A stretch of 64,000 nt of DNA from assembly GCA_903840415.1 (NCBI GenBank), contig CAIMFY010000074.1, positions 1 through 64,000 of the forward strand, read 5' to 3'. Of this stretch, positions 1 to 64,000 are shown piece by piece. The notes below the pieces were generated by a model. It saw only the letters and a program-made list of their open reading frames with translations, did no database searches and was not told where the DNA came from. This DNA comes from an uncultured Opitutia bacterium. Lineage in GTDB: Bacteria; Verrucomicrobiota; Verrucomicrobiia; Opitutales; Opitutaceae. The position numbers and the translations under genes are program-made. Numbering within the stretch: position 1 is the first letter of the stretch; every line of letters begins with the position of its first letter.

Positions 1-15
1 AGTGTGCGAGTTAAT

Positions 16-92
<77 letters not shown>

Positions 93-302
93 ACGAGTGA
101 GGGCGCAAAATCCCTGCCGTGAGTTGGACTGTCAACGTCTATTTCAAGAAACGCACACTTCGCGCTTGCCAGAGCCCGCACTGACCAGTGTGTTGGGCAG
201 CTCTGTCAGTTCTCATCTCTCTGCAACCATAACCATCAGACATCCATCGATCGCAAGGCGGCCCTTTGGCCGACCTGTGTCTCGTAAGATACATAGATCA
301 TC

Positions 303-1196
303 ATGAGCATTAGCATCACCGCAAAAGACCTGCTCGACGCAGGCGTTCACTTCGGGCATCAGACTAAGCGCTGGAACCCGCGTTCGAAGCCTTTCATCTT
401 CGATCACCGCCAGGGTATCTCCATTATCGACCTGGGCAAAACCCACGAAGCCCTCACTAAGGCCTGTGCGTTTCTCGAGGAAACCGTCGCCAACGGCGGC
501 AACGTCCTCTTTGTCGGCACCAAGCGGCAGGCGAAAGAAATTGTCCGCGAGGCTGCGGCTGCGACGAACATGCCGGTTTGCGTCGACCGCTGGCTCGGCG
601 GCACGCTCACCAATTACGAGACCGTCAAGAAATCCATTGCCAAATTTAAAAAATATCAGGCGATGGAGACGAGCGGCGAAATGGCCAAGCTTCCCCGCAA
701 GGAAGAATCCGCCATCAAACGCGAGATGACCCGCATGCAGAAGAATTTTAACGGCATCGCCGACATGGGCGGCCTGCCCTCCGCGATGTTTGTGGTCGAT
801 GTGAACCATCACAAAATCGCAGTCGCCGAAGCGAGCCGAGCCGGCATCCCATGCGTCGGCCTTGTCGATACCAATTCCGATCCTACTACCGTCTCGCACC
901 CGATCCCGGGCAACGACGATGCCGTGAAATCCATCCGCATCATCGTCGAGGCCGTTACCGCCGCGATTCAGAGCGGTCTTGGTCAGCGCGATGCCCGTCG
1001 CGCGCAGCGCGGCACTGCCGACATCAAAGCGACGCAGGCCGGAGTTCCTCACATCGTGGCCACCGCCGATGACGTCGATCTCTCGAAGGTTGAAATTCCG
1101 TCCGAGATTGCAGCCATCGTCGAGGGCGACGCCGAGCCGGTCGTCGTTGCAAAGAAGCCGATTCGCACCAAAAAACCCGCCGTCAAGGCCGAGTAA
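303..1196 (+). CDS. rpsB: 30S ribosomal protein S2
   Basis: Small-subunit ribosomal protein S2, a late-assembling protein needed for binding S1 and the mRNA. The 297-residue product has the N-terminal signature GVHFGHQTKRWNP (about residues 15-27) and the second signature around PSAMFVVDVNHHKIAVAEA with GLVDTNSDP after it. It is longer than the usual 240 or so residues because of a C-terminal tail, ending in a Lys-rich segment (KKPIRTKKPAVKAE). The ATG has no clear Shine-Dalgarno sequence. tsf follows after 23 bp, the classical rpsB-tsf operon. The 210 bp upstream, after the tRNA, hold no ORF and no promoter I can name. Confidence 0.98.
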   Translation: MSISITAKDLLDAGVHFGHQTKRWNPRSKPFIFDHRQGISIIDLGKTHEALTKACAFLEETVANGGNVLFVGTKRQAKEIVREAAAATNMPVCVDRWLGGTLTNYETVKKSIAKFKKYQAMETSGEMAKLPRKEESAIKREMTRMQKNFNGIADMGGLPSAMFVVDVNHHKIAVAEASRAGIPCVGLVDTNSDPTTVSHPIPGNDDAVKSIRIIVEAVTAAIQSGLGQRDARRAQRGTADIKATQAGVPHIVATADDVDLSKVEIPSEIAAIVEGDAEPVVVAKKPIRTKKPAVKAE

Positions 1197-1219
1197 TTTT
1201 CTATCCATTCATATTTAGA

Positions 1220-1813
1220 ATGAGCACCACAATTTCCGCTCAAATGGTTAACGAACTGCGCACCGCCACCGGTGCCGGTTTGCTTGACTGCAAGAAAGCA
1301 CTCACCGAAGCCGCTGGTAACGTCGAACAAGCCACGACCATACTCCGCAAGAAACTCGGCGCAAAGATCGACAAACTGTCGAGCCGCTCCGCGAAGGAGG
1401 GCCTCGTCGAGAGCTACATCCACGTTGGCGGTAAAGTCGGCGTGTTGATCGAGGTCAACTGCGAGACGGACTTCGTCGCACGCAACGACGCCTTCAAAGC
1501 CTTCGTGAAGGATCTCTGCCTCCAGATCGCTGCGGCGAGCCCGCTCTACGTGACACGCGATCAAGTGCCCGAGGCGGATCTTGCCAAGGAGCGCGACATT
1601 GCCGTGGCCCAAGTCGAGGGCAAGCCGCCGGCCGCCGTGCAGAAAATCGTCGAGGGCAAACTTGAGAAATACTTTTCGACGGTGTGCCTCATCGATCAGC
1701 CGTTCGTGAAATTGCCCGAGAAATCGGTGAAGGATCTCCTGACCGAGCAAATCTCGAAAATTGGAGAAAACATCCAGATTCGGCGTTTCGTTCGCTTCCA
1801 ACTCGGCACGTGA
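1220..1813 (+). CDS. tsf: Elongation factor Ts
   Basis: Guanine-nucleotide exchange factor that regenerates EF-Tu-GTP during translation. The 197-residue protein opens with the UBA-like N-terminal domain (VNELRTATGAGLLDCKKAL) and has the EF-Tu-contacting CETDFVARN motif near residue 80. At under 200 residues it is the short, Thermus-like form with one core subdomain and without the coiled-coil insertion of the E. coli protein (about 280 residues). Its position 23 bp after rpsB confirms identity. A palindromic REP-like element with a T-run follows the stop codon and may end the transcript. Confidence 0.97.
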   Translation: MSTTISAQMVNELRTATGAGLLDCKKALTEAAGNVEQATTILRKKLGAKIDKLSSRSAKEGLVESYIHVGGKVGVLIEVNCETDFVARNDAFKAFVKDLCLQIAAASPLYVTRDQVPEADLAKERDIAVAQVEGKPPAAVQKIVEGKLEKYFSTVCLIDQPFVKLPEKSVKDLLTEQISKIGENIQIRRFVRFQLGT

Positions 1814-1822
1814 GCGGATTCA

Positions 1823-1893
1823 TGTAGCGGCGGACCATGACCGCCGAGCGAGCGTGATCTGATTTTCGTCGTCGGTCGTAGACCGCCGCTACA
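1823..1893. repeat. REP-like nested palindrome / possible tsf terminator
   Basis: Outer arms TGTAGCGGCGG (1823-1833) and CCGCCGCTACA (1883-1893) are a perfect 11-bp inverted repeat. Each side also holds a smaller palindrome (GGCGG..CCGCC; CGGTC-GTA-GACCG). TATTTTT follows on the + strand, so it could act as a rho-independent terminator after tsf. The inner motif GGTC(A/G)TAGACCGCC recurs near 37,846, suggesting a dispersed family. Confidence 0.6.
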
Positions 1894-1905
1894 TATTTTT
1901 GCCGC

Positions 1906-2319
1906 ATGAAAGTCACCCGCGTCCAAATCGTCGCCCGAGGACTGACCAACCGCTGCACCAACTGTGGAGCCCGGACGTTGTTCAAGGCGGGCACTTTTTT
2001 CGAGGTGAACAAGGAGTGCTCCGCGTGCGGCTTCACCATTGAGCGGGCTAACGACGAGGGTTTTTACCTTGGCTCAGCCTCGCTTAATTTCGGTATGACG
2101 ATCGTGCTCTACCTCGTCCCCATCATGCTGCTGGCGTTTTACGGTGTGATTGGGACGACGCTGGCCATCGTCTTGGCGGGTGTCGGAGCGCTGGGGTTTC
2201 CGGTGCTCTTCTATCGTTCGTCGCGCAGTTGGTGGCTGATGAATTATTATCTGCTGTTTCCCCAACACCTACCAGCCAACGGTGGCAAAGGTCGCGCGGG
2301 CGATGACGACAACGTCTGA
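1906..2319 (+). CDS. DUF983-type zinc-ribbon membrane protein
   Basis: Small inner-membrane protein of unknown function, 137 residues. The N-terminal half has a zinc-ribbon pattern, CTNC (Cys17, Cys20) and CSAC (Cys38, Cys41), followed by GFYLGSASLNFG and two hydrophobic spans (about residues 57-75 and 80-100). The C-terminal SRSWWLMNYYLLFP is also typical of DUF983 proteins. The family is often near cytochrome oxidase assembly genes, but here it lies between tsf and a tRNA gene, so context gives no clue to its function. The ATG start directly follows the palindromic element. Confidence 0.8.
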   Translation: MKVTRVQIVARGLTNRCTNCGARTLFKAGTFFEVNKECSACGFTIERANDEGFYLGSASLNFGMTIVLYLVPIMLLAFYGVIGTTLAIVLAGVGALGFPVLFYRSSRSWWLMNYYLLFPQHLPANGGKGRAGDDDNV

Positions 2320-2339
2320 CCAATACTCTTACGGGAAAG

Positions 2340-2429
2340 TGGCGGAGAGGATAGGATTTGAACCTACGGTGCCCTTGCGGACACTCCTGATTTCGAGTCA
2401 GGTGCGATAGACCACTCTGCCACCTCTCC
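2340..2429 (-). tRNA. tRNA-Ser (CGA anticodon)
   Basis: A 90-nt class II tRNA with long variable arm. The acceptor stem is GGAGAGG paired with CCTCTCC, the anticodon loop is CTCGAAA (anticodon CGA, reading UCG), the discriminator is G and the CCA end is encoded. The following 190 bp (2430-2619) contain no gene or site that I can support. Confidence 0.95.
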
Positions 2430-2619
2430 GGCTGGGAAGGGGAAAAAGTAGGGTTCAGTCTGAAAAACGGAAGGCGAAAATTTCGGTGATTTTACTCTCA
2501 GGCAAATCATCCATCGTCATCTCGGCGTAGGTGCAGGTTGTTTGGTTTGGGAGAACGAACTTGCGCCGCAAGAATGGTCGCCGGGTTTCGGAGGCTGGCG
2601 TTCTGATATGCCAATCAGA

Positions 2620-3027
2620 TTAATTGCTCGGTGACGGTTGCGTTGCTTTCAATGAAGCGGAGTCGGTCTTTCGGATGAACACCCAAAGGCTGCAGAGCAC
2701 GACCAGCGAAATTGTCCCGCCGACCGCGAACTTGCCTGCCATCCATTGGCGGTAATATTCAGAATCGTGGGTCGCTTCCATCGCCCGAATTCGCTGGCTA
2801 TCAGCAGGTGAAATGGCTTGCACCCATATTATGGAACCGCTTGGGGTCGAATCCACTGCACGCTTAAAGGCTTCCGCCTTTGCGACCTGACGTAACTCTA
2901 CAATGTCAATCGCAGTTCTTGTGGATCGTAGGTCAAAGACCCGAAACAAAATCGCCGCGAGAATTACCGCGGGTGCAAGGGTAACAATCAGTAGGCGGAT
3001 CCCAAATGCTGCGTCTCGTCCGTTCAT
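2620..3027 (-). CDS. Hypothetical two-TM membrane protein
   Basis: A 135-residue protein I do not recognise. It has a hydrophobic N-terminal segment (about residues 9-28, LLIVTLAPAVILAAILFRVF), a polar central domain of about 70 residues and a second transmembrane segment (about 100-117, TISLVVLCSLWVFI) with a short Lys/Ser-rich tail. The layout suggests a membrane-anchored extracytoplasmic domain. The spacing to the upstream aldehyde dehydrogenase stop is 183 bp, so it is probably transcribed alone. That gap holds a 14-bp palindrome (3125-3138, GATTGA-TT-TCAATC) of unknown meaning. Codon use looks normal, but without a homologue the call is tentative. Confidence 0.6.
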   Translation of the reverse strand: MNGRDAAFGIRLLIVTLAPAVILAAILFRVFDLRSTRTAIDIVELRQVAKAEAFKRAVDSTPSGSIIWVQAISPADSQRIRAMEATHDSEYYRQWMAGKFAVGGTISLVVLCSLWVFIRKTDSASLKATQPSPSN

Positions 3028-3210
3028 GTGCTCAAGTAATCACATCCCTGCTATCGATTCAACACCGTTTGCCCTCCGTGCGACCGGTATCCGTGATTTC
3101 CCGTCCTTCCTACTGTCGATCTCGGATTGATTTCAATCACTCCACTTCTGGTGAAAGCATAGTTGGACCGTTCGGCGAACGAGTTAATTTGCGGTGGCTT
3201 TCCGATCGCT

Positions 3211-4575
3211 TCACGCGCCCCAGACGGTCTTGATGTTTTGGAACGCCCGCATGCCGCCCACGCCGAGTTCCCGACCATAGCCGCTTTGCTTCGTGCCGCC
3301 GAACGGCAGGGCGGGATCGGAGCGGATGAAGTCGTTGACCGCGACCGTGCCTGCGACGAGTTGCGGGACGATGCGCCGGGCGCGCGCCCGGTTGCGCGTG
3401 AAAAGCGTCGCGCCGAGACCGTAGGCGCTGGCGTTGGCGACGCGAATGGCCTCCGCCTCGTCGCGCACCGCCACAATCGCCGCGACGGGGCCGAATAACT
3501 CTTCGTCGAACGCAGGCATGCCGGGCGCTACGGCGGTTAGAACCGTGGGCGGATAAAAAAATCCTGGGCCGGCCAGCGGCTCGCCGCCCAGCAACACTCG
3601 CGCACCGCGGCGGACACTGTCGACGACTTGAGCATGAAGTTTGTCGCGCAAATCGGCCCGTGCCAACGGCCCGACTGCAGTCGTTGGATCAGTCGGATCG
3701 CCGACGCGTCGTGCAGCCATGCGGGCGACGAAGCGCTTTTCGAATTCCCGTCGGACGCTGCGCACGACGATGAAACGTTTCGCGCAGATGCAACTCTGGC
3801 CGGAGTTGAGGAGGCGCGCAGTGGCGCAGGTTTCCGCGGCTGCATCGAGGTCGGCATCGGCGAGGATGAGCGCGGGATCGCTGCCACCGAGTTCGAAGAC
3901 GCCAGGTTTCAACGCCGCGCCGGCGAGTGCGGCCACATTTTTGCCGGCGACGGTGCTGCCCGTGAGCGTGACGGCACCGATGCGCGGATCGGACAGCAGG
4001 CCGGGCACAGGGGAAGTGTTAGTGAGCAGCGCCTGAAAAAGTCCGGCGGGGAGTCTAGCTTCGGCGAAGAGTTTTTCGAGGGCGCGGGAGCAACCGGGGA
4101 GGTTCGGCGCATGTTTCAGCAGGAGCGCATTGCCGCCCATCAAGGCGGGCAGCGCGGCGCGGAAGACCTGCCAGAACGGGAAATTCCACGGCATGATCGC
4201 GAGGACGATGCCCACCGGTTCGAACGTCACGCGGGTGCCAGCCGGCGCGCCGGCCGGCACTTCGTCGGCGAGCCAGCCCTGTCCGTGCGTGGCGTAGAAT
4301 TCGCAACCGACGGCGGTCTTCTCCACTTCGGCACGCGCTTGCGCGATCGGTTTTCCCATCTCGGCCGTGGCGAGCGCGGCGAGTTCATCGCGATGGGCCC
4401 CTAGCGCACGCGCTAGATTCCGAAAAAGTCGCGCGCGGGTGGTCGGTGAGGATTTGCGCCAGACGAGGTGCGCCGCATGCGCTTGGTCCACTGCTCGGGT
4501 GACGTCAGCGGGCGTGTGCGCCGGATAGCTGGCAAACTGGCGGCCGTTGGCGGGATTGATCGAGACAAGTCGCAT
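3211..4575 (-). CDS. NAD(P)-dependent aldehyde dehydrogenase (succinate-semialdehyde dehydrogenase-like)
   Basis: Cytoplasmic ALDH-superfamily enzyme that oxidises an aldehyde to the acid. Its closest recognisable subgroup is the short succinate-semialdehyde dehydrogenases (Sad/GabD-like). I start it at the internal ATG giving MRLVSINPANG, which yields 454 residues, the family length; the frame is open upstream but its sequence there looks non-coding. Visible residues are Asn131 in PWNFPFW, Glu228 in FELGGSD and the nucleophile Cys262 in GQSCICAKR. It is transcribed away from an MFS transporter across a 191-bp gap with a TCGGT-GAT-ACCGA palindrome (4679-4691). The natural substrate cannot be read from the sequence. 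Confidence 0.88.
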   Translation of the reverse strand: MRLVSINPANGRQFASYPAHTPADVTRAVDQAHAAHLVWRKSSPTTRARLFRNLARALGAHRDELAALATAEMGKPIAQARAEVEKTAVGCEFYATHGQGWLADEVPAGAPAGTRVTFEPVGIVLAIMPWNFPFWQVFRAALPALMGGNALLLKHAPNLPGCSRALEKLFAEARLPAGLFQALLTNTSPVPGLLSDPRIGAVTLTGSTVAGKNVAALAGAALKPGVFELGGSDPALILADADLDAAAETCATARLLNSGQSCICAKRFIVVRSVRREFEKRFVARMAARRVGDPTDPTTAVGPLARADLRDKLHAQVVDSVRRGARVLLGGEPLAGPGFFYPPTVLTAVAPGMPAFDEELFGPVAAIVAVRDEAEAIRVANASAYGLGATLFTRNRARARRIVPQLVAGTVAVNDFIRSDPALPFGGTKQSGYGRELGVGGMRAFQNIKTVWGA

Positions 4576-4678
4576 GGCGGCATTGTCCGGGCGCGTTGCG
4601 CGGTGACAAACGGAATTCGCGGCGCGGTCCGACAGTGCTGCAATTTCTGGAAGAGACCACTTGCGGTGCGGGCATGCG

Positions 4679-4691
4679 TCGGTGATACCGA
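4679..4691. promoter_or_regulatory. Palindrome between divergent ALDH and MFS genes
   Basis: A perfect 5-bp inverted repeat TCGGT-GAT-ACCGA in the 191-bp divergent intergenic region. Position and symmetry fit an operator for a dimeric regulator, but no regulator gene is adjacent and no -35/-10 pair could be assigned. Confidence 0.25.
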
Positions 4692-4766
4692 TCGTATGAT
4701 TTGGGCGGCGACAAGCATCTGGTTTTTGAACCTGGCACATTCTGAATCGAGCGGCCAACGAGCCTC

Positions 4767-6011
4767 ATGATTACGCCGTCGGAATTCACGGGCCGTCGTC
4801 TCGTGTGGCTAGTGGTCGTCCTGCTCGTCCCAGTCGCACTGCTCAACTACCTCGACCGGCAGATGCTCGCGACGATGAAGGCCTCGATGGTCGGTGACAT
4901 TCCGACGATTGCGAACAAAGCCGACTGGGGGCTCGTGCTCGGCGGTTTCAAGTGGACGTATGCGCTGCTGAGTCCGTTCGCCGGCTACTTTGCCGACCGC
5001 ATCGGTCGGCGGCCAGTGATCGTGGCGAGCTTGTTTGTCTGGTCAGCCGTGACGTGGTGGACTGGGCACGTTTCGACTTTTCATGAACTCTTGGCGGTGC
5101 GGGCGCTGATGGGCGTGAGCGAGGCGTTTTATGTGCCCGCGGCACTGGCGCTCATCACCGATTTTCACCCGGGACCGACCCGATCGCGAGCCGTCGGTCT
5201 GCACCAAACGGGCATCTATCTCGGTCAAATCTGCGGCGGCTTTGCCGGCTACGTGGCGGATTCGCCGGAATATGGCTGGCGCTGGGCGTTTTCGACTTGT
5301 GGCATGGTAGGCATCATCTACGCGCTGCCTTTGCTGGCCCTGCTGCGCGATCCGGTTCGTCCGGGTGTGACTAACCCGACACCAATGAAAACTGGCGGCG
5401 TGTGGCGCGGCTTGCTGGGTGATCGCAACTTTCTCCTGCTCGTGCTCTATTTTACGCTGCCTGCGATTGCGGGTTGGGTGGTGCGCGATTGGATGCCGGA
5501 TATCCTGAAGGAGAAATTTCACCTCGGCCAAGGGCGCGCCGGTGTCAGTGCGATCCTTTTTGTACAGTTGGCGTCGCTGATCGGGGCGCTGCTGGGTGGC
5601 GTGCTCGCGGATCGCTGGATGCGCACGACGCCGCGCGGCCGCATTTTCACGAGTGCAATCGGCATGGGGCTATTTCTCCCGGCCCTCTTCAGCGTGGGTA
5701 ACGCCGCCACGCTGACCATCGCGCTCGCGGGCCTGATGGTGTTCGGCTTGGGCTGGGGCTTTTTCGACTGCAACAACATGCCAATCCTCTGCCAGATCGT
5801 GCGGCCGGAGTGGCGGGCGACTGGCTACGGTGTGATGAATCTGGTGAGCATCAGCTGCGGCGGATTTGGCGACTGGGCGTTTGGCACGCTGCGCGACCAC
5901 CACGTGCCGCTTAACCTGATCTTTGGGGCATTTGCCGGGGTCGCACTGCTTTCAATCTTGACCGTGCTCCTCATTCGGCCGCGCGAGGAACTCACCGCCT
6001 CAGCGTCGTGA
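4767..6011 (+). CDS. MFS transporter, anion:cation symporter-like
   Basis: A 414-residue inner-membrane carrier with about 12 hydrophobic helices. TM1 ends in NYLDRQ (residues 27-32), a hallmark of the ACS/hexuronate-type MFS group. The loop after TM2 carries the DRIGRRP motif (77-83), and a long polar linker separates the two six-helix halves near residue 205. Such carriers take up organic anions such as hexuronates, sialate or phthalate with H+. With pectin and rhamnoside enzymes elsewhere in the window a sugar acid is plausible, but the immediate neighbour is only the divergent aldehyde dehydrogenase. Substrate unknown. Confidence 0.85.
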   Translation: MITPSEFTGRRLVWLVVVLLVPVALLNYLDRQMLATMKASMVGDIPTIANKADWGLVLGGFKWTYALLSPFAGYFADRIGRRPVIVASLFVWSAVTWWTGHVSTFHELLAVRALMGVSEAFYVPAALALITDFHPGPTRSRAVGLHQTGIYLGQICGGFAGYVADSPEYGWRWAFSTCGMVGIIYALPLLALLRDPVRPGVTNPTPMKTGGVWRGLLGDRNFLLLVLYFTLPAIAGWVVRDWMPDILKEKFHLGQGRAGVSAILFVQLASLIGALLGGVLADRWMRTTPRGRIFTSAIGMGLFLPALFSVGNAATLTIALAGLMVFGLGWGFFDCNNMPILCQIVRPEWRATGYGVMNLVSISCGGFGDWAFGTLRDHHVPLNLIFGAFAGVALLSILTVLLIRPREELTASAS

Positions 6012-6134
6012 TGCTCGCCGAGAGCGAGCTAGTCATCAGAGTGCACGAGTTGGTGGTCAGTCGGAACGATCGAGGAGTGATGTTAGGGATTGGCGCAGAA
6101 GGTTCGATCGGTTCTTCTCCGAGGATACCCCTGT

Positions 6135-6668
6135 TTGAAAACGTTCTGCGCTGCCTGGATTTCCTTGGCGTCGATCACGGTGACTTTGGCGGCGACCGAT
6201 CCCGCGGCACTCAAGGCCGAGCTGGTTCGCACTGAGGCGGAATTTTTTGATTATGCGCTCGTGCGCAGCTTCAATGAGGCGGTGCACGCTTACATCGCGG
6301 ACGACGGATTTGTGGCCAAAAGCCTCACGCTCGGTCGCGACACTTCCGCGGAGCGCGTGACGACGGTGCCGTCGAAATCACCGCGCCGCACTGACGTGAT
6401 TCGGTGGCAACCATTGCACGCTGAAGTCGCCGTTGCCGGTGACCTGGCCTACACGTGGGGTGTCGCAGAATCAGCGCCGACCAAGGATGGGCCGTTCAAG
6501 CCCTACGGCGTCTACGTCACGATCTGGAGGCGGTAGGCCGACGGAAAATGGAAATTCGTTTATGACTCTGCGACCATCCTGTCGTCCGACCGGATCGAGG
6601 CGTTCGTGCGCGATCATTTCCCCAAGCCCACGGCGCCAGCATCGGCGGTGGAACCAACTAACCGGTAA
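6135..6668 (+). pseudogene. SnoaL/DUF4440-like secreted protein interrupted by in-frame TAG
   Basis: The frame runs as a signal peptide (MKTFCAAWISLASITVTLA, from a TTG start preceded by GAGGA at about 8 nt) and a SnoaL/ketosteroid-isomerase-like fold. It then meets TAG at 6534-6536 and continues in the same frame for 43 codons to a TAA at 6666-6668. The join reads TIWRR-stop-ADGKWKFVYDSAT; the family's usual DGKWK..YD ending lies after the stop, so TAG probably replaces a sense codon (CAG, Gln, is one base away). The unbroken protein would be about 177 residues. Either the gene is inactive, or this is a sequencing error or a read-through case. A downstream convergent htpG begins 21 bp later. 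Confidence 0.7.
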
Positions 6669-6689
6669 TCGGTCGCGGCCTTGGCAGCG

Positions 6690-8531
6690 TCAGACGCTTT
6701 CGAGCAGCTTGTTGATGCGGGCGACCATCGCGGTAGCGTCGTCGAGCAGGCCGGCGCTGATAAGCGCATTGTCGAGGAGTTGCTCGGCGACGAGCTTCGC
6801 CTTTTCCGGTGACGAGGCATGCGTTTCGAAGAGACGCTTGACGACGGCGTGGCGCGGGTTGATTTCGAGATTCACGCGGAGCGGTGTATCGCTGCCATCC
6901 TTGTTCATCGCTTTCATCATGCGGCGCATGTGTGGCGAAATGAATTTGTCGGCGTTGAGCGCGAGCACGGGCGAATCGACGAGGCGGTCACTGGCTTTCA
7001 CTTCGGAAACGCGGGCATCGAGCGTGTCCTTCATCCACTTGGTGAGCGTCGCGACGTCGGCGTCGCTGAGTGCGCCCTCGGGCTTCGGCAATTCGGAGAG
7101 TTTGACGTCGGCGTGGTCGGCGGCGGCGAGTTTTTTGCCGTCGAATTCGCGGACGTTGTTCATTACATATTCATCGACGGCCTCGTAGCAGAAGAGCACC
7201 TCGAGATTGCGCGCCTTGAAAGCCTCGAGATACGGACCGCTCTGGATTGCGGCGCGGTTCGGCCCGACGAGGTAATAGATTTCGCGGTGATCGCCCGTCA
7301 TGCGCGAGACGTAGTCGGCGAGCGACGTGGTCTTGCCCTTCTCGGTGAGCGACGACTCGAAGCGGAGGAGCTTCACGATGCTGTCCTTGTGAGTGAAATC
7401 CATCGCGGCGCCTTCTTTCAGGAAAATGCCGAACTCGGTGTAGAACTCGGCGTAGGCGTCGGGACGGTTCTTGGCCTCGTCCTCGAGGAATTTCAGGAAG
7501 CGTTTCGTGATGACCTTGCTGAGCTTTTCGATGAGCGCCTTGTCCTGCATCGTCTCGCGCGAGATGTTGAGCGGGAGATCCTCGCTATCGACGACGCCTT
7601 TCAGGAAACGCAGCCACTCGGGGAGGAGGTTCTTCGGCTTCGCGTCAATAAGCACCTTGCGGCAGTAGAGGGCGACGCTCTGCTCGAGGCGCGAGAAACC
7701 GAGTTTTTCGGTATTCTCCTTCGGCACGAAGAGGAGCGCGTTGATCGAGAGCGGAGCGTCGGCGCTGAAGTGGAGCCGGAGGCGTGGCTCGTCGAAAGCG
7801 TGGGCCTGAAATTTGTAGAACGCGGTGTATTCCTCGTCCTTGATTTCGTTTTTGTTGCGCAGCCAGAGCGCCTGGATGGCGTTGACGTGTTTGCCGTTGA
7901 GATTGATCGGGAAGGAGACGAACGCGCTGTAGCGCTCGAGAATCTCCTTTACCTTCCAGTCCTGTGAAAAGTCCGCGCAGTCGTCTTTCAACTCGATGAC
8001 AATTTTCGCGCCGCGGCGCTGGCCGTCGCTCTCCTCGATTTCGTAGCTGCCAGAACCGGTGCTCGTCCAGACATGGCCGGGCTCGGCGGCGCGCCACGAG
8101 TGCGAGTAAACTTTCACGGTCTTTGCGACCATGAACGCCGAATAGAAGCCGACGCCGAACTGGCCGATGAGATTCGTGTTTTTCTGGTCGCCCTCGGCGA
8201 GGGACTTCAGAAATGCCTTCGAACCGGAATGGGCGATGGTGCCGAGGTTTTCGACGAGCTCGGCGCGCGTCATGCCGATGCCGAAATCCTGGATCGTGAT
8301 CGTCTTGGCTTTGTCGTCCGTGGTGACGTTGATTTCGAGCGTCAAGCGGTCGTCAAAGATTTCCTTTTCGGTGAGCTGCGTATGGCGAAGCTTCTCGAGG
8401 GCATCGGCAGCGTTGGACACCAGCTCGCGGATGAAGATCTCCTTCTCCGTGTAGAGCGAGTGGGTGACGATATCGAGGAGTTGGCTGATCTCGGCTTGGA
8501 ATTCGAATTTTTGCGGCGTGGCGGTGGACAT
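6690..8531 (-). CDS. htpG: Molecular chaperone HtpG (bacterial Hsp90)
   Basis: ATP-dependent homodimeric cytosolic chaperone that remodels client proteins with DnaK. The 613-residue product starts with the GHKL ATPase domain: helix FIRELVSNAADALEKLRH with the catalytic Glu and nucleotide-binding Asn, DFGIGMTRAEL, LGTIAHSGSKAF and the lid/glycine motif GQFGVGFYSAFMVA. The middle domain (DLPLNISRE) and the C-terminal dimerisation domain (NLEINPRHAVVKRLFE) follow. Length is normal. It stands alone, convergent with the broken SnoaL-like gene, and lies downstream of the GH106 gene's terminator, so it has its own promoter, which I could not locate. Confidence 0.98.
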   Translation of the reverse strand: MSTATPQKFEFQAEISQLLDIVTHSLYTEKEIFIRELVSNAADALEKLRHTQLTEKEIFDDRLTLEINVTTDDKAKTITIQDFGIGMTRAELVENLGTIAHSGSKAFLKSLAEGDQKNTNLIGQFGVGFYSAFMVAKTVKVYSHSWRAAEPGHVWTSTGSGSYEIEESDGQRRGAKIVIELKDDCADFSQDWKVKEILERYSAFVSFPINLNGKHVNAIQALWLRNKNEIKDEEYTAFYKFQAHAFDEPRLRLHFSADAPLSINALLFVPKENTEKLGFSRLEQSVALYCRKVLIDAKPKNLLPEWLRFLKGVVDSEDLPLNISRETMQDKALIEKLSKVITKRFLKFLEDEAKNRPDAYAEFYTEFGIFLKEGAAMDFTHKDSIVKLLRFESSLTEKGKTTSLADYVSRMTGDHREIYYLVGPNRAAIQSGPYLEAFKARNLEVLFCYEAVDEYVMNNVREFDGKKLAAADHADVKLSELPKPEGALSDADVATLTKWMKDTLDARVSEVKASDRLVDSPVLALNADKFISPHMRRMMKAMNKDGSDTPLRVNLEINPRHAVVKRLFETHASSPEKAKLVAEQLLDNALISAGLLDDATAMVARINKLLESV

Positions 8532-8582
8532 GGAAGGGTGAGTAGAGAGGTGATAAGTGACAGTTGAAAGACCCGAAAAGCA

Positions 8583-8606
8583 AAAGAGCCCGCTAGTTTA
8601 GCGGGC
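8583..8606 (-). terminator. Rho-independent terminator of the GH106 gene
   Basis: Perfect 8-bp stem GCCCGCTA (8588-8595), three-base loop, TAGCGGGC (8599-8606). Read on the minus strand it is followed by TCTTTTGCTTTT, a T-rich tail, about 30 bp past the GH106 stop codon. Confidence 0.85.
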
Positions 8607-8636
8607 CCCGGAAAAAATCAAGCGGGAGAATTTGGC

Positions 8637-11213
8637 CTAGCTCTTGGTCGGATCGACGTGCTTTAGCGGCGTGAGCGTCACCGGGCCGAGGAGGCCGCTT
8701 GGGACGAGCGACCACGTGCTGGCATCGAAGGGCTGGTAGTTGATGTTCACGTAGTTGATTTCGCGCATGATTCGCCAGTTCACCTTCCGGACGTCCAGAT
8801 CGTGGATGCGATTGGCGGCGAGATTGGTGACATCGAGTTCGAGAACGTTGCGGCCGGGTTTGAGGGCGTCTCCGACCCGCACGCGGAAAGGAACGCTCCA
8901 GGCGGTGGAAACGTCGCGGCCATTCACGCGCACGCGCGCGACTTCGCGCACGTCGCCGAGGTCGAGCAGCCAGTCATCGGCTTTTCCGGGCGGTGCATTA
9001 AACTCGACATGGTAACGGGCGGTGCCGGCAAAACGCTTGGCTTCGTCGCCGCCAAGTTCGGTCCAGGACTTGAGTTCATGGGTGGTCACGGCCGCCGGAA
9101 GTTCTGGGCCACCCTTTACGAACTCAATTTTCCACGTGCCGGTGATCGGCGTCGGCTGGCCGGTGCTTTCGCGATAGGCCCAGGCCGGCGGGCCGGCCAT
9201 CGCGGCTGTCGCGGTGCGGAGCAGGAGCGATTGGCCGGGCGCGAGCTGAAGGTAAACATGCGGGACGTTCGACTCACCCGCGCTGCGCAGGGCGGCGGCC
9301 CCGGCGGCGCCGGTCAGCGGATCGAGCAGCACGGCAGTCCGGGCGGCGCTGCTTAGTGCGATCCAGCCGTCAAAGGTTCCTCCGGAGAGATTGGCGAAGA
9401 AATAGTCGCGGCCGCCGGGCGTCGCACGGCGGATAACGCTGAGGCCGTGGTCGGCGGCGGCCTCACGGGTGACGGGCTGATTCGCGAGGGCGGCGAGCAC
9501 ATCGGCCTGAACCGCGGCGGGCTTGAGAGTGGCGAGGGCCGACTTGAACTCCGCCCGGCGCGCGTCGAGCCGACCGTAGCCAGGCACGTCCTCGGGGAGT
9601 TTCTCGAAAATCACCGTGGCCCCGCCTGCGGCGAGCTTGGCCAGTTGCTGTATCGTCGCGACCGGCATCCGGCGGGCGGCGGGGACCACGACGACTTTGT
9701 AGCGGCCGCCCGTCGTCGCGAGTTCACCGCCATCGATTCGGATGTGCTGGAGCTGTGCGTCAGAAATGAAATCGAATTGATAGCCGCGGGCGCGCAGCCG
9801 TTGCGCGAGTTTGCCGACGGGCTGTGCGTAGAGCCACTTCACGTTGTGCACCGCAAGTTGTAGCACGAGGCCATCGGCATCGTCGAAGATATCCTCGATG
9901 GGCCAGTAGAGCAAAACGTCGTTGGCCGGCAGGCCGCGCTGGAGCACGGACTGGACGCGGGCCACATAGCGGTTCAATTGCCCGAGATCGTCCCACAGCG
10001 GATTGTTCGGGTGGAACTCCGTCGCGGCGTAAAACAACCAGCCCGGCCACGGCACGTCGGCCGGGGAAAAGACCGTGCCGTGATAGAAGATATGGTTGAT
10101 GCCGTCGCACAGGATGCGATCGAGCTCGGGTTTCATCTGCGAGGGCGATTCGCGGAAATGTTCGCGCAGCCAAGTGAGGCTCTCGCTCGACGCGAAGGGG
10201 TGGCCGGCGACGTGCGCGGCGGACGACGCCATCTTAATCACGAGTGACTCCGGGAGATCTTGATCGCCGCGAATGTCGATCGCTTCCCGGCGAAGTCCGG
10301 GGATTGGAAACGGGGTGGAGCCGAAAATCTCGGTCTCGGGAATATCGGCGTTGGCGTAGAGATCGAGGAGGTTGCCGGGCGCACCGTGGGACTGGTTGCG
10401 CACGAGGAAACCGTGCGCGTGGGACCACTCGACCCAGGTGTGAAGGTAGTCGAGATGCAGTTGGGCGAGGGTGTCGCGATAGTCGCATTTGATGCGGGCG
10501 AGGGTGTCGCGGTCCATCGGTTTGGCGTCCATTAGCTCGGCGGCGAACTGCTGGATGTCGTAGCCGTGCATCTGCTGGAAGACCTCGGCGGCCCCCGGTG
10601 TCCAACTCGCGCCGTAATACTCGAACGAGTCGTGAAACTGGCTGCGCACGAGACCGCGCGGGAAATTGGCGAACGCCTTGCCGAACGGTGCCAGGTAGCG
10701 GTCGATGGCCTCGGTCGAGAATGGATCGATGACGAGACCCTCGTCGCCGGGTGCGGCGCGCTTCACCATTTGTTTGGTCGGCTCGCCCACGATCCGGCCG
10801 TCGTGCAGGACGGCCTTGGTGTTGGCGTGGGCCTCGTCGATCCAGGGGCCACCGAAGGGCCAGCCCGTGCCGGTGGCCATGTCGATGCCGAGCCCGAGCC
10901 GCTGGCCCTCGTGGCCGACGTGTTCGAGCATCTCCATCCACTTTGGCGAGAGAAAATCAATGTAGCGCGCCTCATAGCCCTTCGCGCCGTAGATGGGTGT
11001 GATTTCCACGCCGCCAATGCCGGCGGCAGCGATCTTTTCCATCTGTGCGGTGAGGCTGGCCTTGTCGACGCCACTGCCAGGCCACCACCAGCGGGTCCAC
11101 GGTCTGTTTTCGCGGGTGATTTCCGGCCAGCCGAGATCGGCGTCGACGGCGCCGACTGGGACCGCCACGGCAAAAAGCGATGCGAGTGAGAGGGCGCGGA
11201 GGAGTGAGCGCAT
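8637..11213 (-). CDS. Secreted GH106-type alpha-L-rhamnosidase
   Basis: Exo-acting glycoside hydrolase expected to remove alpha-L-rhamnose from pectic rhamnogalacturonan or plant glycosides, in the periplasm. The 858-residue protein has a Sec signal peptide (residues 1-22). A catalytic-barrel start of the GH106 type follows (ENRPWTRWWWPGSGVDK; AAAGIGGVEITPIYG; GLGIDMATGTGWPFGGPW), and a C-terminal beta-sandwich has galactose-binding-like strands (DWLLDLGDVREVARVRVNGRDV, GRNVLELDVTNLAANRIHDL). The terminal block up to SGLLGPVTLTPL is typical of the family. It sits alone with its own terminator, between htpG and the liv operon. Family assignment is good; exact substrate is inferred. Confidence 0.85.
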   Translation of the reverse strand: MRSLLRALSLASLFAVAVPVGAVDADLGWPEITRENRPWTRWWWPGSGVDKASLTAQMEKIAAAGIGGVEITPIYGAKGYEARYIDFLSPKWMEMLEHVGHEGQRLGLGIDMATGTGWPFGGPWIDEAHANTKAVLHDGRIVGEPTKQMVKRAAPGDEGLVIDPFSTEAIDRYLAPFGKAFANFPRGLVRSQFHDSFEYYGASWTPGAAEVFQQMHGYDIQQFAAELMDAKPMDRDTLARIKCDYRDTLAQLHLDYLHTWVEWSHAHGFLVRNQSHGAPGNLLDLYANADIPETEIFGSTPFPIPGLRREAIDIRGDQDLPESLVIKMASSAAHVAGHPFASSESLTWLREHFRESPSQMKPELDRILCDGINHIFYHGTVFSPADVPWPGWLFYAATEFHPNNPLWDDLGQLNRYVARVQSVLQRGLPANDVLLYWPIEDIFDDADGLVLQLAVHNVKWLYAQPVGKLAQRLRARGYQFDFISDAQLQHIRIDGGELATTGGRYKVVVVPAARRMPVATIQQLAKLAAGGATVIFEKLPEDVPGYGRLDARRAEFKSALATLKPAAVQADVLAALANQPVTREAAADHGLSVIRRATPGGRDYFFANLSGGTFDGWIALSSAARTAVLLDPLTGAAGAAALRSAGESNVPHVYLQLAPGQSLLLRTATAAMAGPPAWAYRESTGQPTPITGTWKIEFVKGGPELPAAVTTHELKSWTELGGDEAKRFAGTARYHVEFNAPPGKADDWLLDLGDVREVARVRVNGRDVSTAWSVPFRVRVGDALKPGRNVLELDVTNLAANRIHDLDVRKVNWRIMREINYVNINYQPFDASTWSLVPSGLLGPVTLTPLKHVDPTKS

Positions 11214-11346
11214 AGGGGAGGGAGGCGAATGGTGCGCGGCGGGATCTTCGTCAGCAAAGCGGCAACACTCGGACAGTCCATCGCCAGTGTAACGCAGATG
11301 CGACCGTAAACCGGGTAGCTGGGCCGGCGGGTCAGCGCGGCAATCG

Positions 11347-12054
11347 TCACCCGCCGAGGTAGGTGGCCTTGAGCTGGGGATCGTTCCGCAGCTGCTTGCT
11401 CTCGCCGGCCATTACGATGCGGCCGGTTTCGAGGACGTAGGCGTAGGACGAAATTTCCAGCGCGAGGTTGGCGTTCTGCTCGACGAGCAGGATCGTGATG
11501 CCGTGGCTGCGGTTAATCTCCACGATTTTTTCGAAGATAGTGCTGATGAGCCGCGGGGCGATGCCGAGCGACGGCTCGTCGAGCATCAGAAATTTCGGGC
11601 TGCCCATCAATGCGCGGCCGATCGCGAGCATCTGCTGTTCGCCGCCGGAAAGCGTGCCGGCGGTCTGCTTGAGGCGCTCGTTCAGGCGGGGAAAAATCGA
11701 GAAGACGTAGTCGCGGTTTTTCGCGATGAGTGCGTGGTCGGTCAGCAGGTAAGCGCCCATCGCGAGGTTTTCATCCACGGTGAGGTTGGAGAAAATCATC
11801 CGACCCTCCGGCACGTGGCAGAGTCCGCGCGCGACGATTTTGTGCGCCGGCAGAGCGGTGATGTCTTCGCCGAGAAACTCGATTTTCCCGGTCTTGGCGC
11901 GCAGCAGACCGGAGACGGTGCGGAGCGTGGTGGTTTTGCCGGCGCCGTTGCCGCCGATAAGCGTGACAATGGCGCCCGGCTCGATCTTGAACGAGATGCC
12001 GCCGAGTGCGCTAATGGCGCCGTAGGAAACCTGAAGATCGGAAACGGTCAGCAT
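11347..12054 (-). CDS. livF: Branched-chain amino acid ABC transporter ATP-binding protein LivF
   Basis: One of the two nucleotide-binding subunits energising high-affinity uptake of branched-chain amino acids or related amides/ureas. The 235-residue protein has Walker A GGNGAGKTTTLR, signature LSGGEQQMLAIGRAL, Walker B LMLDEPSLGIAP and the switch His in ILLVEQNANLAL (the LivF/LivG-type loop with Q). It is the last gene of the eight-gene leftward operon, starting two bases after livG ends. A GC-rich 8-bp inverted repeat (11325-11332 with 11349-11356) overlaps its stop codon but lacks a T-run. Confidence 0.95.
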   Translation of the reverse strand: MLTVSDLQVSYGAISALGGISFKIEPGAIVTLIGGNGAGKTTTLRTVSGLLRAKTGKIEFLGEDITALPAHKIVARGLCHVPEGRMIFSNLTVDENLAMGAYLLTDHALIAKNRDYVFSIFPRLNERLKQTAGTLSGGEQQMLAIGRALMGSPKFLMLDEPSLGIAPRLISTIFEKIVEINRSHGITILLVEQNANLALEISSYAYVLETGRIVMAGESKQLRNDPQLKATYLGG

Positions 12055-12056
12055 GC

Positions 12057-12848
12057 TCAGTGGTGCGAGAGGCTCTTTTGGTGATCTTCGCCAAGGTAGG
12101 CCTCGATGACCTTTGGGTCGCCCTGGATTTGCGCGGGGCTGCCCTCGGCGATTTTCACGCCGTAGTCGAGGACCGCGATGCGCTGGCAGCAGCTCATCAC
12201 GACTTTCATCGAGTGCTCGACGAGGAGGACGGAGAGCTTAAAACGCGATTGGATTTCCTGAATGAGCCGGACGAGTTCGACCTTCTCCGTCGGGTTCATG
12301 CCGGCGGCGGGCTCGTCGAGGAGGAGGAGCTTTGGCTGCGTCGCGAGGCAGCGCACAATCTCAAGCCGGCGCTGTTCACCGTAGGGCAGGCTCTTTGCCA
12401 GCGCGTCGCGGAAGCGGCGGAGGTTGAAGATGTCGAGCAGATCCTCGGCGCGCTTCGTGATCGCGGCCTCGTCGGCGCGGAAGGCGGCAAGGCGGACCAG
12501 CGACTGCGCGGGATGCGTGGCGCGGTGAAGATTGCAGGCGACGCGGACGTTGTCGAAGACCGAGAGCGAGCCGAAAAGCCGGATGTTTTGAAACGTGCGC
12601 GCGATGCCGAGCTCGACGATTTCGTTGACGCGCTTGCCCGCGATGCTGCGGCCATCAAACGTGACTGTGCCCTCGGTCGGTTGGTAAACACCGGTGATCA
12701 GATTGAAGACAGTGGTCTTGCCTGCGCCGTTGGGGCCGATGAGCCCGCAGAGCTCGTTCTCGCCGACGGTGAAATCGACGGCGTTAACCGCGGTCAGTCC
12801 GCCGAAGCGGATCGTGGCGTGATCGAGTTGGAGCAGCGGCGCGGGCAT
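12057..12848 (-). CDS. livG: Branched-chain amino acid ABC transporter ATP-binding protein LivG
   Basis: Second nucleotide-binding subunit of the Liv-type importer. The 263-residue protein shows Walker A GPNGAGKTTVFN, the LivG-typical GIARTFQNIRLF segment, signature LPYGEQRRLEIVRCLA, Walker B LLLLDEPAAGMNP and VLLVEHSMKVVM. The C-terminal IAEGSPAQIQGDPKVIEAYLGE is the standard LivG ending that contacts the permease. It overlaps livM by one base (TGATG-type junction) and is followed by livF after two bases, so translation is probably coupled. Confidence 0.95.
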   Translation of the reverse strand: MPAPLLQLDHATIRFGGLTAVNAVDFTVGENELCGLIGPNGAGKTTVFNLITGVYQPTEGTVTFDGRSIAGKRVNEIVELGIARTFQNIRLFGSLSVFDNVRVACNLHRATHPAQSLVRLAAFRADEAAITKRAEDLLDIFNLRRFRDALAKSLPYGEQRRLEIVRCLATQPKLLLLDEPAAGMNPTEKVELVRLIQEIQSRFKLSVLLVEHSMKVVMSCCQRIAVLDYGVKIAEGSPAQIQGDPKVIEAYLGEDHQKSLSHH

Positions 12849-13789
12849 CAGAGTTTCACCTTGCCGAACTTAAAATTGAACAGCCCCTGCGGCCGCAGGA
12901 TCATCAGGACGATCAGCAAGAACGAATAGAGGATCATGCGGTATTCCGCGATAGGCCGGAGCACTTCGGGCAACAGGGTGAGCAGGACGGCGGCGAGCAC
13001 GACGCCGATGGTATTGCCCATGCCACCGAGGATAACCATGACGACGATCTCGATGCTCTTCGTGAAATCGAAACCCGTCGGCGTGATGGTGAGCTTGAAG
13101 TGGCCGTAGAGTCCGCCGGCGATGCCGGCGAAAAACGCGCTGACGACGAACGCGACAATCTTGTAACGCGTGGTGTCGAGGCCGACGGCCTCGCTGGCGA
13201 TCTCGTCGTCGTGCGTCGCGAGGAAACCGCGGCCATAGGTCGAATGGACAAGACACAGGACGACGAAGATCGTGATGGCGACGAACGCCAGCACCCAGAA
13301 GATGGTGGTGAAGGCGGGGATGCCGTTGAGTCCGAGCGCGCCGCCGAGCACTTCGACATTTTGGAAAATCACCCGGATGATTTCGCCGAAGCCGAGCGTG
13401 ACGAGCGCGAGGTAGTCGCCTTTCAGGCGGAGAGACGGCACGCCGACTAGCAGGCCGGCAAACGCGGCGCTGAGCCCGCCAACGACGAGCGCGGCGAAGA
13501 AGAGAGAACCTTGTTGCAACGAAGTTCCGCCGTCCTCGCCGAGTAGCTTGGGTCCCGCAAATACGGTGACAGCGGCGGAGAGATACGCGCCGACCGCCAT
13601 GAAGCCGGCGTGGCCGAGCGAGAATTGGCCCGTGTAGCCGTTCACCAGGTTGAGCGAGACGGCGAGGATGACGTTGATCCCAATGCCGGTCAGAACATCG
13701 AGGAAGTAGGGATCGATCCGGTCGGCGTAATGCGAGACGCCGAAGGCAGCGAGTAGCGCAGCGAGGAGCAGAAGATGTGGCTTCGGCAT
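12848..13789 (-). CDS. livM: Branched-chain amino acid ABC transporter permease LivM
   Basis: Inner-membrane permease subunit pairing with LivH. The 313-residue protein has about nine hydrophobic segments, the early motif LNLVNGYTGQFSLGHAGFMAVGAY and the cytoplasmic coupling (EAA-like) loop RLKGDYLALVTLGFGEIIRVIF, both diagnostic of LivM. The distal motif VMVILGGMGNTIGVVLAAVLL is also present. It follows livH by three bases and overlaps livG by one, consistent with stoichiometric expression. Confidence 0.95.
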   Translation of the reverse strand: MPKPHLLLLAALLAAFGVSHYADRIDPYFLDVLTGIGINVILAVSLNLVNGYTGQFSLGHAGFMAVGAYLSAAVTVFAGPKLLGEDGGTSLQQGSLFFAALVVGGLSAAFAGLLVGVPSLRLKGDYLALVTLGFGEIIRVIFQNVEVLGGALGLNGIPAFTTIFWVLAFVAITIFVVLCLVHSTYGRGFLATHDDEIASEAVGLDTTRYKIVAFVVSAFFAGIAGGLYGHFKLTITPTGFDFTKSIEIVVMVILGGMGNTIGVVLAAVLLTLLPEVLRPIAEYRMILYSFLLIVLMILRPQGLFNFKFGKVKL

Positions 13790-13792
13790 GAC

Positions 13793-14683
13793 TCAGACCT
13801 TCTCGATGGTGAATTTGCCCAGCAGCCCGGCCGGGCGGAACAGCATGATGATGATCAGAATCGCGAATGCGATGGCGTCCTTGTAGGTCGACCACTGGCT
13901 GCCGTTCACGAAGGTCTCGACGACGCCGAGGATGAGGCCGCCGAGCGCGGCGCCGGGGATGTTGCCGATGCCGCCCAGCACCGCGGCGACAAACGCCTTG
14001 AGGCCGGGCATCACCCCCATCAGCGGATCGATCGACGGGTAGTTGAGCGCGTAGAGGATGCCGCCGGCGGCCGCGAGGGCGGACCCGAGGGCGAAAGTAA
14101 AGGAGATGACCACGTCGATGTTGATGCCGACGAGCTGCGCGGCCTTCGGATTGAGCGACACGGCGCGCATCGCCGTGCCGATTTTAGTGCGATGCACGAT
14201 GAACTGCAGTGCGACCATCAACAACGTGGTGACGACGATCACGAGCAATTGGTTGGTCGAAAGGACGAGGCCGCCGACCGAAAAGTTGATCGAGGGAAAC
14301 AATGCGGGAAAGGTGCGCGGCGCCGCCCCGAAAAAAACCTGGCCGGAATACTCGAGCAGTAGCGAAACGCCGATGGCGGCAATGAGGACGTTGAGCGTGG
14401 CGGCGCCGCGAAGTGGGCGGTAGGCGAGCCGCTCAATTGTCATGCCGAGGATGGCGCAGCCGACCATCGAGATAACCAGAACGATCAGGCCGCCCCAAAT
14501 GGTGTTTTCCGGCACGAGCTTGCCGGCGTAGTAGCCGATAAACGATCCGACCATGAACACGTCGGAGTGCGCGAAATTGATGAACCGGAGGACGCCATAA
14601 ACCATCGTGTAACCGAGCGCGATGAGCGCATAAATTGCGCCGAGAGAAAGCCCGTTAAGTAATTGCTGAAGAAATTCGGCCAA
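13793..14683 (-). CDS. livH: Branched-chain amino acid ABC transporter permease LivH
   Basis: Inner-membrane permease subunit, 296 residues. It has the LivH N-terminus (QQLLNGLSLGAIYALIALGYTMVYGVLRFINFAHSD, residues about 5-40), the coupling loop ERLAYRPLRGAATLNVLIAAIG and the conserved FVAAVLGGIGNIPGAALGGL segment. Eight to nine hydrophobic helices are visible. It is the first membrane subunit gene after the four binding-protein genes, 44 bp downstream of the last of them. The gap is the largest inside the operon and has no obvious terminator. Confidence 0.95.
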   Translation of the reverse strand: MAEFLQQLLNGLSLGAIYALIALGYTMVYGVLRFINFAHSDVFMVGSFIGYYAGKLVPENTIWGGLIVLVISMVGCAILGMTIERLAYRPLRGAATLNVLIAAIGVSLLLEYSGQVFFGAAPRTFPALFPSINFSVGGLVLSTNQLLVIVVTTLLMVALQFIVHRTKIGTAMRAVSLNPKAAQLVGINIDVVISFTFALGSALAAAGGILYALNYPSIDPLMGVMPGLKAFVAAVLGGIGNIPGAALGGLILGVVETFVNGSQWSTYKDAIAFAILIIIMLFRPAGLLGKFTIEKV

Positions 14684-14727
14684 GGGAAAGCGGCGAGGAT
14701 TAGTTGCCGCCCAGCGCGCGTCAACGC

Positions 14728-15873
14728 CTACGGCGTGACGGATTCGAAGAAACCGGTGCGGCCGTTTTTCACGGCCAGCATCACGGCGGCTTTGGTGCTG
14801 TTGCGCTTTTCATCGATCGTGGTCTGGCCGGTCACGCCGGGAAAATTCTTGGTGGCGGCGATGGCGTCCCGGAGTTTGGGGCCATCGGTGGTGCCAATCT
14901 TTTTCATGGCTTGGACGATCAGGTAAACGGCATCGTAACCGAGCGCCGACACCGCTTCGGGCACCTCGCCGCCCCAGCGGGCGCGATAGCGTTCGACGAA
15001 GGAGCGCACTTCGGGGGCGTTGTTTTCGGCGGAGAAATAGGTCGAGTAGTAGGTGCCTTCGACGGCTTTGCCACCGAGCTCGATGAGTTGCGGGGCCTCC
15101 CAGCCGTCGCCGCCGATGATCGGCACATCGAGCCCGAGCGCCCGAGCCTGGATGCAGATGAGCGCGGCCTCGGAATAGAAACCGGTGGCGGCGATCACGT
15201 CGGGTTTGGCGGTGCGGATGGCGGTGAGTTGCGCGCGGAAATCCTTATCGCCCTCGGCGTATTTTTGTTCGGCGACGATTTCACCGCCGCGCGCGGTGAA
15301 GTCTTGCCGCAGCACGTCGGACAGGCCGACGCTGTAGGGCGAGTTGACGGCGGTGAGCAACGCGACGCGTTTCGCGTGGAGCGAATCGTGGGCGAACTTG
15401 CCGAGCACCGCGCCCTGAAACGGATCGATGAAGCAGATGCGGAAGATGTAGTCGCCAACTTCCGTCACGCGCGGATTCGTCGAGGATATCGCCATCATCG
15501 GCGTTTTCGCATTCTGGCAGATCGGCGCGGCTTCGAGGGAGTTGGCGGAGGCATTGGCGCCGATGACAGCGACGACTTTGTCGCGCGAAATGAGCTTCTT
15601 CACGGCGGTGGCAGACTCGCCGGCCTTCGACTGGACGTCTTCCACGAGATATTCGAGCGGGTGGCCGAGCACACCGCCTTTCAAGTTGATCTCCTCGATG
15701 GCGAGGAGCACGCCTTTGCGCGTCGCGACGCCGAACGCGGCTTCCTTGCCCGTGAGCGAACCGTAATGGCCAAGCTTGATGGTGTCGGGCTGGCGGGTGC
15801 AGGCAGCAAACGCGAGCGCGGCGACGGCGAGCAACCCGAGGCGGGAGAGAGGAAACGGTAAAGAGGATTTCAC
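14728..15873 (-). CDS. Liv-type periplasmic binding protein 1 (lipoprotein)
   Basis: Type I periplasmic binding-fold protein (Leu/Ile/Val-binding family) that delivers substrate to the LivHM permease. The 381-residue precursor has a signal peptide ending LAFAAC, so Cys24 is a plausible lipobox cysteine; the three paralogues upstream lack one. It keeps the group motifs GSLTGKEAAFG, ISRDKVVAVIGA, FRICFIDPFQGAV, AEGDKDFRAQLTAI, GGDGWEAPQL and TTIDEKRNSTKAAV. It overlaps the preceding gene by four bases. Being the membrane-anchored member nearest the permease genes, it may be the permease-dedicated form; ligand unknown. Confidence 0.9.
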   Translation of the reverse strand: MKSSLPFPLSRLGLLAVAALAFAACTRQPDTIKLGHYGSLTGKEAAFGVATRKGVLLAIEEINLKGGVLGHPLEYLVEDVQSKAGESATAVKKLISRDKVVAVIGANASANSLEAAPICQNAKTPMMAISSTNPRVTEVGDYIFRICFIDPFQGAVLGKFAHDSLHAKRVALLTAVNSPYSVGLSDVLRQDFTARGGEIVAEQKYAEGDKDFRAQLTAIRTAKPDVIAATGFYSEAALICIQARALGLDVPIIGGDGWEAPQLIELGGKAVEGTYYSTYFSAENNAPEVRSFVERYRARWGGEVPEAVSALGYDAVYLIVQAMKKIGTTDGPKLRDAIAATKNFPGVTGQTTIDEKRNSTKAAVMLAVKNGRTGFFESVTP

Positions 15874-16994
15874 GGTTCGATCGATTGGAGAAATTGGGTG
15901 TGACCGTCCTTGACGGCGAGGATGACGGCAGGTTTCGACGCGTTGCGTTGTTCGTCGATGGTGGTGCGACCAGTAATGCCGGGGAAATTTTTCGTCGCAG
16001 CGAGCGCGTCGCGGAGCTTGGCGCTCTCGGTTGTGCCGGCGCGCGCGATGGCTTCGGCGAGCACGGTGAGGCCGTCGCTGGCGAGCGGCGCCATCGAGTC
16101 GGGGGTCTCGGTGTAGTGCGCGCGGAATTTCTTCACGAACGCCTGCACCTCGGGCGCGGTGCTCTCGGAGGAATAATGCGAGCAGTAGTAACTCCCGTTG
16201 ACGGCGGCCCCGCCGATTTCGATCAACTCGGGCGCCTCCCAGCCGTCGCCGGCGATGATCGGGCCGGTGAGGCCGAGTTCGCGGGCCTGTTTGCAGATGA
16301 GGGCGCCCTCGGTGTAGTTGCCGGTGGTCGCGATGACGTCGGGCGCGGCGGCGCGGATGGCGGTGAGTTGCGCGCGGAAATCCTTGTCGCCCTCGCCGTA
16401 TTTTTGCTCGACCGCGATCTCGCCGCCCGACGCGATGAACCGCTCGCGGAAGACCTTGGAGAGTCCGACGCTATAGGACGACGACACGGAGGTAAGCAGC
16501 GCAACGCGTTTCGCCTTGAGCGTGTCGCGGGCAAATTTGGCCAGCACGGCGCCCTGAAACGGATCGATGAAGCAGACGCGGAAGACGTAATTCCGCTTTT
16601 CGGTGACCTCGGGATTCGTGGCGGTCGTGGCGAGAAAAGGGATGCGCGCGGTTTGGCAAATCGGCGCGATCTCGAGGCAGCCGCTCGAGGTGGCGCCGGA
16701 AAGGATCGCGACGACCTTGTCGCGGGCGATGAGTTTCTTCGCGATGGTGGCGGAGTCACCGGGCCGGGATTGGTTGTCCTCGGTGACGATCACCAGCGGG
16801 CGGCCGAGGACACCGCCGCGGGCGTTGATTTCCTCGACGGCCATCACGATACCCTTGTGCGCCGACTGGCCAAACGCGGCTTCCTTGCCGGTGAGCGGTT
16901 CGATCTCGCCAATTTTGATCGGCTCGATGGCGTGGGCGGCAGGCAGCAGAGCGGCGCCTGCGAGAAGGGCGGCGAACAGACGCACGCGATTCAC
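15870..16994 (-). CDS. Liv-type periplasmic binding protein 2
   Basis: Paralogous 374-residue binding protein with a cleavable Sec signal (MNRVRLFAALLAGAALLPAAHA) followed by IEPIKIGEIEPLTGKEAAFGQ. It shares the same motif series as its neighbours (FRVCFIDPFQGAV, GEGDKDFRAQLTAI, AGDGWEAPELIEIGG, TTIDEQRNASKPAV). Differences are concentrated in the ligand-cleft segments, for example FLATTATNPEV and SHYSSESTAPEV, so it may bind a different amino acid or amide. It overlaps both neighbours by four bases. Confidence 0.9.
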   Translation of the reverse strand: MNRVRLFAALLAGAALLPAAHAIEPIKIGEIEPLTGKEAAFGQSAHKGIVMAVEEINARGGVLGRPLVIVTEDNQSRPGDSATIAKKLIARDKVVAILSGATSSGCLEIAPICQTARIPFLATTATNPEVTEKRNYVFRVCFIDPFQGAVLAKFARDTLKAKRVALLTSVSSSYSVGLSKVFRERFIASGGEIAVEQKYGEGDKDFRAQLTAIRAAAPDVIATTGNYTEGALICKQARELGLTGPIIAGDGWEAPELIEIGGAAVNGSYYCSHYSSESTAPEVQAFVKKFRAHYTETPDSMAPLASDGLTVLAEAIARAGTTESAKLRDALAATKNFPGITGRTTIDEQRNASKPAVILAVKDGHTQFLQSIEP

Positions 16995-18109
16995 GGCGCG
17001 ACGGTTTTAAAGAACGTCGCCTTGCCGCCCTTCAGCGCGATGATCGTGGCGGCCTTGGAGGCGTTGCGATCTTTGTCGAGGGTCGTGATGCCGCTCGGGC
17101 CGGCGATGCCCTTCGTCGCGGCGAGAGCGTCGCGCAGTTTGGCGCCGTCGGTCGTGCCGGCGCGCTTGATGGCGTCAGCGAGCACATAGATCGCATCGTA
17201 GCCGAGCGCGGAGAACGCGCCGGGGACTTCGCCATTCCACCGGCCCTTGTATTTCGCCACGAATTTTGCGACTGCCGGATCGGTGTTTTCCGCGGAGAAA
17301 TGTGTGGAGTAGAAGCAGCCGTTGAGCGCCTCGCCGCCGATGCCGAGGAGTTGCTCGTCCTCCCAGCCGTCGCCACCGAAGAAGGGCACCGTGATGCCGA
17401 GGTCGCGGGCCTGGCGGACGATCAGTGCGGACTCCGTGTAGTAGCCGGGCACGAAGACGGCGTCGACGCCGGCGGCCTTTACTGCGGTGAGTTGAGCGCG
17501 GAAATCCTTGTCGCCCTCGGAGTAATTTTTCTCGGTGGCGATTTCGCCGCCGCCGGCGGTGAACGTTTCCTTGAAGAATTTCGCGAGGCCGAGGCTGTAG
17601 GCATTGGAGACACTGGAGAGGACGGCGACGCGCTTCGCCTTGATTTCATCCTTGGCGAACTTCGCCATCACCGTGCCCTGAAATGGATCGATGAAGCAGA
17701 CGCGGAAGATGTAGTTACCCTTCTTCGTGACCTCGGGATTCGTGGCCGCCGGCGCGATCATCGGGATGTGAAACTGCTGCGCGATCGGGGCGGCTTCGAG
17801 GGAGCGGGTGGAGGAAACTTCGCCGATCAGCGCGATCACTTTGTCGCGGGAAATGAGTTTCTTCGCGGCAGTGGCGGACTCGCCCGCCTTGGTCTGGTTG
17901 TCCTCGTAGGCGAGTTCGAGTTTTTTACCGAGGACGCCGCCGGCGGCATTGATCTCCTCAATGGCGAGGACGACGCCGTGGTGCGAGGTCTGGCCGAAGC
18001 CGGCTTCCTTGCCGGTGAGCGAAGCGTATTCGCCGATCTTGATGGTGTCTTGGGCGCGGGCGGCCAGCGCGAGGGTCGCGACGGCGAGGAGGAGGGTGGG
18101 AGTTTTCAT
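16991..18109 (-). CDS. Liv-type periplasmic binding protein 3
   Basis: Third paralogue, 372 residues, with a Sec signal peptide (MKTPTLLLAVATLALAARA) and no lipobox. Conserved blocks are GEYASLTGKEAGFGQ, FRVCFIDPFQGTVMAKF, SEGDKDFRAQLTAVKAAG, FGGDGWEDEQLLGIGG and ITTLDKDRNASKAA. It is closest in its downstream lobe to binding protein 1 (GEVPGAFSALGYDAIYVL against GEVPEAVSALGYDAVYLI). It lies 18 bp after binding protein 4 and overlaps binding protein 2 by four bases. Confidence 0.9.
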   Translation of the reverse strand: MKTPTLLLAVATLALAARAQDTIKIGEYASLTGKEAGFGQTSHHGVVLAIEEINAAGGVLGKKLELAYEDNQTKAGESATAAKKLISRDKVIALIGEVSSTRSLEAAPIAQQFHIPMIAPAATNPEVTKKGNYIFRVCFIDPFQGTVMAKFAKDEIKAKRVAVLSSVSNAYSLGLAKFFKETFTAGGGEIATEKNYSEGDKDFRAQLTAVKAAGVDAVFVPGYYTESALIVRQARDLGITVPFFGGDGWEDEQLLGIGGEALNGCFYSTHFSAENTDPAVAKFVAKYKGRWNGEVPGAFSALGYDAIYVLADAIKRAGTTDGAKLRDALAATKGIAGPSGITTLDKDRNASKAATIIALKGGKATFFKTVAP

Positions 18110-18127
18110 GAGGTGAGCGGTGAAAGT

Positions 18128-19255
18128 TTACGGACTGACGTCTTGCACGAAAGCGAACTTGCCGTTTTTCACGGTGAGGACGACGGCGGATTTTGTCGGG
18201 TTGCGCTGGGCATCGAGCGTGAAAACGCCGGTGACGCCGACGAAGCCCGCAGTGGCGGCGAGGGCATCGCGGAGTTTGGCGCTGTCGGTTGTGCCGGCGC
18301 GCCGGAGCGCATCGACGATCAGCATGGCGGCGTCGTAGCCGAGGGCGGAGAGCGCGTTGGAGGGCGTATCCCAACGCTGCTGAAAGCGGGCGTTGAACGC
18401 GCGGACGAGGGGCGAATGATTTTCGGGCGAGTAATGGGTGACGAGGTAGCAGCCCTCAACGGCCTTGCCGCCGGTCGCGAGAAACTCGGCTGACTCCCAG
18501 CCGTCGGTGCCGAAGAGCGGGATGACGAGTCCGAGGTCGCGAGCCTGTTTGCAGATGAGCGCCGCCTCCGTGTAGTAGGCGGGAATGAACACGCCGTCGA
18601 CGCCCGCCGCGCGGATCGCGGTGAGCTGGGCGCGGAAATCCTTGTCGCCTTCGCCGAATTTCTGCTCGAGCGCGATAGTGCCGCCCTCGGCGGTGAAACG
18701 TTCGCGGAAAAACTTCGCGAGCCCGACACTCTGCGCCGACGACACTGACGACAGGATGCCGGCGCGGCGGACCTTCAGGGTGTCCCGTGCGAACTTTGCC
18801 GTGATGGTCCCGACGAACGGATCGATGAAGCAGGCGCGAAAAATGTAGTCGCCCTTCGTCGTGACTTCAGGGGCGGTGGCGCCGGGCGAGACGAGCGGGA
18901 TCTTGGCGTTCTGGCAGATCGGGGCGGCTTCGAGCGTGCGGCTGGAAACGATCTCGCCGAGGATGGCGACGACCTTGTCGCGGGAGATGAATTTCTTCAC
19001 GATGGTGGCCGACTCGCCGGGTTTCGACTGGTCGTCCTCGGTGAGCAGTTCGAGTTTGCGGCCGAGCACGCCGCCGGCGGCGTTGACTTCCTCGATGGCG
19101 AGCAAAGCGCCCTGATGGGAGATCTGGCCGAACGTCGCTTCCTTGCCGGTCATCGAGGCGAACTCGCCGATTTTAATCGTGTCCTCCGCGCAGACGAGGG
19201 CCGCGAACGACGCGGCAGCAATGACGATCGAAACAGTCCGGAGAGGAAAACGCAT
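18128..19255 (-). CDS. Liv-type periplasmic binding protein 4 (first gene of operon)
   Basis: Promoter-proximal paralogue, 375 residues, starting at the ATG giving MRFPLRTVSIVIAAASFAALVCA, a normal Sec signal; the open frame upstream of this overlaps the divergent permease gene and is not coding. Motifs match the other three (GEFASMTGKEATFGQ, FRACFIDPFVGTITAKF, GEGDKDFRAQLTAIRAAG, FGTDGWESAEFLATGG). The pattern SNALSALGYDAAMLI groups it with proteins 1 and 3. The shared 174-bp upstream region is purine-rich on the + strand and no promoter could be assigned with confidence. Confidence 0.9.
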   Translation of the reverse strand: MRFPLRTVSIVIAAASFAALVCAEDTIKIGEFASMTGKEATFGQISHQGALLAIEEVNAAGGVLGRKLELLTEDDQSKPGESATIVKKFISRDKVVAILGEIVSSRTLEAAPICQNAKIPLVSPGATAPEVTTKGDYIFRACFIDPFVGTITAKFARDTLKVRRAGILSSVSSAQSVGLAKFFRERFTAEGGTIALEQKFGEGDKDFRAQLTAIRAAGVDGVFIPAYYTEAALICKQARDLGLVIPLFGTDGWESAEFLATGGKAVEGCYLVTHYSPENHSPLVRAFNARFQQRWDTPSNALSALGYDAAMLIVDALRRAGTTDSAKLRDALAATAGFVGVTGVFTLDAQRNPTKSAVVLTVKNGKFAFVQDVSP

Positions 19256-19429
19256 GGGCACGGAGGAAGAAAGAAGGCGGCGAGAGAAGGGCAGGCCCAG
19301 CAGGTTTTCAACCAAACTGTTTCCGTGAAGCGGAGCCGCGGTGTGGCGCACCGTTGTTTTGTTCCCGGCGCCGGAGTTTTTTCGGGTTTGGGCTTTGCGT
19401 CGAGCGACCGGCGCGTTTTGCTCGCCCCG

Positions 19430-20542
19430 GTGAACACCTTCGATCGGCACTTGCTGCGGGAGTGGCTGCAGATTCTCGGCCTCGTCCTCGCGGCGACGTG
19501 CGGGCTGCTCGTCGTGCAGGTGCTCTACGACGATTTCCGTTCGCTGCGCGAACTGGGTGCGCACGGCTGGGTGCTGTGGGAATATCTGGGCGTGACGCTG
19601 CCGAGTTTCCTCGCACTCGTGCTGCCGCTCGCGTTGCTCATTTCGCTCCTCTACACGCTGGGCACGCTGCACCGGGCGAACGAACTCACTGCGATGCGCG
19701 CCGCCGGCGTTGGCTTTGGACGGCTGCTGGCGCCTGTCTGGGTCGCAGGTGTGTTGTGCTGTGGGCTCTCGTGGTGGCTCAACACGAGCATTGTCCCCTG
19801 GTCCGTCGAGCACTCGCGCGAGTTGCGGGACGACCTGCAATTTCAGCACGATGTCAAAACGCTCACGGCCGACCGCACTGGCGCCGCCACCAGCGTGGCG
19901 TTCGACAACCAGCGGGCGCGGCGGATGTGGTTTTTCAACCGTTACTCGCGCTTCACGAAACACGCGTATGGCGTGTCGGTCTCGGAACTCGACGCGCGCC
20001 GTCATGAGACTGCGCGCCTCGTCGCGACCGAGGCGTGGTTCGACGCGGCGCGGGGCGGCTGGCAGTTCCAGCGCGGCCGGCTGTTGAGCTTCGCCGCTGA
20101 AACGGGGGAGTTGATCGCCGACCAGCCCTTCACCGATAAATTTGTGGCGGCCTACGAAGAAAAACCCGAGCTGATGCTCCTCATCGATCGGCGGCCGATC
20201 GATCTTTCGCTGCGCGAGCTGCGGACGCTGATCGATTATCTCACCAGCGAACACAGCCCGAAGGCGGTCGACTACGCGGTGCGCTATTTCGGCCTCATCG
20301 CCGACACGCTGAGCCCACTCATCGTGATCGCGATCGCGATTCCGTTTGCGGTGACCGGTGTGCGCGTGAATCCCGCCGTCGGCGTTTCGAAATCCATCGG
20401 GCTGTTTTTTCTCTATTACGTGCTGACGAATTTTGCGTCGTCACTCGCCACCAAGGGTTATCTCGATCCGTCGTTGGCGGCGTGGCTGCCGAACGCCGGA
20501 CTGGCGACGCTGGCGGCGTGGTTTTTCGCGCGGCTGCGGTGA
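19430..20542 (+). CDS. LptF/LptG-family permease
   Basis: Membrane component of the LPS export machine (YjgP/YjgQ family) that, with LptB, extracts lipopolysaccharide from the inner membrane. I start it at GTG giving MNTFDRHLLREWLQILGLVL, for 370 residues, the family length; upstream in-frame sequence overlaps the liv operon start and is not protein-like. It has three N-terminal TM helices, a coupling-helix region (TLHRANELTAMRAAGVG), a periplasmic beta-jellyroll (about 120-270) and three C-terminal helices (SPLIVIAIAIPFAVTG.., SIGLFFLYYVLTNF). LptF and LptG are often adjacent; here only one gene is present. Confidence 0.88.
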   Translation: MNTFDRHLLREWLQILGLVLAATCGLLVVQVLYDDFRSLRELGAHGWVLWEYLGVTLPSFLALVLPLALLISLLYTLGTLHRANELTAMRAAGVGFGRLLAPVWVAGVLCCGLSWWLNTSIVPWSVEHSRELRDDLQFQHDVKTLTADRTGAATSVAFDNQRARRMWFFNRYSRFTKHAYGVSVSELDARRHETARLVATEAWFDAARGGWQFQRGRLLSFAAETGELIADQPFTDKFVAAYEEKPELMLLIDRRPIDLSLRELRTLIDYLTSEHSPKAVDYAVRYFGLIADTLSPLIVIAIAIPFAVTGVRVNPAVGVSKSIGLFFLYYVLTNFASSLATKGYLDPSLAAWLPNAGLATLAAWFFARLR

Positions 20543-20552
20543 ACGGGATCGG

Positions 20553-22121
20553 TTATTTTTTCCAGACGCGTTCGAGAAACAGGTCACGGGCGCGGAAGTC
20601 GTCGGCGTGCGCGGCAGACTGAGTATCGAGATACATCACCGGCCAATCGCCCTTGGCCGCGTAGGCGGGCCAGAGTGGCAGGCCGGGACCGTTGGGATTT
20701 CCGCTGCGCGCGAAGTTGGTCCAATAGGATTGGATGCGGTCGCTGATCTCGCGGTCGGTCGGAGTCCACGGCACCTGCGGCTGGGCGTCGAACGATCCAA
20801 AGACGTAGAGGATGTCGGCCGAGTGATAGGAGCCGCGCGCAACGCCAAAAAAGTCGGTCGGCGGGGCGCGTTCGAAGCGGTAGCGGTAGACGGATGAGCG
20901 GCCGGTTTTCGCCTGCGCTTCCAGCCACGCCCACGTGCCAAACGCGATGAAGCGATCGGCGGCGAACTCGGCGCCGGAGCGCGCGGCCTGCTCGGGCGTA
21001 GCGCTCGGATAGAGGCGCAGGAATTCCGCCGCGTTTTCGCCGAACGCCTCACGCGCCGTTTTCTGCATCGCTTCGATCGGTGGCGGGGTCGGGCCGAGCG
21101 CTAGGCCGCGCTCGTCGCGGTTCCAGCCGGCGAGCAGCGGGACGTCGTTCTGTTCGCCCGCGGCAAAAATTGCGGCCGCGGTTTTGGGCAGGAAATATCC
21201 GTCTACGACCGCGCCGAACCGGATGCCCATCGGGTTGGGTGCCTTTTCAGCCGCCTCCAGCAATGCCAGGGCGGGCAGCGCGCGCAGTTCGGCGATGGTG
21301 TGGGCGCCAGTGACGTTGAAAAGCGTCGCGGCGTCCTCGGCGGCGCGGCTTGCCAGCGGCTTTTGCCCGAGCCCGTCGCTGGTAAAGCCAGTGGCTCCGC
21401 TTTCGCCGATCGCCTTGTGAAAATATCCTTTCGCGAGCGGCGAGGCCATTTGCGCGCTGACCGACGCCGATCCGGCGCTTTCGCCGAAGAGGGTAATGTT
21501 GCCCGGGTCGCCGCCAAATGCCGCGATGTTGCCCTGCACCCAGCGCAGCGCGGCGAGTTGATCGAGGAAGCCGTAGTTGCCGGCGGCGTTCTGGGGCGAC
21601 TCCGCGATCAGGTCCGGGTGCGTCATGTAACCGAACACGCCGAGCCGGTAATTCATCGAGACGACCACGACGCTGCGGCCCGCGAGATGCGCGCCATCAA
21701 AATTTTGCTGGGAGGTGCCGCCGGCAAAAAGGCCGCCCCCGTGAATCCAGACCATCACCGGCAGCTTCTCGGTCGCGTTCTTTGCCGGGGTCCAGACGTT
21801 GAGCGTGAGGCAGTCTTCGCTGTAGCCCGCATCACGAAACACATAGTCTTTCCACACCACGACCTGCATCGGACGCGGACCAAACTCCGTCGCCATGCGC
21901 ACGCCGTCCCATTTCGCGGCGGGTTGCGGCGGCTGCCAGCGCAGCGCGCCGACCGGAGGCGCGGCGTAGGGAATGCCGAGAAAGGCACGGACGTTTCCCT
22001 GAAATTTGCCCTGCACGAGACCGGCTTTGGTCGTCACTTGCAGCGAGGGCTCGGCACCGTGCACCGCGACGCCGGCGAGCAAGATTCCACCGCAGACCGC
22101 GATCACTTGGGGTAGCTTCAT
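20553..22121 (-). CDS. Secreted type-B carboxylesterase
   Basis: Alpha/beta-hydrolase of the carboxylesterase type B (para-nitrobenzyl esterase) family that hydrolyses ester bonds, probably in the periplasm. The 522-residue precursor has a signal peptide (residues 1-22). Motifs are FLGIPYAAPPVGALRW near the start, EDCLTLNVWTP, the oxyanion motif WIHGGGLFAGG, the nucleophile Ser in TLFGESAGSASV and the catalytic His region SYHSADILYVFGSF. Its length matches the family. It lies 45 bp after the SDR gene on the same strand and may be cotranscribed. It ends ten bases from the convergent LptF/G gene. The physiological ester is unknown; plant cell-wall esters are possible. Confidence 0.9.
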   Translation of the reverse strand: MKLPQVIAVCGGILLAGVAVHGAEPSLQVTTKAGLVQGKFQGNVRAFLGIPYAAPPVGALRWQPPQPAAKWDGVRMATEFGPRPMQVVVWKDYVFRDAGYSEDCLTLNVWTPAKNATEKLPVMVWIHGGGLFAGGTSQQNFDGAHLAGRSVVVVSMNYRLGVFGYMTHPDLIAESPQNAAGNYGFLDQLAALRWVQGNIAAFGGDPGNITLFGESAGSASVSAQMASPLAKGYFHKAIGESGATGFTSDGLGQKPLASRAAEDAATLFNVTGAHTIAELRALPALALLEAAEKAPNPMGIRFGAVVDGYFLPKTAAAIFAAGEQNDVPLLAGWNRDERGLALGPTPPPIEAMQKTAREAFGENAAEFLRLYPSATPEQAARSGAEFAADRFIAFGTWAWLEAQAKTGRSSVYRYRFERAPPTDFFGVARGSYHSADILYVFGSFDAQPQVPWTPTDREISDRIQSYWTNFARSGNPNGPGLPLWPAYAAKGDWPVMYLDTQSAAHADDFRARDLFLERVWKK

Positions 22122-22166
22122 GGACCCTTTTTGCCCGAGTCACGCAAACGGGGCCAGTCTGTATTT

Positions 22167-22922
22167 TTAGGTGCGCAGGTAACTCGCGCCGTTGATGTCG
22201 ATGATGCTGCCGGTCATCGTTGCCGGCGCGTCGAGGGCGCAGAACACCGCGGTGTGCGCGATCTCGTCGGCGGTGGCGACGCGGCCGAGCGGGTGCTGCT
22301 CGAGGATTTCCGCGGCGCGCGGGCCGGTGAGATAGTCGGCTGCCATGTCCGTCTCGACCCAGCCGGGCGCGAGGCAGAAAACGTAAACGTGAGCGGGCGC
22401 GAGTTTCTGCGCGAGCGACTGGCTGAGGGAATTGAGCCCGGCTTTGCTGGCGCCATAGGCCGGCGCGTTGGGCTCGCCGCGAAACGCGCCGCGTGAGGAG
22501 ATGTTCACGATCCGGCCGCCGCCGGCCGCCGCCATCGCGTTGGCGGCGAGATGCGAGAGATTGGCTGGGCCGAAAAGATTGGTGGCGAGCGTCTGCTGCC
22601 AGGCGGCCTGCCAAGCGGCGTAGGCGGTCGTTAGCGGTGGATGATAGGCGTAGGTGCCGGCATTGTTGACGACGACATCGACGCGACCGAACGCCGTCAT
22701 CACCTCGCGCCACAATTTTTCCACCGCCGCCGCGTCGCCGATGTCGGCGGCGAAAATGGCGTGGCCCTCGCCGGGCAGCGCGGCGAGAGTCGCCTCGGCT
22801 GCGGCGCGGTTCTGCTGAAAATGCACCGCGACGCGGCACCCTCGCGCCGCGAGTTGCATGGCGATGGCGTGGCCGATGCCTCGCGAGGCGCCGGTGACGA
22901 GAGCGTGCAGCGGAGTTTTCAT
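22167..22922 (-). CDS. SDR-family NAD(P)-dependent oxidoreductase (FabG-like)
   Basis: Short-chain dehydrogenase/reductase, cytoplasmic, 251 residues from the ATG giving MKTPLHALVTGASRGIG. Visible are the Rossmann motif TGASRGIG (10-17), the NNAG motif (VVVNNAGTYAY), the Ser of NISSR (142-143) and the YxxxK pair Tyr156/Lys160 in AYGASKAG. The C-terminal GSIIDINGASYLRT resembles 3-oxoacyl-ACP reductases and glucose dehydrogenase-like SDRs. Its ATG overlaps the diacylglycerol kinase stop by one base, so the two are translationally coupled. Substrate cannot be assigned. Confidence 0.9.
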   Translation of the reverse strand: MKTPLHALVTGASRGIGHAIAMQLAARGCRVAVHFQQNRAAAEATLAALPGEGHAIFAADIGDAAAVEKLWREVMTAFGRVDVVVNNAGTYAYHPPLTTAYAAWQAAWQQTLATNLFGPANLSHLAANAMAAAGGGRIVNISSRGAFRGEPNAPAYGASKAGLNSLSQSLAQKLAPAHVYVFCLAPGWVETDMAADYLTGPRAAEILEQHPLGRVATADEIAHTAVFCALDAPATMTGSIIDINGASYLRT

Positions 22923-23332
22923 CAGAATCCGATCCGGCGCCAGACGGCGTTGCTGGGCCACAACATGATCGTCCAGATGACGATGCAGCTGACGTAGGCC
23001 AGGAAAACGGCGGCGCTCGCCATGTCCTTGATGCGTTTGGCGAGCGGGTGGTGCTCGGGGCGCAGGTAGTCGATGATGAGCTCTATGGCGGAATTCAGCA
23101 GTTCGACGACCAGAATCAGCGCGAGCGAACCGATCATCAACGCGGTCGAGACCGCGTTGACCGGGAGGATGATCGCGACCGGCACAAGCAGCAGCGCAAA
23201 GATCAGGCCTTCGCGAAAGGATGGCTCGTGTTTGAGCGCGGCGAAAAATCCCTCCAGCGACCAGCGGATGGAGGTCAGGAAATGGCGGTGGCTGCGGCGT
23301 TTGACCTCAGGCGGTTCACCGGAAGGAGACAT
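22922..23332 (-). CDS. dgkA: Diacylglycerol/undecaprenol kinase
   Basis: Small integral-membrane lipid kinase of the DgkA family that phosphorylates diacylglycerol (or undecaprenol) to recycle lipid. From the ATG (MSPSGEPPEVKRR) it is 136 residues; an in-frame GTG three codons upstream is an alternative. It has three hydrophobic helices and the catalytic motif ELLNSAIE followed by ..DYLRPEHHPLAKRIKDMASAAVFLA, which matches the E..N...E core of the family. The N-terminal tail is longer than in E. coli. It heads a unit with the SDR gene and perhaps the esterase. Confidence 0.93.
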   Translation of the reverse strand: MSPSGEPPEVKRRSHRHFLTSIRWSLEGFFAALKHEPSFREGLIFALLLVPVAIILPVNAVSTALMIGSLALILVVELLNSAIELIIDYLRPEHHPLAKRIKDMASAAVFLAYVSCIVIWTIMLWPSNAVWRRIGF

Positions 23333-23457
23333 GGCCGGCACTGTAGCGGAGGCGCTGGCTGCGCGGAAGCCGGAAGTTTTTCCGCGCGACCTAAAAAATC
23401 CGCAGCGGGTGCAATTTTGAGTAAACCTTTTCGCGGGGCGCGGGTCTGACTGGTTGC

Positions 23458-23961
23458 ATGAAAACCATCCTTTTCGCTCTTTCGCTGGCGGCCGCTGGTG
23501 TCAGCACCGCAACTGCACAGGTTTATCAGCCCAACGTCGTCAACGGTTCGCTCCTTGGCGGCATCGCCGGTGCCATCATCGGCGGGCACAATCACGATCG
23601 TTGGGGCGAGGGCGCGCTGATCGGTGCGGTCGCCGGGGCACTCATCGGTTCGGCGGTCGAACCGCCGCGGGCTGTCGTCTATCAGCAACCGCCCGTCAGC
23701 GTCGTGCAAACCGTGCCGACGGGGCAGATGGTGCCGACGGCGGCCGTCGTGCCCGCCGCCGGTTATCCGCAAGTGGTCTACTTGCAACAGCCGGCGCAGG
23801 TCGTCTACGTGCAGCAATCCGCGCCGGTCGTCTATGCGCCCTATTACGTCGAATCGCCGGTGGGCTACTATGGTTATCCGTCCGCGGTCGTGAGCGTGGG
23901 TCTTGGCTACGGTTATGGTCCGCGCGGCGGCTACCGCGGTCGCAACTACCGCCACTGGTAA
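23458..23961 (+). CDS. Glycine-zipper, Tyr/Pro/Val-rich envelope protein
   Basis: A 167-residue exported protein of unknown role. It has a signal peptide (MKTILFALSLAAAGVSTATA), then a glycine-zipper hairpin (about residues 31-66: GSLLGGIAGAIIGGHNHDRWGEGALIGAVAGALIGSAV) like outer-membrane 17-kDa/OmpA-associated domains. A low-complexity tail rich in Val, Tyr, Gln and Pro has repeats of the type VVYxQQ and ends YGPRGGYRGRNYRHW. Such glycine-zipper modules insert in or line the outer membrane. It is monocistronic, with a strong terminator 32 bp downstream. Confidence 0.75.
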   Translation: MKTILFALSLAAAGVSTATAQVYQPNVVNGSLLGGIAGAIIGGHNHDRWGEGALIGAVAGALIGSAVEPPRAVVYQQPPVSVVQTVPTGQMVPTAAVVPAAGYPQVVYLQQPAQVVYVQQSAPVVYAPYYVESPVGYYGYPSAVVSVGLGYGYGPRGGYRGRNYRHW

Positions 23962-23993
23962 ATCTTCTCACGCCCGAAACCCTGCGTTCACTG

Positions 23994-24030
23994 AAGCCCG
24001 CCGTGGTGCGTCACGGCGGGCTTTATTTTT
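23994..24030 (+). terminator. Strong rho-independent terminator
   Basis: Perfect 12-bp stem AAGCCCGCCGTG (23994-24005) / CACGGCGGGCTT (24012-24023) with a six-base loop and TATTTTT tail, after the glycine-zipper gene. On the other strand the stop codon of a small leftward ORF lies in the T-run. Confidence 0.9.
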
Positions 24031-24229
24031 GGTCGGGCAGCGTGTCATGCCCGAGAGCGAAGTCGGAAAAATCGTTGCACACGTCGTCGTAGGGCCGGTC
24101 CTGTTTGTAGATCTGCAGGATGCGGGCGTGCTCGTAGTCGGTGGTCGGGAAAATTTTCGCCGGCTCGCCGGGCAGAAAAATCCCCGTGTAGGCGCGCTGG
24201 CGATCGACGAGGCGGCGGATGACGACCAT
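24023..24229 (-). CDS. Small hypothetical protein downstream of the methyltransferase
   Basis: A 68-residue ORF starting at ATG (MVVIRRLVDRQRAYTGIFL...) 23 bp after the methyltransferase stop on the same strand. Its composition is protein-like (balanced Asp/Tyr/Phe/Ile content, e.g. KIFPTTDYEHARILQIYKQD) and unlike the Arg/Ala/Pro-rich shadow frames common here, which is my main reason for calling it. No domain is recognised. Its TAA stop sits in the terminator of the convergent gene. Function unknown. Confidence 0.45.
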   Translation of the reverse strand: MVVIRRLVDRQRAYTGIFLPGEPAKIFPTTDYEHARILQIYKQDRPYDDVCNDFSDFALGHDTLPDQK

Positions 24230-24252
24230 GGGTGGAACGACTCGCGCCAGGC

Positions 24253-25029
24253 TCAGCGATAGGCGATCGCGAAGAAGCGGCGGAAAGGTTGGAGGACTTT
24301 TCCGTCGGGCCGCCGCGGATAGTGGGGTGTGATGGCGGCCAGATAGTCGCGCAAAAATTCCGCCCGCGTCGCTTCGTCGGGCAGCGCCTCCAGAAACGGC
24401 GGGAGCGCGGCGCCGCGGTGCCACTCGACGATCTGCTCAGGTCCTTCGAAAACGAAAACATAGTCCGTGAACCACAGTTCGATGCGGGTGGCGAGGGGCG
24501 CGAGCAAGTCGTAATAGATCGCCGCGGGCTCGACTTGCCAGGTCACCGGCGGTTGCGTGAAACGGGAGCGCCACACGGCGGACGCTGCGAGCTCGCGCAT
24601 GAGACGCTGATGCGGATCGCGGAGACTGTGCGGCATCTGAAAGGCCAGCGCGCCACCCGGCGCGACGGCGGCGAAGAGCCGCGGCAGGAGCGTCGCGTGG
24701 TCTGGCACCCAGTGGAGGGCCGCGTTGGAGAACACGACGTCGAATACCTCGGTGTTTTCTTGCGCCCACTCGGCGATGCTGTGCTCCCGCCACGTCCAAG
24801 TCGGATGACTTTGGCGCGCGGCGGCAAGCATAGCGGGCGAATTGTCGAGCCCGGTGAGCGCCGCCCGCGGCCAGCGGCGCGCGAGGACGGCGGTGCTGTT
24901 CCCGGGCCCGCAACCGAGATCGATGATGCGCATCGGCGCCTCGATCGCGATGCGCGCCACGAGGTCGATCGAGGGCTGCGTGCGCTCGTTGGCGAACTTC
25001 AGGTATTGCCCGCTGCTCCAGGTGGCCAT
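24253..25029 (-). CDS. tam: Trans-aconitate 2-methyltransferase-like SAM methyltransferase
   Basis: Class I SAM-dependent methyltransferase resembling Tam, which methylates trans-aconitate, a spontaneous inhibitor formed from the citrate-cycle intermediate. From the ATG (MATWSSGQYLKFANERTQP) preceded by AGGAG it has 258 residues, close to E. coli Tam (252). Motif I is RIIDLGCGPGNSTAVLA, followed by LTGLDNSPAML (acidic loop), SIAEW, VFSNAALHWVPDH and the Tam-like C-terminus with TPHYPRRPDGKVLQPFRRFF. The N-terminal W..YLKF..ER..P..DL pattern is specific to this family. It may be cotranscribed with the small ORF downstream. Confidence 0.88.
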   Translation of the reverse strand: MATWSSGQYLKFANERTQPSIDLVARIAIEAPMRIIDLGCGPGNSTAVLARRWPRAALTGLDNSPAMLAAARQSHPTWTWREHSIAEWAQENTEVFDVVFSNAALHWVPDHATLLPRLFAAVAPGGALAFQMPHSLRDPHQRLMRELAASAVWRSRFTQPPVTWQVEPAAIYYDLLAPLATRIELWFTDYVFVFEGPEQIVEWHRGAALPPFLEALPDEATRAEFLRDYLAAITPHYPRRPDGKVLQPFRRFFAIAYR

Positions 25030-25087
25030 GGTGAAATTGTTCTCCTTTTCCCTCGTCGCGCACGAGGGAAAATTGTCCTCTCCGGGC

Positions 25088-25115
25088 AAAAAAAGAGCCC
25101 GCATCGGCGGGCTCT
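25088..25115 (-). terminator. Rho-independent terminator of the HYR-domain gene
   Basis: On the minus strand AGAGCCCGC, four-base loop, GCGGGCTCT, then a run of T (25088-25093 are A on the + strand). It lies about 30 bp past the stop of the interrupted HYR-domain gene and just ahead of the tam start, separating the two transcripts. Confidence 0.85.
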
Positions 25116-25143
25116 GGAAGGGAAACGCAGGGCGCGGCGGCGA

Positions 25144-26172
25144 TCAGTTGTCGCCGGTTTTCTTTGGCGGAGTGGTCGCCGGAATGCTGGTGGACTTGTT
25201 GTCGTCATTGCTACCGACGACTTTGACTGGCTTGGGCGTGATGGTGACGGTGAAAGTGCCGATGGTCTTGTTGCCCGCCGCGTCGATCGCAGTGACGGTG
25301 ACCGTCGTGACACCGATCGGGAAGACCGAATCCGACGCCTTGCTGTAGGTGAGAGTGACCTTGCCGGCGACTGATGCCGTGGCCTTGGCTTCGAATTCGA
25401 CTTCGGTACCGGCGGCGCTTTCGGCTTCTTCCGTAATGTTCTTGGGCAACACGAGCACTGGAGGCGGGATGATTCTGATCACCTTCACGTTATCCAGCAC
25501 ACCATCCGCGCTGTAGGTGAAGTTGGTCGGATCATCAGAAAGGATCAGCGTGCTCGAGGTGGAGGTCGCAGTGAAGGTGTAGGTGAACGTCGTGAATAGC
25601 GACGCCAGTTGCGGGTAACCGGGGAAAGGATGCGCCAATGACCGGGCCAATTTGAGACCCAGACTGCTGTTGCTCACCATGACATCCAACGCCTGCGCAG
25701 GGTCTTACCAATTGCCGTAACCGGTGGCGTAATCGAAGGACAGCGTGTATTGCGCGCCAGGAATAGTGGCAAAACTCTGCGAGATGATTCCGCTCGGCAC
25801 GGTATCGCCAGCGTTGAAAACGGCGCTGCAGACGCCGTCGGTGCCGGCGCTGTGATTATCCACCACCTCATTGATCCCGGAAGGATTGCCGGCGACAGAC
25901 CAACCTGTAAAGTTGCCTGTCTCAAAGCTGCCGTTTAGGAGCAGGTTTTGGGCTTGCAGGATGACGGCGGTGCAGGCGAGGGCAACGAGGTTGAGGCGTT
26001 TGAGGGCAGAAAACCGCGCCGCTAGGGCGGTGGATGCACTGGTGACTTGGGTCGACATCATTGGTTGGGAACTGATTGTTGTTGTGAATTTTAGACTAGC
26101 GGGAACGTGGACTGCCTGCTGATGACGGCGGCGGATGGAGACGCGAGTCGTATGGGTATTTCTTGCCGGCAT
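25144..26172 (-). pseudogene. Secreted carbohydrate-binding-like/HYR-domain protein interrupted by in-frame TAA
   Basis: A single minus-strand frame spans the whole region but is cut by TAA at 25705-25707. The upstream part has a hydrophobic export segment (LNLVALACTAVILQAQ) and a family-typical N-terminal module (NLLLNGSFETGNFTGWSV ... YTLSFDYATGYGNW). Directly after the stop the same frame continues DPAQALDVMVSNSSLG, completes that module (VLDNVKVI) and runs into an HYR-like domain (SDSVFPIGVTTVTVTAIDAAGNKT). So one base change, not a frameshift, separates the two halves. Translation may start at 26172 (AGGA eight bases upstream) or at the ATG at 26061, which gives a shorter signal peptide. 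Possibly inactive, possibly a sequencing error. Confidence 0.7.
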
Positions 26173-26377
26173 TGTAATGTTCCTACTTCACTGCTCGTCC
26201 GATCTTCGGTTCCGGTAATGAGACGGGACCAAGACCTAATTTCACATTTCTCGCCACCGGCAGTATGAACCACGGCGGACCTCGCTGAAATCGCAGCAAA
26301 TGTCTCTAACCAGTGATCGTGGGGCTTGGGAGTGGGCCCGCAGCGCAATTTTTCGAGCCAGCCAACGGCCAGCGCGT

Positions 26378-26995
26378 TCAGCCGGAACCCGGGAGATTGA
26401 GCCCCGGAAAATATTTTTCGAGACACGTCGGACAGTAGCCGTGCGTGAATTTGGCGTCTGTGTGCTTCATCAGGTAGACTTCCACTTCGCTCCAATAATC
26501 TCGGTCGTCGCGGATTTTCTTGCAGCCACAGCAGATGGGAAGAAGGCCTTTCAGCGCCTTCACTTCGGCGAGCGCAGCTTGCAGTTCTTGGTTGAGGCGC
26601 CGCAGTTCGAGAAGATCGGCGTGGCGGGCGGTGGCGATGACGATGGCGCGCTCGAGTTCGTCGGCCCGCGGCGGCTTGATGACAAACGCCCCCACGCCGG
26701 CCGCCGTCGCGCGTTCGACCAGCTCCGACGCATCGTGCGCCGTGAGGATGACGACCGGAGTGGGGCAGTCCGCTTGGAGGGCCGCGGCCGCGTCGATCCC
26801 GTTCATTTCGGGCATGGTGATGTCCATTAGCACGACATCGGGTTTCAAGGCGGCGGTCAGGGAGACCGCCTGCGCACCATCGGGCGCAATGCCGACGACC
26901 GTGAGCCCGATCGATTCCAGTTCTCTTTGGGTGAGGCGGGCGACCATGGCGTCGTCTTCGGCGATTAACACGCGAATGGATGGGGATGACTTCAT
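26378..26995 (-). CDS. Response regulator with C-terminal four-cysteine domain (RR1)
   Basis: A 205-residue regulator. Residues 1-125 are a receiver with acidic pocket (EDD at 13-15), phospho-acceptor Asp58 in VVLMDITMP and Lys107. Its pattern (VLIAEDDAMVAR, GIDAAAAL, VVILTAHDASELVERATAAGVGAFVIKPP) is closest to PdtaR/AmiR-type receivers that work with HisKA_2 kinases. A short coiled coil (about 126-149) leads to LPICCGCKKIRDD (Cys155, 156, 158) and CPTC (Cys188, Cys191), probably metal binding. No ANTAR or DNA-binding domain is present. It is the last gene of the kinase-regulator-kinase-regulator operon, 24 bp after kinase 1. Confidence 0.88.
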   Translation of the reverse strand: MKSSPSIRVLIAEDDAMVARLTQRELESIGLTVVGIAPDGAQAVSLTAALKPDVVLMDITMPEMNGIDAAAALQADCPTPVVILTAHDASELVERATAAGVGAFVIKPPRADELERAIVIATARHADLLELRRLNQELQAALAEVKALKGLLPICCGCKKIRDDRDYWSEVEVYLMKHTDAKFTHGYCPTCLEKYFPGLNLPGSG

Positions 26996-27019
26996 GGTAA
27001 GAGCAGTGGCGCGGAGCGC

Positions 27020-30000
27020 CTACGTGCGGGTTTCTTCCTCCTGCCGGATGCGAATGGTGGTCACCGCACCGTTGTCGTTGGTCAGGGCCACGGTGCCACG
27101 GAGCGACCCGGACACCAGTTCACGAATCAGTTTCAGCCCCACGTTGCTCCGCTCGTCTTGCAGCACCTCCGGCGCGTAGCCGGGGCCGTTGTCGTGATAG
27201 CGCATCGTGATGGTTTCCGCGTCGCTCTCGGTCTCGAAACGGACGGACACTTCGCCCGCGGAGGCCCCGGCATGTTTCACCGTGTTGGTCGCCAGCTCGC
27301 TGAGCACCATCGCAAACGTGCCCGCCTGCCGCGGCGAGACTTTCACCGTCGAAGTGGCGATGAGGATCGTTGCCGGTTTGCGACCTGAAGCGGCGCTCAA
27401 CGCCGCTCGGATGATCTGCTCGGCCAGTTGATCGATGCGGACCGGGGCCCAAGAGGACTGCGCCAACATCCGGTGGACCTGCAGCAGGCCGCGAATCCGC
27501 TGTCCCAGCCGATCCATGACGGGCGAAATCACTTGGGCCGCGGCAGTGGGCGAGTGCTCGCTTTCAAACGCCATCAGCCCGAGCACGGCCGCGAGGTTGT
27601 TCGTCACCCGGTGGTTCACCTCGCGCAGGAGCTCATCCTTGATGTGCGCATCGCGTTCGGATTGGGCGAGCAACTCCAGGAGTTGCTCCTCTTGCGCGAT
27701 GCGTTCGGTCACGTCCTGCACGGTTCCGAAAACACTCAGCGGCCGGCCGTCGGGATCGCGACGGACGGCCCCGAATGAGTCGAGCACCCAGGGCCGGCCG
27801 GTGGCGTTGACGACTCGGACGGTGACATGAAAGGGCGTGGCATCGCTCGACAGCGCCTGCTCGAAGGCGGTTTGCATGCTCGCGCGATCTTCGGGGTGAA
27901 CGAACCGAGCGAACGCCTCGAACGACGGCGTGAACGCGGCCGGCGACTGATCGAACAGGACGAAGGTTTCCTCCGACCATTCGAGTCTTTGCGTGACGAG
28001 ATCGAAATCCCAGCTGCCGAGTTTTGCGATGTGTTGGGACTCCCGCAGCAGGTGCTCGCTCTTGCGTAATTTCTCCTCGGTCCGCTTCAAGTCGGTGATG
28101 TCCTGATTGGTGCCGCGAGTGCCCAGCACGCGGCCCGAAGGGTCGCGCACGACGTTGACGCGCACGATGACATGGCGGAGTTCGCCGTCGCGCCGGCGGA
28201 TGCGGTGCTCCAGTTGCAAGTGTTCGATCTGTCCCGACAACATTTTCGCCACAACGTCTGGGACGAGATGCTGATCATCCGACGGGATGAATTCGCGGGC
28301 GTAAACTTCCGCCGCCATCCGGTAGCCGCCTTCGCGCTCGGCGGTCGTGCCATAGATGGCGTAAAATCGGTCGTTGAAAGTGAAGGTGGAGGTCGCCGCA
28401 TCCATCTCCCAATTGGCGAGGTGCGCCTGATCCATCGCCTGTGCGAGCTGAGTTTGGATTGATTGCAGCGCGATTTGGGACCGTTTGCGCTCGGCGATGT
28501 CGATATTTACTCCGGTCAGACGGACGATCCGGCCAGTCGCGTCTCGTTCCGCTTTTCCCATGCCGCGGAGCCAGCAGGTCTGGCCGTCGGAGCGGCGAAT
28601 GATCCGGTAGTCCAGATCGAAAGGTACCCCTTGTTCGAGGCAGGCCTTCTCAGCGGTTCCGACGGCTGGCCGATCATCCGGATGCAGCATTTCCCGCCAG
28701 TCGGCGACCGAATCCGCACGGTCGGAAGCGAGCCCAAGAAGCTTTTTCAAATGCGGCGAATAGGTGACGCCGTGGCTCGCCACGTCGTAAACGAAGCTGC
28801 CCATGTTGCCGATTTCCTGCGCCTGCAACAGTTCTGCGGTGGTTCGATTCAGCGCGAGCTCCGCCGCCTTGCGTGCGGTGATGTCGCGCAAGGCGACGAT
28901 GCGTGCCGGCCGGCCTTGGAACACGCACGACTCACCCGCTAGCTCGACGGGGAATTGGGTGCCGTCTTTGCGCAGGCCGACTGATTCGAAGATCGGTGAA
29001 CCCGGCTGTTGAATCGCGGCCGCCACTTTGCTGCGGTGTTCAGGCGGCGCTAATTCCAATACCGGTTTGCCGATCAGTTCGGCGACAGAGGAGCCATGCA
29101 TTTTGGCGCAGGCACTATTGGCGTCGACGATGCGGCCGTCCTGGTGAACGACACAGCCATCGAAATTCGTCTCCACCAGACGACGATAGCGCCCTTCGAC
29201 CTCGCGCAGCGCGGCCTCCGTGCGTTTGCGTTCGGTGATGTCGCGACCGAAGAGCTGGACGGTTGGCTGGCCGTCGAGGATCAGGCCGCCGCCGGAGACT
29301 TCGACGTCGATGGCCGTGCCGTCGAGGCGCAGAAATTTTTCCTCCATCGGCGGCAGTGTCTGCCCGTCGCCCAAGGCGAGCTGCGCCCGGGCCAACGCGA
29401 TAGGACGATGATCGGGATGTACCCGTTCGATCATCGGCGTGCCCACCAATTCCTCGGGCTTGGTCGCCCCGAACATTCTGAGCGCGGCGGCGTTGGCGAA
29501 AATAATCTTTCCGGCGCGGTGCATCGCGATGCCGTCTGGCGCGGTGTCGACCAGCAGCCGGTAACGCGCTTCGCTCTCGCGCAGGGATTGCTCCGCCCGC
29601 TTGCGTTCACTGATGTCGGAATGCGTGCCGGAAAGCATCACGGGTTGGCCGGCGGCATCGCGCTCGACGACGCGGCCGACCGAGTGCAACCACATCCAGC
29701 CGCCGGCGGCGGTGCGGCGGCGGTATTCGGTGAAGAGCGTTTGCCCGCTCGCGATGCCGCACCGGAAAATCTCCTCGGTGGCCGGCCGGTCCTCCGGATG
29801 GATGTTTTCCAGCCAGTTCGCCTGCGTGCTGGTGAAGGTGGCTGGGTCGTAGCCCAGCATGCGGGCGTATTCCTTGCTCGTCACCACCAGACCGGTGCGC
29901 AAATCGAGCTCGAACCAGCTTTGGTGCGCCGCCTCCATCGCCAGGTTGAACCGGGTCTCGTGGCTCTGGCGTTCGGCGGCATCCTGTCCGATGCGGTGCA

Positions 30001-30559
30001 AGCTCAAGCGGAAGGCCTTGAGGACCGCGTAGGACCACCAACCGATGCAGACGAGAAATCCCGTCGTCGCGAGCCACTGGGTGATCGTCACCGCGTAATT
30101 GGGACGCGGCAGCAGCCCGGCATTTTCGGCGACGATCAAGCCGGCGACTGCGAGCGAACTCAGCCCGGTCATCACGGCCAGACCGGGAAACTCGAGAAAC
30201 AGTCCGGCCGCCAGGACTAGCGCGATATAGAAACCTGCGGCCGGCACCCGGATCGTGCCCAACCGCGCAATCGCCGCCGTGAGCACAATCAAACCCACCG
30301 CCAGCAGCGCTCCGCTCGCCAACTTGAGCCGACCCTGAAACACCCATCGGCGCAGCAAGAGCGGCGTGACGGCCATCCCGATCTCCAGCGCGATGATCGA
30401 TCTGGCGAAGTGGCCCAACAGCGCAGCCGGGATTAAAAAGGCCGTCAATGCCACGGTGGTGAGCAGGGCGTTGTTGAGCATGCGCGCGCGCAGGGTTTTC
30501 ACCTCGTCGTCCGGGAAGACGGGTGCCGTCAGGAAAGTGCTGTGCAGCCAGTTTTTCAT
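27020..30559 (-). CDS. Membrane-bound multi-PAS histidine kinase, HisKA_2 type (kinase 1)
   Basis: Large sensor kinase, 1179 residues. The N-terminus has about six hydrophobic helices (residues 30-190). Six consecutive PAS/PAC modules follow, each ending in a D(I/V)(T/S)(E/A/D)(R/L)K-type linker (SDISERKRAEQS, RDITERKRTEAA, and so on). The transmitter is of the HisKA_2/HWE-related class: phospho-acceptor His in LLREVNHRVTNNLAAVLGLM, then an HATPase domain with LSELATNTVKHA, DNGPGYAPE and VGLKLIRELVSGSLRG. This class typically signals to PdtaR-like regulators, fitting RR1 24 bp downstream and RR2 six bases upstream. Stimulus unknown. Confidence 0.92.
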   Translation of the reverse strand: MKNWLHSTFLTAPVFPDDEVKTLRARMLNNALLTTVALTAFLIPAALLGHFARSIIALEIGMAVTPLLLRRWVFQGRLKLASGALLAVGLIVLTAAIARLGTIRVPAAGFYIALVLAAGLFLEFPGLAVMTGLSSLAVAGLIVAENAGLLPRPNYAVTITQWLATTGFLVCIGWWSYAVLKAFRLSLHRIGQDAAERQSHETRFNLAMEAAHQSWFELDLRTGLVVTSKEYARMLGYDPATFTSTQANWLENIHPEDRPATEEIFRCGIASGQTLFTEYRRRTAAGGWMWLHSVGRVVERDAAGQPVMLSGTHSDISERKRAEQSLRESEARYRLLVDTAPDGIAMHRAGKIIFANAAALRMFGATKPEELVGTPMIERVHPDHRPIALARAQLALGDGQTLPPMEEKFLRLDGTAIDVEVSGGGLILDGQPTVQLFGRDITERKRTEAALREVEGRYRRLVETNFDGCVVHQDGRIVDANSACAKMHGSSVAELIGKPVLELAPPEHRSKVAAAIQQPGSPIFESVGLRKDGTQFPVELAGESCVFQGRPARIVALRDITARKAAELALNRTTAELLQAQEIGNMGSFVYDVASHGVTYSPHLKKLLGLASDRADSVADWREMLHPDDRPAVGTAEKACLEQGVPFDLDYRIIRRSDGQTCWLRGMGKAERDATGRIVRLTGVNIDIAERKRSQIALQSIQTQLAQAMDQAHLANWEMDAATSTFTFNDRFYAIYGTTAEREGGYRMAAEVYAREFIPSDDQHLVPDVVAKMLSGQIEHLQLEHRIRRRDGELRHVIVRVNVVRDPSGRVLGTRGTNQDITDLKRTEEKLRKSEHLLRESQHIAKLGSWDFDLVTQRLEWSEETFVLFDQSPAAFTPSFEAFARFVHPEDRASMQTAFEQALSSDATPFHVTVRVVNATGRPWVLDSFGAVRRDPDGRPLSVFGTVQDVTERIAQEEQLLELLAQSERDAHIKDELLREVNHRVTNNLAAVLGLMAFESEHSPTAAAQVISPVMDRLGQRIRGLLQVHRMLAQSSWAPVRIDQLAEQIIRAALSAASGRKPATILIATSTVKVSPRQAGTFAMVLSELATNTVKHAGASAGEVSVRFETESDAETITMRYHDNGPGYAPEVLQDERSNVGLKLIRELVSGSLRGTVALTNDNGAVTTIRIRQEEETRT

Positions 30560-30565
30560 GGTGGT

Positions 30566-31177
30566 TTACACCGGCGCAGCATATCCCGGAAAATATTTTT
30601 GGATGCACGCCGGGCAGTAGCCGTGCGTGAACGTCGCGTCGGTGTGCGCCATGACGTAAACCTCCACCTCCTGCCAATAGTTCTTGTCGTCGCGGATTTT
30701 CTTGCAGCCGCAGCAGATCGGCAGAAGGCCTTTCAGCGTTTTCACCTCGGAGAGCGTCGTCGTGAGGTCGCGGTTAATCCGGCGCAGTTCCATCAGATCG
30801 GTATGGCGGGACATGGCGACGGTGATGGCCCGATCGAGCTCGGCGCCCTGCGGTGGTTTCACCAGAAACGCCCCCACGCCGGCCGCGGAGGCTCGCGCCA
30901 CGTCTTCCGCCGTCTCGTGCGCCGACAAAACCACCACCGGGGTCGGGCATTCGTCCTGGATGGCGGCGGCCGCGGCGATGCCGTCCATCTCGGGCATGGC
31001 AATATCCATGAGGACAACGCTGGGTTTCAGCGAGCGCGTGAGGGCGATCGCCTGCCGGCCATCGGTGGCCCGGCCGACGACCTTGATCCCGAACAATTCC
31101 AGCTCCTGCTGGATCACATCGCCGACGAGGGAATCGTCTTCGGCAATCACGCAGTGCACGGCTTGGTTTGTTTTCAT
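30566..31177 (-). CDS. Response regulator with C-terminal four-cysteine domain (RR2)
   Basis: A 203-residue paralogue of RR1, collinear with it without any gap: phospho-acceptor Asp58 (VVLMDIAMP), Lys107, CCGC at 155-158 and CPAC at 188-191 fall at the same residues. The C-terminal segment LLPICCGCKKIRDDKNYWQEVEVYVM is almost unchanged from RR1, more conserved than the receiver surface, suggesting that the tail performs the same task in both while the receivers have diverged to match different kinases. It lies 13 bp after kinase 2 and six bases before kinase 1. Confidence 0.88.
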   Translation of the reverse strand: MKTNQAVHCVIAEDDSLVGDVIQQELELFGIKVVGRATDGRQAIALTRSLKPSVVLMDIAMPEMDGIAAAAAIQDECPTPVVVLSAHETAEDVARASAAGVGAFLVKPPQGAELDRAITVAMSRHTDLMELRRINRDLTTTLSEVKTLKGLLPICCGCKKIRDDKNYWQEVEVYVMAHTDATFTHGYCPACIQKYFPGYAAPV

Positions 31178-31190
31178 GGGATTAAAAAAT

Positions 31191-34100
31191 TCAGGTGCGG
31201 TTTGGCTCCTCGATCCGGAGCCGAAGTTTGATCACGGCACCGGAGTCGTTGGCGAGGGTGAGTTCGCCGCGCAGGCTTTCGGTGATGAGTTTGTCGATGA
31301 GGTGCAGGCCGACATTCTTACGCGTGCCGGCAAGGACCTCGGCGGGGAAACCCGGGCCGTTGTCGCGGTAGCACACGGTGACGAACTCGGCGTCGGCGCT
31401 GGCCTCAAGTTGGAGCTGGAGAGCCGATTCCGGCCGGCGGCCGTGCTTGATGCTATTGGTCGTCAGTTCATTCAGGACGAGGGCGAGGCTGCTGGCCTGT
31501 CGCGGCGAGATTTCCGCCGGGTTCGGGGTTATGGTGATCTGGGCCGCGCGGGTGCTGGGATCGGCGGAGAGGGCGGCGGTGATGATTTTTTCCGCCAGCT
31601 GCGCCACCTGCACCGGGGCCCACGAGGTCCTCGACAACAGTCGGTGGGCGGTGAGCAAACCGTGGATGCGCTGGTTCAGCCGGTCGAGCATGGGTTGCAC
31701 CATGGGACGATCCGCGGGCGTGACGGCTTTCTGCTCGCCAACAAACAAGCCGAGGATGGAGGAGAGAGTGTTGGTCACGCGGTGATTCACCTCGCGCAAC
31801 AGCTCGCCCTTCGTCCGCGCATCGCACTCGGTTTGGTCGAGCAACACCTGGAGTTTGTGCTCCTGCGAAATTCTCTCGGTGATGTCCCGGGCAATGCCGG
31901 TGAGACGAATCACTTTGCCCGCCTCATCCCGAACTTGAAAAGCCCGATCAGCAACCCAGCGCACCGAGCCATCCGGCCGGATGATTCGATACTCGACGGT
32001 CGCCGTTGGTTCGTTGCCAAAGAGCCCCGCCAACTCTGCCAAAACCCGCGCCCGGTCCTCCGGGAGAATGGCGTCAGTCCACTCGTGCGGATGGGCATAC
32101 AGGCTCGCCGCCGAACGGCCCCAAACCAGTTCATAACCCGGACTGACGTAGTGCATGGTGTGAAAGTCGGGCGAAGTAATCCAAAAGACATCGGTGATGT
32201 TATCCGCCAACTGGCGAAATTCCTCCTCACTGTTCCGTAGCGCCATCTCGGACCGTTTGATGTCTTCGATGTCGGTGCACGTGCCGAACCATTTTAGAAT
32301 CGTCCCGTCCGCGGCGCGCATCGGCACTCCCCGGACCAACCACCAGCGGTAAACGCCATCGCCTCGCCGCAGCCGGCATTCGAGTGAATAGGGAGAGGCG
32401 TTCTGCACCGCATTTTGCCACGCCTCCCACGCACGCTGCCGGTCATCCGGGTGGAACGGCGTGTTCCAGCCATGGCCGTAGCTCTCCTCTAGAGTCAGCC
32501 CCGTGTAGTCGATCCATTGTTGGTTGAAATAGTTGTTCCAGCCGTCGGCCCGGGTGACCCAGACCACTTGCGGCATGGATTCGGCCAAGGAGCGAAACTC
32601 CTTCTCGCTCTCTCGCAACGCCATCTCGGCCAACCGTTCCCCAGTGATGTCACGCGCCGTAGCATAAGTGGTGTTTTCCAGCGCGACGTAACTCGCCCGC
32701 CACGAAAGCCAGCGCACGGAACCATCCTTGCGCAGGTAGCGATTGACGAAATTCATCGACGCGCCGATCCGAATTTGCCGCGCCATTTCATCGAGGGTGG
32801 ACTGCCGGTCATCCGGATGCACAAAACTGATGAACGGTTGTCCCAGCAGCTCGGATTCGGAGTAGCCGAGCAGCTTCAGCGCCGCCGGATTCACTCGCTT
32901 GAGACTACCACGGGGATCGGCAAAGACCATCAGGTCGGAGGAGAGGAGGAAGAACTTGAAGAATTGCTCTCGTTCCGCCTCCAGCCGCTTGCGCTCGGTG
33001 ATGTTGCGGACGATGTGCACGGCGCTGACCACTTGACCGTCGCTGTTGCGAATCGGGCTGAAGTGAAGCTCATACCAGTGCCGCTCCAGTGCGGAATCGC
33101 CAAACTCCTGGGTGATGGTGAAATCCTCGCCCGCGAAGGCGCGGTCCCAGTGGGCCTTGGACGCGGCGAGGTCGGCGGGCAAATGCGCCAGCGCCGTGAG
33201 CATCGAATCGCCCAGCTTGAAGTCGTGGCCGAAGATCCGCAGGCACTCGTCGTGGAAGGCGGAATTGAAGAGCATGTAGCGATACTCCGTGTCGAGCATG
33301 GCGATGATGTCGCGACTGCCCTCCAGAATACTCTGCAGCTCCTGGCTGAGCCGCTGCCGTTCGATCTCGACCTGTTTGCGCTGGGTAATATCGGACAGGT
33401 AGCCATGCCAGAGGATCGATTGATCCGGTTCGCGATTTGGAATGGCGTTGCCGTCCAGCCAGCGCACCGTGCCATCGGGAAACTTCACCCGATATTGATG
33501 CCGCCACGGGATCAGTTCCCGCGCCGATTGTTGGATGGAGGCGACGATGCCATCGTAGTCCTCCGGATGCAGCACGGCGAAAACTTTGGATGCATCCTCG
33601 CGGACCTCTTCCGGAGCGAGCCGGTAAATTTCCCGCATGCCCTCGCTCGAAAAGGGAAAACAGGAACGGCCATCGGGAAACAACCGGTATTGATAGACGA
33701 CGCCGGGCACCCGGCGGGCGATTTGCTGGAGCAACGTCAGCGCCTGCTCCCGCGCTCGTTCCGCCAACTTGCGCGCCGAGATGTCGCGCACGATGACTTG
33801 CAGCGTTGGCTTGCCGTCAAGGATCAGGCTGCCGCCAGAGACTTCGGCTTCGATCACGGTGCCGTCCAACCGCAGAAGTTTTTCCTCTAGCAGGGGCAGC
33901 GGATGATTTTCCGCCATGGCTTGTCGGACCCGTTCCGATACCTTCGGACGAAAATCCGGATGCACCCGCGCCATGACCGCTGTGCCCTCCAAGTCCTCCG
34001 GTTTCGTCGCCCCGAAAAACTGGATCGCGGCGGGGTTGACGAAGGTAATCAGGCCCTCCTGATGCAGCAATATCGGATCAGGTGAATGGTCGATCAAGGA

Positions 34101-36227
34101 CCGGTAGCGCTCCTCGCTCTCGCGCAGCGCTATCTCCATCCGTCGGTTCTCCGTGACGTTGCGCAAGATCACTAGCACGTGGGATCTATTCTCCAGCGTG
34201 AAGCTCGACAGGGTCACGTCCAGGTCGAATTCCGTTCCGTCGGCTCGCAGCCCGCGGGTCAGGTAGGCCGCCGGCGCCGCGGTCCCCGCCTGGCGCTGCC
34301 GCACAAAGTCGCGGATGCGCGCCCGTTCGGTGGGGGCGATGACCTCGGAGATCGAAGTCCCGATCAATTTCTCAGAAGCGGAGATGCCAAAAAGCCGCGC
34401 CGCCGCCGGGTTGCACGCCACCCAAATTCCATTGAGGTGGACGCCGATAGCCTCGTTGGAATTTTCGAGAATTGCCCGCAGTTTGGTTTCGCTGGCCTTT
34501 AATGCCTCCTCGATCCGCACGCGTTCGGTGATGTCGACATGCTGAATAATGGCATTGGTCACTTTGCCCTGCGCATCCAGAATCGGCGAAATGCTGATGT
34601 CCAAGGAGACCTCCGTGGTTTGCGCGAATTTCATCCCGGCGACCGCACTGGTATCGTAGGCCATGACGAAGCGGGCGGTGGTGCCCCGCGCAAAAACCTC
34701 CCGGACCAGAGGCATGAACCCCTGCGCTTCCACCAGATTATCCTTGAAGATGTTATATTTGCCGACGACGTCCTCGTCCCGCGCGCGGAGACGGTCGCGC
34801 AACGCCTGATTCAGGCGCAGCAGCGTGCCGTGGTCATCGGAAATCCACATGGCATTGGGACTGTGTTCGATGATGCTGTTGAGAAACGTCTGGGAACGGC
34901 GCAACGCCTCGTCGATCTTCCTGACCGCGGTGATGTCGCGGCTGATTCCGAACAAACCCACGATTTTTCCGGCCCTGTCCAGCAGTGGCCACTTGTTGGT
35001 GCTGACCCACCCCTGATTGCCAGCGGCGTCATAAAACGAATCGACTTTATTTAACAGTGGCTGGCCATCGCGAAAGACCGGCAATTCCTCCTCGGAATAA
35101 ACTTGCGCGGTGTCTTTCGGAAAGACCTCGAGATCGTGTTTGCCGATCATATCGCGCCAACTGTTGTGCCCGGTGATGGCGGCCAGCGTCTGACTGCAAA
35201 AACGAAAACGGCTGTTCGCGTCCTTGAAGTAGATGAAGTCACCCGTGTTTTCGAGAAAGGCGACGAAATCGCGGTTCAGTTCGCTGATCTTTTCTTCCGC
35301 CTCTTTGCGCTCTGCCACAGTGGTGGCCAACGCCAAACCGGTGATGATGACGACTCCCAGAAAAAGCTGCACCATCTGAAGATGTCCTCCGAGATTGTCG
35401 CCCCCGAGGGGGAAATCGTTCCGGCCCGTCACCGTGATGCTAATAGCAATCGCTGCGAGCAGGGTCAGCAGCACCGATGTGACTCGAGTTTGAAACCTTA
35501 GCCCCGCCCAAATGAGCGGCACGAAAATCCAATATGGTTGGGGCACGATCGGCAATGAGGTGGTGGCGCCGAGAAAGCCGAGCCAGGCGCAGGTGCACCA
35601 GACTACGGCGAGCGTCACGACCTCCAGTTGCCACAGCCAGCGTCCACTGGGCCACCGCCAAGGCTGGGCACAGACGACGATCAGCGGCGTCACGAGCAAG
35701 ATTCCTAGACCGTCGGAAATCCACCATGTCACATAGAATTCGCGAAACGGCACGTGAATGACGAGCCGTGCAACCGACGCGCCGACGAGCGCAGAAACGC
35801 CGTTCACCGCGGTCGCGCTCACAGTCAGCGCTACTACTTCGCGGATGCGGACAAACGTCACCCGTTCTTCTCCACACCACCGCGCGAACAACCACCCGCA
35901 GGCCAACGGCTCCAGCACGTCAACAAAGTTGAAACCAGCGCTCTTAAGTGCCGCCCGACCCGAAAGTAGATCGACCACGAAGCCGACGATGAAAATAACG
36001 GCGAGAATCGACCGCCAGCGTCGCCTTGGGTTGAGCAGCAGCGCTGCCAGCGCCACCCCGCTGGGCGGCCAGATCAAGGTGAGCATCGTTTCCGCGTTCG
36101 GAAAAAACAGCGCCAGCTTGACGGAGACCACATACCCCAAGGCGATCAGTGCAAGCCGCCCTGCGTCCCTCCAGCGAGAGTGGTTGGATGGTGCGAGTGG
36201 CGGCGGTGCGGAGCCTCGAGTGCTCAT
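31191..36227 (-). CDS. MASE1/nine-PAS histidine kinase, HisKA_2 type (kinase 2)
   Basis: Very large sensor kinase, 1678 residues. The N-terminal 300 residues form a MASE1 membrane sensor (VSVKLALFFPNAETMLTLIWPPSGVALAALLL; WWISDGLGILLVTPLIV). I count nine PAS/PAC modules after it, each closed by a D(I/V)(T/S)-type linker, then the HisKA_2 phospho-acceptor helix (LLREVNHRVTNTLSSILGLF) and HATPase (LNELTTNSIKHG, DNGPGFPAEV, VGLHLIDKLITESLRGELTL). The transmitter is clearly paralogous to kinase 1, including the WAPV..AQLAE(K/Q)II.AALSA block. It is the first signalling gene of the operon, 27 bp after the peptide transporter. Confidence 0.92.
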   Translation of the reverse strand: MSTRGSAPPPLAPSNHSRWRDAGRLALIALGYVVSVKLALFFPNAETMLTLIWPPSGVALAALLLNPRRRWRSILAVIFIVGFVVDLLSGRAALKSAGFNFVDVLEPLACGWLFARWCGEERVTFVRIREVVALTVSATAVNGVSALVGASVARLVIHVPFREFYVTWWISDGLGILLVTPLIVVCAQPWRWPSGRWLWQLEVVTLAVVWCTCAWLGFLGATTSLPIVPQPYWIFVPLIWAGLRFQTRVTSVLLTLLAAIAISITVTGRNDFPLGGDNLGGHLQMVQLFLGVVIITGLALATTVAERKEAEEKISELNRDFVAFLENTGDFIYFKDANSRFRFCSQTLAAITGHNSWRDMIGKHDLEVFPKDTAQVYSEEELPVFRDGQPLLNKVDSFYDAAGNQGWVSTNKWPLLDRAGKIVGLFGISRDITAVRKIDEALRRSQTFLNSIIEHSPNAMWISDDHGTLLRLNQALRDRLRARDEDVVGKYNIFKDNLVEAQGFMPLVREVFARGTTARFVMAYDTSAVAGMKFAQTTEVSLDISISPILDAQGKVTNAIIQHVDITERVRIEEALKASETKLRAILENSNEAIGVHLNGIWVACNPAAARLFGISASEKLIGTSISEVIAPTERARIRDFVRQRQAGTAAPAAYLTRGLRADGTEFDLDVTLSSFTLENRSHVLVILRNVTENRRMEIALRESEERYRSLIDHSPDPILLHQEGLITFVNPAAIQFFGATKPEDLEGTAVMARVHPDFRPKVSERVRQAMAENHPLPLLEEKLLRLDGTVIEAEVSGGSLILDGKPTLQVIVRDISARKLAERAREQALTLLQQIARRVPGVVYQYRLFPDGRSCFPFSSEGMREIYRLAPEEVREDASKVFAVLHPEDYDGIVASIQQSARELIPWRHQYRVKFPDGTVRWLDGNAIPNREPDQSILWHGYLSDITQRKQVEIERQRLSQELQSILEGSRDIIAMLDTEYRYMLFNSAFHDECLRIFGHDFKLGDSMLTALAHLPADLAASKAHWDRAFAGEDFTITQEFGDSALERHWYELHFSPIRNSDGQVVSAVHIVRNITERKRLEAEREQFFKFFLLSSDLMVFADPRGSLKRVNPAALKLLGYSESELLGQPFISFVHPDDRQSTLDEMARQIRIGASMNFVNRYLRKDGSVRWLSWRASYVALENTTYATARDITGERLAEMALRESEKEFRSLAESMPQVVWVTRADGWNNYFNQQWIDYTGLTLEESYGHGWNTPFHPDDRQRAWEAWQNAVQNASPYSLECRLRRGDGVYRWWLVRGVPMRAADGTILKWFGTCTDIEDIKRSEMALRNSEEEFRQLADNITDVFWITSPDFHTMHYVSPGYELVWGRSAASLYAHPHEWTDAILPEDRARVLAELAGLFGNEPTATVEYRIIRPDGSVRWVADRAFQVRDEAGKVIRLTGIARDITERISQEHKLQVLLDQTECDARTKGELLREVNHRVTNTLSSILGLFVGEQKAVTPADRPMVQPMLDRLNQRIHGLLTAHRLLSRTSWAPVQVAQLAEKIITAALSADPSTRAAQITITPNPAEISPRQASSLALVLNELTTNSIKHGRRPESALQLQLEASADAEFVTVCYRDNGPGFPAEVLAGTRKNVGLHLIDKLITESLRGELTLANDSGAVIKLRLRIEEPNRT

Positions 36228-36254
36228 GATTACATCACGCGTAAGTCGGTTCGA

Positions 36255-37775
36255 TCATTTCACCCCGCCCATGAGTTTGCGCGTCCATGGCACGAGGGCG
36301 AAGAGCGCCAGCGTGGCAAGGCCGACGCCGATGGCTTGGTGCCAGAAAAACGTCGCGAGCTCGCCGGCGTTGTCGCTCGTGAAATCGCCGGCAAGCACCC
36401 CGGCGAGTTTGTTGCCCAGCGCGGCGGCGAGGAACCAGATGCCCATCACGAGCCCGAGCAGGCGCGGCGGCGCGAGCTTCGTCATCGTCGAGAGTCCGAC
36501 TGGGCTCAGGCACATTTCCCCGACCGTCTGGAGAAAGAAAAGTCCGACCAGCCACATCGGGCCGACCTTGCCGGCGCCGGTGAGCTTCGCGGCCGGCACC
36601 ATCAGCACGAACGACAGCGCGACGAACAGCAGCCCGAGCGTGAACTTCAGCGGGCTCGACGGCTGGCGCGCTCCGAGCTTGATCCAGATGAAGGCGAAAA
36701 CCGGCGCGAGCAGGATGACCCAGACGGAGTTGACCGACTGCCACCACGACGAAGGGAACGCGTGGCCGAACGCCTCGTTGCGCGTTAGCCGATCGGCAAA
36801 GAGCGAAATCGTCGAGCCTGTCTGCTCGAAGATCGCCCAGAAAATCTCCGCGGCGAAAAAGAAAATCAGGATCGCAGCGATGCGCTTGCTGTCCGGATCG
36901 GAGCGGAAACCAAAGAAGAGCACGGCGGCGATTTGCAGGCCGAAGAGCCCGTAGACCAGCGCATGATATTCGTCGCTGGCCTTCATCACGACGATGAGCG
37001 CGAACGAAGCGATCGCGACGAGGCCGAGTTTGCCCCACGGCCGCGGTGCGTCGGCAGCGGGCGCATGGCCGACGTGGGCGAGGCGGTCGCGTTGGAGCAC
37101 ATACATCACGAGTCCAAACGTCATGCCGACGCCTGCGGCCGCGAAGCCCCAGTGCCAGCTGTGCAGCGGATCGAGGCCCCACGCGCTGAGCTGCGACTTC
37201 CACGCGGCGCTCTGCGCGAGCCAGCCGGTGACGAGCGGCGAGAGAAACGCGCCAAGGTTGATGCCCATGTAGAAAATCGAAAAACCGGCATCGCGGCGGG
37301 CGTCGTTCGGCGCGTAGAGGCTGCCGACCATCGTGGAGATGTTTGGTTTCAGGAGGCCCGTGCCGAGCGCGATGAGCACCAGTCCGGCGAAGAACGAAGT
37401 CTGCGAGGCAAACGCCATCGAGTAGTGGCCGCATGCGATGATGATGCCGCCGCAGAGCACGGCGAGGCGCGCGCCGATGAAGTTGTCGGCGATGAACCCA
37501 CCCAGAATCGAGAGCAGATAAACGCTCATCGTGTAGGTGCCGTAGATGCCCGCGGCGCGCTTCGTCTCAAAACCGAGGCCTCCGTCAACCGCCGCCTTCG
37601 TCATGAACAGAATGAGCAGCGCGCGCATTCCGTAGTAAGAAAAGCGCTCCCACATTTCGGTGAAGAACAGGGTGGTGAGCCCGCGCGGCTGGCCGCCAAT
37701 CCCGCTCGTGTCGAGGGGCGACTCAGGCTCGGTTTCGATCGGAACGGGGCTGGGGGCGTCCGGGGTAGTTGCCAT
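36255..37775 (-). CDS. Proton-dependent oligopeptide transporter (POT/PTR2 family)
   Basis: H+-coupled di/tripeptide symporter of the inner membrane. The ATG giving MATTPDAPSPVPIE yields 506 residues with about 14 hydrophobic helices, the bacterial POT length. The first-helix signature FFTEMWERFSYYGMRALLILFM carries the E..ER motif (proton coupling) and is followed by GGFIADNFIGAR and NLGAFLSPLVTGWLAQ. The C-terminal half has FAIFEQTGST-type (FWAIFEQTGSTISLFADRL) and SPVGLSTMTKLAPPRLLG motifs typical of the family. It precedes the MASE1 kinase by 27 bp on the same strand, so it could be the first gene of that operon, though a functional link is not evident. Confidence 0.93.
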   Translation of the reverse strand: MATTPDAPSPVPIETEPESPLDTSGIGGQPRGLTTLFFTEMWERFSYYGMRALLILFMTKAAVDGGLGFETKRAAGIYGTYTMSVYLLSILGGFIADNFIGARLAVLCGGIIIACGHYSMAFASQTSFFAGLVLIALGTGLLKPNISTMVGSLYAPNDARRDAGFSIFYMGINLGAFLSPLVTGWLAQSAAWKSQLSAWGLDPLHSWHWGFAAAGVGMTFGLVMYVLQRDRLAHVGHAPAADAPRPWGKLGLVAIASFALIVVMKASDEYHALVYGLFGLQIAAVLFFGFRSDPDSKRIAAILIFFFAAEIFWAIFEQTGSTISLFADRLTRNEAFGHAFPSSWWQSVNSVWVILLAPVFAFIWIKLGARQPSSPLKFTLGLLFVALSFVLMVPAAKLTGAGKVGPMWLVGLFFLQTVGEMCLSPVGLSTMTKLAPPRLLGLVMGIWFLAAALGNKLAGVLAGDFTSDNAGELATFFWHQAIGVGLATLALFALVPWTRKLMGGVK

Positions 37776-37845
37776 TCGGAAAAGTCTGCCCTCGGGGCGG
37801 CGCGGCGGGCAACGGGGAAAGCTGCGCGCGGATTGTGTTTTAGCT

Positions 37846-37860
37846 GCGGTCATAGACCGC
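37846..37860. repeat. Copy of the GCGGTC-ATA-GACCGC palindromic motif
   Basis: A perfect 6-bp inverted repeat with ATA loop in the gap upstream of the peptide transporter. It matches the inner arm of the REP-like element after tsf (GGTCGTAGACCGCC at 1874-1887), so both are probably copies of one dispersed family. Confidence 0.45.
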
Positions 37861-37884
37861 CAGTGAATCCCTAACAACGTTCAC

Positions 37885-37905
37885 GCGGTGGTCCCGGGCC
37901 ACCGC
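37885..37905 (-). terminator. Possible hairpin after the pectate lyase gene
   Basis: A 7-bp stem GCGGTGG/CCACCGC (37885-37891 with 37899-37905) about ten bases past the pectate lyase stop. There is no T-run on the minus strand, so termination is uncertain. Confidence 0.35.
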
Positions 37906-37915
37906 CCCCGACAAG

Positions 37916-39238
37916 CTACGCTTTCGGATGCGCCTTGGCCCACTTGGCGTAGTGGGCGAGCGCGCGCTCCGGGCCGTTGTTATACCACGAGTAACCATTG
38001 CGCCGCTCCTTGGAAATCTCGTTTACGTCGTCGTGGATCGACTTGTCGCGGTCGCCGAAGAGCGGGCGGTCGGTGCCGATTTCGTAGTAGCGCGCCCAGA
38101 TCGGGCCGGCGCCGGGCACCTTGAGCAGCGTGCGGCCGGAGCCGTCCGGTGCGGGGCGATAGGCGAAATCGCGGAGCGCGGTCTTCTCGAACCACGCCGC
38201 GGCGGCGTGGACGGAGGCGACGATCGTCGGCGAGGGCGCGGGGAGGTTCATCAGGAAAATCATCACGTCGTCGCTCTCGCTGCCGGACTGCGCGGGCATC
38301 TCGTAATTGCGGGCCGAGGCGGGCACGAGCGTGAGCGCATCGTGCTGCTGGCACCAGACAGTGAGACGGCCGTTGGCGACGATCTGGCAGGCGAGGATGC
38401 AGGCGACGCCGCGCTGCACGGCGGCAGCAGCTCGGGTGCGCTGGTCGGCGGTGAGAAACGTGAAACCGTTTTGTGCCTCGGCGACCTCGTTGAGAAACGA
38501 GAGCACGTTGACGAGGGCGTTGTCGTTGAACGTGATCGTGTCGTGGTAGCCGCCTTCGAGCGGATAGACTTGCGGGAAGCCGCCGTTCGGAAACTGCGCG
38601 GCGAACGCATAGTCGAGCCCGCGTCGCACCGAGTCGCGATAGGGCGCGCCCATTTTTTCGCCAAGCGCCGTGGCGACATGCGCGAGAAACCGGAGTTGGG
38701 TGATCGTGGCGTCGTTGTCGAATGTGCCGACGTAGTGCCAGCTGGGATCGGCGGGCTTGTCGTTGTCCACCGTCGTGGCGCGGGCGTTGGCGGCGGCCGC
38801 AGCGGGCGGCGCGGCATTGCCGGGGGCGAAACGCTCGCCGGGCTGACGGGCGTGATTCGTGTAATTCATGTTTTTGCTCCAGCCGCCGGCCGGCGTCTGA
38901 AACGAGAGCACGTTGTCCGCGATCTTCCGGGCTTCGTCGGTGGCGAACGACGCCTCGGGTCGGTTAAGACCCAGGCCGCTGCCGCGACCTTCGGACGGCA
39001 TGGTGGGCGTGGTGAGATTGTGCGCCTTCATCTCAGCGGCGAAAAACGCCAGGTCGGCGGCGTGCAGTTGCTCGGAGCGGGCGAGGTAGTCGCGCCACGG
39101 CTTTTGCTCGGCGGCGGGCAACGCGGCGATCCGCGCGGCGGTGACCGGCAGCGCGGGCGGATTGGTGCCGACGATCGCGGCGGAGAGCAGCGCTGGACTG
39201 GCGAGGAGAAGGGCAAGAAAGCCGAGACGGATTTTCAT
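37916..39238 (-). CDS. Secreted pectate lyase, PL10 family
   Basis: Polygalacturonate-cleaving lyase acting by beta-elimination, exported to the periplasm or beyond. The ATG giving MKIRLGFLALLLASPALLSA starts a Sec signal peptide; length 440 residues. PL10 blocks are evident in order: TPAGGWSKNMNY, TFDNDATITQLRFLAHV, AQFPNGGFPQVYPL, YHDTITFNDNALVNVL, WCQQHDALTLVPASARNYEMPAQSGSESDDVMIFLM and GPIWARYYEIGTDRPLFGDRD. It is divergent from the GH78 rhamnosidase (134-bp gap), the two together fitting attack on rhamnogalacturonan and homogalacturonan regions of pectin. Confidence 0.93.
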   Translation of the reverse strand: MKIRLGFLALLLASPALLSAAIVGTNPPALPVTAARIAALPAAEQKPWRDYLARSEQLHAADLAFFAAEMKAHNLTTPTMPSEGRGSGLGLNRPEASFATDEARKIADNVLSFQTPAGGWSKNMNYTNHARQPGERFAPGNAAPPAAAAANARATTVDNDKPADPSWHYVGTFDNDATITQLRFLAHVATALGEKMGAPYRDSVRRGLDYAFAAQFPNGGFPQVYPLEGGYHDTITFNDNALVNVLSFLNEVAEAQNGFTFLTADQRTRAAAAVQRGVACILACQIVANGRLTVWCQQHDALTLVPASARNYEMPAQSGSESDDVMIFLMNLPAPSPTIVASVHAAAAWFEKTALRDFAYRPAPDGSGRTLLKVPGAGPIWARYYEIGTDRPLFGDRDKSIHDDVNEISKERRNGYSWYNNGPERALAHYAKWAKAHPKA

Positions 39239-39372
39239 GGAAGGCGAATGTCCGGCGAGACGCGCGATGGTGGGCACGCGTTGCGAAATATTCGGACACG
39301 TGTGCGGAAAAGCGATCTACGCCAGAATTGAAATTGTGTCGCCCTCGGCCGGTGCCACGATGGCGCCACCCC

Positions 39373-42300
39373 ATGAACGCTAACCTGTGGATTGCGCCGC
39401 TGCTCCTTGTCGTCGGCCTGAGTCTCATCTCCGCGGCGCACGCCGCCCCGAGCCTGCGGCCGGTCGAACTGCGCTGCGAATTTCGCGAGAACCCGCGTGG
39501 GCTCGGCGAGGTGTCGCCGCGGCTTTCGTGGAAACTGGCGGCTAGCGATCCGGCCGCGCGCAGTCTTCGGCAGACGGCGTGGCAAGTGCGCGTGGCCTCG
39601 ACGGCGGCGGCGCTCGCGGCCGGGCGTGGCGATCGGTGGGACTCGGGCAAAATCGCCTCCGACGCGACCAACGCGATCGGCTACGCGGGAGCGGCGTTGC
39701 AGTCGCGCGACGTTTGTTTCTGGTCAGTGCGCGTCTGGGATCAGGCGGGCGAGCCGTCGGCTTGGAGCGAACCCGCGAGCTGGACGATCGGTTTGCTCGC
39801 CGCCGCCGAATGGAAGGCGGATTGGATCGGACTCGACGCGACGCCACCGGCCGACCGCTCGATCGTGAGCGAGGCGCAGCGGGCGCAGCTGTTCCAGACC
39901 GCGTGGATGCGCGCGGACCTCAAGCCGTCAACCCAGCAGCCGCTCGCGGCGAATTTCCGAAAAACGATCACGCTGCCGGGCGATCGCAAAGTGACGCGCG
40001 CGACCTTGCTCCTGACTGCCGACATGCGCTGCGCGATTGCGATCAACGGTCGCGCCGTGGCCACCCTCACCCGCTGGGATCGGATGAAACCGGTCGAAGT
40101 CACGGCGGCGCTCACGGCCGGAGAAAATGTGGTCGGCCTCGCGATCGAGCAGGACGACGGTTACCCGCCCGCCGCGCTCGGTGAACTCGAGATCGCGTTT
40201 GCCGAGGGCGAACCACTGCGGCTCCCCACGGATAAGACGTGGGAGTTTTCGACGACGGGCGCGGACTGGAAGCCTGTGGTGGTCGACGACAAGCTTCGCG
40301 CCGAGGGTGGATTTCGCACGCCGTGGGGTACGCCGGAAAATTCGCAGCACTGGCTCGCGCCGGCGCCGTGGCTGCGGAAAAGTTTTTCGATCGCGAAGCC
40401 CGTGCAGCGCGCGACGGTTTACGCGACGGCACTCGGGTTTTATGAGTTGCACTTGAACGGCGCGCGGGTGGGTCACGACGTTTTCGCTCCCGGGTGGACC
40501 GAGTATACGAAACGCGTCCACTACCAAACCTACGACGTGACCGCGCAGGTGAAACCCGGCGTCAACGCCCTCGGCGCGCTGCTCGGCGACGGCTGGTATG
40601 CGGGCATCGCGGGCTACACCGGCAAGCGCCACTACTACGGCGGCAACCCGCGCCTCCGCGCCCAACTCGAGATCGAGTATGCCGACGGCACGCGCGACAC
40701 GATCGCGACCGACGGATCGTGGCGGGGAAATTTCGGTCCGGTGCGCTACGCCGACCTTTATCTCGGATGCGCCTACGATGCGCGGCTCGAGCGGGACGAC
40801 TGGGCGCGCGGCAATTTTGACGACAAGAACTGGTCGCCGGTCGCCACCGGCCTGAGCGCGGACGCGCCGAAAAATTTTCTTCTCGAGGCCGGCACGCTCG
40901 ATCCGGTGCGCGTGCAGGATGAGTTGCCGGCGCGCGCGGTCACACAGCCGCGGCCCGGCACTTACATTTTTGATCTTGGGCAAAACATGGTCGGCTGGGC
41001 GCGGCTCACAGTAAACGGCAAGTCCGGCCAGAGACTCACTCTGCGCCACGGCGAGATGCTCAACCCGAACGGCACGCTCTACATTTCGAATCTCCGCGGG
41101 GCGACGGCGACGGATGTGTTCTGGCTTCGCGACGGCACGCAGACGCTCGAGCCGTGGGGCACGCTCCACGGCTTCCGCTACGTCGAGATCACCGGCCTCG
41201 AGTCGGCGCCGACGCCGGCGATGGTCACCGGTCTCGTCGTGCACAACCCGATGGCGTGCACCGGCGATTTCGAGTGTTCCGATCCGCGCGTGAATCAGCT
41301 TTTTCACAACATCGTCTGGGGACAGAAGGGGAATTACCTGGAGGCGCCGACGGATTGTCCGCAGCGCGACGAGCGGCTCGGCTGGACCGGCGACACGCAG
41401 TTTTTCATTCGCACCGGACTCTTTAATTTCGAGGCGCCGAATTTCATGGAGCGCTGGATCACGACGATCGCGACGGATTCGCAGGGCGCCGATGGCACCT
41501 TCCCCGACACGGTCCCAGCCATCGGCCACAAACCGCATGCGGTAACGGCGTGGGGCGACGCGGCGCTCGTCGTCACGCACACCTTGTGGAAGGTTTACGG
41601 CGATACGCGCGTGGTCGAAAAACACTTCGACGAACTCGCGCGCTACATCGCCCATCTCCGCGGCCGGGCGAAGGACGGCATCGTTAAAATCGGCGGCTAT
41701 GGCGACTGGCTCAACAAGGGCGGCGGCGCGAAGACCGAGGTGATGGACACCGCCTACTACGCCTACCTCTGCGGCCTCATGGCCGATCTGGGTCACGCGA
41801 TTGGGCGCGAGGCCGACGCCGCGAACTTCGCCGCTGAGCAACGCGCCGTCACCGCCGCGTGGCGACGCGATTTCCTCCAACCGGACGGTGGCATACTAGA
41901 GAGCAGCCAGACGGGTTTTGCGCTCGCGTTCACGATGGGCCTGCTGCCCGACGAGATTCAGGCGAAGTCCGCCGAAAAATTTGTCGCCGACATCGCCGGG
42001 AAAAATTGGCACCTCGCGACCGGCTTCATCGGCACGCCGCGCCTCCTGCCGGCGCTCCACGCCGCCGGTCGTGACGACGTCGCCTATCGGCTCCTGTTGC
42101 AGGATACTTATCCCTCGTGGCTTTTCCAGGTGAAGCTCGGCGCCACGACGATGTGGGAACGCTGGGACGGCTGGACGCCCGACCAAGGTTTTCAGTCGAT
42201 CGGGATGAACTCGTTTAACCATTATGCGTTCGGCGCGGTGGGCGAATATCTCTACCGCTTCGTCGGCGGCATCGACACGGACGGCGCGGGTTTCCGCGCA

Positions 42301-42606
42301 ATCACGATCGCGCCGCAACCGGCCGCGGGTCTCACCGCGGCGCGCGCCAACTACGACGCGATCACCGGAAAGATTTCCTGCGCGTGGAAAATCGCCGAGG
42401 GCAAACTCACGCTCGAGATCATCGTGCCGCCCAACACCACCGCGACCGTGCGCGTGCCGTCAGCGCAGCCCGCCGCCATCGAGGAAGGCGCGACGAGCGC
42501 CACCAAGGCGCGCGGCGTCGAATTTGTCCGCGTCGAGCCCGCCGCCGCGATCTTTCAGGTGGGCTCGGGCACCTATCACTTCACGGCCGCGGCGCCGAAA
42601 ACCTGA
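39373..42606 (+). CDS. Secreted alpha-L-rhamnosidase, GH78 family
   Basis: Inverting glycoside hydrolase releasing terminal alpha-L-rhamnose. The ATG giving MNANLWIAPLLLVVGLSLISAAHA begins a signal peptide; total 1077 residues, in the usual multi-domain GH78 range. An N-terminal fibronectin-like domain (LRPVELRCEFRENPRGLGEVSPRLSW) is followed by two beta-sandwich domains (GFYELHLNGARVGHDVFAPGWTEY), the (alpha/alpha)6 catalytic barrel with the acidic cluster DCPQRDERLGWTGD, and the WERWDGWTPDQGFQ / MNSFNHYAFGAVGEYLYR block. A short C-terminal domain ends the protein. It is divergent from the PL10 lyase. Confidence 0.95.
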   Translation: MNANLWIAPLLLVVGLSLISAAHAAPSLRPVELRCEFRENPRGLGEVSPRLSWKLAASDPAARSLRQTAWQVRVASTAAALAAGRGDRWDSGKIASDATNAIGYAGAALQSRDVCFWSVRVWDQAGEPSAWSEPASWTIGLLAAAEWKADWIGLDATPPADRSIVSEAQRAQLFQTAWMRADLKPSTQQPLAANFRKTITLPGDRKVTRATLLLTADMRCAIAINGRAVATLTRWDRMKPVEVTAALTAGENVVGLAIEQDDGYPPAALGELEIAFAEGEPLRLPTDKTWEFSTTGADWKPVVVDDKLRAEGGFRTPWGTPENSQHWLAPAPWLRKSFSIAKPVQRATVYATALGFYELHLNGARVGHDVFAPGWTEYTKRVHYQTYDVTAQVKPGVNALGALLGDGWYAGIAGYTGKRHYYGGNPRLRAQLEIEYADGTRDTIATDGSWRGNFGPVRYADLYLGCAYDARLERDDWARGNFDDKNWSPVATGLSADAPKNFLLEAGTLDPVRVQDELPARAVTQPRPGTYIFDLGQNMVGWARLTVNGKSGQRLTLRHGEMLNPNGTLYISNLRGATATDVFWLRDGTQTLEPWGTLHGFRYVEITGLESAPTPAMVTGLVVHNPMACTGDFECSDPRVNQLFHNIVWGQKGNYLEAPTDCPQRDERLGWTGDTQFFIRTGLFNFEAPNFMERWITTIATDSQGADGTFPDTVPAIGHKPHAVTAWGDAALVVTHTLWKVYGDTRVVEKHFDELARYIAHLRGRAKDGIVKIGGYGDWLNKGGGAKTEVMDTAYYAYLCGLMADLGHAIGREADAANFAAEQRAVTAAWRRDFLQPDGGILESSQTGFALAFTMGLLPDEIQAKSAEKFVADIAGKNWHLATGFIGTPRLLPALHAAGRDDVAYRLLLQDTYPSWLFQVKLGATTMWERWDGWTPDQGFQSIGMNSFNHYAFGAVGEYLYRFVGGIDTDGAGFRAITIAPQPAAGLTAARANYDAITGKISCAWKIAEGKLTLEIIVPPNTTATVRVPSAQPAAIEEGATSATKARGVEFVRVEPAAAIFQVGSGTYHFTAAAPKT

Positions 42607-42612
42607 TCCCGG

Positions 42613-42993
42613 TCACGCGCATCCGAATTTCTTGAAGCCTTCGAGACCGCGCTTGGTCACGTCGGCCAGTTCCGCGAACAGGGCAGTGTCGACCGCGGTG
42701 AAGTTGAAGCACGCCTTGCCCTGCATGCGCTTTTTCAGTGCAGGCGACAGCGACGCCAGCAACGTCGGCGAGCCGTAAATCGGCATCAGGTGAAACGAGA
42801 CGTAGTTTTTCCCCATTTGCACGGCGGCAAACATCATCGGCCGCCGATTCTTCGGGTGGAGCTTGGGCGAGTTGAGGTAATAGCACTTTGGCGTGTCGTC
42901 CACGACGACCATCCGTTGGGCGTAGGGTGTAAGAATCTCGCGCAGCCCGGCGAACACCGGCTGGAAATCGGAGGTAGATCTTTTGGCGGGCAT
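42613..42993 (-). CDS. DUF1801-like small protein
   Basis: A 126-residue cytoplasmic protein (from the ATG giving MPAKRSTSDFQPVFAGLRE). The layout F..LR.IL.PYA....VV.D......L........ ..MFAAV..GK.YVSFHLMPIYG resembles the DUF1801/YdhG-like fold, whose function is unknown; ends in ADVTKRGLEGFKKFGCA. It is convergent with the GH78 gene, stopping six bases from it, and appears monocistronic. No catalytic motif is visible. Confidence 0.65.
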   Translation of the reverse strand: MPAKRSTSDFQPVFAGLREILTPYAQRMVVVDDTPKCYYLNSPKLHPKNRRPMMFAAVQMGKNYVSFHLMPIYGSPTLLASLSPALKKRMQGKACFNFTAVDTALFAELADVTKRGLEGFKKFGCA

Positions 42994-43089
42994 GCCGAAA
43001 TTGTGGAGCAATCACCCCAACGAGACGAGAATTTCCCGGCATCGCGCCGCAACCGGACTACGATAATGCGGCGAATGGTCCTGACGGCC

Positions 43090-43479
43090 TCAAGCGTCAG
43101 TTGGCTTGGGCGGCGCCTCTGTGAGCGCCTGATTGATCGCCGCGTGGAGTTCCTCCGCCGTGAAGGGTTTAGACAGGGCGCAGCGGGCACCGAGTTTCGC
43201 GGCGATCCCGAGATACATCGTTGAGCGCGGTATGCCGCCCGACATCGCGATAATCGGCAGGTTGGGCTGCGCCCGGTGTATTTCGACGATCGTCTCGATC
43301 CCTTCCGTGTTCGGCATGATGAGATCCGTGAGCACCAGATCGACGGGCGTGGTCTGAAAAAGTTTGAGACCTATGTGGCCGTCGGCGGCTTGAATGACCG
43401 TGTGGCCCGCGATCGACAGATTCTGCGCGATCACACCTCGCAGGTCGTCGTCGTCGTCGATAAGAAGGATGCGGGCCAT
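43090..43479 (-). CDS. Single-domain CheY-like response regulator
   Basis: A 129-residue receiver domain without output domain: ILLIDDDDDLRGV (acidic pocket), phospho-acceptor Asp52 in LVLTDLIMPNTEG, Thr/Ser switch in IIAMSGG, and Lys104 in ALSKPFTAEEL. Such stand-alone receivers act through protein contact, as CheY does at the flagellar motor or as phosphorelay intermediates. It is divergent from an HDOD gene that has a FliA-like promoter, which makes a motility or chemotaxis role plausible but not shown. The PN(T)EG after the aspartate is typical of relay receivers of hybrid-kinase systems. Confidence 0.9.
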   Translation of the reverse strand: MARILLIDDDDDLRGVIAQNLSIAGHTVIQAADGHIGLKLFQTTPVDLVLTDLIMPNTEGIETIVEIHRAQPNLPIIAMSGGIPRSTMYLGIAAKLGARCALSKPFTAEELHAAINQALTEAPPKPTDA

Positions 43480-43787
43480 TGAGAGAAGTGGAGTGAAAAA
43501 AGCAGGACGCGGCGATCAAGGCGAGCGTCAATCGCCGGCGCCAACCTCCATAGCGCCCCGACCGCAGTGATGGGACGGTGGCGTGGTTCTAGACAAGAAA
43601 TCCTTGGGAGAATTCGCACGAAAAACAGGCGATCAGGGAACGCGTGACGCACCGCTTCATCTTGCCTGTTCGGCACAAACCGCCGGCGGCTAAAGTCCGA
43701 TCCTTGAATTCTCACGCATCGGCATCGGCGGCATTTTTCACCCAAGTTTGACGCGTTTGCGCCGATGGCAGGGAGATATCCGAAATC
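43480..43787. other. 308-bp divergent intergenic region
   Basis: Lies between the leftward CheY-like gene and the rightward HDOD gene. It contains no protein-like ORF. Its right end holds the FliA-like promoter (43742-43768). Nothing that I can support was found in the rest, including a promoter for the CheY-like gene. Confidence 0.6.
43742..43768 (+). promoter_or_regulatory. FliA (sigma-28)-like promoter of HDOD gene A
   Basis: CCAAGTTT, 11 bases, GCCGATGG, against the consensus TAAAGTTT-N11-GCCGATAA (6 of 8 and 6 of 8 matches). The -10 box ends 19 bases before the ATG, with GGGAGA between them as the ribosome-binding site. Confidence 0.65.
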
Positions 43788-44705
43788 ATGCTCGCGGACT
43801 CATCGCTTTCGATTGGCCAGAAGCTCACGCCTGAGGACATCGTGCGTGAGGTGAGGCACCTGCCGTCGGCGCCGAAAGTGCTGCCTCGGTTGAAGCAACT
43901 CTTGAGCGACGGCAATTCCGCGATGCACGAAATCGTGGCACTCATTCGGCTCGATCCCGGCATCGCGGTGCGCGTGCTGCAGGCCTCGAACAGCGCCTAC
44001 TTCAGCAAGGGCGTGCGCTGCTTCACCGTCGATGAGGCGGTGAACCGTGTGGGCTATGATCAAGTTTACGAACTCGTCTCTTACGCCGTCGCCTCGCAGG
44101 TGCTGGTGCGACCGCTCGAAGTCTATGGCATCGAGGCGGACGAGCTCTGGAAGCTGTCGGTCGTGTGTGCGATCGCGAACGAGGAACTGGCCGGCCGCTC
44201 AGGCCAGGATCGCAACGCCGCCTACACAATCGGTCTGTTGCACGCCGTCGGAATGGTGGCGATCGACGAGTGGGCGTTGCGCAACGCCCGCACGCTGCGT
44301 CTGCAGAGCAAGGGTTTTCCGCGCGAGGCGTCGGAGGGCGAACGGGCGGCCCTCGGGTTTACGCAGGCGCAGGTCGGCGGCGCGCTGCTGATCGACTGGG
44401 AGTTTCCGCGGTCGATTTCCGAGCCGGTGCGTTGGCAATATTCTCCGCGCAGTTCGGCGAGTCAGATGAAGATGGCGATCACGTTGCACCTCGCGAAGTG
44501 GCTGCGCACGGTCGTGTGCGGGCCGGCGGAGCCACTGGCATTGCCGGACGAGGCGCATCTGCGGGCGTTGTCGCTCACGCCGGCTACTCTTTCGGCGATC
44601 GCGGCTGATGTGACGCAAAAGATTACCGCCGTCAGTTCGATGCTTGAGACGGCGCCGGAGGAATCGTCGCGCCTCCCACAGTTTCCCGCGAAAGAAGTCT
44701 GGTAG
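43788..44705 (+). CDS. HDOD-domain protein A
   Basis: A 305-residue cytoplasmic protein made of one HDOD domain (PF08668-like), a degenerate HD fold used as a signalling adaptor rather than a phosphohydrolase. Conserved stretches are LPSAPKVLPRLKQLLSDGNSAMHEIVALIRLDPGIAVRVLQASNSAYF (residues about 25-72), AVNRVGYDQVYELV and AAYTIGLLHAVGMVAI, where the HD metal ligands would lie. HDOD proteins are linked to chemotaxis, motility and two-component control in other bacteria. It has a FliA-like promoter directly upstream and a CheY-like receiver divergent to it. It belongs to the same subgroup as HDOD C and D at 55.6 and 56.5 kb. Confidence 0.88.
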   Translation: MLADSSLSIGQKLTPEDIVREVRHLPSAPKVLPRLKQLLSDGNSAMHEIVALIRLDPGIAVRVLQASNSAYFSKGVRCFTVDEAVNRVGYDQVYELVSYAVASQVLVRPLEVYGIEADELWKLSVVCAIANEELAGRSGQDRNAAYTIGLLHAVGMVAIDEWALRNARTLRLQSKGFPREASEGERAALGFTQAQVGGALLIDWEFPRSISEPVRWQYSPRSSASQMKMAITLHLAKWLRTVVCGPAEPLALPDEAHLRALSLTPATLSAIAADVTQKITAVSSMLETAPEESSRLPQFPAKEVW

Positions 44706-44804
44706 TTCTAGACTGGAGTTGCAGGTAAGGTGGACGGTGGAACGCGTGGGTTGGGGTGTGCTTCGCGCACCCGGGCCTCGATTCTCATTTCGATCGCACT
44801 TCAT

Positions 44805-44831
44805 TTAAGGCGTGAGGCGGTGGGCCGATGT
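44805..44831 (+). promoter_or_regulatory. Weak FliA-like promoter candidate before the protease
   Basis: TTAAGGCG, 11 bases, GCCGATGT (4 of 8 and 6 of 8 matches), 76 bases before the protease ATG. Noted because of the motif's recurrence nearby; the match is weak and could be chance. Confidence 0.22.
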
Positions 44832-44907
44832 TGATGATGCAGTCCCGAAACCAAGGAATCGCTCACCGCACCACCACGTCCGCACCACTTTTTCCACGGA
44901 AGGAACC

Positions 44908-46581
44908 ATGACCGCAATCTCCACTGCGCCATCGAGCCTCGCGCCTATCGTCAAGCGCGCCTTGGCGGCTGCCCCGCCCGTGGTCGCGCAAAGCGGCAGT
45001 CTGACTTTCGCGAAGTCGAATGCCATTGGGGTGGATTCGTCGGTCAAGCTCAGCGATGCCGGCATCAATAGCGCGACAACGAAATTTTCTCTTAGCCTCA
45101 ATCTTAAAACTGGCCAAAAATATTCGTTTTCCGCGTGGTTTGTCTCGGGCGGGCCGACGGTCACTTTAGTGGACAGTAATGGGAAGAAGACGGCGATCTC
45201 CATGAAAAATGGATTCACGATCGCCAAGAGTGGGACTTACCAATTGGTCCTCGAGCGGAGCACGCTCCTCGCCGGAGCGCTCCAGAACATTTCGCTCAAC
45301 GCCAAATCGCTCTTGCCCACGACGAGTGGCGACAAGCGGATTGATGCGCTCCTGATGGGGGGCACCGATGAATGGTGGCACGCCAGCGACACTGCGGTCA
45401 CGAAGAGCTCAAACCTGATCACGCCCACGGCCGCGGGGCTGGATGCCAACAGTTCCGCGACGGCGCTGACTTTCAGTTTCCTTTCCACCGCGCACGGCAG
45501 CGCCGCCGACCAGAATGGATTTCAGGAGATGACCGTTGATCAGAAAAACGCCGTGCGCCGCGCCTTCCAATACTACGGCAAGATCATCAACGTCACTTTC
45601 ACCGAAGCCGCCGGTGATGGCACCGGCGACATCAACTTCGGCGCGAACAATCAAAAAGGCGTCAGCGCGGGCTACGCCTACATTCCCAACACCAGTCCGA
45701 CTCCGGGAAAAACCTACCTCTATTTGGCGAACGATCAGTCGACCAATCTCGACTCGCAGCAGCTGAACGAAGGCGGGTATGGTTGGGAGACCATTCTCCA
45801 CGAGATCGGACACACGCTCGGGCTCAAGCACCCAGGCAACTACAACGCGGGCGGCGGTGGCACACCCGGTCCTTATCTTTCGGCGGCCGACGACAACCGC
45901 CAGAACACGATCATGTCCTACAAGAACAACTCTGTCTCCACCGGACTGAATCCGACGACGGCAATGGGTTTGGATGTGGCTGCACTGCAATATCTCTATG
46001 GCGCCAATACCAGCGGTTCCACCGCGACCAACGGAGCGTTTTCGTTCACTGCGGGAAATAACTATTTAGAATCTCTGTGGTCGACCAACGGCACCGACAC
46101 CATCGATCTCAGCGGGCTCACCAAGTCCAGCAACGTGAACCTCAACGCCGGGACATTTTCCAGCATCAACATCACCGCTCCGGCCAAGAGCACATTCTAC
46201 TCGGGCAACAACAATGTGTTTCTGGCCTACGGAGCCCAGGTCAACAACGTGACGCTCTCGTCGACCGACGGTGTCGCCGAGTCAGTCACCTTAAATAACG
46301 CCTTCAAGTCCGGGTCCTATGACAGCATTGCCTCGGTCAACGCCGCGGACGACAAGATCGTGCTCTCGAAATCCCTGTTTGGCAGTCTGACTGCCAAGAA
46401 CATCGAGTTCGGCGCATCGGCCACCAAATCCACCTCGAAGATTGTCGTGAACTCCACCACCGGCGAAATCTTTTATGACGCGGACGGCAGCGGAAAAGGA
46501 GCGGCAAAAAAGATCGCGCAATACACGGTCGCCCAAGGTCACGGCCAGCTATCCGCCAGTAATTTTTCGTTCGTGGCCTGA
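44908..46581 (+). CDS. Serralysin-like M10 metalloprotease, type I secreted
   Basis: A 557-residue secreted zinc protease (start ATG preceded by AGGA). There is no N-terminal signal peptide. An N-terminal domain of about 130 residues looks like a PPC-type beta-sandwich (SLNLKTGQKYSFSAWFVSGG). The catalytic motif is HEIGHTLGLKHPGNY with zinc ligands His298, His302 and His308, and the Met-turn is IMSYKNN. The C-terminus ends GEIFYDADGSGKGAAKKIAQ..... LSASNFSFVA, the typical terminal block of type I secretion substrates, but the GGxGxDxUx calcium repeats of classical serralysins are not visible. No secretion ABC/MFP genes are adjacent. Probably an extracellular protein-degrading enzyme. Confidence 0.88.
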   Translation: MTAISTAPSSLAPIVKRALAAAPPVVAQSGSLTFAKSNAIGVDSSVKLSDAGINSATTKFSLSLNLKTGQKYSFSAWFVSGGPTVTLVDSNGKKTAISMKNGFTIAKSGTYQLVLERSTLLAGALQNISLNAKSLLPTTSGDKRIDALLMGGTDEWWHASDTAVTKSSNLITPTAAGLDANSSATALTFSFLSTAHGSAADQNGFQEMTVDQKNAVRRAFQYYGKIINVTFTEAAGDGTGDINFGANNQKGVSAGYAYIPNTSPTPGKTYLYLANDQSTNLDSQQLNEGGYGWETILHEIGHTLGLKHPGNYNAGGGGTPGPYLSAADDNRQNTIMSYKNNSVSTGLNPTTAMGLDVAALQYLYGANTSGSTATNGAFSFTAGNNYLESLWSTNGTDTIDLSGLTKSSNVNLNAGTFSSINITAPAKSTFYSGNNNVFLAYGAQVNNVTLSSTDGVAESVTLNNAFKSGSYDSIASVNAADDKIVLSKSLFGSLTAKNIEFGASATKSTSKIVVNSTTGEIFYDADGSGKGAAKKIAQYTVAQGHGQLSASNFSFVA

Positions 46582-46662
46582 TGCCCGATTGGGCCTGCAA
46601 TAAAAGTCAGATCGGTTCCGTTGCGGTTTTCTCCCGCGATCGCCTTCCCACGGAGCAACGCC

Positions 46663-47040
46663 CTATTCGCAGCGGGCGTAGATTTTTTGCAGCATGGAAA
46701 GCGCGGGCGCGGGGCCGGTCGCCGGGGCGCGAGTGTCGCCGAGACTGCACCGGAGGAGGAGTTGTTCGTTTTCCTTGTCGAGCTGGAGAATTTGCAGGAT
46801 GCGTCCGCGCGTCTGCTCAAGTTGCGCGCGGGTTTCCGGATCGCGGGCGGAGGCGGCGGGGAGGGAGCGAAGGGCGTCCAGCGAGCTATCGAGTTTTTCG
46901 AGCAACGCGCGTTTGCGCTCGAGCAGCGCGCCGTCGGGGACGCGTTGGTGTTGGCGCAAGAATCGATTTTCGTCGAGGACGGCTTGGTGGATTTCGTCGC
47001 AGAGCGCCTGATGATTCTGCAGGGCGGGAAGCGGGCTCAT
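46663..47040 (-). CDS. Coiled-coil protein, possibly FlgN-like flagellar chaperone
   Basis: A 125-residue, almost wholly helical protein (MSPLPALQNHQALCDEIHQAV). The arrangement of acidic/leucine heptads with LLERKRALLEKLDSSLDALR resembles FlgN, the export chaperone for hook-filament junction proteins, but similarity is only at the level of pattern. It overlaps the TPR gene by four bases and is the third gene of a leftward three-gene unit. A FliA-like -10 box upstream of the unit supports, weakly, a flagellar role. Confidence 0.55.
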   Translation of the reverse strand: MSPLPALQNHQALCDEIHQAVLDENRFLRQHQRVPDGALLERKRALLEKLDSSLDALRSLPAASARDPETRAQLEQTRGRILQILQLDKENEQLLLRCSLGDTRAPATGPAPALSMLQKIYARCE

Positions 47041-48443
47041 GGGTTGGCGGCGGTCTTGGGGGCAGCGGTGGTGGGTGGTGGAGTGGCCGTGGTTTTGCCG
47101 GTCGAGTTTTCGAAGAAGGCAGTGACTTGGTGAGTCACCTGATCGTGCCACGACAGATTTTCCATCCGCCAGGCGGACATCTTGGAGAGCTCGGCGAGGT
47201 CGGGAGCGGGATTGGGTCCGGCGCTGTCGATGATCGTTTGGTAGGAGGTGCGGGCGCGGTCGGGGAGGCCGAGGCGCTCGGAGCAAAGTGCGAGCTGGTA
47301 AACGATCGGGAGGCGCCACACCGGTTCAGGCGAGAGTTCGACGAGGCTGGTGTAGATCGCCTGGGCATTGAGCATGTCGCCGCTTTCGAAGAAGTCGTTG
47401 GCGAGTTGGTTGCCGGTGCGCCGCTGCCAGTAGACCCAGCGTTTCGGGTCGGCCGAGACGCGAGATTTCTCGGCGTGGAGCAAATCGAGCACGGCGCGAA
47501 ACGCTTCCTGCGGGCGTTTCAGTTCGCGCAGGGAAACGGCGAGGATGTAGCGCGCCTCGGGAATGTTTTCGTCGTCGGGATATTGCTCAATGAAAGTCTT
47601 GAAGCTAGTGACGGAGTTTTCGAGTTCGCCCTGAAGGCGGAGCGAGTAGGCACACTTGAAGGAGGCCCGAGCGCGATCGGCGGGTGCAAGGTCGAGGAGA
47701 CGGAGGCGGAGGAAGAATTTCGCGGCCTCGGCGAAGTTTCCGGATTGAAAGTGGGTTTCGGCGATTTCGAACTGGGCGGTTTTTGCGAGCAACTGGTAGT
47801 GTTCGAATCCTTCGCTGGTGGGCAGTTTGAGGGTGGAGTTGATGACGTTGTAGAAGCGGGCGATCGCGAGTTTGTAGATGCCCATCGAGCGGAGCGTGCG
47901 GCCGAGATCGAGATAGGCGTCGGGCGTGCGCTCGTCGCCGGGGTAATCTTTGAGGTAGCGTTCGTAAATGGCGGTGGCCTTGGTGAGTGCGCCTTGGCGC
48001 CGGTGCATGTGGGCGAGACCGAGCAGCGCGGACTTTACGTCGGTGGGTGCGACGTGGCGGGCATTCAAGACCTGCCGGAAAGCGATTTCGGCGGAGTCGT
48101 AGTCGCCGCGTTCGGTGAGCGCGGCCCCGAGTTTGAGGAGGCCCTGGATTTCATCGGTGGCATGCGCCGGCTTGGCGGCGGCGGGCTCGGGGTGGGCTTC
48201 GGCGGGTTTCTCGGGTTCCGCGATCGCCGCGGGTTTGTCCGCGAGCAGGGCCGGATAATCGGCCGGAGATTTTTCGGGGGCCGCTGCCGTGTGGATCGAT
48301 GCCGGGGGGGCTTCATGGCTCTCGGCCTTCGGACCAGTCTTCAGTTCGACCTTGGGTTCGTCGCCTGCGCGCACGACCGCCATGATGGCCAGGGGAACGC
48401 AGGCCAGAGCGAGACGGAGCAGCAAACGGCGACGACGGATCAT
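47037..48443 (-). CDS. Exported tetratricopeptide-repeat protein
   Basis: A 468-residue protein with an N-terminal export/anchor segment (RRLLLRLALACVPLAIMAVVRA), a Pro/Ala/Lys-rich linker to about residue 95, then TPR-type helical repeats: GAALTERGDYDSAEIAFRQVL, GLAHMHRRQGALTKATAIYERYLKDYPGD, YLDLGRTLRSMGIYKLAIARF, AETHFQSGNFAEAAKFFLRL, and others up to about 430. The C-terminus is Thr/Pro/Ala-rich. The repeat spacing and KDYPGD/EQYPDDENIPEAR endings resemble BamD/YbgF-like envelope TPR proteins, so it likely scaffolds a periplasmic assembly. It sits between a Pro-rich exported protein and the FlgN-like gene, all overlapping or adjacent. Confidence 0.78.
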   Translation of the reverse strand: MIRRRRLLLRLALACVPLAIMAVVRAGDEPKVELKTGPKAESHEAPPASIHTAAAPEKSPADYPALLADKPAAIAEPEKPAEAHPEPAAAKPAHATDEIQGLLKLGAALTERGDYDSAEIAFRQVLNARHVAPTDVKSALLGLAHMHRRQGALTKATAIYERYLKDYPGDERTPDAYLDLGRTLRSMGIYKLAIARFYNVINSTLKLPTSEGFEHYQLLAKTAQFEIAETHFQSGNFAEAAKFFLRLRLLDLAPADRARASFKCAYSLRLQGELENSVTSFKTFIEQYPDDENIPEARYILAVSLRELKRPQEAFRAVLDLLHAEKSRVSADPKRWVYWQRRTGNQLANDFFESGDMLNAQAIYTSLVELSPEPVWRLPIVYQLALCSERLGLPDRARTSYQTIIDSAGPNPAPDLAELSKMSAWRMENLSWHDQVTHQVTAFFENSTGKTTATPPPTTAAPKTAANP

Positions 48444-49019
48444 TTACTTGGACTGGGTGGAAGTGGCGGTGCTAGGCGGCAGCGGAGCAGGTGCAAGTGC
48501 GTCACGGGGGACGGGCACGAGCACGTTCACGCCACCGGCTTGGCCGGGAATCTGAAAATACGGGAGAAAGTCTTCGGGACGGATTGTAGGACGAGCGTCA
48601 TCAGTAATGATTGAGGGAGGTGGCGCCTTGGCGGGCGTGACAGGTTCGGCATGGGCCGGAAATTCAGTGATCGCGGCCAGAGCCGCGGTGGCAGGAGCAA
48701 GTTTCGACTCGACGGGCGCCGGAGGCGCTTCGACGAGGGCAACGATCGGGATCGATCGTGCGCCGGCAGCCGGACGCACGGTCAGATCGGGCGGAGGCGG
48801 CGCATTTTGAAAGCGCAGCGGCGGCCCGCCGACGATGGCGAGGTAGGGCTGGAGCACAGGCTCCCCGTTGCGGAGATCCAGCGCCGCGCCCAAGTTGGGG
48901 TGCGACTCTGAGATTCCCGAAACGAACTTCGGCGCCAGAGTTGGCAGCAACAGGAGCGAGACGTAACGCAACGCCCTGCGCAGGCCAACCGCCTGGTGCG
49001 GTGGTTCGCGGTGATTCAT
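48444..49019 (-). CDS. Proline-rich hypothetical envelope protein
   Basis: A 191-residue protein I do not recognise. It starts at ATG (MNHREPPHQAVGLRRALRYVSLLLLPTLAP), where residues 14-30 form an export or anchor segment, followed by a long Pro/Ala-rich region (PPPPDLTVRPAAG, EAPPAPVESKLAPA). A better-ordered short motif, RPTIRPEDFLPYFQIPG, lies near the C-terminus. It abuts the TPR gene without a gap and is the first gene of the unit. A GTG 63 bp upstream (49082) is a less likely start because it would lie inside the FliA-like -10 box. Confidence 0.6.
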   Translation of the reverse strand: MNHREPPHQAVGLRRALRYVSLLLLPTLAPKFVSGISESHPNLGAALDLRNGEPVLQPYLAIVGGPPLRFQNAPPPPDLTVRPAAGARSIPIVALVEAPPAPVESKLAPATAALAAITEFPAHAEPVTPAKAPPPSIITDDARPTIRPEDFLPYFQIPGQAGGVNVLVPVPRDALAPAPLPPSTATSTQSK

Positions 49020-49072
49020 TTCGTGTGAGACATTCCATGTTAGTGGGATGGTCTTGATTTTGCCCACGCGTC

Positions 49073-49100
49073 CTATCGGCACGCCAGGCCGCGCACTGAA
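49073..49100 (-). promoter_or_regulatory. Candidate FliA-like promoter of the TPR/FlgN-like unit
   Basis: Good -10 box GCCGATAG (49073-49080 on the minus strand; 7 of 8) with a poor -35 match TTCAGTGC (4 of 8) at 12 bases. A second GCCGATAG lies at 49115-49122 inside a CCGAT-CT-ATCGG palindrome but has no -35 partner. Confidence 0.3.
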
Positions 49101-49149
49101 ATGAATTTACCGATCTATCGGCCGTGGGGTCCGCTCGCCTCCGGCAGGC

Positions 49150-51072
49150 TCAGGCGGGCACTTTAGCACCGAGGAGGCCGCGGAGTCGCCGGCCGATGTC
49201 GTCGAGCCGATAGGGTTTCTGGATAAAATCGCGCTGACCGATCGACTCGAGTTCCTTGCGGGCCTCGGACGTGATGTGCCCGCTAATCACGAGCACGTGC
49301 ATTTTCGGACGGACGGCGCGGATGACTCTCAGCACATCGGTGCCGCTGGCACCGGGTATGTTGAGATCCAGAAATACGGCGTCGAAGGGGCGCCCGGTGC
49401 CTTGAATGTGCTCGATGGCTTCAAGCCCCGACGCGGCCGTGGTCACCCGGTAACCTTTCCGCGCAAACGCCGCCGCGAGCAATTCGCGCAACGGATCCTC
49501 GTCTTCGACGATGAGCAAGTGTTCGGTGCCGCCGGGGAAGGAGTCGGACGCGTTGACGAGTGCGGCGGGGGTCGAGTTGGCCTCCGCCAGTGGCAGATAG
49601 GCGCTAAACGCGCTGCCGACCCCGAGCGTGCTTTCGACGTCGAGGCAGCCGTGGTGCGCGGTGACGATGCCGTAAACGACCGCGAGCCCGAGACCCGTGC
49701 CTTGGTTGACGGGTTTCGTCGTGAAAAACGGTTCGAAGATGCGGGCGCGGACTTCCGCACTCATGCCGGTGCCGGTGTCGGCGATCCGCAACTGCGCGTA
49801 GGTCTTGGCCGGATCGGCGCCGAGGTGCGCGAGCTGGGCGCCGGATTTCGTGCCCGTGGTGATCGTGATCGTGCCGCCGTGCGGCATGGCGTCGCGGGCG
49901 TTGACGCTCAGGTTGAGCACGATCTGCTGGATCTGGATTTGGTCGGCGAGGAGCGCCGGCAGATGCTCCTGGAGGTTGAGCTGGAAGGTGACGGTGCGCG
50001 GAAAAGTCTCCGCGAGCAGCGAGACGAGTTCGCGGGCGAGCTGGTTGAGATCGAGCGGGTGAAACTTGACGTCGGCCTTGCGGCTGAAGGTGAGGATTTG
50101 CTTCACGAGCCCGCTGGCGCGGATGGCGGCGCGATGGATTTCGCGGAGGCTTTTTTCGAGCAAGGCCGGCTCGGGGTTGGAGCCCTGGCAAAATTCCGCG
50201 TAGCCGTTGATGATCGCGAGGAGGTTGTTGAAATCGTGCGCGATGCCGCCGGCGAGGGTGCCGAGGCTTTCCATTTTCTGCACCTGACGGAGGTCCTGCT
50301 CGAGTTTCTTGCGCTCGGTGACATCCTCGCGCAGGCAGAGAAAATTAGTGATCTCGCCGGCGGGACTGCGGAGGCAGGAGACTTTCACGGACTCCCAGAC
50401 GGTCTGCGAATCGCCGCGGCGCGTGGTGAGCTCGCCGCGCCATTCCTCGCCGGCGCGAATCGTGGCCCAGAATTTCCGGTAGGAATCTTCATCGGGATGG
50501 CCGTCGCGCAGAATCTCGATGCGCTGATCGAGAATGTCCTCAAGCGTGTGGCCGGTGACGGCGATGAACTTGGAATTCACGTATTGCGCGCGGCCGTCGA
50601 GATCGGTGATGACGATCGAGACGGGGGACTGTTCAACGGCGCGGGAGAGGCGGTAGAACTGTTCCTCGGCGAGGCGCTGGCGCGTGATGTCGCGACCGAT
50701 GGCGCGGATGGCGGTGATCTCGCCGGTGGCGTCGCGCAGTGCGGTCTCCTCCCAGTCGAACCAGCGCACACCTTGCGGGGTGCGCCAGCGATGCTGACCG
50801 CTGGCGCGGTGCGGTGGCCGGGCGAGTTCGGCGTTGGAGGCGTGCACCGCTGGGAGATCGTCGGCGTGGACGAAATCGGTGAGGTGCGCTTCCGCCAGAG
50901 CGGCGGCGGCGAGGCCAAACTTGCGCGCGAAGGACACGTTGGCCGCGAGGATGCGGCCAGAGAGATCGCGGCAATAGGCGCAGTCGGCGCTATTTTCCCA
51001 CGCGCCGAGCCAGGACTCGACGACGGGAGGACGAGCCGTTTCAACCAGCGGTGCACTGAGTGCGACGGGCAT
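49150..51072 (-). CDS. Hybrid PAS-histidine kinase with C-terminal receiver
   Basis: A 640-residue soluble (no TM segment) hybrid kinase. Order: PAS1 (about 27-140, ending AIGRDITRQRLAEEQ), PAS2 (about 145-265, ending REDVTERKKLEQDL), HisKA with phospho-acceptor His in LGTLAGGIAHDFNNLLAIINGYAEF, HATPase (LNLSVNARDAMPHGG, DTGTGMSAE, GTGLGLAVVYGIVTAHHG), then a receiver (LLIVEDEDPLREL; phospho-acceptor Asp in AVFLDLNIPGASG; Lys in FIQKPY). The IAHDFNN box is typical of kinases feeding phosphorelays. It follows the chemoreceptor gene by 48 bp, and that gap holds one of the best FliA-like promoters in the window, so it can be expressed with the motility genes. Confidence 0.93.
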   Translation of the reverse strand: MPVALSAPLVETARPPVVESWLGAWENSADCAYCRDLSGRILAANVSFARKFGLAAAALAEAHLTDFVHADDLPAVHASNAELARPPHRASGQHRWRTPQGVRWFDWEETALRDATGEITAIRAIGRDITRQRLAEEQFYRLSRAVEQSPVSIVITDLDGRAQYVNSKFIAVTGHTLEDILDQRIEILRDGHPDEDSYRKFWATIRAGEEWRGELTTRRGDSQTVWESVKVSCLRSPAGEITNFLCLREDVTERKKLEQDLRQVQKMESLGTLAGGIAHDFNNLLAIINGYAEFCQGSNPEPALLEKSLREIHRAAIRASGLVKQILTFSRKADVKFHPLDLNQLARELVSLLAETFPRTVTFQLNLQEHLPALLADQIQIQQIVLNLSVNARDAMPHGGTITITTGTKSGAQLAHLGADPAKTYAQLRIADTGTGMSAEVRARIFEPFFTTKPVNQGTGLGLAVVYGIVTAHHGCLDVESTLGVGSAFSAYLPLAEANSTPAALVNASDSFPGGTEHLLIVEDEDPLRELLAAAFARKGYRVTTAASGLEAIEHIQGTGRPFDAVFLDLNIPGASGTDVLRVIRAVRPKMHVLVISGHITSEARKELESIGQRDFIQKPYRLDDIGRRLRGLLGAKVPA

Positions 51073-51081
51073 TTGGCGAAG

Positions 51082-51108
51082 CTATCGGCTCAGCGGCGCG
51101 CAACTTGA
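51082..51108 (-). promoter_or_regulatory. FliA-like promoter of the hybrid kinase
   Basis: On the minus strand TCAAGTTG, 11 bases, GCCGATAG (6 of 8 and 7 of 8 matches to TAAAGTTT-N11-GCCGATAA). The -10 box ends nine bases before the ATG, leaving room for almost no leader. Confidence 0.65.
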
Positions 51109-51120
51109 GGTGCGGCGCGA

Positions 51121-52614
51121 TTAAGCATGCACGAATTCGGAAGCGCGGGGCGATCGGATGGCGGCGCGGTCGGCGATTGGAGCGGGCAGGGGCGCAGCAT
51201 CGGTGGGCACGGTGGCGCTGGATGCGGTGAGGCCAAGCATCGTCTGCAATTCACCGAGCACGGCACGGAGCGTAGCGACTTCGCCCTGCATCTCGGCGGT
51301 GGCGGCGGCCGTTTCCTCGGCGCCGGCAGCGTTGGCTTGCGTGACCGTGTCGATTTGGCTGACGGCGGTGACGACTTGACCTAGCCCGGAGTTTTGCTCC
51401 GTAGAAGCGGTTGCGATCTCGGCGACGAGTTCGTCGACCTCGCGGGCGCGAGTGACAATCTGCTGGAGGCTCTGGCTGACTTTGGCGCTGAGCGCGGCGC
51501 CATGGGCGCCTTTGGCGATGGAGTCTTCGATTTTTTCGGCGGTCTCATGCGCGGCGACGGCGGAGCGTTGCGCGAGTCGGCGCACTTCTTCGGCGACGAC
51601 CGCGAAGCCGAGGCCGGCTTCGCCGGCGCGGGCAGCTTCGACGGCGGCGTTGAGCGCGAGGATGTTGCTTTGAAACGCTATCTCGTCGATCGTTTTGATG
51701 ATTTTGCCGATGTTGCTGCTGGCGATCTTGATGGCGTCCATCGCGACGGCCATGGCCTGCATGTCGGCGGCGCCGGTGTCTGCGGCGGCGCGGGTCTGGC
51801 CGGCGAGCGTCTTGGCGCGGGCGGCGCCCTCGGCGTTGCGGCTAGTCAACGAGGAAATTTCCTCGAGTGTGGCGCTCGTTTCCTCGAGCGAGGCCGCCTG
51901 ATTGCTCGCACCTTCGGAGACACTCTGGCTGGTGCGCGCGACGGTGGCGGAAAGTCCGGTCAGGGTCTCGGAGGCGCCGCCCAGCCGGGTGGCGATGTGG
52001 GTGAGCGGTCGCGAGATCGCGCGTTGGAAACGCCACCCAGCGAATGCAAATACGAGCAGCACGACGACGAGGCCGCCGCTCGCGCCGAGGAGGAGGCGCT
52101 GAGTAGCCGCATCCCTCGTGGCGATTTCGGCTTGCGCAGCGTGGTCGACGTCCTCGGCGGCCTGGCCGAGCGCGAGCACGACTTTTTCGAGCTGCGGATT
52201 ATACTGACCGACGTAAAGTTCGAGGGCGCCACCGTTGTTGGCGGTGAGGACTTGATCGACAACCGCCTGGCCCGTGCGGGCGAGCGCGGTGAACTGGGCC
52301 GCGAGGGCCGGGACGTCCGCCACGCCGGCGGCGGCCGCGGCGCGCGCGCTTTCGTAGCGTTTCAGGCCAGCCTCGATTTCGTCAGGATCCTTGAGACGCA
52401 GTAGCGCTTGGAGCGCCGTCTGCGCGCCGACGAGTCGCTGGAGCGCCTCGTGCGATCGACCATACTCGATGGCGACGCGCCGGGTGAGAGCGGTGTCACC
52501 CGCATGAGTGGAGCGCACGAAAAGCGCCGCGCCCGCGGCGAGAAGCGTGATGAGCGCCAGCGCCGCGGCGGTAAACAGCACGAGGCGTGCGCGAATGGTG
52601 GCGAATCGGCGCAT
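51121..52614 (-). CDS. Methyl-accepting chemotaxis protein
   Basis: A 497-residue transmembrane chemoreceptor, starting at ATG ([20 protein letters not shown]). TM1 is about 8-32, followed by a short helical periplasmic region of about 150 residues (four-helix-bundle-like) and TM2 (about 182-205). Only a trace of a HAMP domain ([14 protein letters not shown]) precedes the signalling domain with the highly conserved hairpin tip [37 protein letters not shown]. The C-terminus ([12 protein letters not shown]) lacks a CheR-tethering pentapeptide. The gene lies 17 bp after a gene for a separate periplasmic sensor-like protein and before the hybrid kinase. Confidence 0.93.
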
Positions 52615-52631
52615 GGGAATGGGTTGTCGTT

Positions 52632-53183
52632 TTACTGGGAAAGTTTCGTGATGCTGAGGCCGACGACGAGCGAGCCGATCGGTTTGCCGCCGTCGAGGAC
52701 GGGCACGGCGATCTGGACCTGCTGCTGGCCGGAGGCCTGGTTCACCTCGATCGGGCCCTGCCACGTCTTGCCGGTCAGGGGCACTTCGTGCTTGGGCATG
52801 CCTTTGTGGCACCAGTTGGTGGTCTTGGCGGTGAAGGCGACTTTGTAGCCGGCGGCGTCGGACAGAAACGGCAGCGTGACGAGCTCGTCCTTCTTCGCCT
52901 TGAGGAAGGCGCCCGCGGCATTCTTGGAGAAGGCGCGCACAAACGGATCGAGGACGGTGAGCGCGGCCCATTTCTCCTGCGTCATGGCGGCATAATCGGC
53001 CGGCAGCGCGGCATTTTGCGCGCGGACGGCGCCGACGATGACGGGGTCGGCGGCCCAGGCGACGATGTCGCTGGTCTTGGCGTCGATCTTGGCCTGGATG
53101 GCGGGCGTGATCGATTGCGCGCGAGCGGCGGTGGTAAATGCGGCGACGGCCGCGGCGAAGAGGAGGAGCAGACGGAGTTTCAT
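52632..53183 (-). CDS. Periplasmic Cache/PDC-like sensor protein
   Basis: A 183-residue exported protein: Sec signal ([22 protein letters not shown]) and then a domain resembling the soluble Cache-type sensor modules found inside chemoreceptors ([67 protein letters not shown]). There is no second TM segment, so it is free in the periplasm. It sits between an outer-membrane porin and the chemoreceptor on one strand, 53 bp after the former and 17 bp before the latter, which suggests that it presents a ligand to the receptor. Start chosen at the signal-peptide ATG; the longer frame is Arg/Pro-rich and not coding. Confidence 0.78.
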
Positions 53184-53236
53184 GGTGATGAGACGAGCGG
53201 AGCTTGTGGGGATATTTTGGAGACGCCGCAGCGCGA

Positions 53237-54442
53237 TCAGAACATCAACTGGAAGCGGCCGATGACACGGTCGCCGTGCGGCGTCGGCACGGGTTGGCTG
53301 CCGGAGAGGTAGTCGAGCGAGAGCTTGAGGTCGTCGCCCCGGAGGAGGTAGTTCACGCCGAGGGTCCACTCGTTGGTGGTGGTGTTGTCGGTGGCGGTGT
53401 TGCTGTCGTAGGTCTCGTAGCGGGCGATGCCCTGCCACTGTTTGGTGAAGTTGTAGGCGCCGAGGACGGACCAGCCGTTGGCGGCGGTGGCTTTGCCGAC
53501 GGTGGGATGTGAGTCGTTGCGGAGCAGTTCAGTCTGGAACTCGCTGGCGCCGAGGACGAGCTGGGCGTCGAGTCCGGTGCCGTAGCGGCGGCCGGTGAAC
53601 GTGCCCTTGTCCACCGTCGTGAAATAATTAGCGCCGGTCGTGAGCTTCAGCTTGGTGTCGCCGACTTTGGTGTCAGCGACGACGGCGGCGGTGCGGGCGA
53701 CCCAGAGATATTTTTGGTTGTCGTTGGTATTTACGTTGGTGCTGGTGCCGTTGTAGGCGCCGAGCGAGTAGCTGACGCGCTTGGCGGCGACCTCGCCGTA
53801 AACCATCGCGCCGATCTGGCGACCGAGGGTGAGCTTGTCGTTGGCCAGCGAGCGCTCGATGGAGTAGATCTTGGTGTCGGCCATGAGCTGCTCGTAACCG
53901 AAGGGCGTCTTGAACTGGCCGAGGCGCAGGCTCACGGCGGGGAGCTTCGTCCACGATACGTAAGCGTCAGTGAGCTGGCCGGACTGCCCGGTCTTGGCGG
54001 CGAGGGAATTGGCGCCGAAGTCGGATTCGATCTTGAACGACAGGTCTTCGACAAACGCGCCGGCGACGAACAGCCGCGCGCGCCGCACCAGAAACCGATC
54101 GCTGAGGCCGGCGAAGCGGGTGTCGGGCGACGGACCGCTCTCGAAGTTGGTCTGCACGAAGCCGCCGAGGGCGAGCTTGGTCTCGGCGCCGGCGACCTTG
54201 ACGACGCTGAGCGGCGTCTTGCCGTCGTAGCCGAACTGGTGCTCAAGGTCGGCAAACTCCTTTAACGTGGGCGCGAGTGCGTCGGCGCTGCCTGTCGCGC
54301 TGAGGCGGGCTTCGATTCGGGCGAGCTGCGCTTCGAGGCGCGCGAGCCGTTCTTCGGTTGCGGTCGTTTCGGCGGCGGCGGCAAAAAACGAAAAGCCGGG
54401 CGCAAAAAGCCCCAGCGCAATCAGGAGAGCGCGGAATTTCAT
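53237..54442 (-). CDS. Phosphate-selective porin O/P-like outer-membrane protein
   Basis: A 401-residue outer-membrane beta-barrel. It has a signal peptide ([24 protein letters not shown]), a short N-terminal coiled coil ([21 protein letters not shown]) that trimerises such porins, and a barrel beginning [14 protein letters not shown]. The OprP/O motif [26 protein letters not shown] is clear, as is [16 protein letters not shown], and the protein ends with aromatic Phe (RFQLMF), the Bam-recognition residue. Substrate is an anion such as phosphate in characterised members; here the context with a sensor and chemoreceptor suggests nutrient sensing. Confidence 0.88.
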
Positions 54443-54490
54443 TCCAGGTGGTGGATTGGTGTGAGGAGGCACGCTCCCGCCCTGTTCTAT

Positions 54491-54517
54491 TAATCGTCCG
54501 ACCGAAAAAAATCTTAA
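54491..54517 (-). promoter_or_regulatory. Possible FliA-like promoter of the porin/sensor/chemoreceptor unit
   Basis: On the minus strand TTAAGATT, 11 bases, GACGATTA (6 of 8 and 6 of 8 matches). It lies 48 bases before the porin ATG, unlike the 9-19 base spacing of the other sites, and the -10 core CCGAT is not intact, so this is less certain. Confidence 0.35.
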
Positions 54518-54548
54518 CGCGAAAGTCGCCCGCCAACGCCGTCGGTGC

Positions 54549-55481
54549 TTACAGCAAACCTTGCAGCATCGCCGGCAAGCGTTGGAGAGAATTGGCGATT
54601 GCGGCGCGCGCCAGCGCGGACTCCGGGCCGTCGGCGCCGTAGAGAATTTTCCAACCGTCGAGTTTGAGCCACGCATCCGCCTCGATCGGGGCGATGTGTT
54701 CAAATCCGCCAGTCACGCCACTGTGCCGGACGAGCAAATCGGCGACTTGGATCGCGGCGGCAAACAGCCGGTGCCGCGGCGCGCGATCGGGATCGTTGTG
54801 GTAGCGGACGGCGGTGATGATTTCCTCGGAGAGTTGGTGGCGCTCAAGATAACGCGCGCCGATCTGGCCGTGATCCCAGCCGATGAGTTCGCGTTCGAAC
54901 GCGCAGAATTCCGCCGGGTGAGCCGCGCGCCGCCCCATCAACACGCGCAATTCGTCGGGAAATGCATAAGCCATGACAACTTTGCCGACGTTGTGCAGCA
55001 GGCCGACGAGGTAATCGGTGTCGTCGTCGATCTGAAACGAAGTGGCGCCGAGGATTTCACGAGTGAGGATCGCGGTGCTGATGCTGTGGCTCCACAGTTC
55101 TTTCCACGGCAGGTTCACGGCGGTGGCCTTCTGCAACTGCTCGAGTTCCTCGAGGACCGGGGTGGCCATCGAGAGTTCACGGATTTGGCGCAGGCCCAGG
55201 AAAAAGACGGCCTCCTCGATGTTGTTCACACGAGTCGAGAGCCCGAAGTAAACGGAGTTGACCATCCGCAGCAGTCGGGCCGAGAGCGACGGATCGCGGC
55301 GGATGACCTCGGCGATTTGCGAGTTGAGGCTTTGGTCGGAGCGTACGAGCTCACCGAGCGCGCGGTTGATGCTTTGGAGCGACGCGAGTTTGGGGCACGC
55401 GTCGATGCGCCGGAGGATTTCCTTTTCGGCATACGGAGTGGGCGCGATCGCCGTCGCCGGTGCAGTGGAGTCGTTGAACAT
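54549..55481 (-). CDS. HDOD-domain protein B
   Basis: A 310-residue HDOD protein, starting at the ATG giving MFNDSTAPATAIAP, preceded by AGGAG four bases upstream; ATG 55496 is an in-frame alternative that would lie within the promoter box. HDOD core: LASLQSINRALGELVRSDQSLNSQIAEVIRRDPSLSARLLRMVNSVYFGL, NNIEEAVFFLGLRQIRELSM and DYLVGLLHNVGKVVMAY, where HNVGK stands where canonical HD domains have HDIGK. LIGWDHGQIGARYLERHQL follows. It is of a different subgroup from HDOD A, C and D. It is divergent from HDOD C across 115 bp with back-to-back FliA-like promoters. Confidence 0.88.
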   Translation of the reverse strand: MFNDSTAPATAIAPTPYAEKEILRRIDACPKLASLQSINRALGELVRSDQSLNSQIAEVIRRDPSLSARLLRMVNSVYFGLSTRVNNIEEAVFFLGLRQIRELSMATPVLEELEQLQKATAVNLPWKELWSHSISTAILTREILGATSFQIDDDTDYLVGLLHNVGKVVMAYAFPDELRVLMGRRAAHPAEFCAFERELIGWDHGQIGARYLERHQLSEEIITAVRYHNDPDRAPRHRLFAAAIQVADLLVRHSGVTGGFEHIAPIEADAWLKLDGWKILYGADGPESALARAAIANSLQRLPAMLQGLL

Positions 55482-55492
55482 GTGGCTCCTAT

Positions 55493-55519
55493 TCATCGGC
55501 ACGCGGGCGTGGCGCTTGA
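55493..55519 (-). promoter_or_regulatory. FliA-like promoter of HDOD gene B
   Basis: On the minus strand TCAAGCGC, 11 bases, GCCGATGA (4 of 8 and 7 of 8). The -10 box ends 11 bases before the ATG at 55481. Confidence 0.55.
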
Positions 55520-55557
55520 GCGCGACAGGCCGATTTCGTTGGCGCGAGGGATGTGGC

Positions 55558-55584
55558 TCAACTACGGCGCGGTGGTGCCGATAA
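55558..55584 (+). promoter_or_regulatory. FliA-like promoter of HDOD gene C
   Basis: TCAACTAC, 11 bases, GCCGATAA: a perfect -10 box (8 of 8) with a partial -35 (4 of 8). The -10 box ends 12 bases before the ATG, so the transcript would be nearly leaderless. Confidence 0.6.
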
Positions 55585-55596
55585 CCAAAATGTAAC

Positions 55597-56451
55597 ATGC
55601 CTTTTGCCTCCGCCATTTCTTGCGCCCGCGCCGTGCAAGTCGCCGAAAATTTGCCGTCCGCTCCGCGCGTCCTCGCCGAGTTGCAGGCGCTCCTGCGAGA
55701 TGCGAACAACGGGCTCGACGAAATCACTGAGCTGCTGCGCCGCGATGCGGGCCTGACCGCGCGGATTATCCGGATTTCGAATGGCATTGTTTACAACAAG
55801 GGCGAGCCGGTCGCCTCGCTGGAGGAGGCGTTGGGTCGCGTGGGCTTTGAGGAAGTCTACCGTCTCACCGGCCTCGCGTCGGTTACGGGGCTGGTGAATT
55901 TCCAGCTGCGTTACTACGGTGTGGCGGCGCAGCGGTTGCGGGAAAATTCCGTCTTCGTCGCCGTGCTGATGGAGGAGCTCGCGCAATTCGTGGCGGCCGA
56001 TGCGCGGGTGAGCTACACGGCGGGGCTGCTCCGATCCGCCGGCAAGATCGCGCTCGATCTGGCGGCGCAGCGCGACCTGCGTTTCGTGCGGCCGCCGGCG
56101 CTGTCGCCGGCCGGACTGTTGGCGTGGGAACAGGAATTTTTTGGCCCAACGAATCCCGAGGTCGGCGCCGCGCTGCTGCGCGCCTGGCGCATGCCGCTTG
56201 AAGTCTACATCCCGATTCGCGATCACTACCTGCAGAGTTTGGCGGTCGATCCGATCCCGATGGCGAAGCAGCTTTACCTTGCAGCGGGAGCGGCCGACGA
56301 AGCGGGGTGGGGCCTCGCCGGCGAAGCGGGCTACTGGGTCGTGCACCGCGATAAAGTGCTCCAGGAATTGAAGCTGGAGCCCGAGATCTTCGGACGGATT
56401 GTCGCCCGGGCCCGCGGGAAATTCGAGAAAACCATCTCGATCCTGGCGTGA
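55597..56451 (+). CDS. HDOD-domain protein C
   Basis: A 284-residue HDOD adaptor protein: VAENLPSAPRVLAELQALLRDANNGLDEITELLRRDAGLTARIIRISNGIVYNKG, SLEEALGRVGFEEVYRLTGLASV and RVSYTAGLLRSAGKIALDL. The HD metal ligands are absent, as in other HDOD proteins. It is a tandem paralogue of HDOD D, which follows 68 bp downstream with its own FliA-like promoter, and is related to HDOD A. No RBS is visible in the 12-base space between the -10 box and the ATG. Confidence 0.88.
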   Translation: MPFASAISCARAVQVAENLPSAPRVLAELQALLRDANNGLDEITELLRRDAGLTARIIRISNGIVYNKGEPVASLEEALGRVGFEEVYRLTGLASVTGLVNFQLRYYGVAAQRLRENSVFVAVLMEELAQFVAADARVSYTAGLLRSAGKIALDLAAQRDLRFVRPPALSPAGLLAWEQEFFGPTNPEVGAALLRAWRMPLEVYIPIRDHYLQSLAVDPIPMAKQLYLAAGAADEAGWGLAGEAGYWVVHRDKVLQELKLEPEIFGRIVARARGKFEKTISILA

Positions 56452-56480
56452 TATTTTCGACGCGGCCGCGCGTTCTTCGC

Positions 56481-56508
56481 TAAATTTATGATCGGTTCGC
56501 ACCGATAG
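56481..56508 (+). promoter_or_regulatory. FliA-like promoter of HDOD gene D
   Basis: TAAATTTA, 12 bases, ACCGATAG (6 of 8 and 6 of 8 matches, one base longer spacer than consensus). The -10 box ends 11 bases before the ATG, as for genes B and C. Confidence 0.5.
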
Positions 56509-56519
56509 CTTTTCCAGCC

Positions 56520-57365
56520 ATGCTTGTTGCCACCTCTTTTCCGCGCGAAAGCCTGCTACACGTCGTCAAGACCCTGCCAGCCGCGCCGCAAATCCTCGCC
56601 CGGCTCGGCCGGATGCTGCTCGATCTCAACGCCGATTTGTCCGATGTCACCGCGCTCCTGCGCTGCGATGCCGCACTCACGACTCGCATCATGCGCATCG
56701 CCAACAGCGCGATCTACAACGTCGGCACGCCCTACGGTTCACTCGAGCAGGCGCTCGCCCGTGTGGGCTTCAGCGAAGTTTACCGGCTCACCGGTTTCGC
56801 GGCCACCGCTCAGCTCAGCGACGAAAAACTTCCGCTCTACGGGATCGACGGCGCGAAGCTCCGCGAGAATGCCCTGCTCACGGCGCTCGTGATGGAGGCG
56901 CTGGCCCCGATCGCAGGCGTCGACCAACGGGTGGCTTACACCGCGGGCCTGCTCCGCTCGACCGGCAAGATCGCGCTCAACCGTCTCACCCGTGATCCGG
57001 CTTACAGCGGCAGTTATCCGGCGGAGGCCAAACTCCCGCTCGCTGAGTGGGAAACCGATTTTTGCGGGCTCAATAATTGCGAAGCCGCCGCGTTCATCCT
57101 GAACGAGTGGCGCTTCCCACCTTCGACGCTCAACGCGATCCAGCAGCACTACACGCCAGTCGCGTCATCGAGCCAGTTCTCGTTTCTGCTCAACCTCGCC
57201 GCAGGAGCCGCGGAGCGCTGCGGCCACGGTCTGCCGGGGGAACTCTGTTACTGGGAGCCCACGCCAGAGAAATTTGCCGCCGCCAAGCTCCCCGAAGCGG
57301 ACTTGGATGAGGCGATGCGCGCCGCGCTGGAAAGATTCGGCCCGGTGCGCGCGGCGCTGAGCTAG
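56520..57365 (+). CDS. HDOD-domain protein D
   Basis: A 281-residue HDOD protein and tandem copy of HDOD C: VVKTLPAAPQILARLGRMLLDLNADLSDVTALLRCDAALTTRIMRIANSAIYNVG, SLEQALARVGFSEVYRLTGFAAT, DQRVAYTAGLLRSTGKIALNRL. The shared blocks (RVGF.EVYRLTG.A; LRENA..TA.VMEAL; YTAGLLRS.GKIAL) show recent duplication. The C-terminal third, involved in partner choice in such proteins, diverges. It is followed 54 bp later by the first glycosyltransferase gene. Confidence 0.88.
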   Translation: MLVATSFPRESLLHVVKTLPAAPQILARLGRMLLDLNADLSDVTALLRCDAALTTRIMRIANSAIYNVGTPYGSLEQALARVGFSEVYRLTGFAATAQLSDEKLPLYGIDGAKLRENALLTALVMEALAPIAGVDQRVAYTAGLLRSTGKIALNRLTRDPAYSGSYPAEAKLPLAEWETDFCGLNNCEAAAFILNEWRFPPSTLNAIQQHYTPVASSSQFSFLLNLAAGAAERCGHGLPGELCYWEPTPEKFAAAKLPEADLDEAMRAALERFGPVRAALS

Positions 57366-57419
57366 TGAAACTCGCCGATCCCGCCTGTCCGTCTGTTGCA
57401 TAACGCTGGGAAAAAAATC

Positions 57420-58685
57420 ATGGCTGCCTTCGATCACACGCTGGAGATCGAAGGATGGCGCTCCGTTCCGCACTCTTACGCCATCGTCAATCAATTCCAA
57501 TGCCTACAGATTCTGCGGCGGCCCGAAATCCGGCTCCTTCACAAAGACGTCGCCTATTTCAGTCCGAATTGGCGATCGGTCGGCGGATTGTTTGATGCCA
57601 GCGCGGAATCGGCGATAGGCGCGATCCCGCCAGCTGCCACCGGCGAGCGACCGGACGCCCTCCTCCGCATCACTTATCCCTACAATTATTCTCGCTCGCT
57701 CGCCAAGCGCACCTGCGTCTTCGGCACAGCGGAATACGGCTGCGTGCCGCGGAAAAACTTTGTTGGGTCGTCGTCGCTCGCGCAGGTGATGCGCGAGACC
57801 GATTTCACGCTTGTCACGCCGTCACACTGGTCCCGCCAGGGATTCCTGCGCAGCGGGGCCGATCCGGACCGCGTGGTGGTGATCCCTCACGGGATCGATC
57901 CCGCGCTTTATCATCCCATATCCGGGGAACAGCGCGCGGCCCTCAGAACGCAGCTCGGTTGGAACGGATTCGTTTTTCTGACCTTGGGTGCCATGACCCC
58001 AAACAAGGGACTGGGGCAGCTACTGAAGGCGTTCGCCCTCGTCGCCCAACGCCAACCGGAGGCGCGGCTGGTTCTGAAAGGGCTCAAGGCTCTCTATCCT
58101 TCTCTCAAGATGCTCGAGCACGAATGTGCTGCGCTGACACCAGCCGAAGTCAAAATCGTCCAACCCCGGCTGATCTGGCTGGAGCACACGTTGAGTTTTG
58201 CCGACATGGCGCGTCTTTACCAAGCCGCCGACGCCTATGTCTCACCTTACTTCGCGGAGGGATTCAACCTGCCTGCGCTGGAGGCTGCGGCTTGCGGGAC
58301 GCTGGTCATCTGCACTCGCGGCGGCCCCACGGACGATTTCACGACCCCGGACTTTGCCCTGCGCATCGACAGCGAAGTGCGGCCGGTCGAGTCGGAGGCG
58401 GAAGGTCCGCGCATTTTCCTGCACCCGAATGGCGAGCATCTGGCGCACCTGATGGGCGAAGCGATTCAGCGCGATGAATTGCGGAGCAGGGCCCGGGCTG
58501 CCGGGCCGGCGTTTACCCAGTCGCGCTTCACCTGGAAGCATGCCGTCGATCAGCTGCTGGAGGTTATGTTCCCCGAGCGGCAGCCGGATTTCAGGCTCCA
58601 CGGCACGCCGTCCGCTGGCGGGTTCGAGTTGGACGACCTTGCGGCCGACTCGAGTCTTGCAACTAAAAACGCCCACTTCGCATAG
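57420..58685 (+). CDS. GT4-family glycosyltransferase A
   Basis: A 421-residue retaining glycosyltransferase of GT-B fold (family GT4/group 1), cytoplasmic. Started at ATG (MAAFDHTLEIEGWRSVPHSYAIVNQFQ); a TTG eight codons upstream is possible. The C-terminal donor-binding half carries FLTLGAMTPNKGLGQLLKAF, ARLVLKGLK and the E-x7-E motif in SPYFAEGFNLPALEAAACGTLVICTRGG. The N-terminal SVPHSYAIVNQFQ and PHGIDPALYHP blocks are typical of enzymes that add sugars to surface glycans or proteins. It is followed eight bases later by a second glycosyltransferase. Sugar donor unknown. Confidence 0.88.
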   Translation: MAAFDHTLEIEGWRSVPHSYAIVNQFQCLQILRRPEIRLLHKDVAYFSPNWRSVGGLFDASAESAIGAIPPAATGERPDALLRITYPYNYSRSLAKRTCVFGTAEYGCVPRKNFVGSSSLAQVMRETDFTLVTPSHWSRQGFLRSGADPDRVVVIPHGIDPALYHPISGEQRAALRTQLGWNGFVFLTLGAMTPNKGLGQLLKAFALVAQRQPEARLVLKGLKALYPSLKMLEHECAALTPAEVKIVQPRLIWLEHTLSFADMARLYQAADAYVSPYFAEGFNLPALEAAACGTLVICTRGGPTDDFTTPDFALRIDSEVRPVESEAEGPRIFLHPNGEHLAHLMGEAIQRDELRSRARAAGPAFTQSRFTWKHAVDQLLEVMFPERQPDFRLHGTPSAGGFELDDLAADSSLATKNAHFA

Positions 58686-58693
58686 TCGCCGCC

Positions 58694-59764
58694 ATGTCGC
58701 CGAAAACATTATTCTACGGGGGACAACCGGGCGGCACTCACGGTTGGGGCGTCTGCAACCGGCACCTGATCGACGAACTGGCGAAGCTCACACCGCTCAC
58801 GCCTTTGTCGGAAGCCCATCCACTGTGGCAATCACCAGCGCTACCAGGCGATTTCTTTACGCCGCTACTTAACCATGATTTTACGCCTTCTGCGCCGGCG
58901 CGCGGAGAGCGCAATTTCGCCTACACTTTTTTCGAAGCGGAGCCCAACCAACGATCGGTCGAGAACGCGCGGCGATATGATGTCGTTTTTGCCGGCTCCA
59001 CCTGGTGCGTCGATTGCATGAATGACCATGGCATCCCCAACGGTGTCGTCCTGGTTCAGGGTGTGGATGCTCGGGTTTTTTGCCCGCAGCCTCCGGCGCG
59101 GACGGATGGCCGGTTCCGCATCTTCTCCGGCGGTAAATTCGAGGTGCGCAAAGGCCAGGATTTGGTGCTGCGCGCGTTTAAGATCTTACATCAGAAATAT
59201 CCGGACATGGTTTTGGTGACCGCTTGGTTCAACATTTGGCCTAAGACGATGGACCAGATGGCGTGTATGCCGGACTTTCGGTTCGAACTGATCAAGGGTT
59301 CCTGGGTGGAACAGATGGAGCACGTTTACCAACTCAACGGCATCGACCCGAGCCGCGTCATCACCCTGCCTTTGACCCCGCAGGCGCAGATGGCGAAAAT
59401 CTACCGCGAGAGCGACGTCGGCCTGTTTCCCAACCGTTGTGAGGGCGGGACGAACCTGATGTTGATGGAATTCATGGCGTGCGGCCGGCCCGCGATCGTG
59501 AGCGACGGAACCGGACACCGCGACGTGGTGAACGAAAAGAATTCACTGCTGCTCCGGCGGCTGCCCCAGCTGAATATCATCGGACCCAACAAAGAATTAA
59601 CGGCGCGTTGGGTGAATCCCACCGTGGATGAAATCATCGCCCAAGTCGAATTTGCCTACCATAACCGGACGGCGGCGGCGGCGTTGGGCGACCAAGCCGC
59701 GGCGGACATGAAACTGTGGACGTGGGAGCGGGCGGCCAGAACCATTCTCACACACAAAAGTTGA
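58694..59764 (+). CDS. GT4-family glycosyltransferase B
   Basis: A 356-residue group 1 glycosyltransferase: start MSPKTLFYGGQPGGTHGWGVCNRHLIDELAK, GVDARVFCPQPPA, RIFSGGKFEVRKGQDLVLRAFKIL and the donor motif LFPNRCEGGTNLMLMEFMACGRPAIVSDGTGHRDVV (E-x7-E). It is in one operon with glycosyltransferase A (eight bases apart). Its last codons overlap by 17 bases the convergent SPINDLY-like gene, leaving no room for an independent terminator. Confidence 0.88.
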   Translation: MSPKTLFYGGQPGGTHGWGVCNRHLIDELAKLTPLTPLSEAHPLWQSPALPGDFFTPLLNHDFTPSAPARGERNFAYTFFEAEPNQRSVENARRYDVVFAGSTWCVDCMNDHGIPNGVVLVQGVDARVFCPQPPARTDGRFRIFSGGKFEVRKGQDLVLRAFKILHQKYPDMVLVTAWFNIWPKTMDQMACMPDFRFELIKGSWVEQMEHVYQLNGIDPSRVITLPLTPQAQMAKIYRESDVGLFPNRCEGGTNLMLMEFMACGRPAIVSDGTGHRDVVNEKNSLLLRRLPQLNIIGPNKELTARWVNPTVDEIIAQVEFAYHNRTAAAALGDQAAADMKLWTWERAARTILTHKS

Positions 59765-61721
59765 GCGCGGATGGCCACGCGCACATGGCGGCACAGGCGG
59801 CTTCGAAACCGCGGGTGAAGTGTGCCGCGTCGCACAGCGGGCTGGTGCGCATCTTTTCCCGAAGTCCGCGGCGCAACACCGCGAGTTGCGGCAAATCGCG
59901 GGCTGCGGCGACGGCGCGGACCACGTAATCGTCCGGCGTCGCGGCGATCCAGTCAGGCAGCCCGACGTGCGTGAGCAGGCTCGCGCCGACGCGGGCGGCG
60001 TGAGTGCGGCCGGCGAGCGTGATGACCGGCACGCCCATCCAGAGCGCCTCACAGGTGGTGGTGGTGCCGTTGTAGGGAAACGGATCGAGCGCGAGATCGA
60101 CATCGTAGTAGAGGCCGAGGTGGTCGGCGACGGACAACTCATCGCCGTTGAGGATCAGGCGCGCGGGCGCGATACCCGCCTCGGCGAAGGCGGCCCGCAC
60201 GCGATCGGCCACGACGGAATCGCCGAGCCCGCGGGACTTGAGCAGGAGGCGCGCCGCGGGTAATTCGATCAGTAGCCTCGCCCAGAGTGCGATAACTGCG
60301 GGAGTGACTTTGGCGAACTGGTTGAAACATCCAAAAGTGATCGCGCCCGATGCAGTGGCGGGCAGATCGTTGACGGGTGGTGCATCGTCGTCGGGCCGAT
60401 AACATGAAAAATTCGCCGGCAGTCGCACGAGTTTTTCGGCATGCCACGCCTCGGTCTGGCCGGCAGGATCGCAGATGGCATCGGTCAGCCGGTAGTCGAT
60501 GGCGTCAAGTCCGGTCGTGTTGGGATAACCGATCCAAGTGGCTTGCACCGGCGCTGGGCGGCGGGCGAGGACGAGCAGCCGGTGGCGCGCGGAGTGGCCC
60601 GCGAGATCGATCAGCAGGTCGAGGTGATCGGCACGGATGAGGGCGGCGGCAGCGTCGTCGTCGAGGCGGGCGATGTCGCGCCAGTGCTCGGCGAAACCGC
60701 GCAGTCGATCGGTGAAACGGTCGGGCGCCGCGACGCTGGCATAACAAAAAATCTCGATGCGTGTACGGTCGTGGGCGGCCAGCACGGGCTCGATGAAATA
60801 GGCGACGGCGTGGTGCGCAAAGTCGGGCGAGATGTAGCCGAGGCGGAGCCGGCGGCCGGCGGGTGGCAGTGCGGCGGCGGGCGGCGTGGACAACGGCGCG
60901 GCGTAGCGATCTTGCCAGCACCGATGCTCGGCAAAAATTTCGGCGGGGTCGAAGTCGGGCAAGAAATTGAGGGCGAAGAGGAGGTTGCTGTGGGTGTAGG
61001 GCCGAGCCTGTCCGGCGAGGGCTGCGCGGTAATGATCGACGGCCTCCGGGAGGCGGCCGGCGGCTCGGCACAGGCGGCCAAGATTGTCATGGGCCGCGGC
61101 GTAATCGGGCCGCAGGCGCAGCGCCTCGGTGAAAGCGGCCTCCGCTTCGGCGGAGCAACCGTGCATCAGCAGCGCGTGGCCGAGGATGTTGTGAGCCTCG
61201 GGATTTTTCGGATCGAGGGAAAGTGCGCGGCGAAAGGCGGCGATGGCATCGACGCGCGCGCCGCCTTCGAGACAGGCGACACCGAGGTTGAGCCAGATCG
61301 CGGCGTGATCGGGGGCGAGGCGAGCCGCCTCGCGCAGAGCGTCGATCGCTTCGGCGTAGCGGCCGATGCTTTTCAGAACATTGCCGGCCTGATGGTGCGC
61401 ATCGGCGAGCGCCGGATCCAGAGTTTGCGCGCGGTGAAAGGCAGCGAGTGCGTCGTCGGTCCGGCCCAGCCGCCGCAGCGCCAGTCCGTGATGGAGATGA
61501 AAGGGCGCCGCTTGGGGCCGACTGGCGACGGCGCGGACGAACAAATTCTCCGCTTGTTGGAAGATCCCTTGGTAGAGTCGCACCTGACCGAGGAGATACA
61601 GCGCGTCGGGGTGCGCAGGATCGAGGCGCAGAATGTCTTCGTAAAGGTTGGCGGCTTCAGCCAGCCGGCCGCCTTGGTGCCGCTGCATGGCTTGCTGAAG
61701 AAGCGCGGGCATCGGCATCAT
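59748..61721 (-). CDS. TPR-GT41 protein O-glycosyltransferase (SPINDLY/OGT-like)
   Basis: A 657-residue protein. Residues 1-240 are about six TPR repeats (LYLLGQVRLYQGIFQQAENLF, HHGLALRRLGRTDDALAAFHRAQTLDP, HQAGNVLKSIGRYAEAIDALREAARLAPDHA, and so on). The rest is a GT41 catalytic domain: GRRLRLGYISPDFAHHAVAYFIEPV, LIDLAGHSARHRLLVLARRPAPVQATWIGYPNTTGLDAIDYRLTD, ITFGCFNQFAKVTPAVIALWARLL and DPFPYNGTTTTCEALWMGVPVITLAG. Such enzymes modify Ser/Thr of proteins (GlcNAc or fucose in eukaryotes); bacterial homologues with TPRs often glycosylate flagellins or adhesins. Convergent with glycosyltransferase B and 87 bp after the next TPR gene. Confidence 0.9.
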   Translation of the reverse strand: MMPMPALLQQAMQRHQGGRLAEAANLYEDILRLDPAHPDALYLLGQVRLYQGIFQQAENLFVRAVASRPQAAPFHLHHGLALRRLGRTDDALAAFHRAQTLDPALADAHHQAGNVLKSIGRYAEAIDALREAARLAPDHAAIWLNLGVACLEGGARVDAIAAFRRALSLDPKNPEAHNILGHALLMHGCSAEAEAAFTEALRLRPDYAAAHDNLGRLCRAAGRLPEAVDHYRAALAGQARPYTHSNLLFALNFLPDFDPAEIFAEHRCWQDRYAAPLSTPPAAALPPAGRRLRLGYISPDFAHHAVAYFIEPVLAAHDRTRIEIFCYASVAAPDRFTDRLRGFAEHWRDIARLDDDAAAALIRADHLDLLIDLAGHSARHRLLVLARRPAPVQATWIGYPNTTGLDAIDYRLTDAICDPAGQTEAWHAEKLVRLPANFSCYRPDDDAPPVNDLPATASGAITFGCFNQFAKVTPAVIALWARLLIELPAARLLLKSRGLGDSVVADRVRAAFAEAGIAPARLILNGDELSVADHLGLYYDVDLALDPFPYNGTTTTCEALWMGVPVITLAGRTHAARVGASLLTHVGLPDWIAATPDDYVVRAVAAARDLPQLAVLRRGLREKMRTSPLCDAAHFTRGFEAACAAMCAWPSALNFCV

Positions 61722-61808
61722 GTTGGCGAACGAAGGAACGGGGGTGGAGTGTTCCAGTCAACGAAGTGTCATCGCGCGGCAGATGCTGGGCTGCCGGCGA
61801 AAATGCAC

Positions 61809-64000
61809 TCAGGCGGTTTGCAACTGAGGCACGCGGTGTTCGGTGCGGCGGCAAAATTCCCGCAGTTGCTCCGTTACCTGCTCCAAGGGGCGCGCCCAGT
61901 CGCCGATCGCGGGTTGGCGGAACAGCCGCATCGTCGGATACCACGGGCTGTCGTCGCGGTTGAGCAGCCAGCGCCAGTCGGGCGCAAACGGTAGCATCAC
62001 CCACACGGGTTTTCCGAGGGCTCCGGCGAGGTGGGCAACGGAAGTGTCCACGGCAATCACCACGTCGAGCTGAGCGATGGCCGCAGCCGTGTCGGCGAAA
62101 TTTCCCAGGTGCGGCGCGAGTTCGGTGACGATGCCCCGGTTGGCGAGGATCGCCGCATTCGTTGGCGTCGTGTCTTTTTGCAGGCTGAAAAATTGCGCGC
62201 CGGGCACATCAAACACCCGCTGAAATTCTGCCAACGGGATCGATCGGTTGTGATCATTTTCGTGCCGCGGATTTCCTGACCAGACCACGCCGATGCGCGG
62301 CTGATCGGTCGAGGTGAACCGCTCAGCCCATTCCGCCAGTTTGTCGGAAGGCGGAAAGAGGTAGGGCGTAGCCGACGGAATGCTGCCGATCTCAGTGCCG
62401 AAGCCGAGCGGCAGGCTCAGCATCGGACAGTGGCAATCGAATTCCGGCAACGGCTCGCCGCGGGCAAAGACTGCACTTGCTCCCGGAAGATTCGCGAACA
62501 ACGACTTTAGTGAGGGCTGCACTTCTAAGAATACGGTCGCACCTCGCGCGGCGAGCAACGGGGCGTAGCGCGCAAATTGAATCGTGTCGCCGAGGCCCTG
62601 TTCCGCGTGAACAAGGATCGTTTTGCCCGCAAGTGTTTCGTCGATTTGCCAGCGCGGCCGCGTGAAACGAAACCTTTCCGTGACAGGCGTTTTGTAAAAA
62701 CGAAACTCGTAGTTCCTCCAGCCCCGCCGATAGTCTCCCGTGAGCAGCAGGGCGATACCCTCGTTGTAATGTGCGGCGTGCAGATCTGGGTTGAGTGCGC
62801 CGGCGGTGTGAAACTTCTCGATGGCTTCACTGGCGCGGCCGATGGCGAGCAGCAGGTTGCCCAAATTGCTGTGCGTCGCCGCATCGTATGGTTTGAGCGC
62901 CATGACTCGGCGGAGAACGGATTCCGCCTCCACCGTCTCGTGCTTCGAGGTCAGGGCCACTGCCAAGTTGTTTAATCCATCGATGTCATCGGGATAAAGC
63001 GCTAGCAACTGGTGGGCAACTGCCAGCGCTTCGTCCCAAAGCTTATCGGACCAGAGAGCGATGCCCAAATTGTTCAGGGCGTTGCGCCCGTTCGGCTCGA
63101 GTGCTAGCGCCTGCCGGTAAGCCTGGGCGGCCTCGGTGAATCGCCGTTCCTTCTGGAACGTCGTCCCGATGTTGTTCCATGAGCTCGAAGATTCCGGGCG
63201 CAGCGTCTGGTGCCGCACATAGGAGCTCCGGGCCTCGGCCCAACGCTCGAGCTTCTCAAGCGCGACGCCAAGTTCGAGCCAGGTGTCCGCGTTGTTTGAA
63301 TCAAGTGAGAGCGAGTGGTTGTAAGCGGCCACGGCGGCATCGTGCTGGCCGGCCGCGTAGTGCGCCAAGCCGAGCCGATAATACGTGGTCGCGCCATGGG
63401 GATTCAGGGTCGCGAGTTGGCGATAAGCCGCGATCGCGCTTTCGAAATCCTTGGCTGCCTCGCAGGCGAGGCCGAGGTTTTTCAGCGCGTCGCAGTAATC
63501 CGGTTCTTCTGTGATCGCCCTGTTTGCGAACGACACTGCGTCCGGCGTCCGGCCCAGTTTCAAACACGCCACGCTGAGATTGTTGAGCACGAGGGCCGCA
63601 CGGGGTTGGAGCGTCAGGGCGGCGAGATAAGCTTCAATGGCCTCCTCCCATCGCTCCAGTGCGGCCAACGCGTTGCCGAGATTGCAGAGCGCTTCGGGAA
63701 ATTCTGGCCGAAGCTTGATCGCCTGACGGTAGCAGGCCACGGCCTCCGCCAGCTCGCTCTTGGCCTGCAACGCGTTTCCAAGGCTATAGTTAGCCTCGGG
63801 AGATTTCGGTTGGTAATGGAGAGCTGACCGCAATACGGAAACGGCCTCATCCGGCCTGCCTTGCGCAATGAAAACTGAGCCCTGCAAACGCAGGGCGTCG
63901 GCATCGCTTGGTTGCAGCCGCAGCACTTGCGCATAGGCCAATTGGGCTTCCTCAAATCGGCCTGCGCGGTGCAACATCAGGCCGCGCTCCAAGGCCACTC
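61809..64000 (-). CDS. TPR-glycosyltransferase (GT9-like C-terminus), 5' end outside the window
   Basis: Partial: the frame is open to the window edge with at least 730 codons; the first residue shown is not a convincing start. From the N-terminus come about twelve TPR repeats of 34 residues (e.g. YSLGNALQAKSELAEAVACYRQAIKLRPEFPEAL; LGIALWSDKLWDEALAVAHQLLALYPDDIDGLN). A C-terminal domain of about 280 residues follows (GKTILVHAEQGLGDTIQFARYAPLLAARGATVFLEV, GVVWSGNPRHENDHNRSIPL, VDTSVAHLAGALGKPVWVML), typical of heptosyltransferase-like domains fused to TPRs. It probably works with the GT41 protein and the two GT4 enzymes in building a glycan or modifying a protein. Confidence 0.88.
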   Translation of the reverse strand, partial: VALERGLMLHRAGRFEEAQLAYAQVLRLQPSDADALRLQGSVFIAQGRPDEAVSVLRSALHYQPKSPEANYSLGNALQAKSELAEAVACYRQAIKLRPEFPEALCNLGNALAALERWEEAIEAYLAALTLQPRAALVLNNLSVACLKLGRTPDAVSFANRAITEEPDYCDALKNLGLACEAAKDFESAIAAYRQLATLNPHGATTYYRLGLAHYAAGQHDAAVAAYNHSLSLDSNNADTWLELGVALEKLERWAEARSSYVRHQTLRPESSSSWNNIGTTFQKERRFTEAAQAYRQALALEPNGRNALNNLGIALWSDKLWDEALAVAHQLLALYPDDIDGLNNLAVALTSKHETVEAESVLRRVMALKPYDAATHSNLGNLLLAIGRASEAIEKFHTAGALNPDLHAAHYNEGIALLLTGDYRRGWRNYEFRFYKTPVTERFRFTRPRWQIDETLAGKTILVHAEQGLGDTIQFARYAPLLAARGATVFLEVQPSLKSLFANLPGASAVFARGEPLPEFDCHCPMLSLPLGFGTEIGSIPSATPYLFPPSDKLAEWAERFTSTDQPRIGVVWSGNPRHENDHNRSIPLAEFQRVFDVPGAQFFSLQKDTTPTNAAILANRGIVTELAPHLGNFADTAAAIAQLDVVIAVDTSVAHLAGALGKPVWVMLPFAPDWRWLLNRDDSPWYPTMRLFRQPAIGDWARPLEQVTEQLREFCRRTEHRVPQLQTA

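Follow-up and report, generated by a model that had tools for sequence, protein, structure and literature searches.

Why should four genes for HDOD-domain proteins and a hybrid histidine kinase gene of an uncultured Opitutaceae bacterium each be preceded, at a few bases from the start codon, by octamers resembling promoters of the flagellar sigma factor FliA (sigma-28)? The original prediction, made on a stretch of 64,000 nucleotides of contig C74 (the window), had placed these genes under flagellar sigma control and described their mRNAs as nearly leaderless. The five octamer pairs that it listed are all present, each on its strand (Table 1). Its counts of -10 matches (8, 7, 7, 6 and 6 of the positions of GCCGATAA) and its distances to the ATG (12, 9, 11, 19 and 11 bases) were correct as sets and misassigned in order: along the coordinates they read 6, 7, 7, 8 and 6 matches and 19, 9, 11, 12 and 11 bases. 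Octamers of the -35 and -10 consensus, spaced by 11 or 12 bases, thus stand upstream of all five genes, the site at 56481 being weak, and in four cases the -35 octamer is closer to TCAAGTTT than to the enteric TAAAGTTT.

Table 1. Genes of the window and candidate sigma-28-type promoter sites before them.
Feature	Position	Strand	Details
Candidate promoter of HDOD 1	43742..43768	+	CCAAGTTT-N11-GCCGATGG; -10 octamer at 43761-43768, 6 matches; ATG 19 bases on; score 10
HDOD 1, 305 aa	43788..44705	+	Pfam HDOD E=5e-40
125-aa gene	46663-47040		same run as MNHREPP gene
TPR gene	47037-48443		same run as MNHREPP gene
Small unclassified gene, 191 aa, begins MNHREPP	48444..49019	-	first gene of run
Added conserved site before MNHREPP gene	49073..49099	-	TCAGTGCG-N11-GCCGATAG; start 53 bases on
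Soluble hybrid histidine kinase, 640 aa	49150..51072	-	PAS-PAS-HisKA-HATPase-receiver
Candidate promoter of kinase	51082..51108	-	TCAAGTTG-N11-GCCGATAG; -10 octamer at 51082-51089, 7 matches; ATG 9 bases on; score 12
Chemoreceptor (MCP), between HDODa and kinase	51121..52614	-	MCPsignal E=1.1e-38
Porin (Porin_O_P), 401 aa	53237..54442	-	domain match
Weak added site before porin	54491..54517	-	TTAAGATT-N11-GACGATTA; ATG 48 bases on; score 10
HDODa, 310 aa, conserved partner of kinase	54549..55481	-	Pfam HDOD E=6.5e-46
Candidate promoter of HDODa	55493..55519	-	TCAAGCGC-N11-GCCGATGA; -10 octamer at 55493-55500, 7 matches; ATG 11 bases on; score 12
Candidate promoter of HDOD 2	55558..55584	+	TCAACTAC-N11-GCCGATAA; -10 octamer at 55577-55584, 8 matches; ATG 12 bases on; score 12
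HDOD 2, 284 aa	55597..56451	+	Pfam HDOD E=7.7e-32
Candidate promoter of HDOD 3	56481..56508	+	TAAATTTA-N12-ACCGATAG; -10 octamer at 56501-56508, 6 matches; ATG 11 bases on; score 9
HDOD 3, 281 aa	56520..57365	+	Pfam HDOD E=1.9e-33

The products fit their names. All four HDOD proteins carry the Pfam HDOD domain above cut-off, and the kinase has the HisKA, HATPase_c and receiver domains and the phospho-acceptor His and Asp of a hybrid histidine kinase. These two residues, His-279 and Asp-569, are invariant in all 18 sequences of alignment A2 (the window's kinase and 17 of the 18 orthologues from the 20 fetched loci, L159 being left out); the corresponding HDODa alignment, A1, comprises the window's protein and 19 of the 20 orthologues from the fetched loci, L161 being left out. 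At 63 of 80 loci the kinase lies downstream of HDODa in the same orientation, which makes them a conserved gene pair.

To score the sites we counted matches to T[AC]AAG plus GCCGATAA, 13 points in all, and deducted one point wherever the spacer differed from 11. As background we used the 134 called genes of eight arbitrarily picked stretches of the same genome, where scores of at least 9 occurred before 16 genes, of at least 10 before one and of at least 11 before none. Four of the five sites (in coordinate order, 10, 12, 12, 12 and 9) are therefore individually above background; the last, at 56481, lies within it when taken alone, and its support comes from orthologues. Scores of at least 10 were frequent in the region of the sites, with 11 of the 32 genes at 43-82 kb of C74 against one of 134 in the other stretches.

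Enrichment of the pattern across the genome, which the original prediction had proposed as a check, was absent: matches with at most one mismatch numbered 23, against 28 for the reversed control. Likewise, exact T[AC]AAG-N14-GCCGATA occurred 77 times over 57 genomes against 72 for the reversed pattern, which is no enrichment. Two such exact matches, at C69:73496 and, in genome G018, at C86:40650, were considered as homologous and rejected, the 1152-aa product downstream in C69 being unmatched in the G018 stretch. The expectation of hits before mcp genes also failed, as 10 out of 10 chemoreceptor genes examined, from 11 MCP matches, were without a site of at least 10. The bare pattern is too low in information to define regulon membership and, because these counts showed no enrichment, proof was sought in conservation.

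Upstream of HDOD and kinase orthologues the sites proved to be conserved within DNA that otherwise is not. The motif T[AC]AAG-N14-GCCGATAA scored at least 10 of 13 points upstream of 59 of 80 HDODa orthologues, compared with 2.2% of dinucleotide shuffles, and scores of at least 11 were reached in 35 of 80 (shuffles, 0.4%); the remaining 21 upstreams scored below 10. These upstreams form 65 mutually unalignable groups, in 48 of which the median was at least 10. A dyad count made without any consensus retrieved the same motif, with TCAA-N17-CGAT in 29 of 80 upstreams, whereas the best dyad reached 8 when ten mononucleotide shuffles were counted. The remaining genes at these loci, of which 64 of 307 scored at least 10 and 39 at least 11, were rejected as a control because several of them are motility genes themselves and hence not neutral; stretches elsewhere in the genome served instead.

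For the kinase, a site of at least 10 was present in 23 of 74 orthologues, in 22 of these at 6-15 bases from the ATG and in 16 at 8-10; many of the 51 orthologues below this score follow closely behind HDODa. HDOD 3 sites reached at least 10 in 8 of 15 orthologues, all eight at 5-17 bases. Among HDOD 1 orthologues of at least 63% identity, three of four sites scored 11-12 and the fourth, in the sister genome, 9; this conservation drops to 3 of 11 once distant HDOD matches are included. The single HDOD 2 orthologue found, also in the sister genome, scored 11.

Two sites added by this analysis differ in strength. The one before the MNHREPP gene, whose start was chosen from the MNHREPP-like beginning conserved across relatives and whose product gave no match in Pfam or NCBIfam, scored at least 10 in 19 of 24 orthologues, in all 19 at 50-60 bases; the -35 of these orthologues is mostly TCAG (12 of 19). 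The site before the porin gene is matched in three of four orthologues (score 11), a score that the sister genome does not reach. The chemoreceptor gene at 51121..52614 has no good site of its own, its best score being 8.

These comparisons bear directly on chance, that is, on the explanation that GC-rich DNA abounds in GCCGAT-like words, of which the original reading had picked those lying near ATGs. Genome-wide counts equal to the reversed control and a site at 56481 inside the background are what chance would give; against it stand the single background gene with a score of at least 10, the excess of HDODa upstreams over shuffles and the agreement of the consensus-free dyads. We consider chance highly improbable, and conservation refutes it for the MNHREPP gene as it does for HDODa and the kinase, the porin site staying a candidate. 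The five sites look like real sigma-28 promoters.

The sigma factor itself is encoded in the genome. Flagellar control presupposes a fliA gene, and one was found in the flagellar cluster (C104:101326-102123), its product passing both the FliA_WhiG and the NCBIfam FliA cut-offs. Flagellin and fliD genes start 7.4 kb past the window, and in a 300-base scan of relatives the motif turned up before fliD at 19 of 26 loci, a count in which the best matches at L190 and L182, inside the gene or at its start, were taken as misses; the fliD site of the genome itself scores 10. The motif was found within 110 bases of none of eight flagellin orthologues, and the genome's own flaA, flaB, flgL, third flagellin gene, motA-like gene and fliA all scored below 10. 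One flagellin site lies farther away in genome G022. The product of the gene at 76271 resembles FlgM by eye; Pfam and NCBIfam gave no match, and this assignment was rejected. Together, the fliA gene in the cluster, the motif before fliD and the conservation in orthologues support the proposal that the HDOD genes and the hybrid kinase are under putative flagellar sigma control.

Of 34 genomes with FliA, 23 have HDODa, as against 5 of the 23 in which FliA is lacking (Fisher p=0.0007, shared descent uncorrected). The five genomes with an HDODa match and no FliA above cut-off include G002 and G030, which hold flagellin, so that assembly gaps are possible, and G019 has an HDODa match of only 41% identity. 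In G017 and G018, the HDODa sites score 11 and 12, yet neither genome gave a match to FliA, FlhA, FliD or flagellin. The persistence of sites in these two genomes would suit another sigma factor of the same specificity, for example the second FliA/WhiG-type sigma of the window's genome (C38:15256-16050), which lies beside response-regulator genes and passes the FliA_WhiG model (224.1 vs 189.6 bits), the more so as FliA and WhiG share a common promoter specificity (PMC8325347). However, this protein narrowly fails the NCBIfam FliA model (199.3 vs 201), two sigma matches over cut-off occur only in G000, G014 and G045, the other 31 of 34 genomes having one while sites are conserved in many, and fliD is preceded by the same motif as the HDOD and kinase genes. 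We therefore regard a second sigma as unlikely, and FliA as the probable reader of the sites.

How close these promoters lie to their genes bears on translation. In the Escherichia coli aer promoter, transcription was mapped to start 6 bp past the octamer (PMC2859248). With the same start assumed here, the predicted leader equals the ATG gap minus 5, that is, 4, 6, 7 and 6 bases for the kinase, HDODa, HDOD 2 and HDOD 3, for which 'nearly leaderless' is an apt description, and about 14 bases at 43742, for which it is not. We infer that these four mRNAs would have leaders of about 4-7 bases, the -10 box being so near the ATG, and that the kinase orthologue sites at 6-15 bases would give leaders of about 1-10. 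The short gap is not general, because HDODa sites lie mostly at 40-67 bases (43 of the 66 orthologues with a site). Added to this, start points derived from a single mapped E. coli promoter, and a kinase which in most relatives follows closely behind HDODa and could share its promoter, make it a serious possibility, although one that we doubt on balance, that the promoters are real and the leaders in vivo are ordinary, through other starts or co-transcription. What speaks against ordinary leaders is the spacing kept by the kinase and HDOD 3 sites while the upstreams otherwise differ, which suggests that the position near the ATG is itself under selection.

The closest known arrangement is the enteric late (class 3) FliA regulon, which this one resembles in its fliA gene, in the octamer spacing of 11-12 bases and in the motif at fliD and probably other late genes. 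It differs from the enteric regulon in a -35 that is mostly TCAAG instead of TAAAG, in having the HDOD-hybrid-kinase pair among its targets and in that most chemoreceptor and flagellin genes are without a good site. The phylum of Chlamydia is related to the Verrucomicrobiota. The sigma-28 consensus of Chlamydia, quoted as TAAAGWWY-N11/12-RYCGAWRN (PMC8762339), is in agreement with the sites described here, with identical spacing and a degenerate -10 box, whereas the targets named in that source (pgk, dnaK, trxB and others) are not a flagellar and HDOD set. The WhiG regulon of Rubrobacter, as outlined in PMC8325347, likewise combines a FliA-family sigma factor, a common promoter consensus and signalling targets (DGC/PDE genes), but WhiG controls type IV pilus genes in that organism; the probable cognate sigma factor here is encoded in a flagellar cluster. 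The HDOD domain is shared with the motility-linked proteins GsmR, Cj0248, SadB and PSPTO_4229, which act on motility and none of which is described, in the accounts cited, as a sigma-28 target with a hybrid kinase partner (PMC11004494, PMC6543031, PMC11813219). The HDODa profile matches the solved structure of Cj0248 (1vqr, E=6.5e-15).

We infer the following from these data. FliA from the flagellar cluster would read the candidate sites, in a regulon that would also include fliD, a CheX-type gene, a small gene before fliS and probably one flagellin gene, besides others situated just past the window. In Opitutaceae, one arm of this regulon would transcribe the gene for an HDOD protein together with that for a soluble hybrid histidine kinase, usually its neighbour; in the window's genome, porin, cache-like and chemoreceptor genes split HDODa from the kinase, which would use its own promoter, and three further HDOD genes carry putative promoters of this kind. 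The set would be produced only in cells with a functioning flagellar export apparatus and would then act on swimming. That the predicted FliA promoters form such an arm of the late flagellar regulon, with export-gated production and an effect on swimming, we hold with good confidence. A further step is possible, if not quite probable: that the HDOD proteins and the soluble kinase form a flagellum-gated module in Opitutaceae, whose leaders of 4-7 bases and leaderless-type translation would set its level apart from fliD-like structural genes with ordinary leaders, the start-site position itself being selected.

The sequence evidence supports the original prediction and would add members to a type of regulon that is already known, their predicted leaders being unusually short. 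HDOD proteins are widespread, and the mechanistic role of their domain is described as not established (PMC6543031); an HDOD-kinase pair inside the flagellar regulon would give this domain a developmental setting, and the conserved pairing names a candidate partner kinase for an HDOD protein in a little-studied family, whose members live in soil and freshwater. Should the short leaders prove real, the promoters of the kinase would form a natural series in which to study how leaderless-type translation is tied to one sigma factor.

All five octamer pairs of the original prediction were present, and a domain search confirmed the genes behind them as four HDOD proteins (HDODa and HDOD 1 to 3) and a PAS-PAS-HisKA-HATPase-receiver hybrid kinase. 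The predicted -10 matches and distances to the ATG were correct as sets, although their order along the coordinates was wrong and is corrected in the table. We scored similarity to the sigma-28 (FliA) promoter as T[AC]AAG (5 points) plus GCCGATAA (8 points), minus one point when the spacer was not 11 bases. As a background sample, eight 20-kb stretches from other parts of the genome held 134 genes, of which one scored at least 10 and none at least 11 within 110 bases upstream; at C74:43-82 kb, 11 of 32 genes scored at least 10 and 5 of 32 at least 12. Among the 499 genes of the stretches examined (150 bases upstream), 36 scored at least 10 and six at least 12, five of the latter lying within C74:49-78 kb. 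The anticipated genome-wide enrichment was not seen, with 23 matches of the bare pattern in this genome versus 28 of the reversed one, nor did it appear over 57 genomes (sums of 77 versus 72); therefore, genome-wide search alone cannot decide the sigma-28 question.

Sites and associated features (window positions unless a contig is named)
Feature	Position	Strand	Gene or description	-10 matches (of 8)	Gap to ATG (bases)
Site	43742-43768	+	HDOD 1	6	19
Site	51082-51108	-	Hybrid kinase	7	9
Site	55493-55519	-	HDODa	7	11
Site	55558-55584	+	HDOD 2	8	12
Site	56481-56508	+	HDOD 3	6	11
Added site	49073-49099	-	MNHREPP gene (small, unclassified); 19/24 orthologues at least 10		
Weak added site	54491-54517	-	Porin; 3/4 orthologues		
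Leader	49020-49072	-	MNHREPP-gene leader		
Gene	54549-55481	-	HDODa		
Gene	59748-61721	-	TPR/GT41-type glycosyltransferase		
Gene	C74:77530-77940	-	Gene 77530, outside the window; unclassified, 136 aa		
Gene	C104:101326-102123		FliA		
Gene	C38:15256-16050		Second FliA/WhiG-type sigma factor, outside the window		

The flagellar sigma factor that a FliA reading requires was found in the assembly (4.91 Mb, 124 contigs, with the window spanning bases 1-64000 of C74). It is encoded within a flagellar cluster at ~C104:81 to 113 kb, where most gene names were assigned by reading protein starts, and it exceeds the NCBIfam FliA cut-off (217.4 versus 201 bits). The second sigma factor, adjoining response-regulator genes, falls narrowly below it (199.3). 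Both pass the FliA_WhiG profile cut-off, and only three of 57 genomes (G000, G014 and G045) have two proteins above it. Two flagellin genes and fliD are found at C74:71.4-75.4 kb, 7.4 kb outside the window; fliS is located at 76.6 kb.

Conservation was assessed upstream of HDODa, which had matches in 36 of the 57 genomes, this one included; protein comparison placed the closest loci in Opitutaceae/Opitutae genomes, and the bacterium is accordingly taken as an Opitutaceae-type member of the Verrucomicrobiota. Across 80 loci from named records, 59 upstream regions scored at least 10 and 35 at least 11, versus 2.2% and 0.4% of dinucleotide shuffles. These regions formed 65 mutually unalignable groups, the median reaching at least 10 in 48. 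A consensus-free count of all 4-mer dyads ranked TCAA-N17-CGAT first (29/80), whereas no dyad exceeded 8 in ten mononucleotide shuffles. As a positive control, fliD carried a site scoring at least 10 in 19 of 26 loci (counting our own as a miss), 10-78 bases before a start and in 17 of the 19 at 15-60; our own fliD site scores 10, 37 bases upstream. Of 34 genomes with FliA, 23 had HDODa, versus 5 of the 23 lacking FliA (Fisher p=0.0007, taking genomes as independent despite shared descent and counting matches down to ~40% identity). Two of these five genomes without FliA above the cut-off hold flagellin, so that assembly gaps are possible, and one is a distant match. In the other two, G017 and G018, none of the four flagellar families searched gave a match, yet their HDODa sites score 11 and 12.

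The distance to the start codon differed among genes. Kinase orthologues had a site scoring at least 10 in 23 of 74 cases, 22 of them 6-15 bases before the start (16 at 8-10), and HDOD 3 orthologues had one in 8 of 15, at 5-17 bases. The MNHREPP-gene sites, with a -35 mostly TCAG, were located at 50-60 bases, and HDODa gaps were ~10 in the closest relatives and 40-67 in 43 of the 66 orthologues with a site. In Escherichia coli aer, 6 bp separate the octamer from the transcription start, and CGA occupies -11 to -9 (PMC2859248). By this rule, the predicted leaders would measure 14 (HDOD 1), 4 (kinase), 6 (HDODa), 7 (HDOD 2) and 6 bases (HDOD 3).

The kinase lay downstream of HDODa, on the same strand, in 63 of 80 loci (59 within 400 bases); it was missing despite room in 10, and 7 loci had too little sequence. 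Of 20 longer loci, 17 had the two side by side and two had no kinase; in the remaining one, from the sister genome, they were separated. Here and in the sister genome, porin, cache-like and chemoreceptor genes intervene, and the kinase carries a site of its own. In HDODa, the usual HD pair is HN, though many His/Asp positions are kept: His-132, His-163, Asp-203, His-204, His-215, His-228 and Asp-248 are invariant in 20 of 20 aligned sequences. The protein has a Pfam HD match too (E=3.3e-7), and its profile matches the solved Cj0248 structure (E=6.5e-15), with closer matches ranking first (e.g., 3m1t, 3hc1). The HDOD 2 orthologue of the sister genome G001 (locus L148, 12825-13659) is split over two frames, a broken gene or assembly error.

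Sites that recur in the sister genome mark four further candidate members beyond the window: fliD, a CheX-type gene, a small gene ahead of fliS and gene 77530. Gene 77530, divergent from an NtrC-type regulator gene, has the region's best site (TCAAGCCA-N11-GCCGATAA, score 13; at least 10 in 4/4 orthologues). In the MNHREPP-gene leader, a block GGGCAnAATCAGGACCATCC...ATGGA is kept in most of 25 aligned sequences while the frame is not; it is possibly a regulator site or RNA element, and an Rfam search of the window matched two tRNAs only, with nothing in this leader. By contrast, all 10 chemoreceptor genes examined in our genome (of 11 MCP matches, the eleventh having a broken frame) scored below 10, as did flaA, flaB, flgL and the third flagellin gene. 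One flagellin has a weaker TAAAGATT-N12-TCCGATTG upstream, and its G022 counterpart scores 11 at 101 bases. Two of eight other HDOD genes examined here score 10, none higher. In relatives, some cheW and chemoreceptor genes have sites, as do 20 of 62 TPR-glycosyltransferase genes near HDODa matching that of the window; flagellin glycosylation may therefore belong to the regulon.

In the best reading, FliA would transcribe an HDOD-hybrid-kinase signalling set along with late flagellar genes. The FlgM-export checkpoint offers a ground for its timing: the set would be made once the export apparatus works; no FlgM was proven in this genome. A FliA-type regulon with signalling targets is already known for Rubrobacter WhiG (PMC8325347), and our searches, limited to one literature library, found no HDOD-kinase pair assigned to such a regulon and no sigma-28 promoters whose very short leaders are conserved. 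Because HDOD proteins elsewhere (GsmR, Cj0248, SadB) affect motility (PMC11004494 and PMC6543031), we infer that the signalling set would act on swimming.
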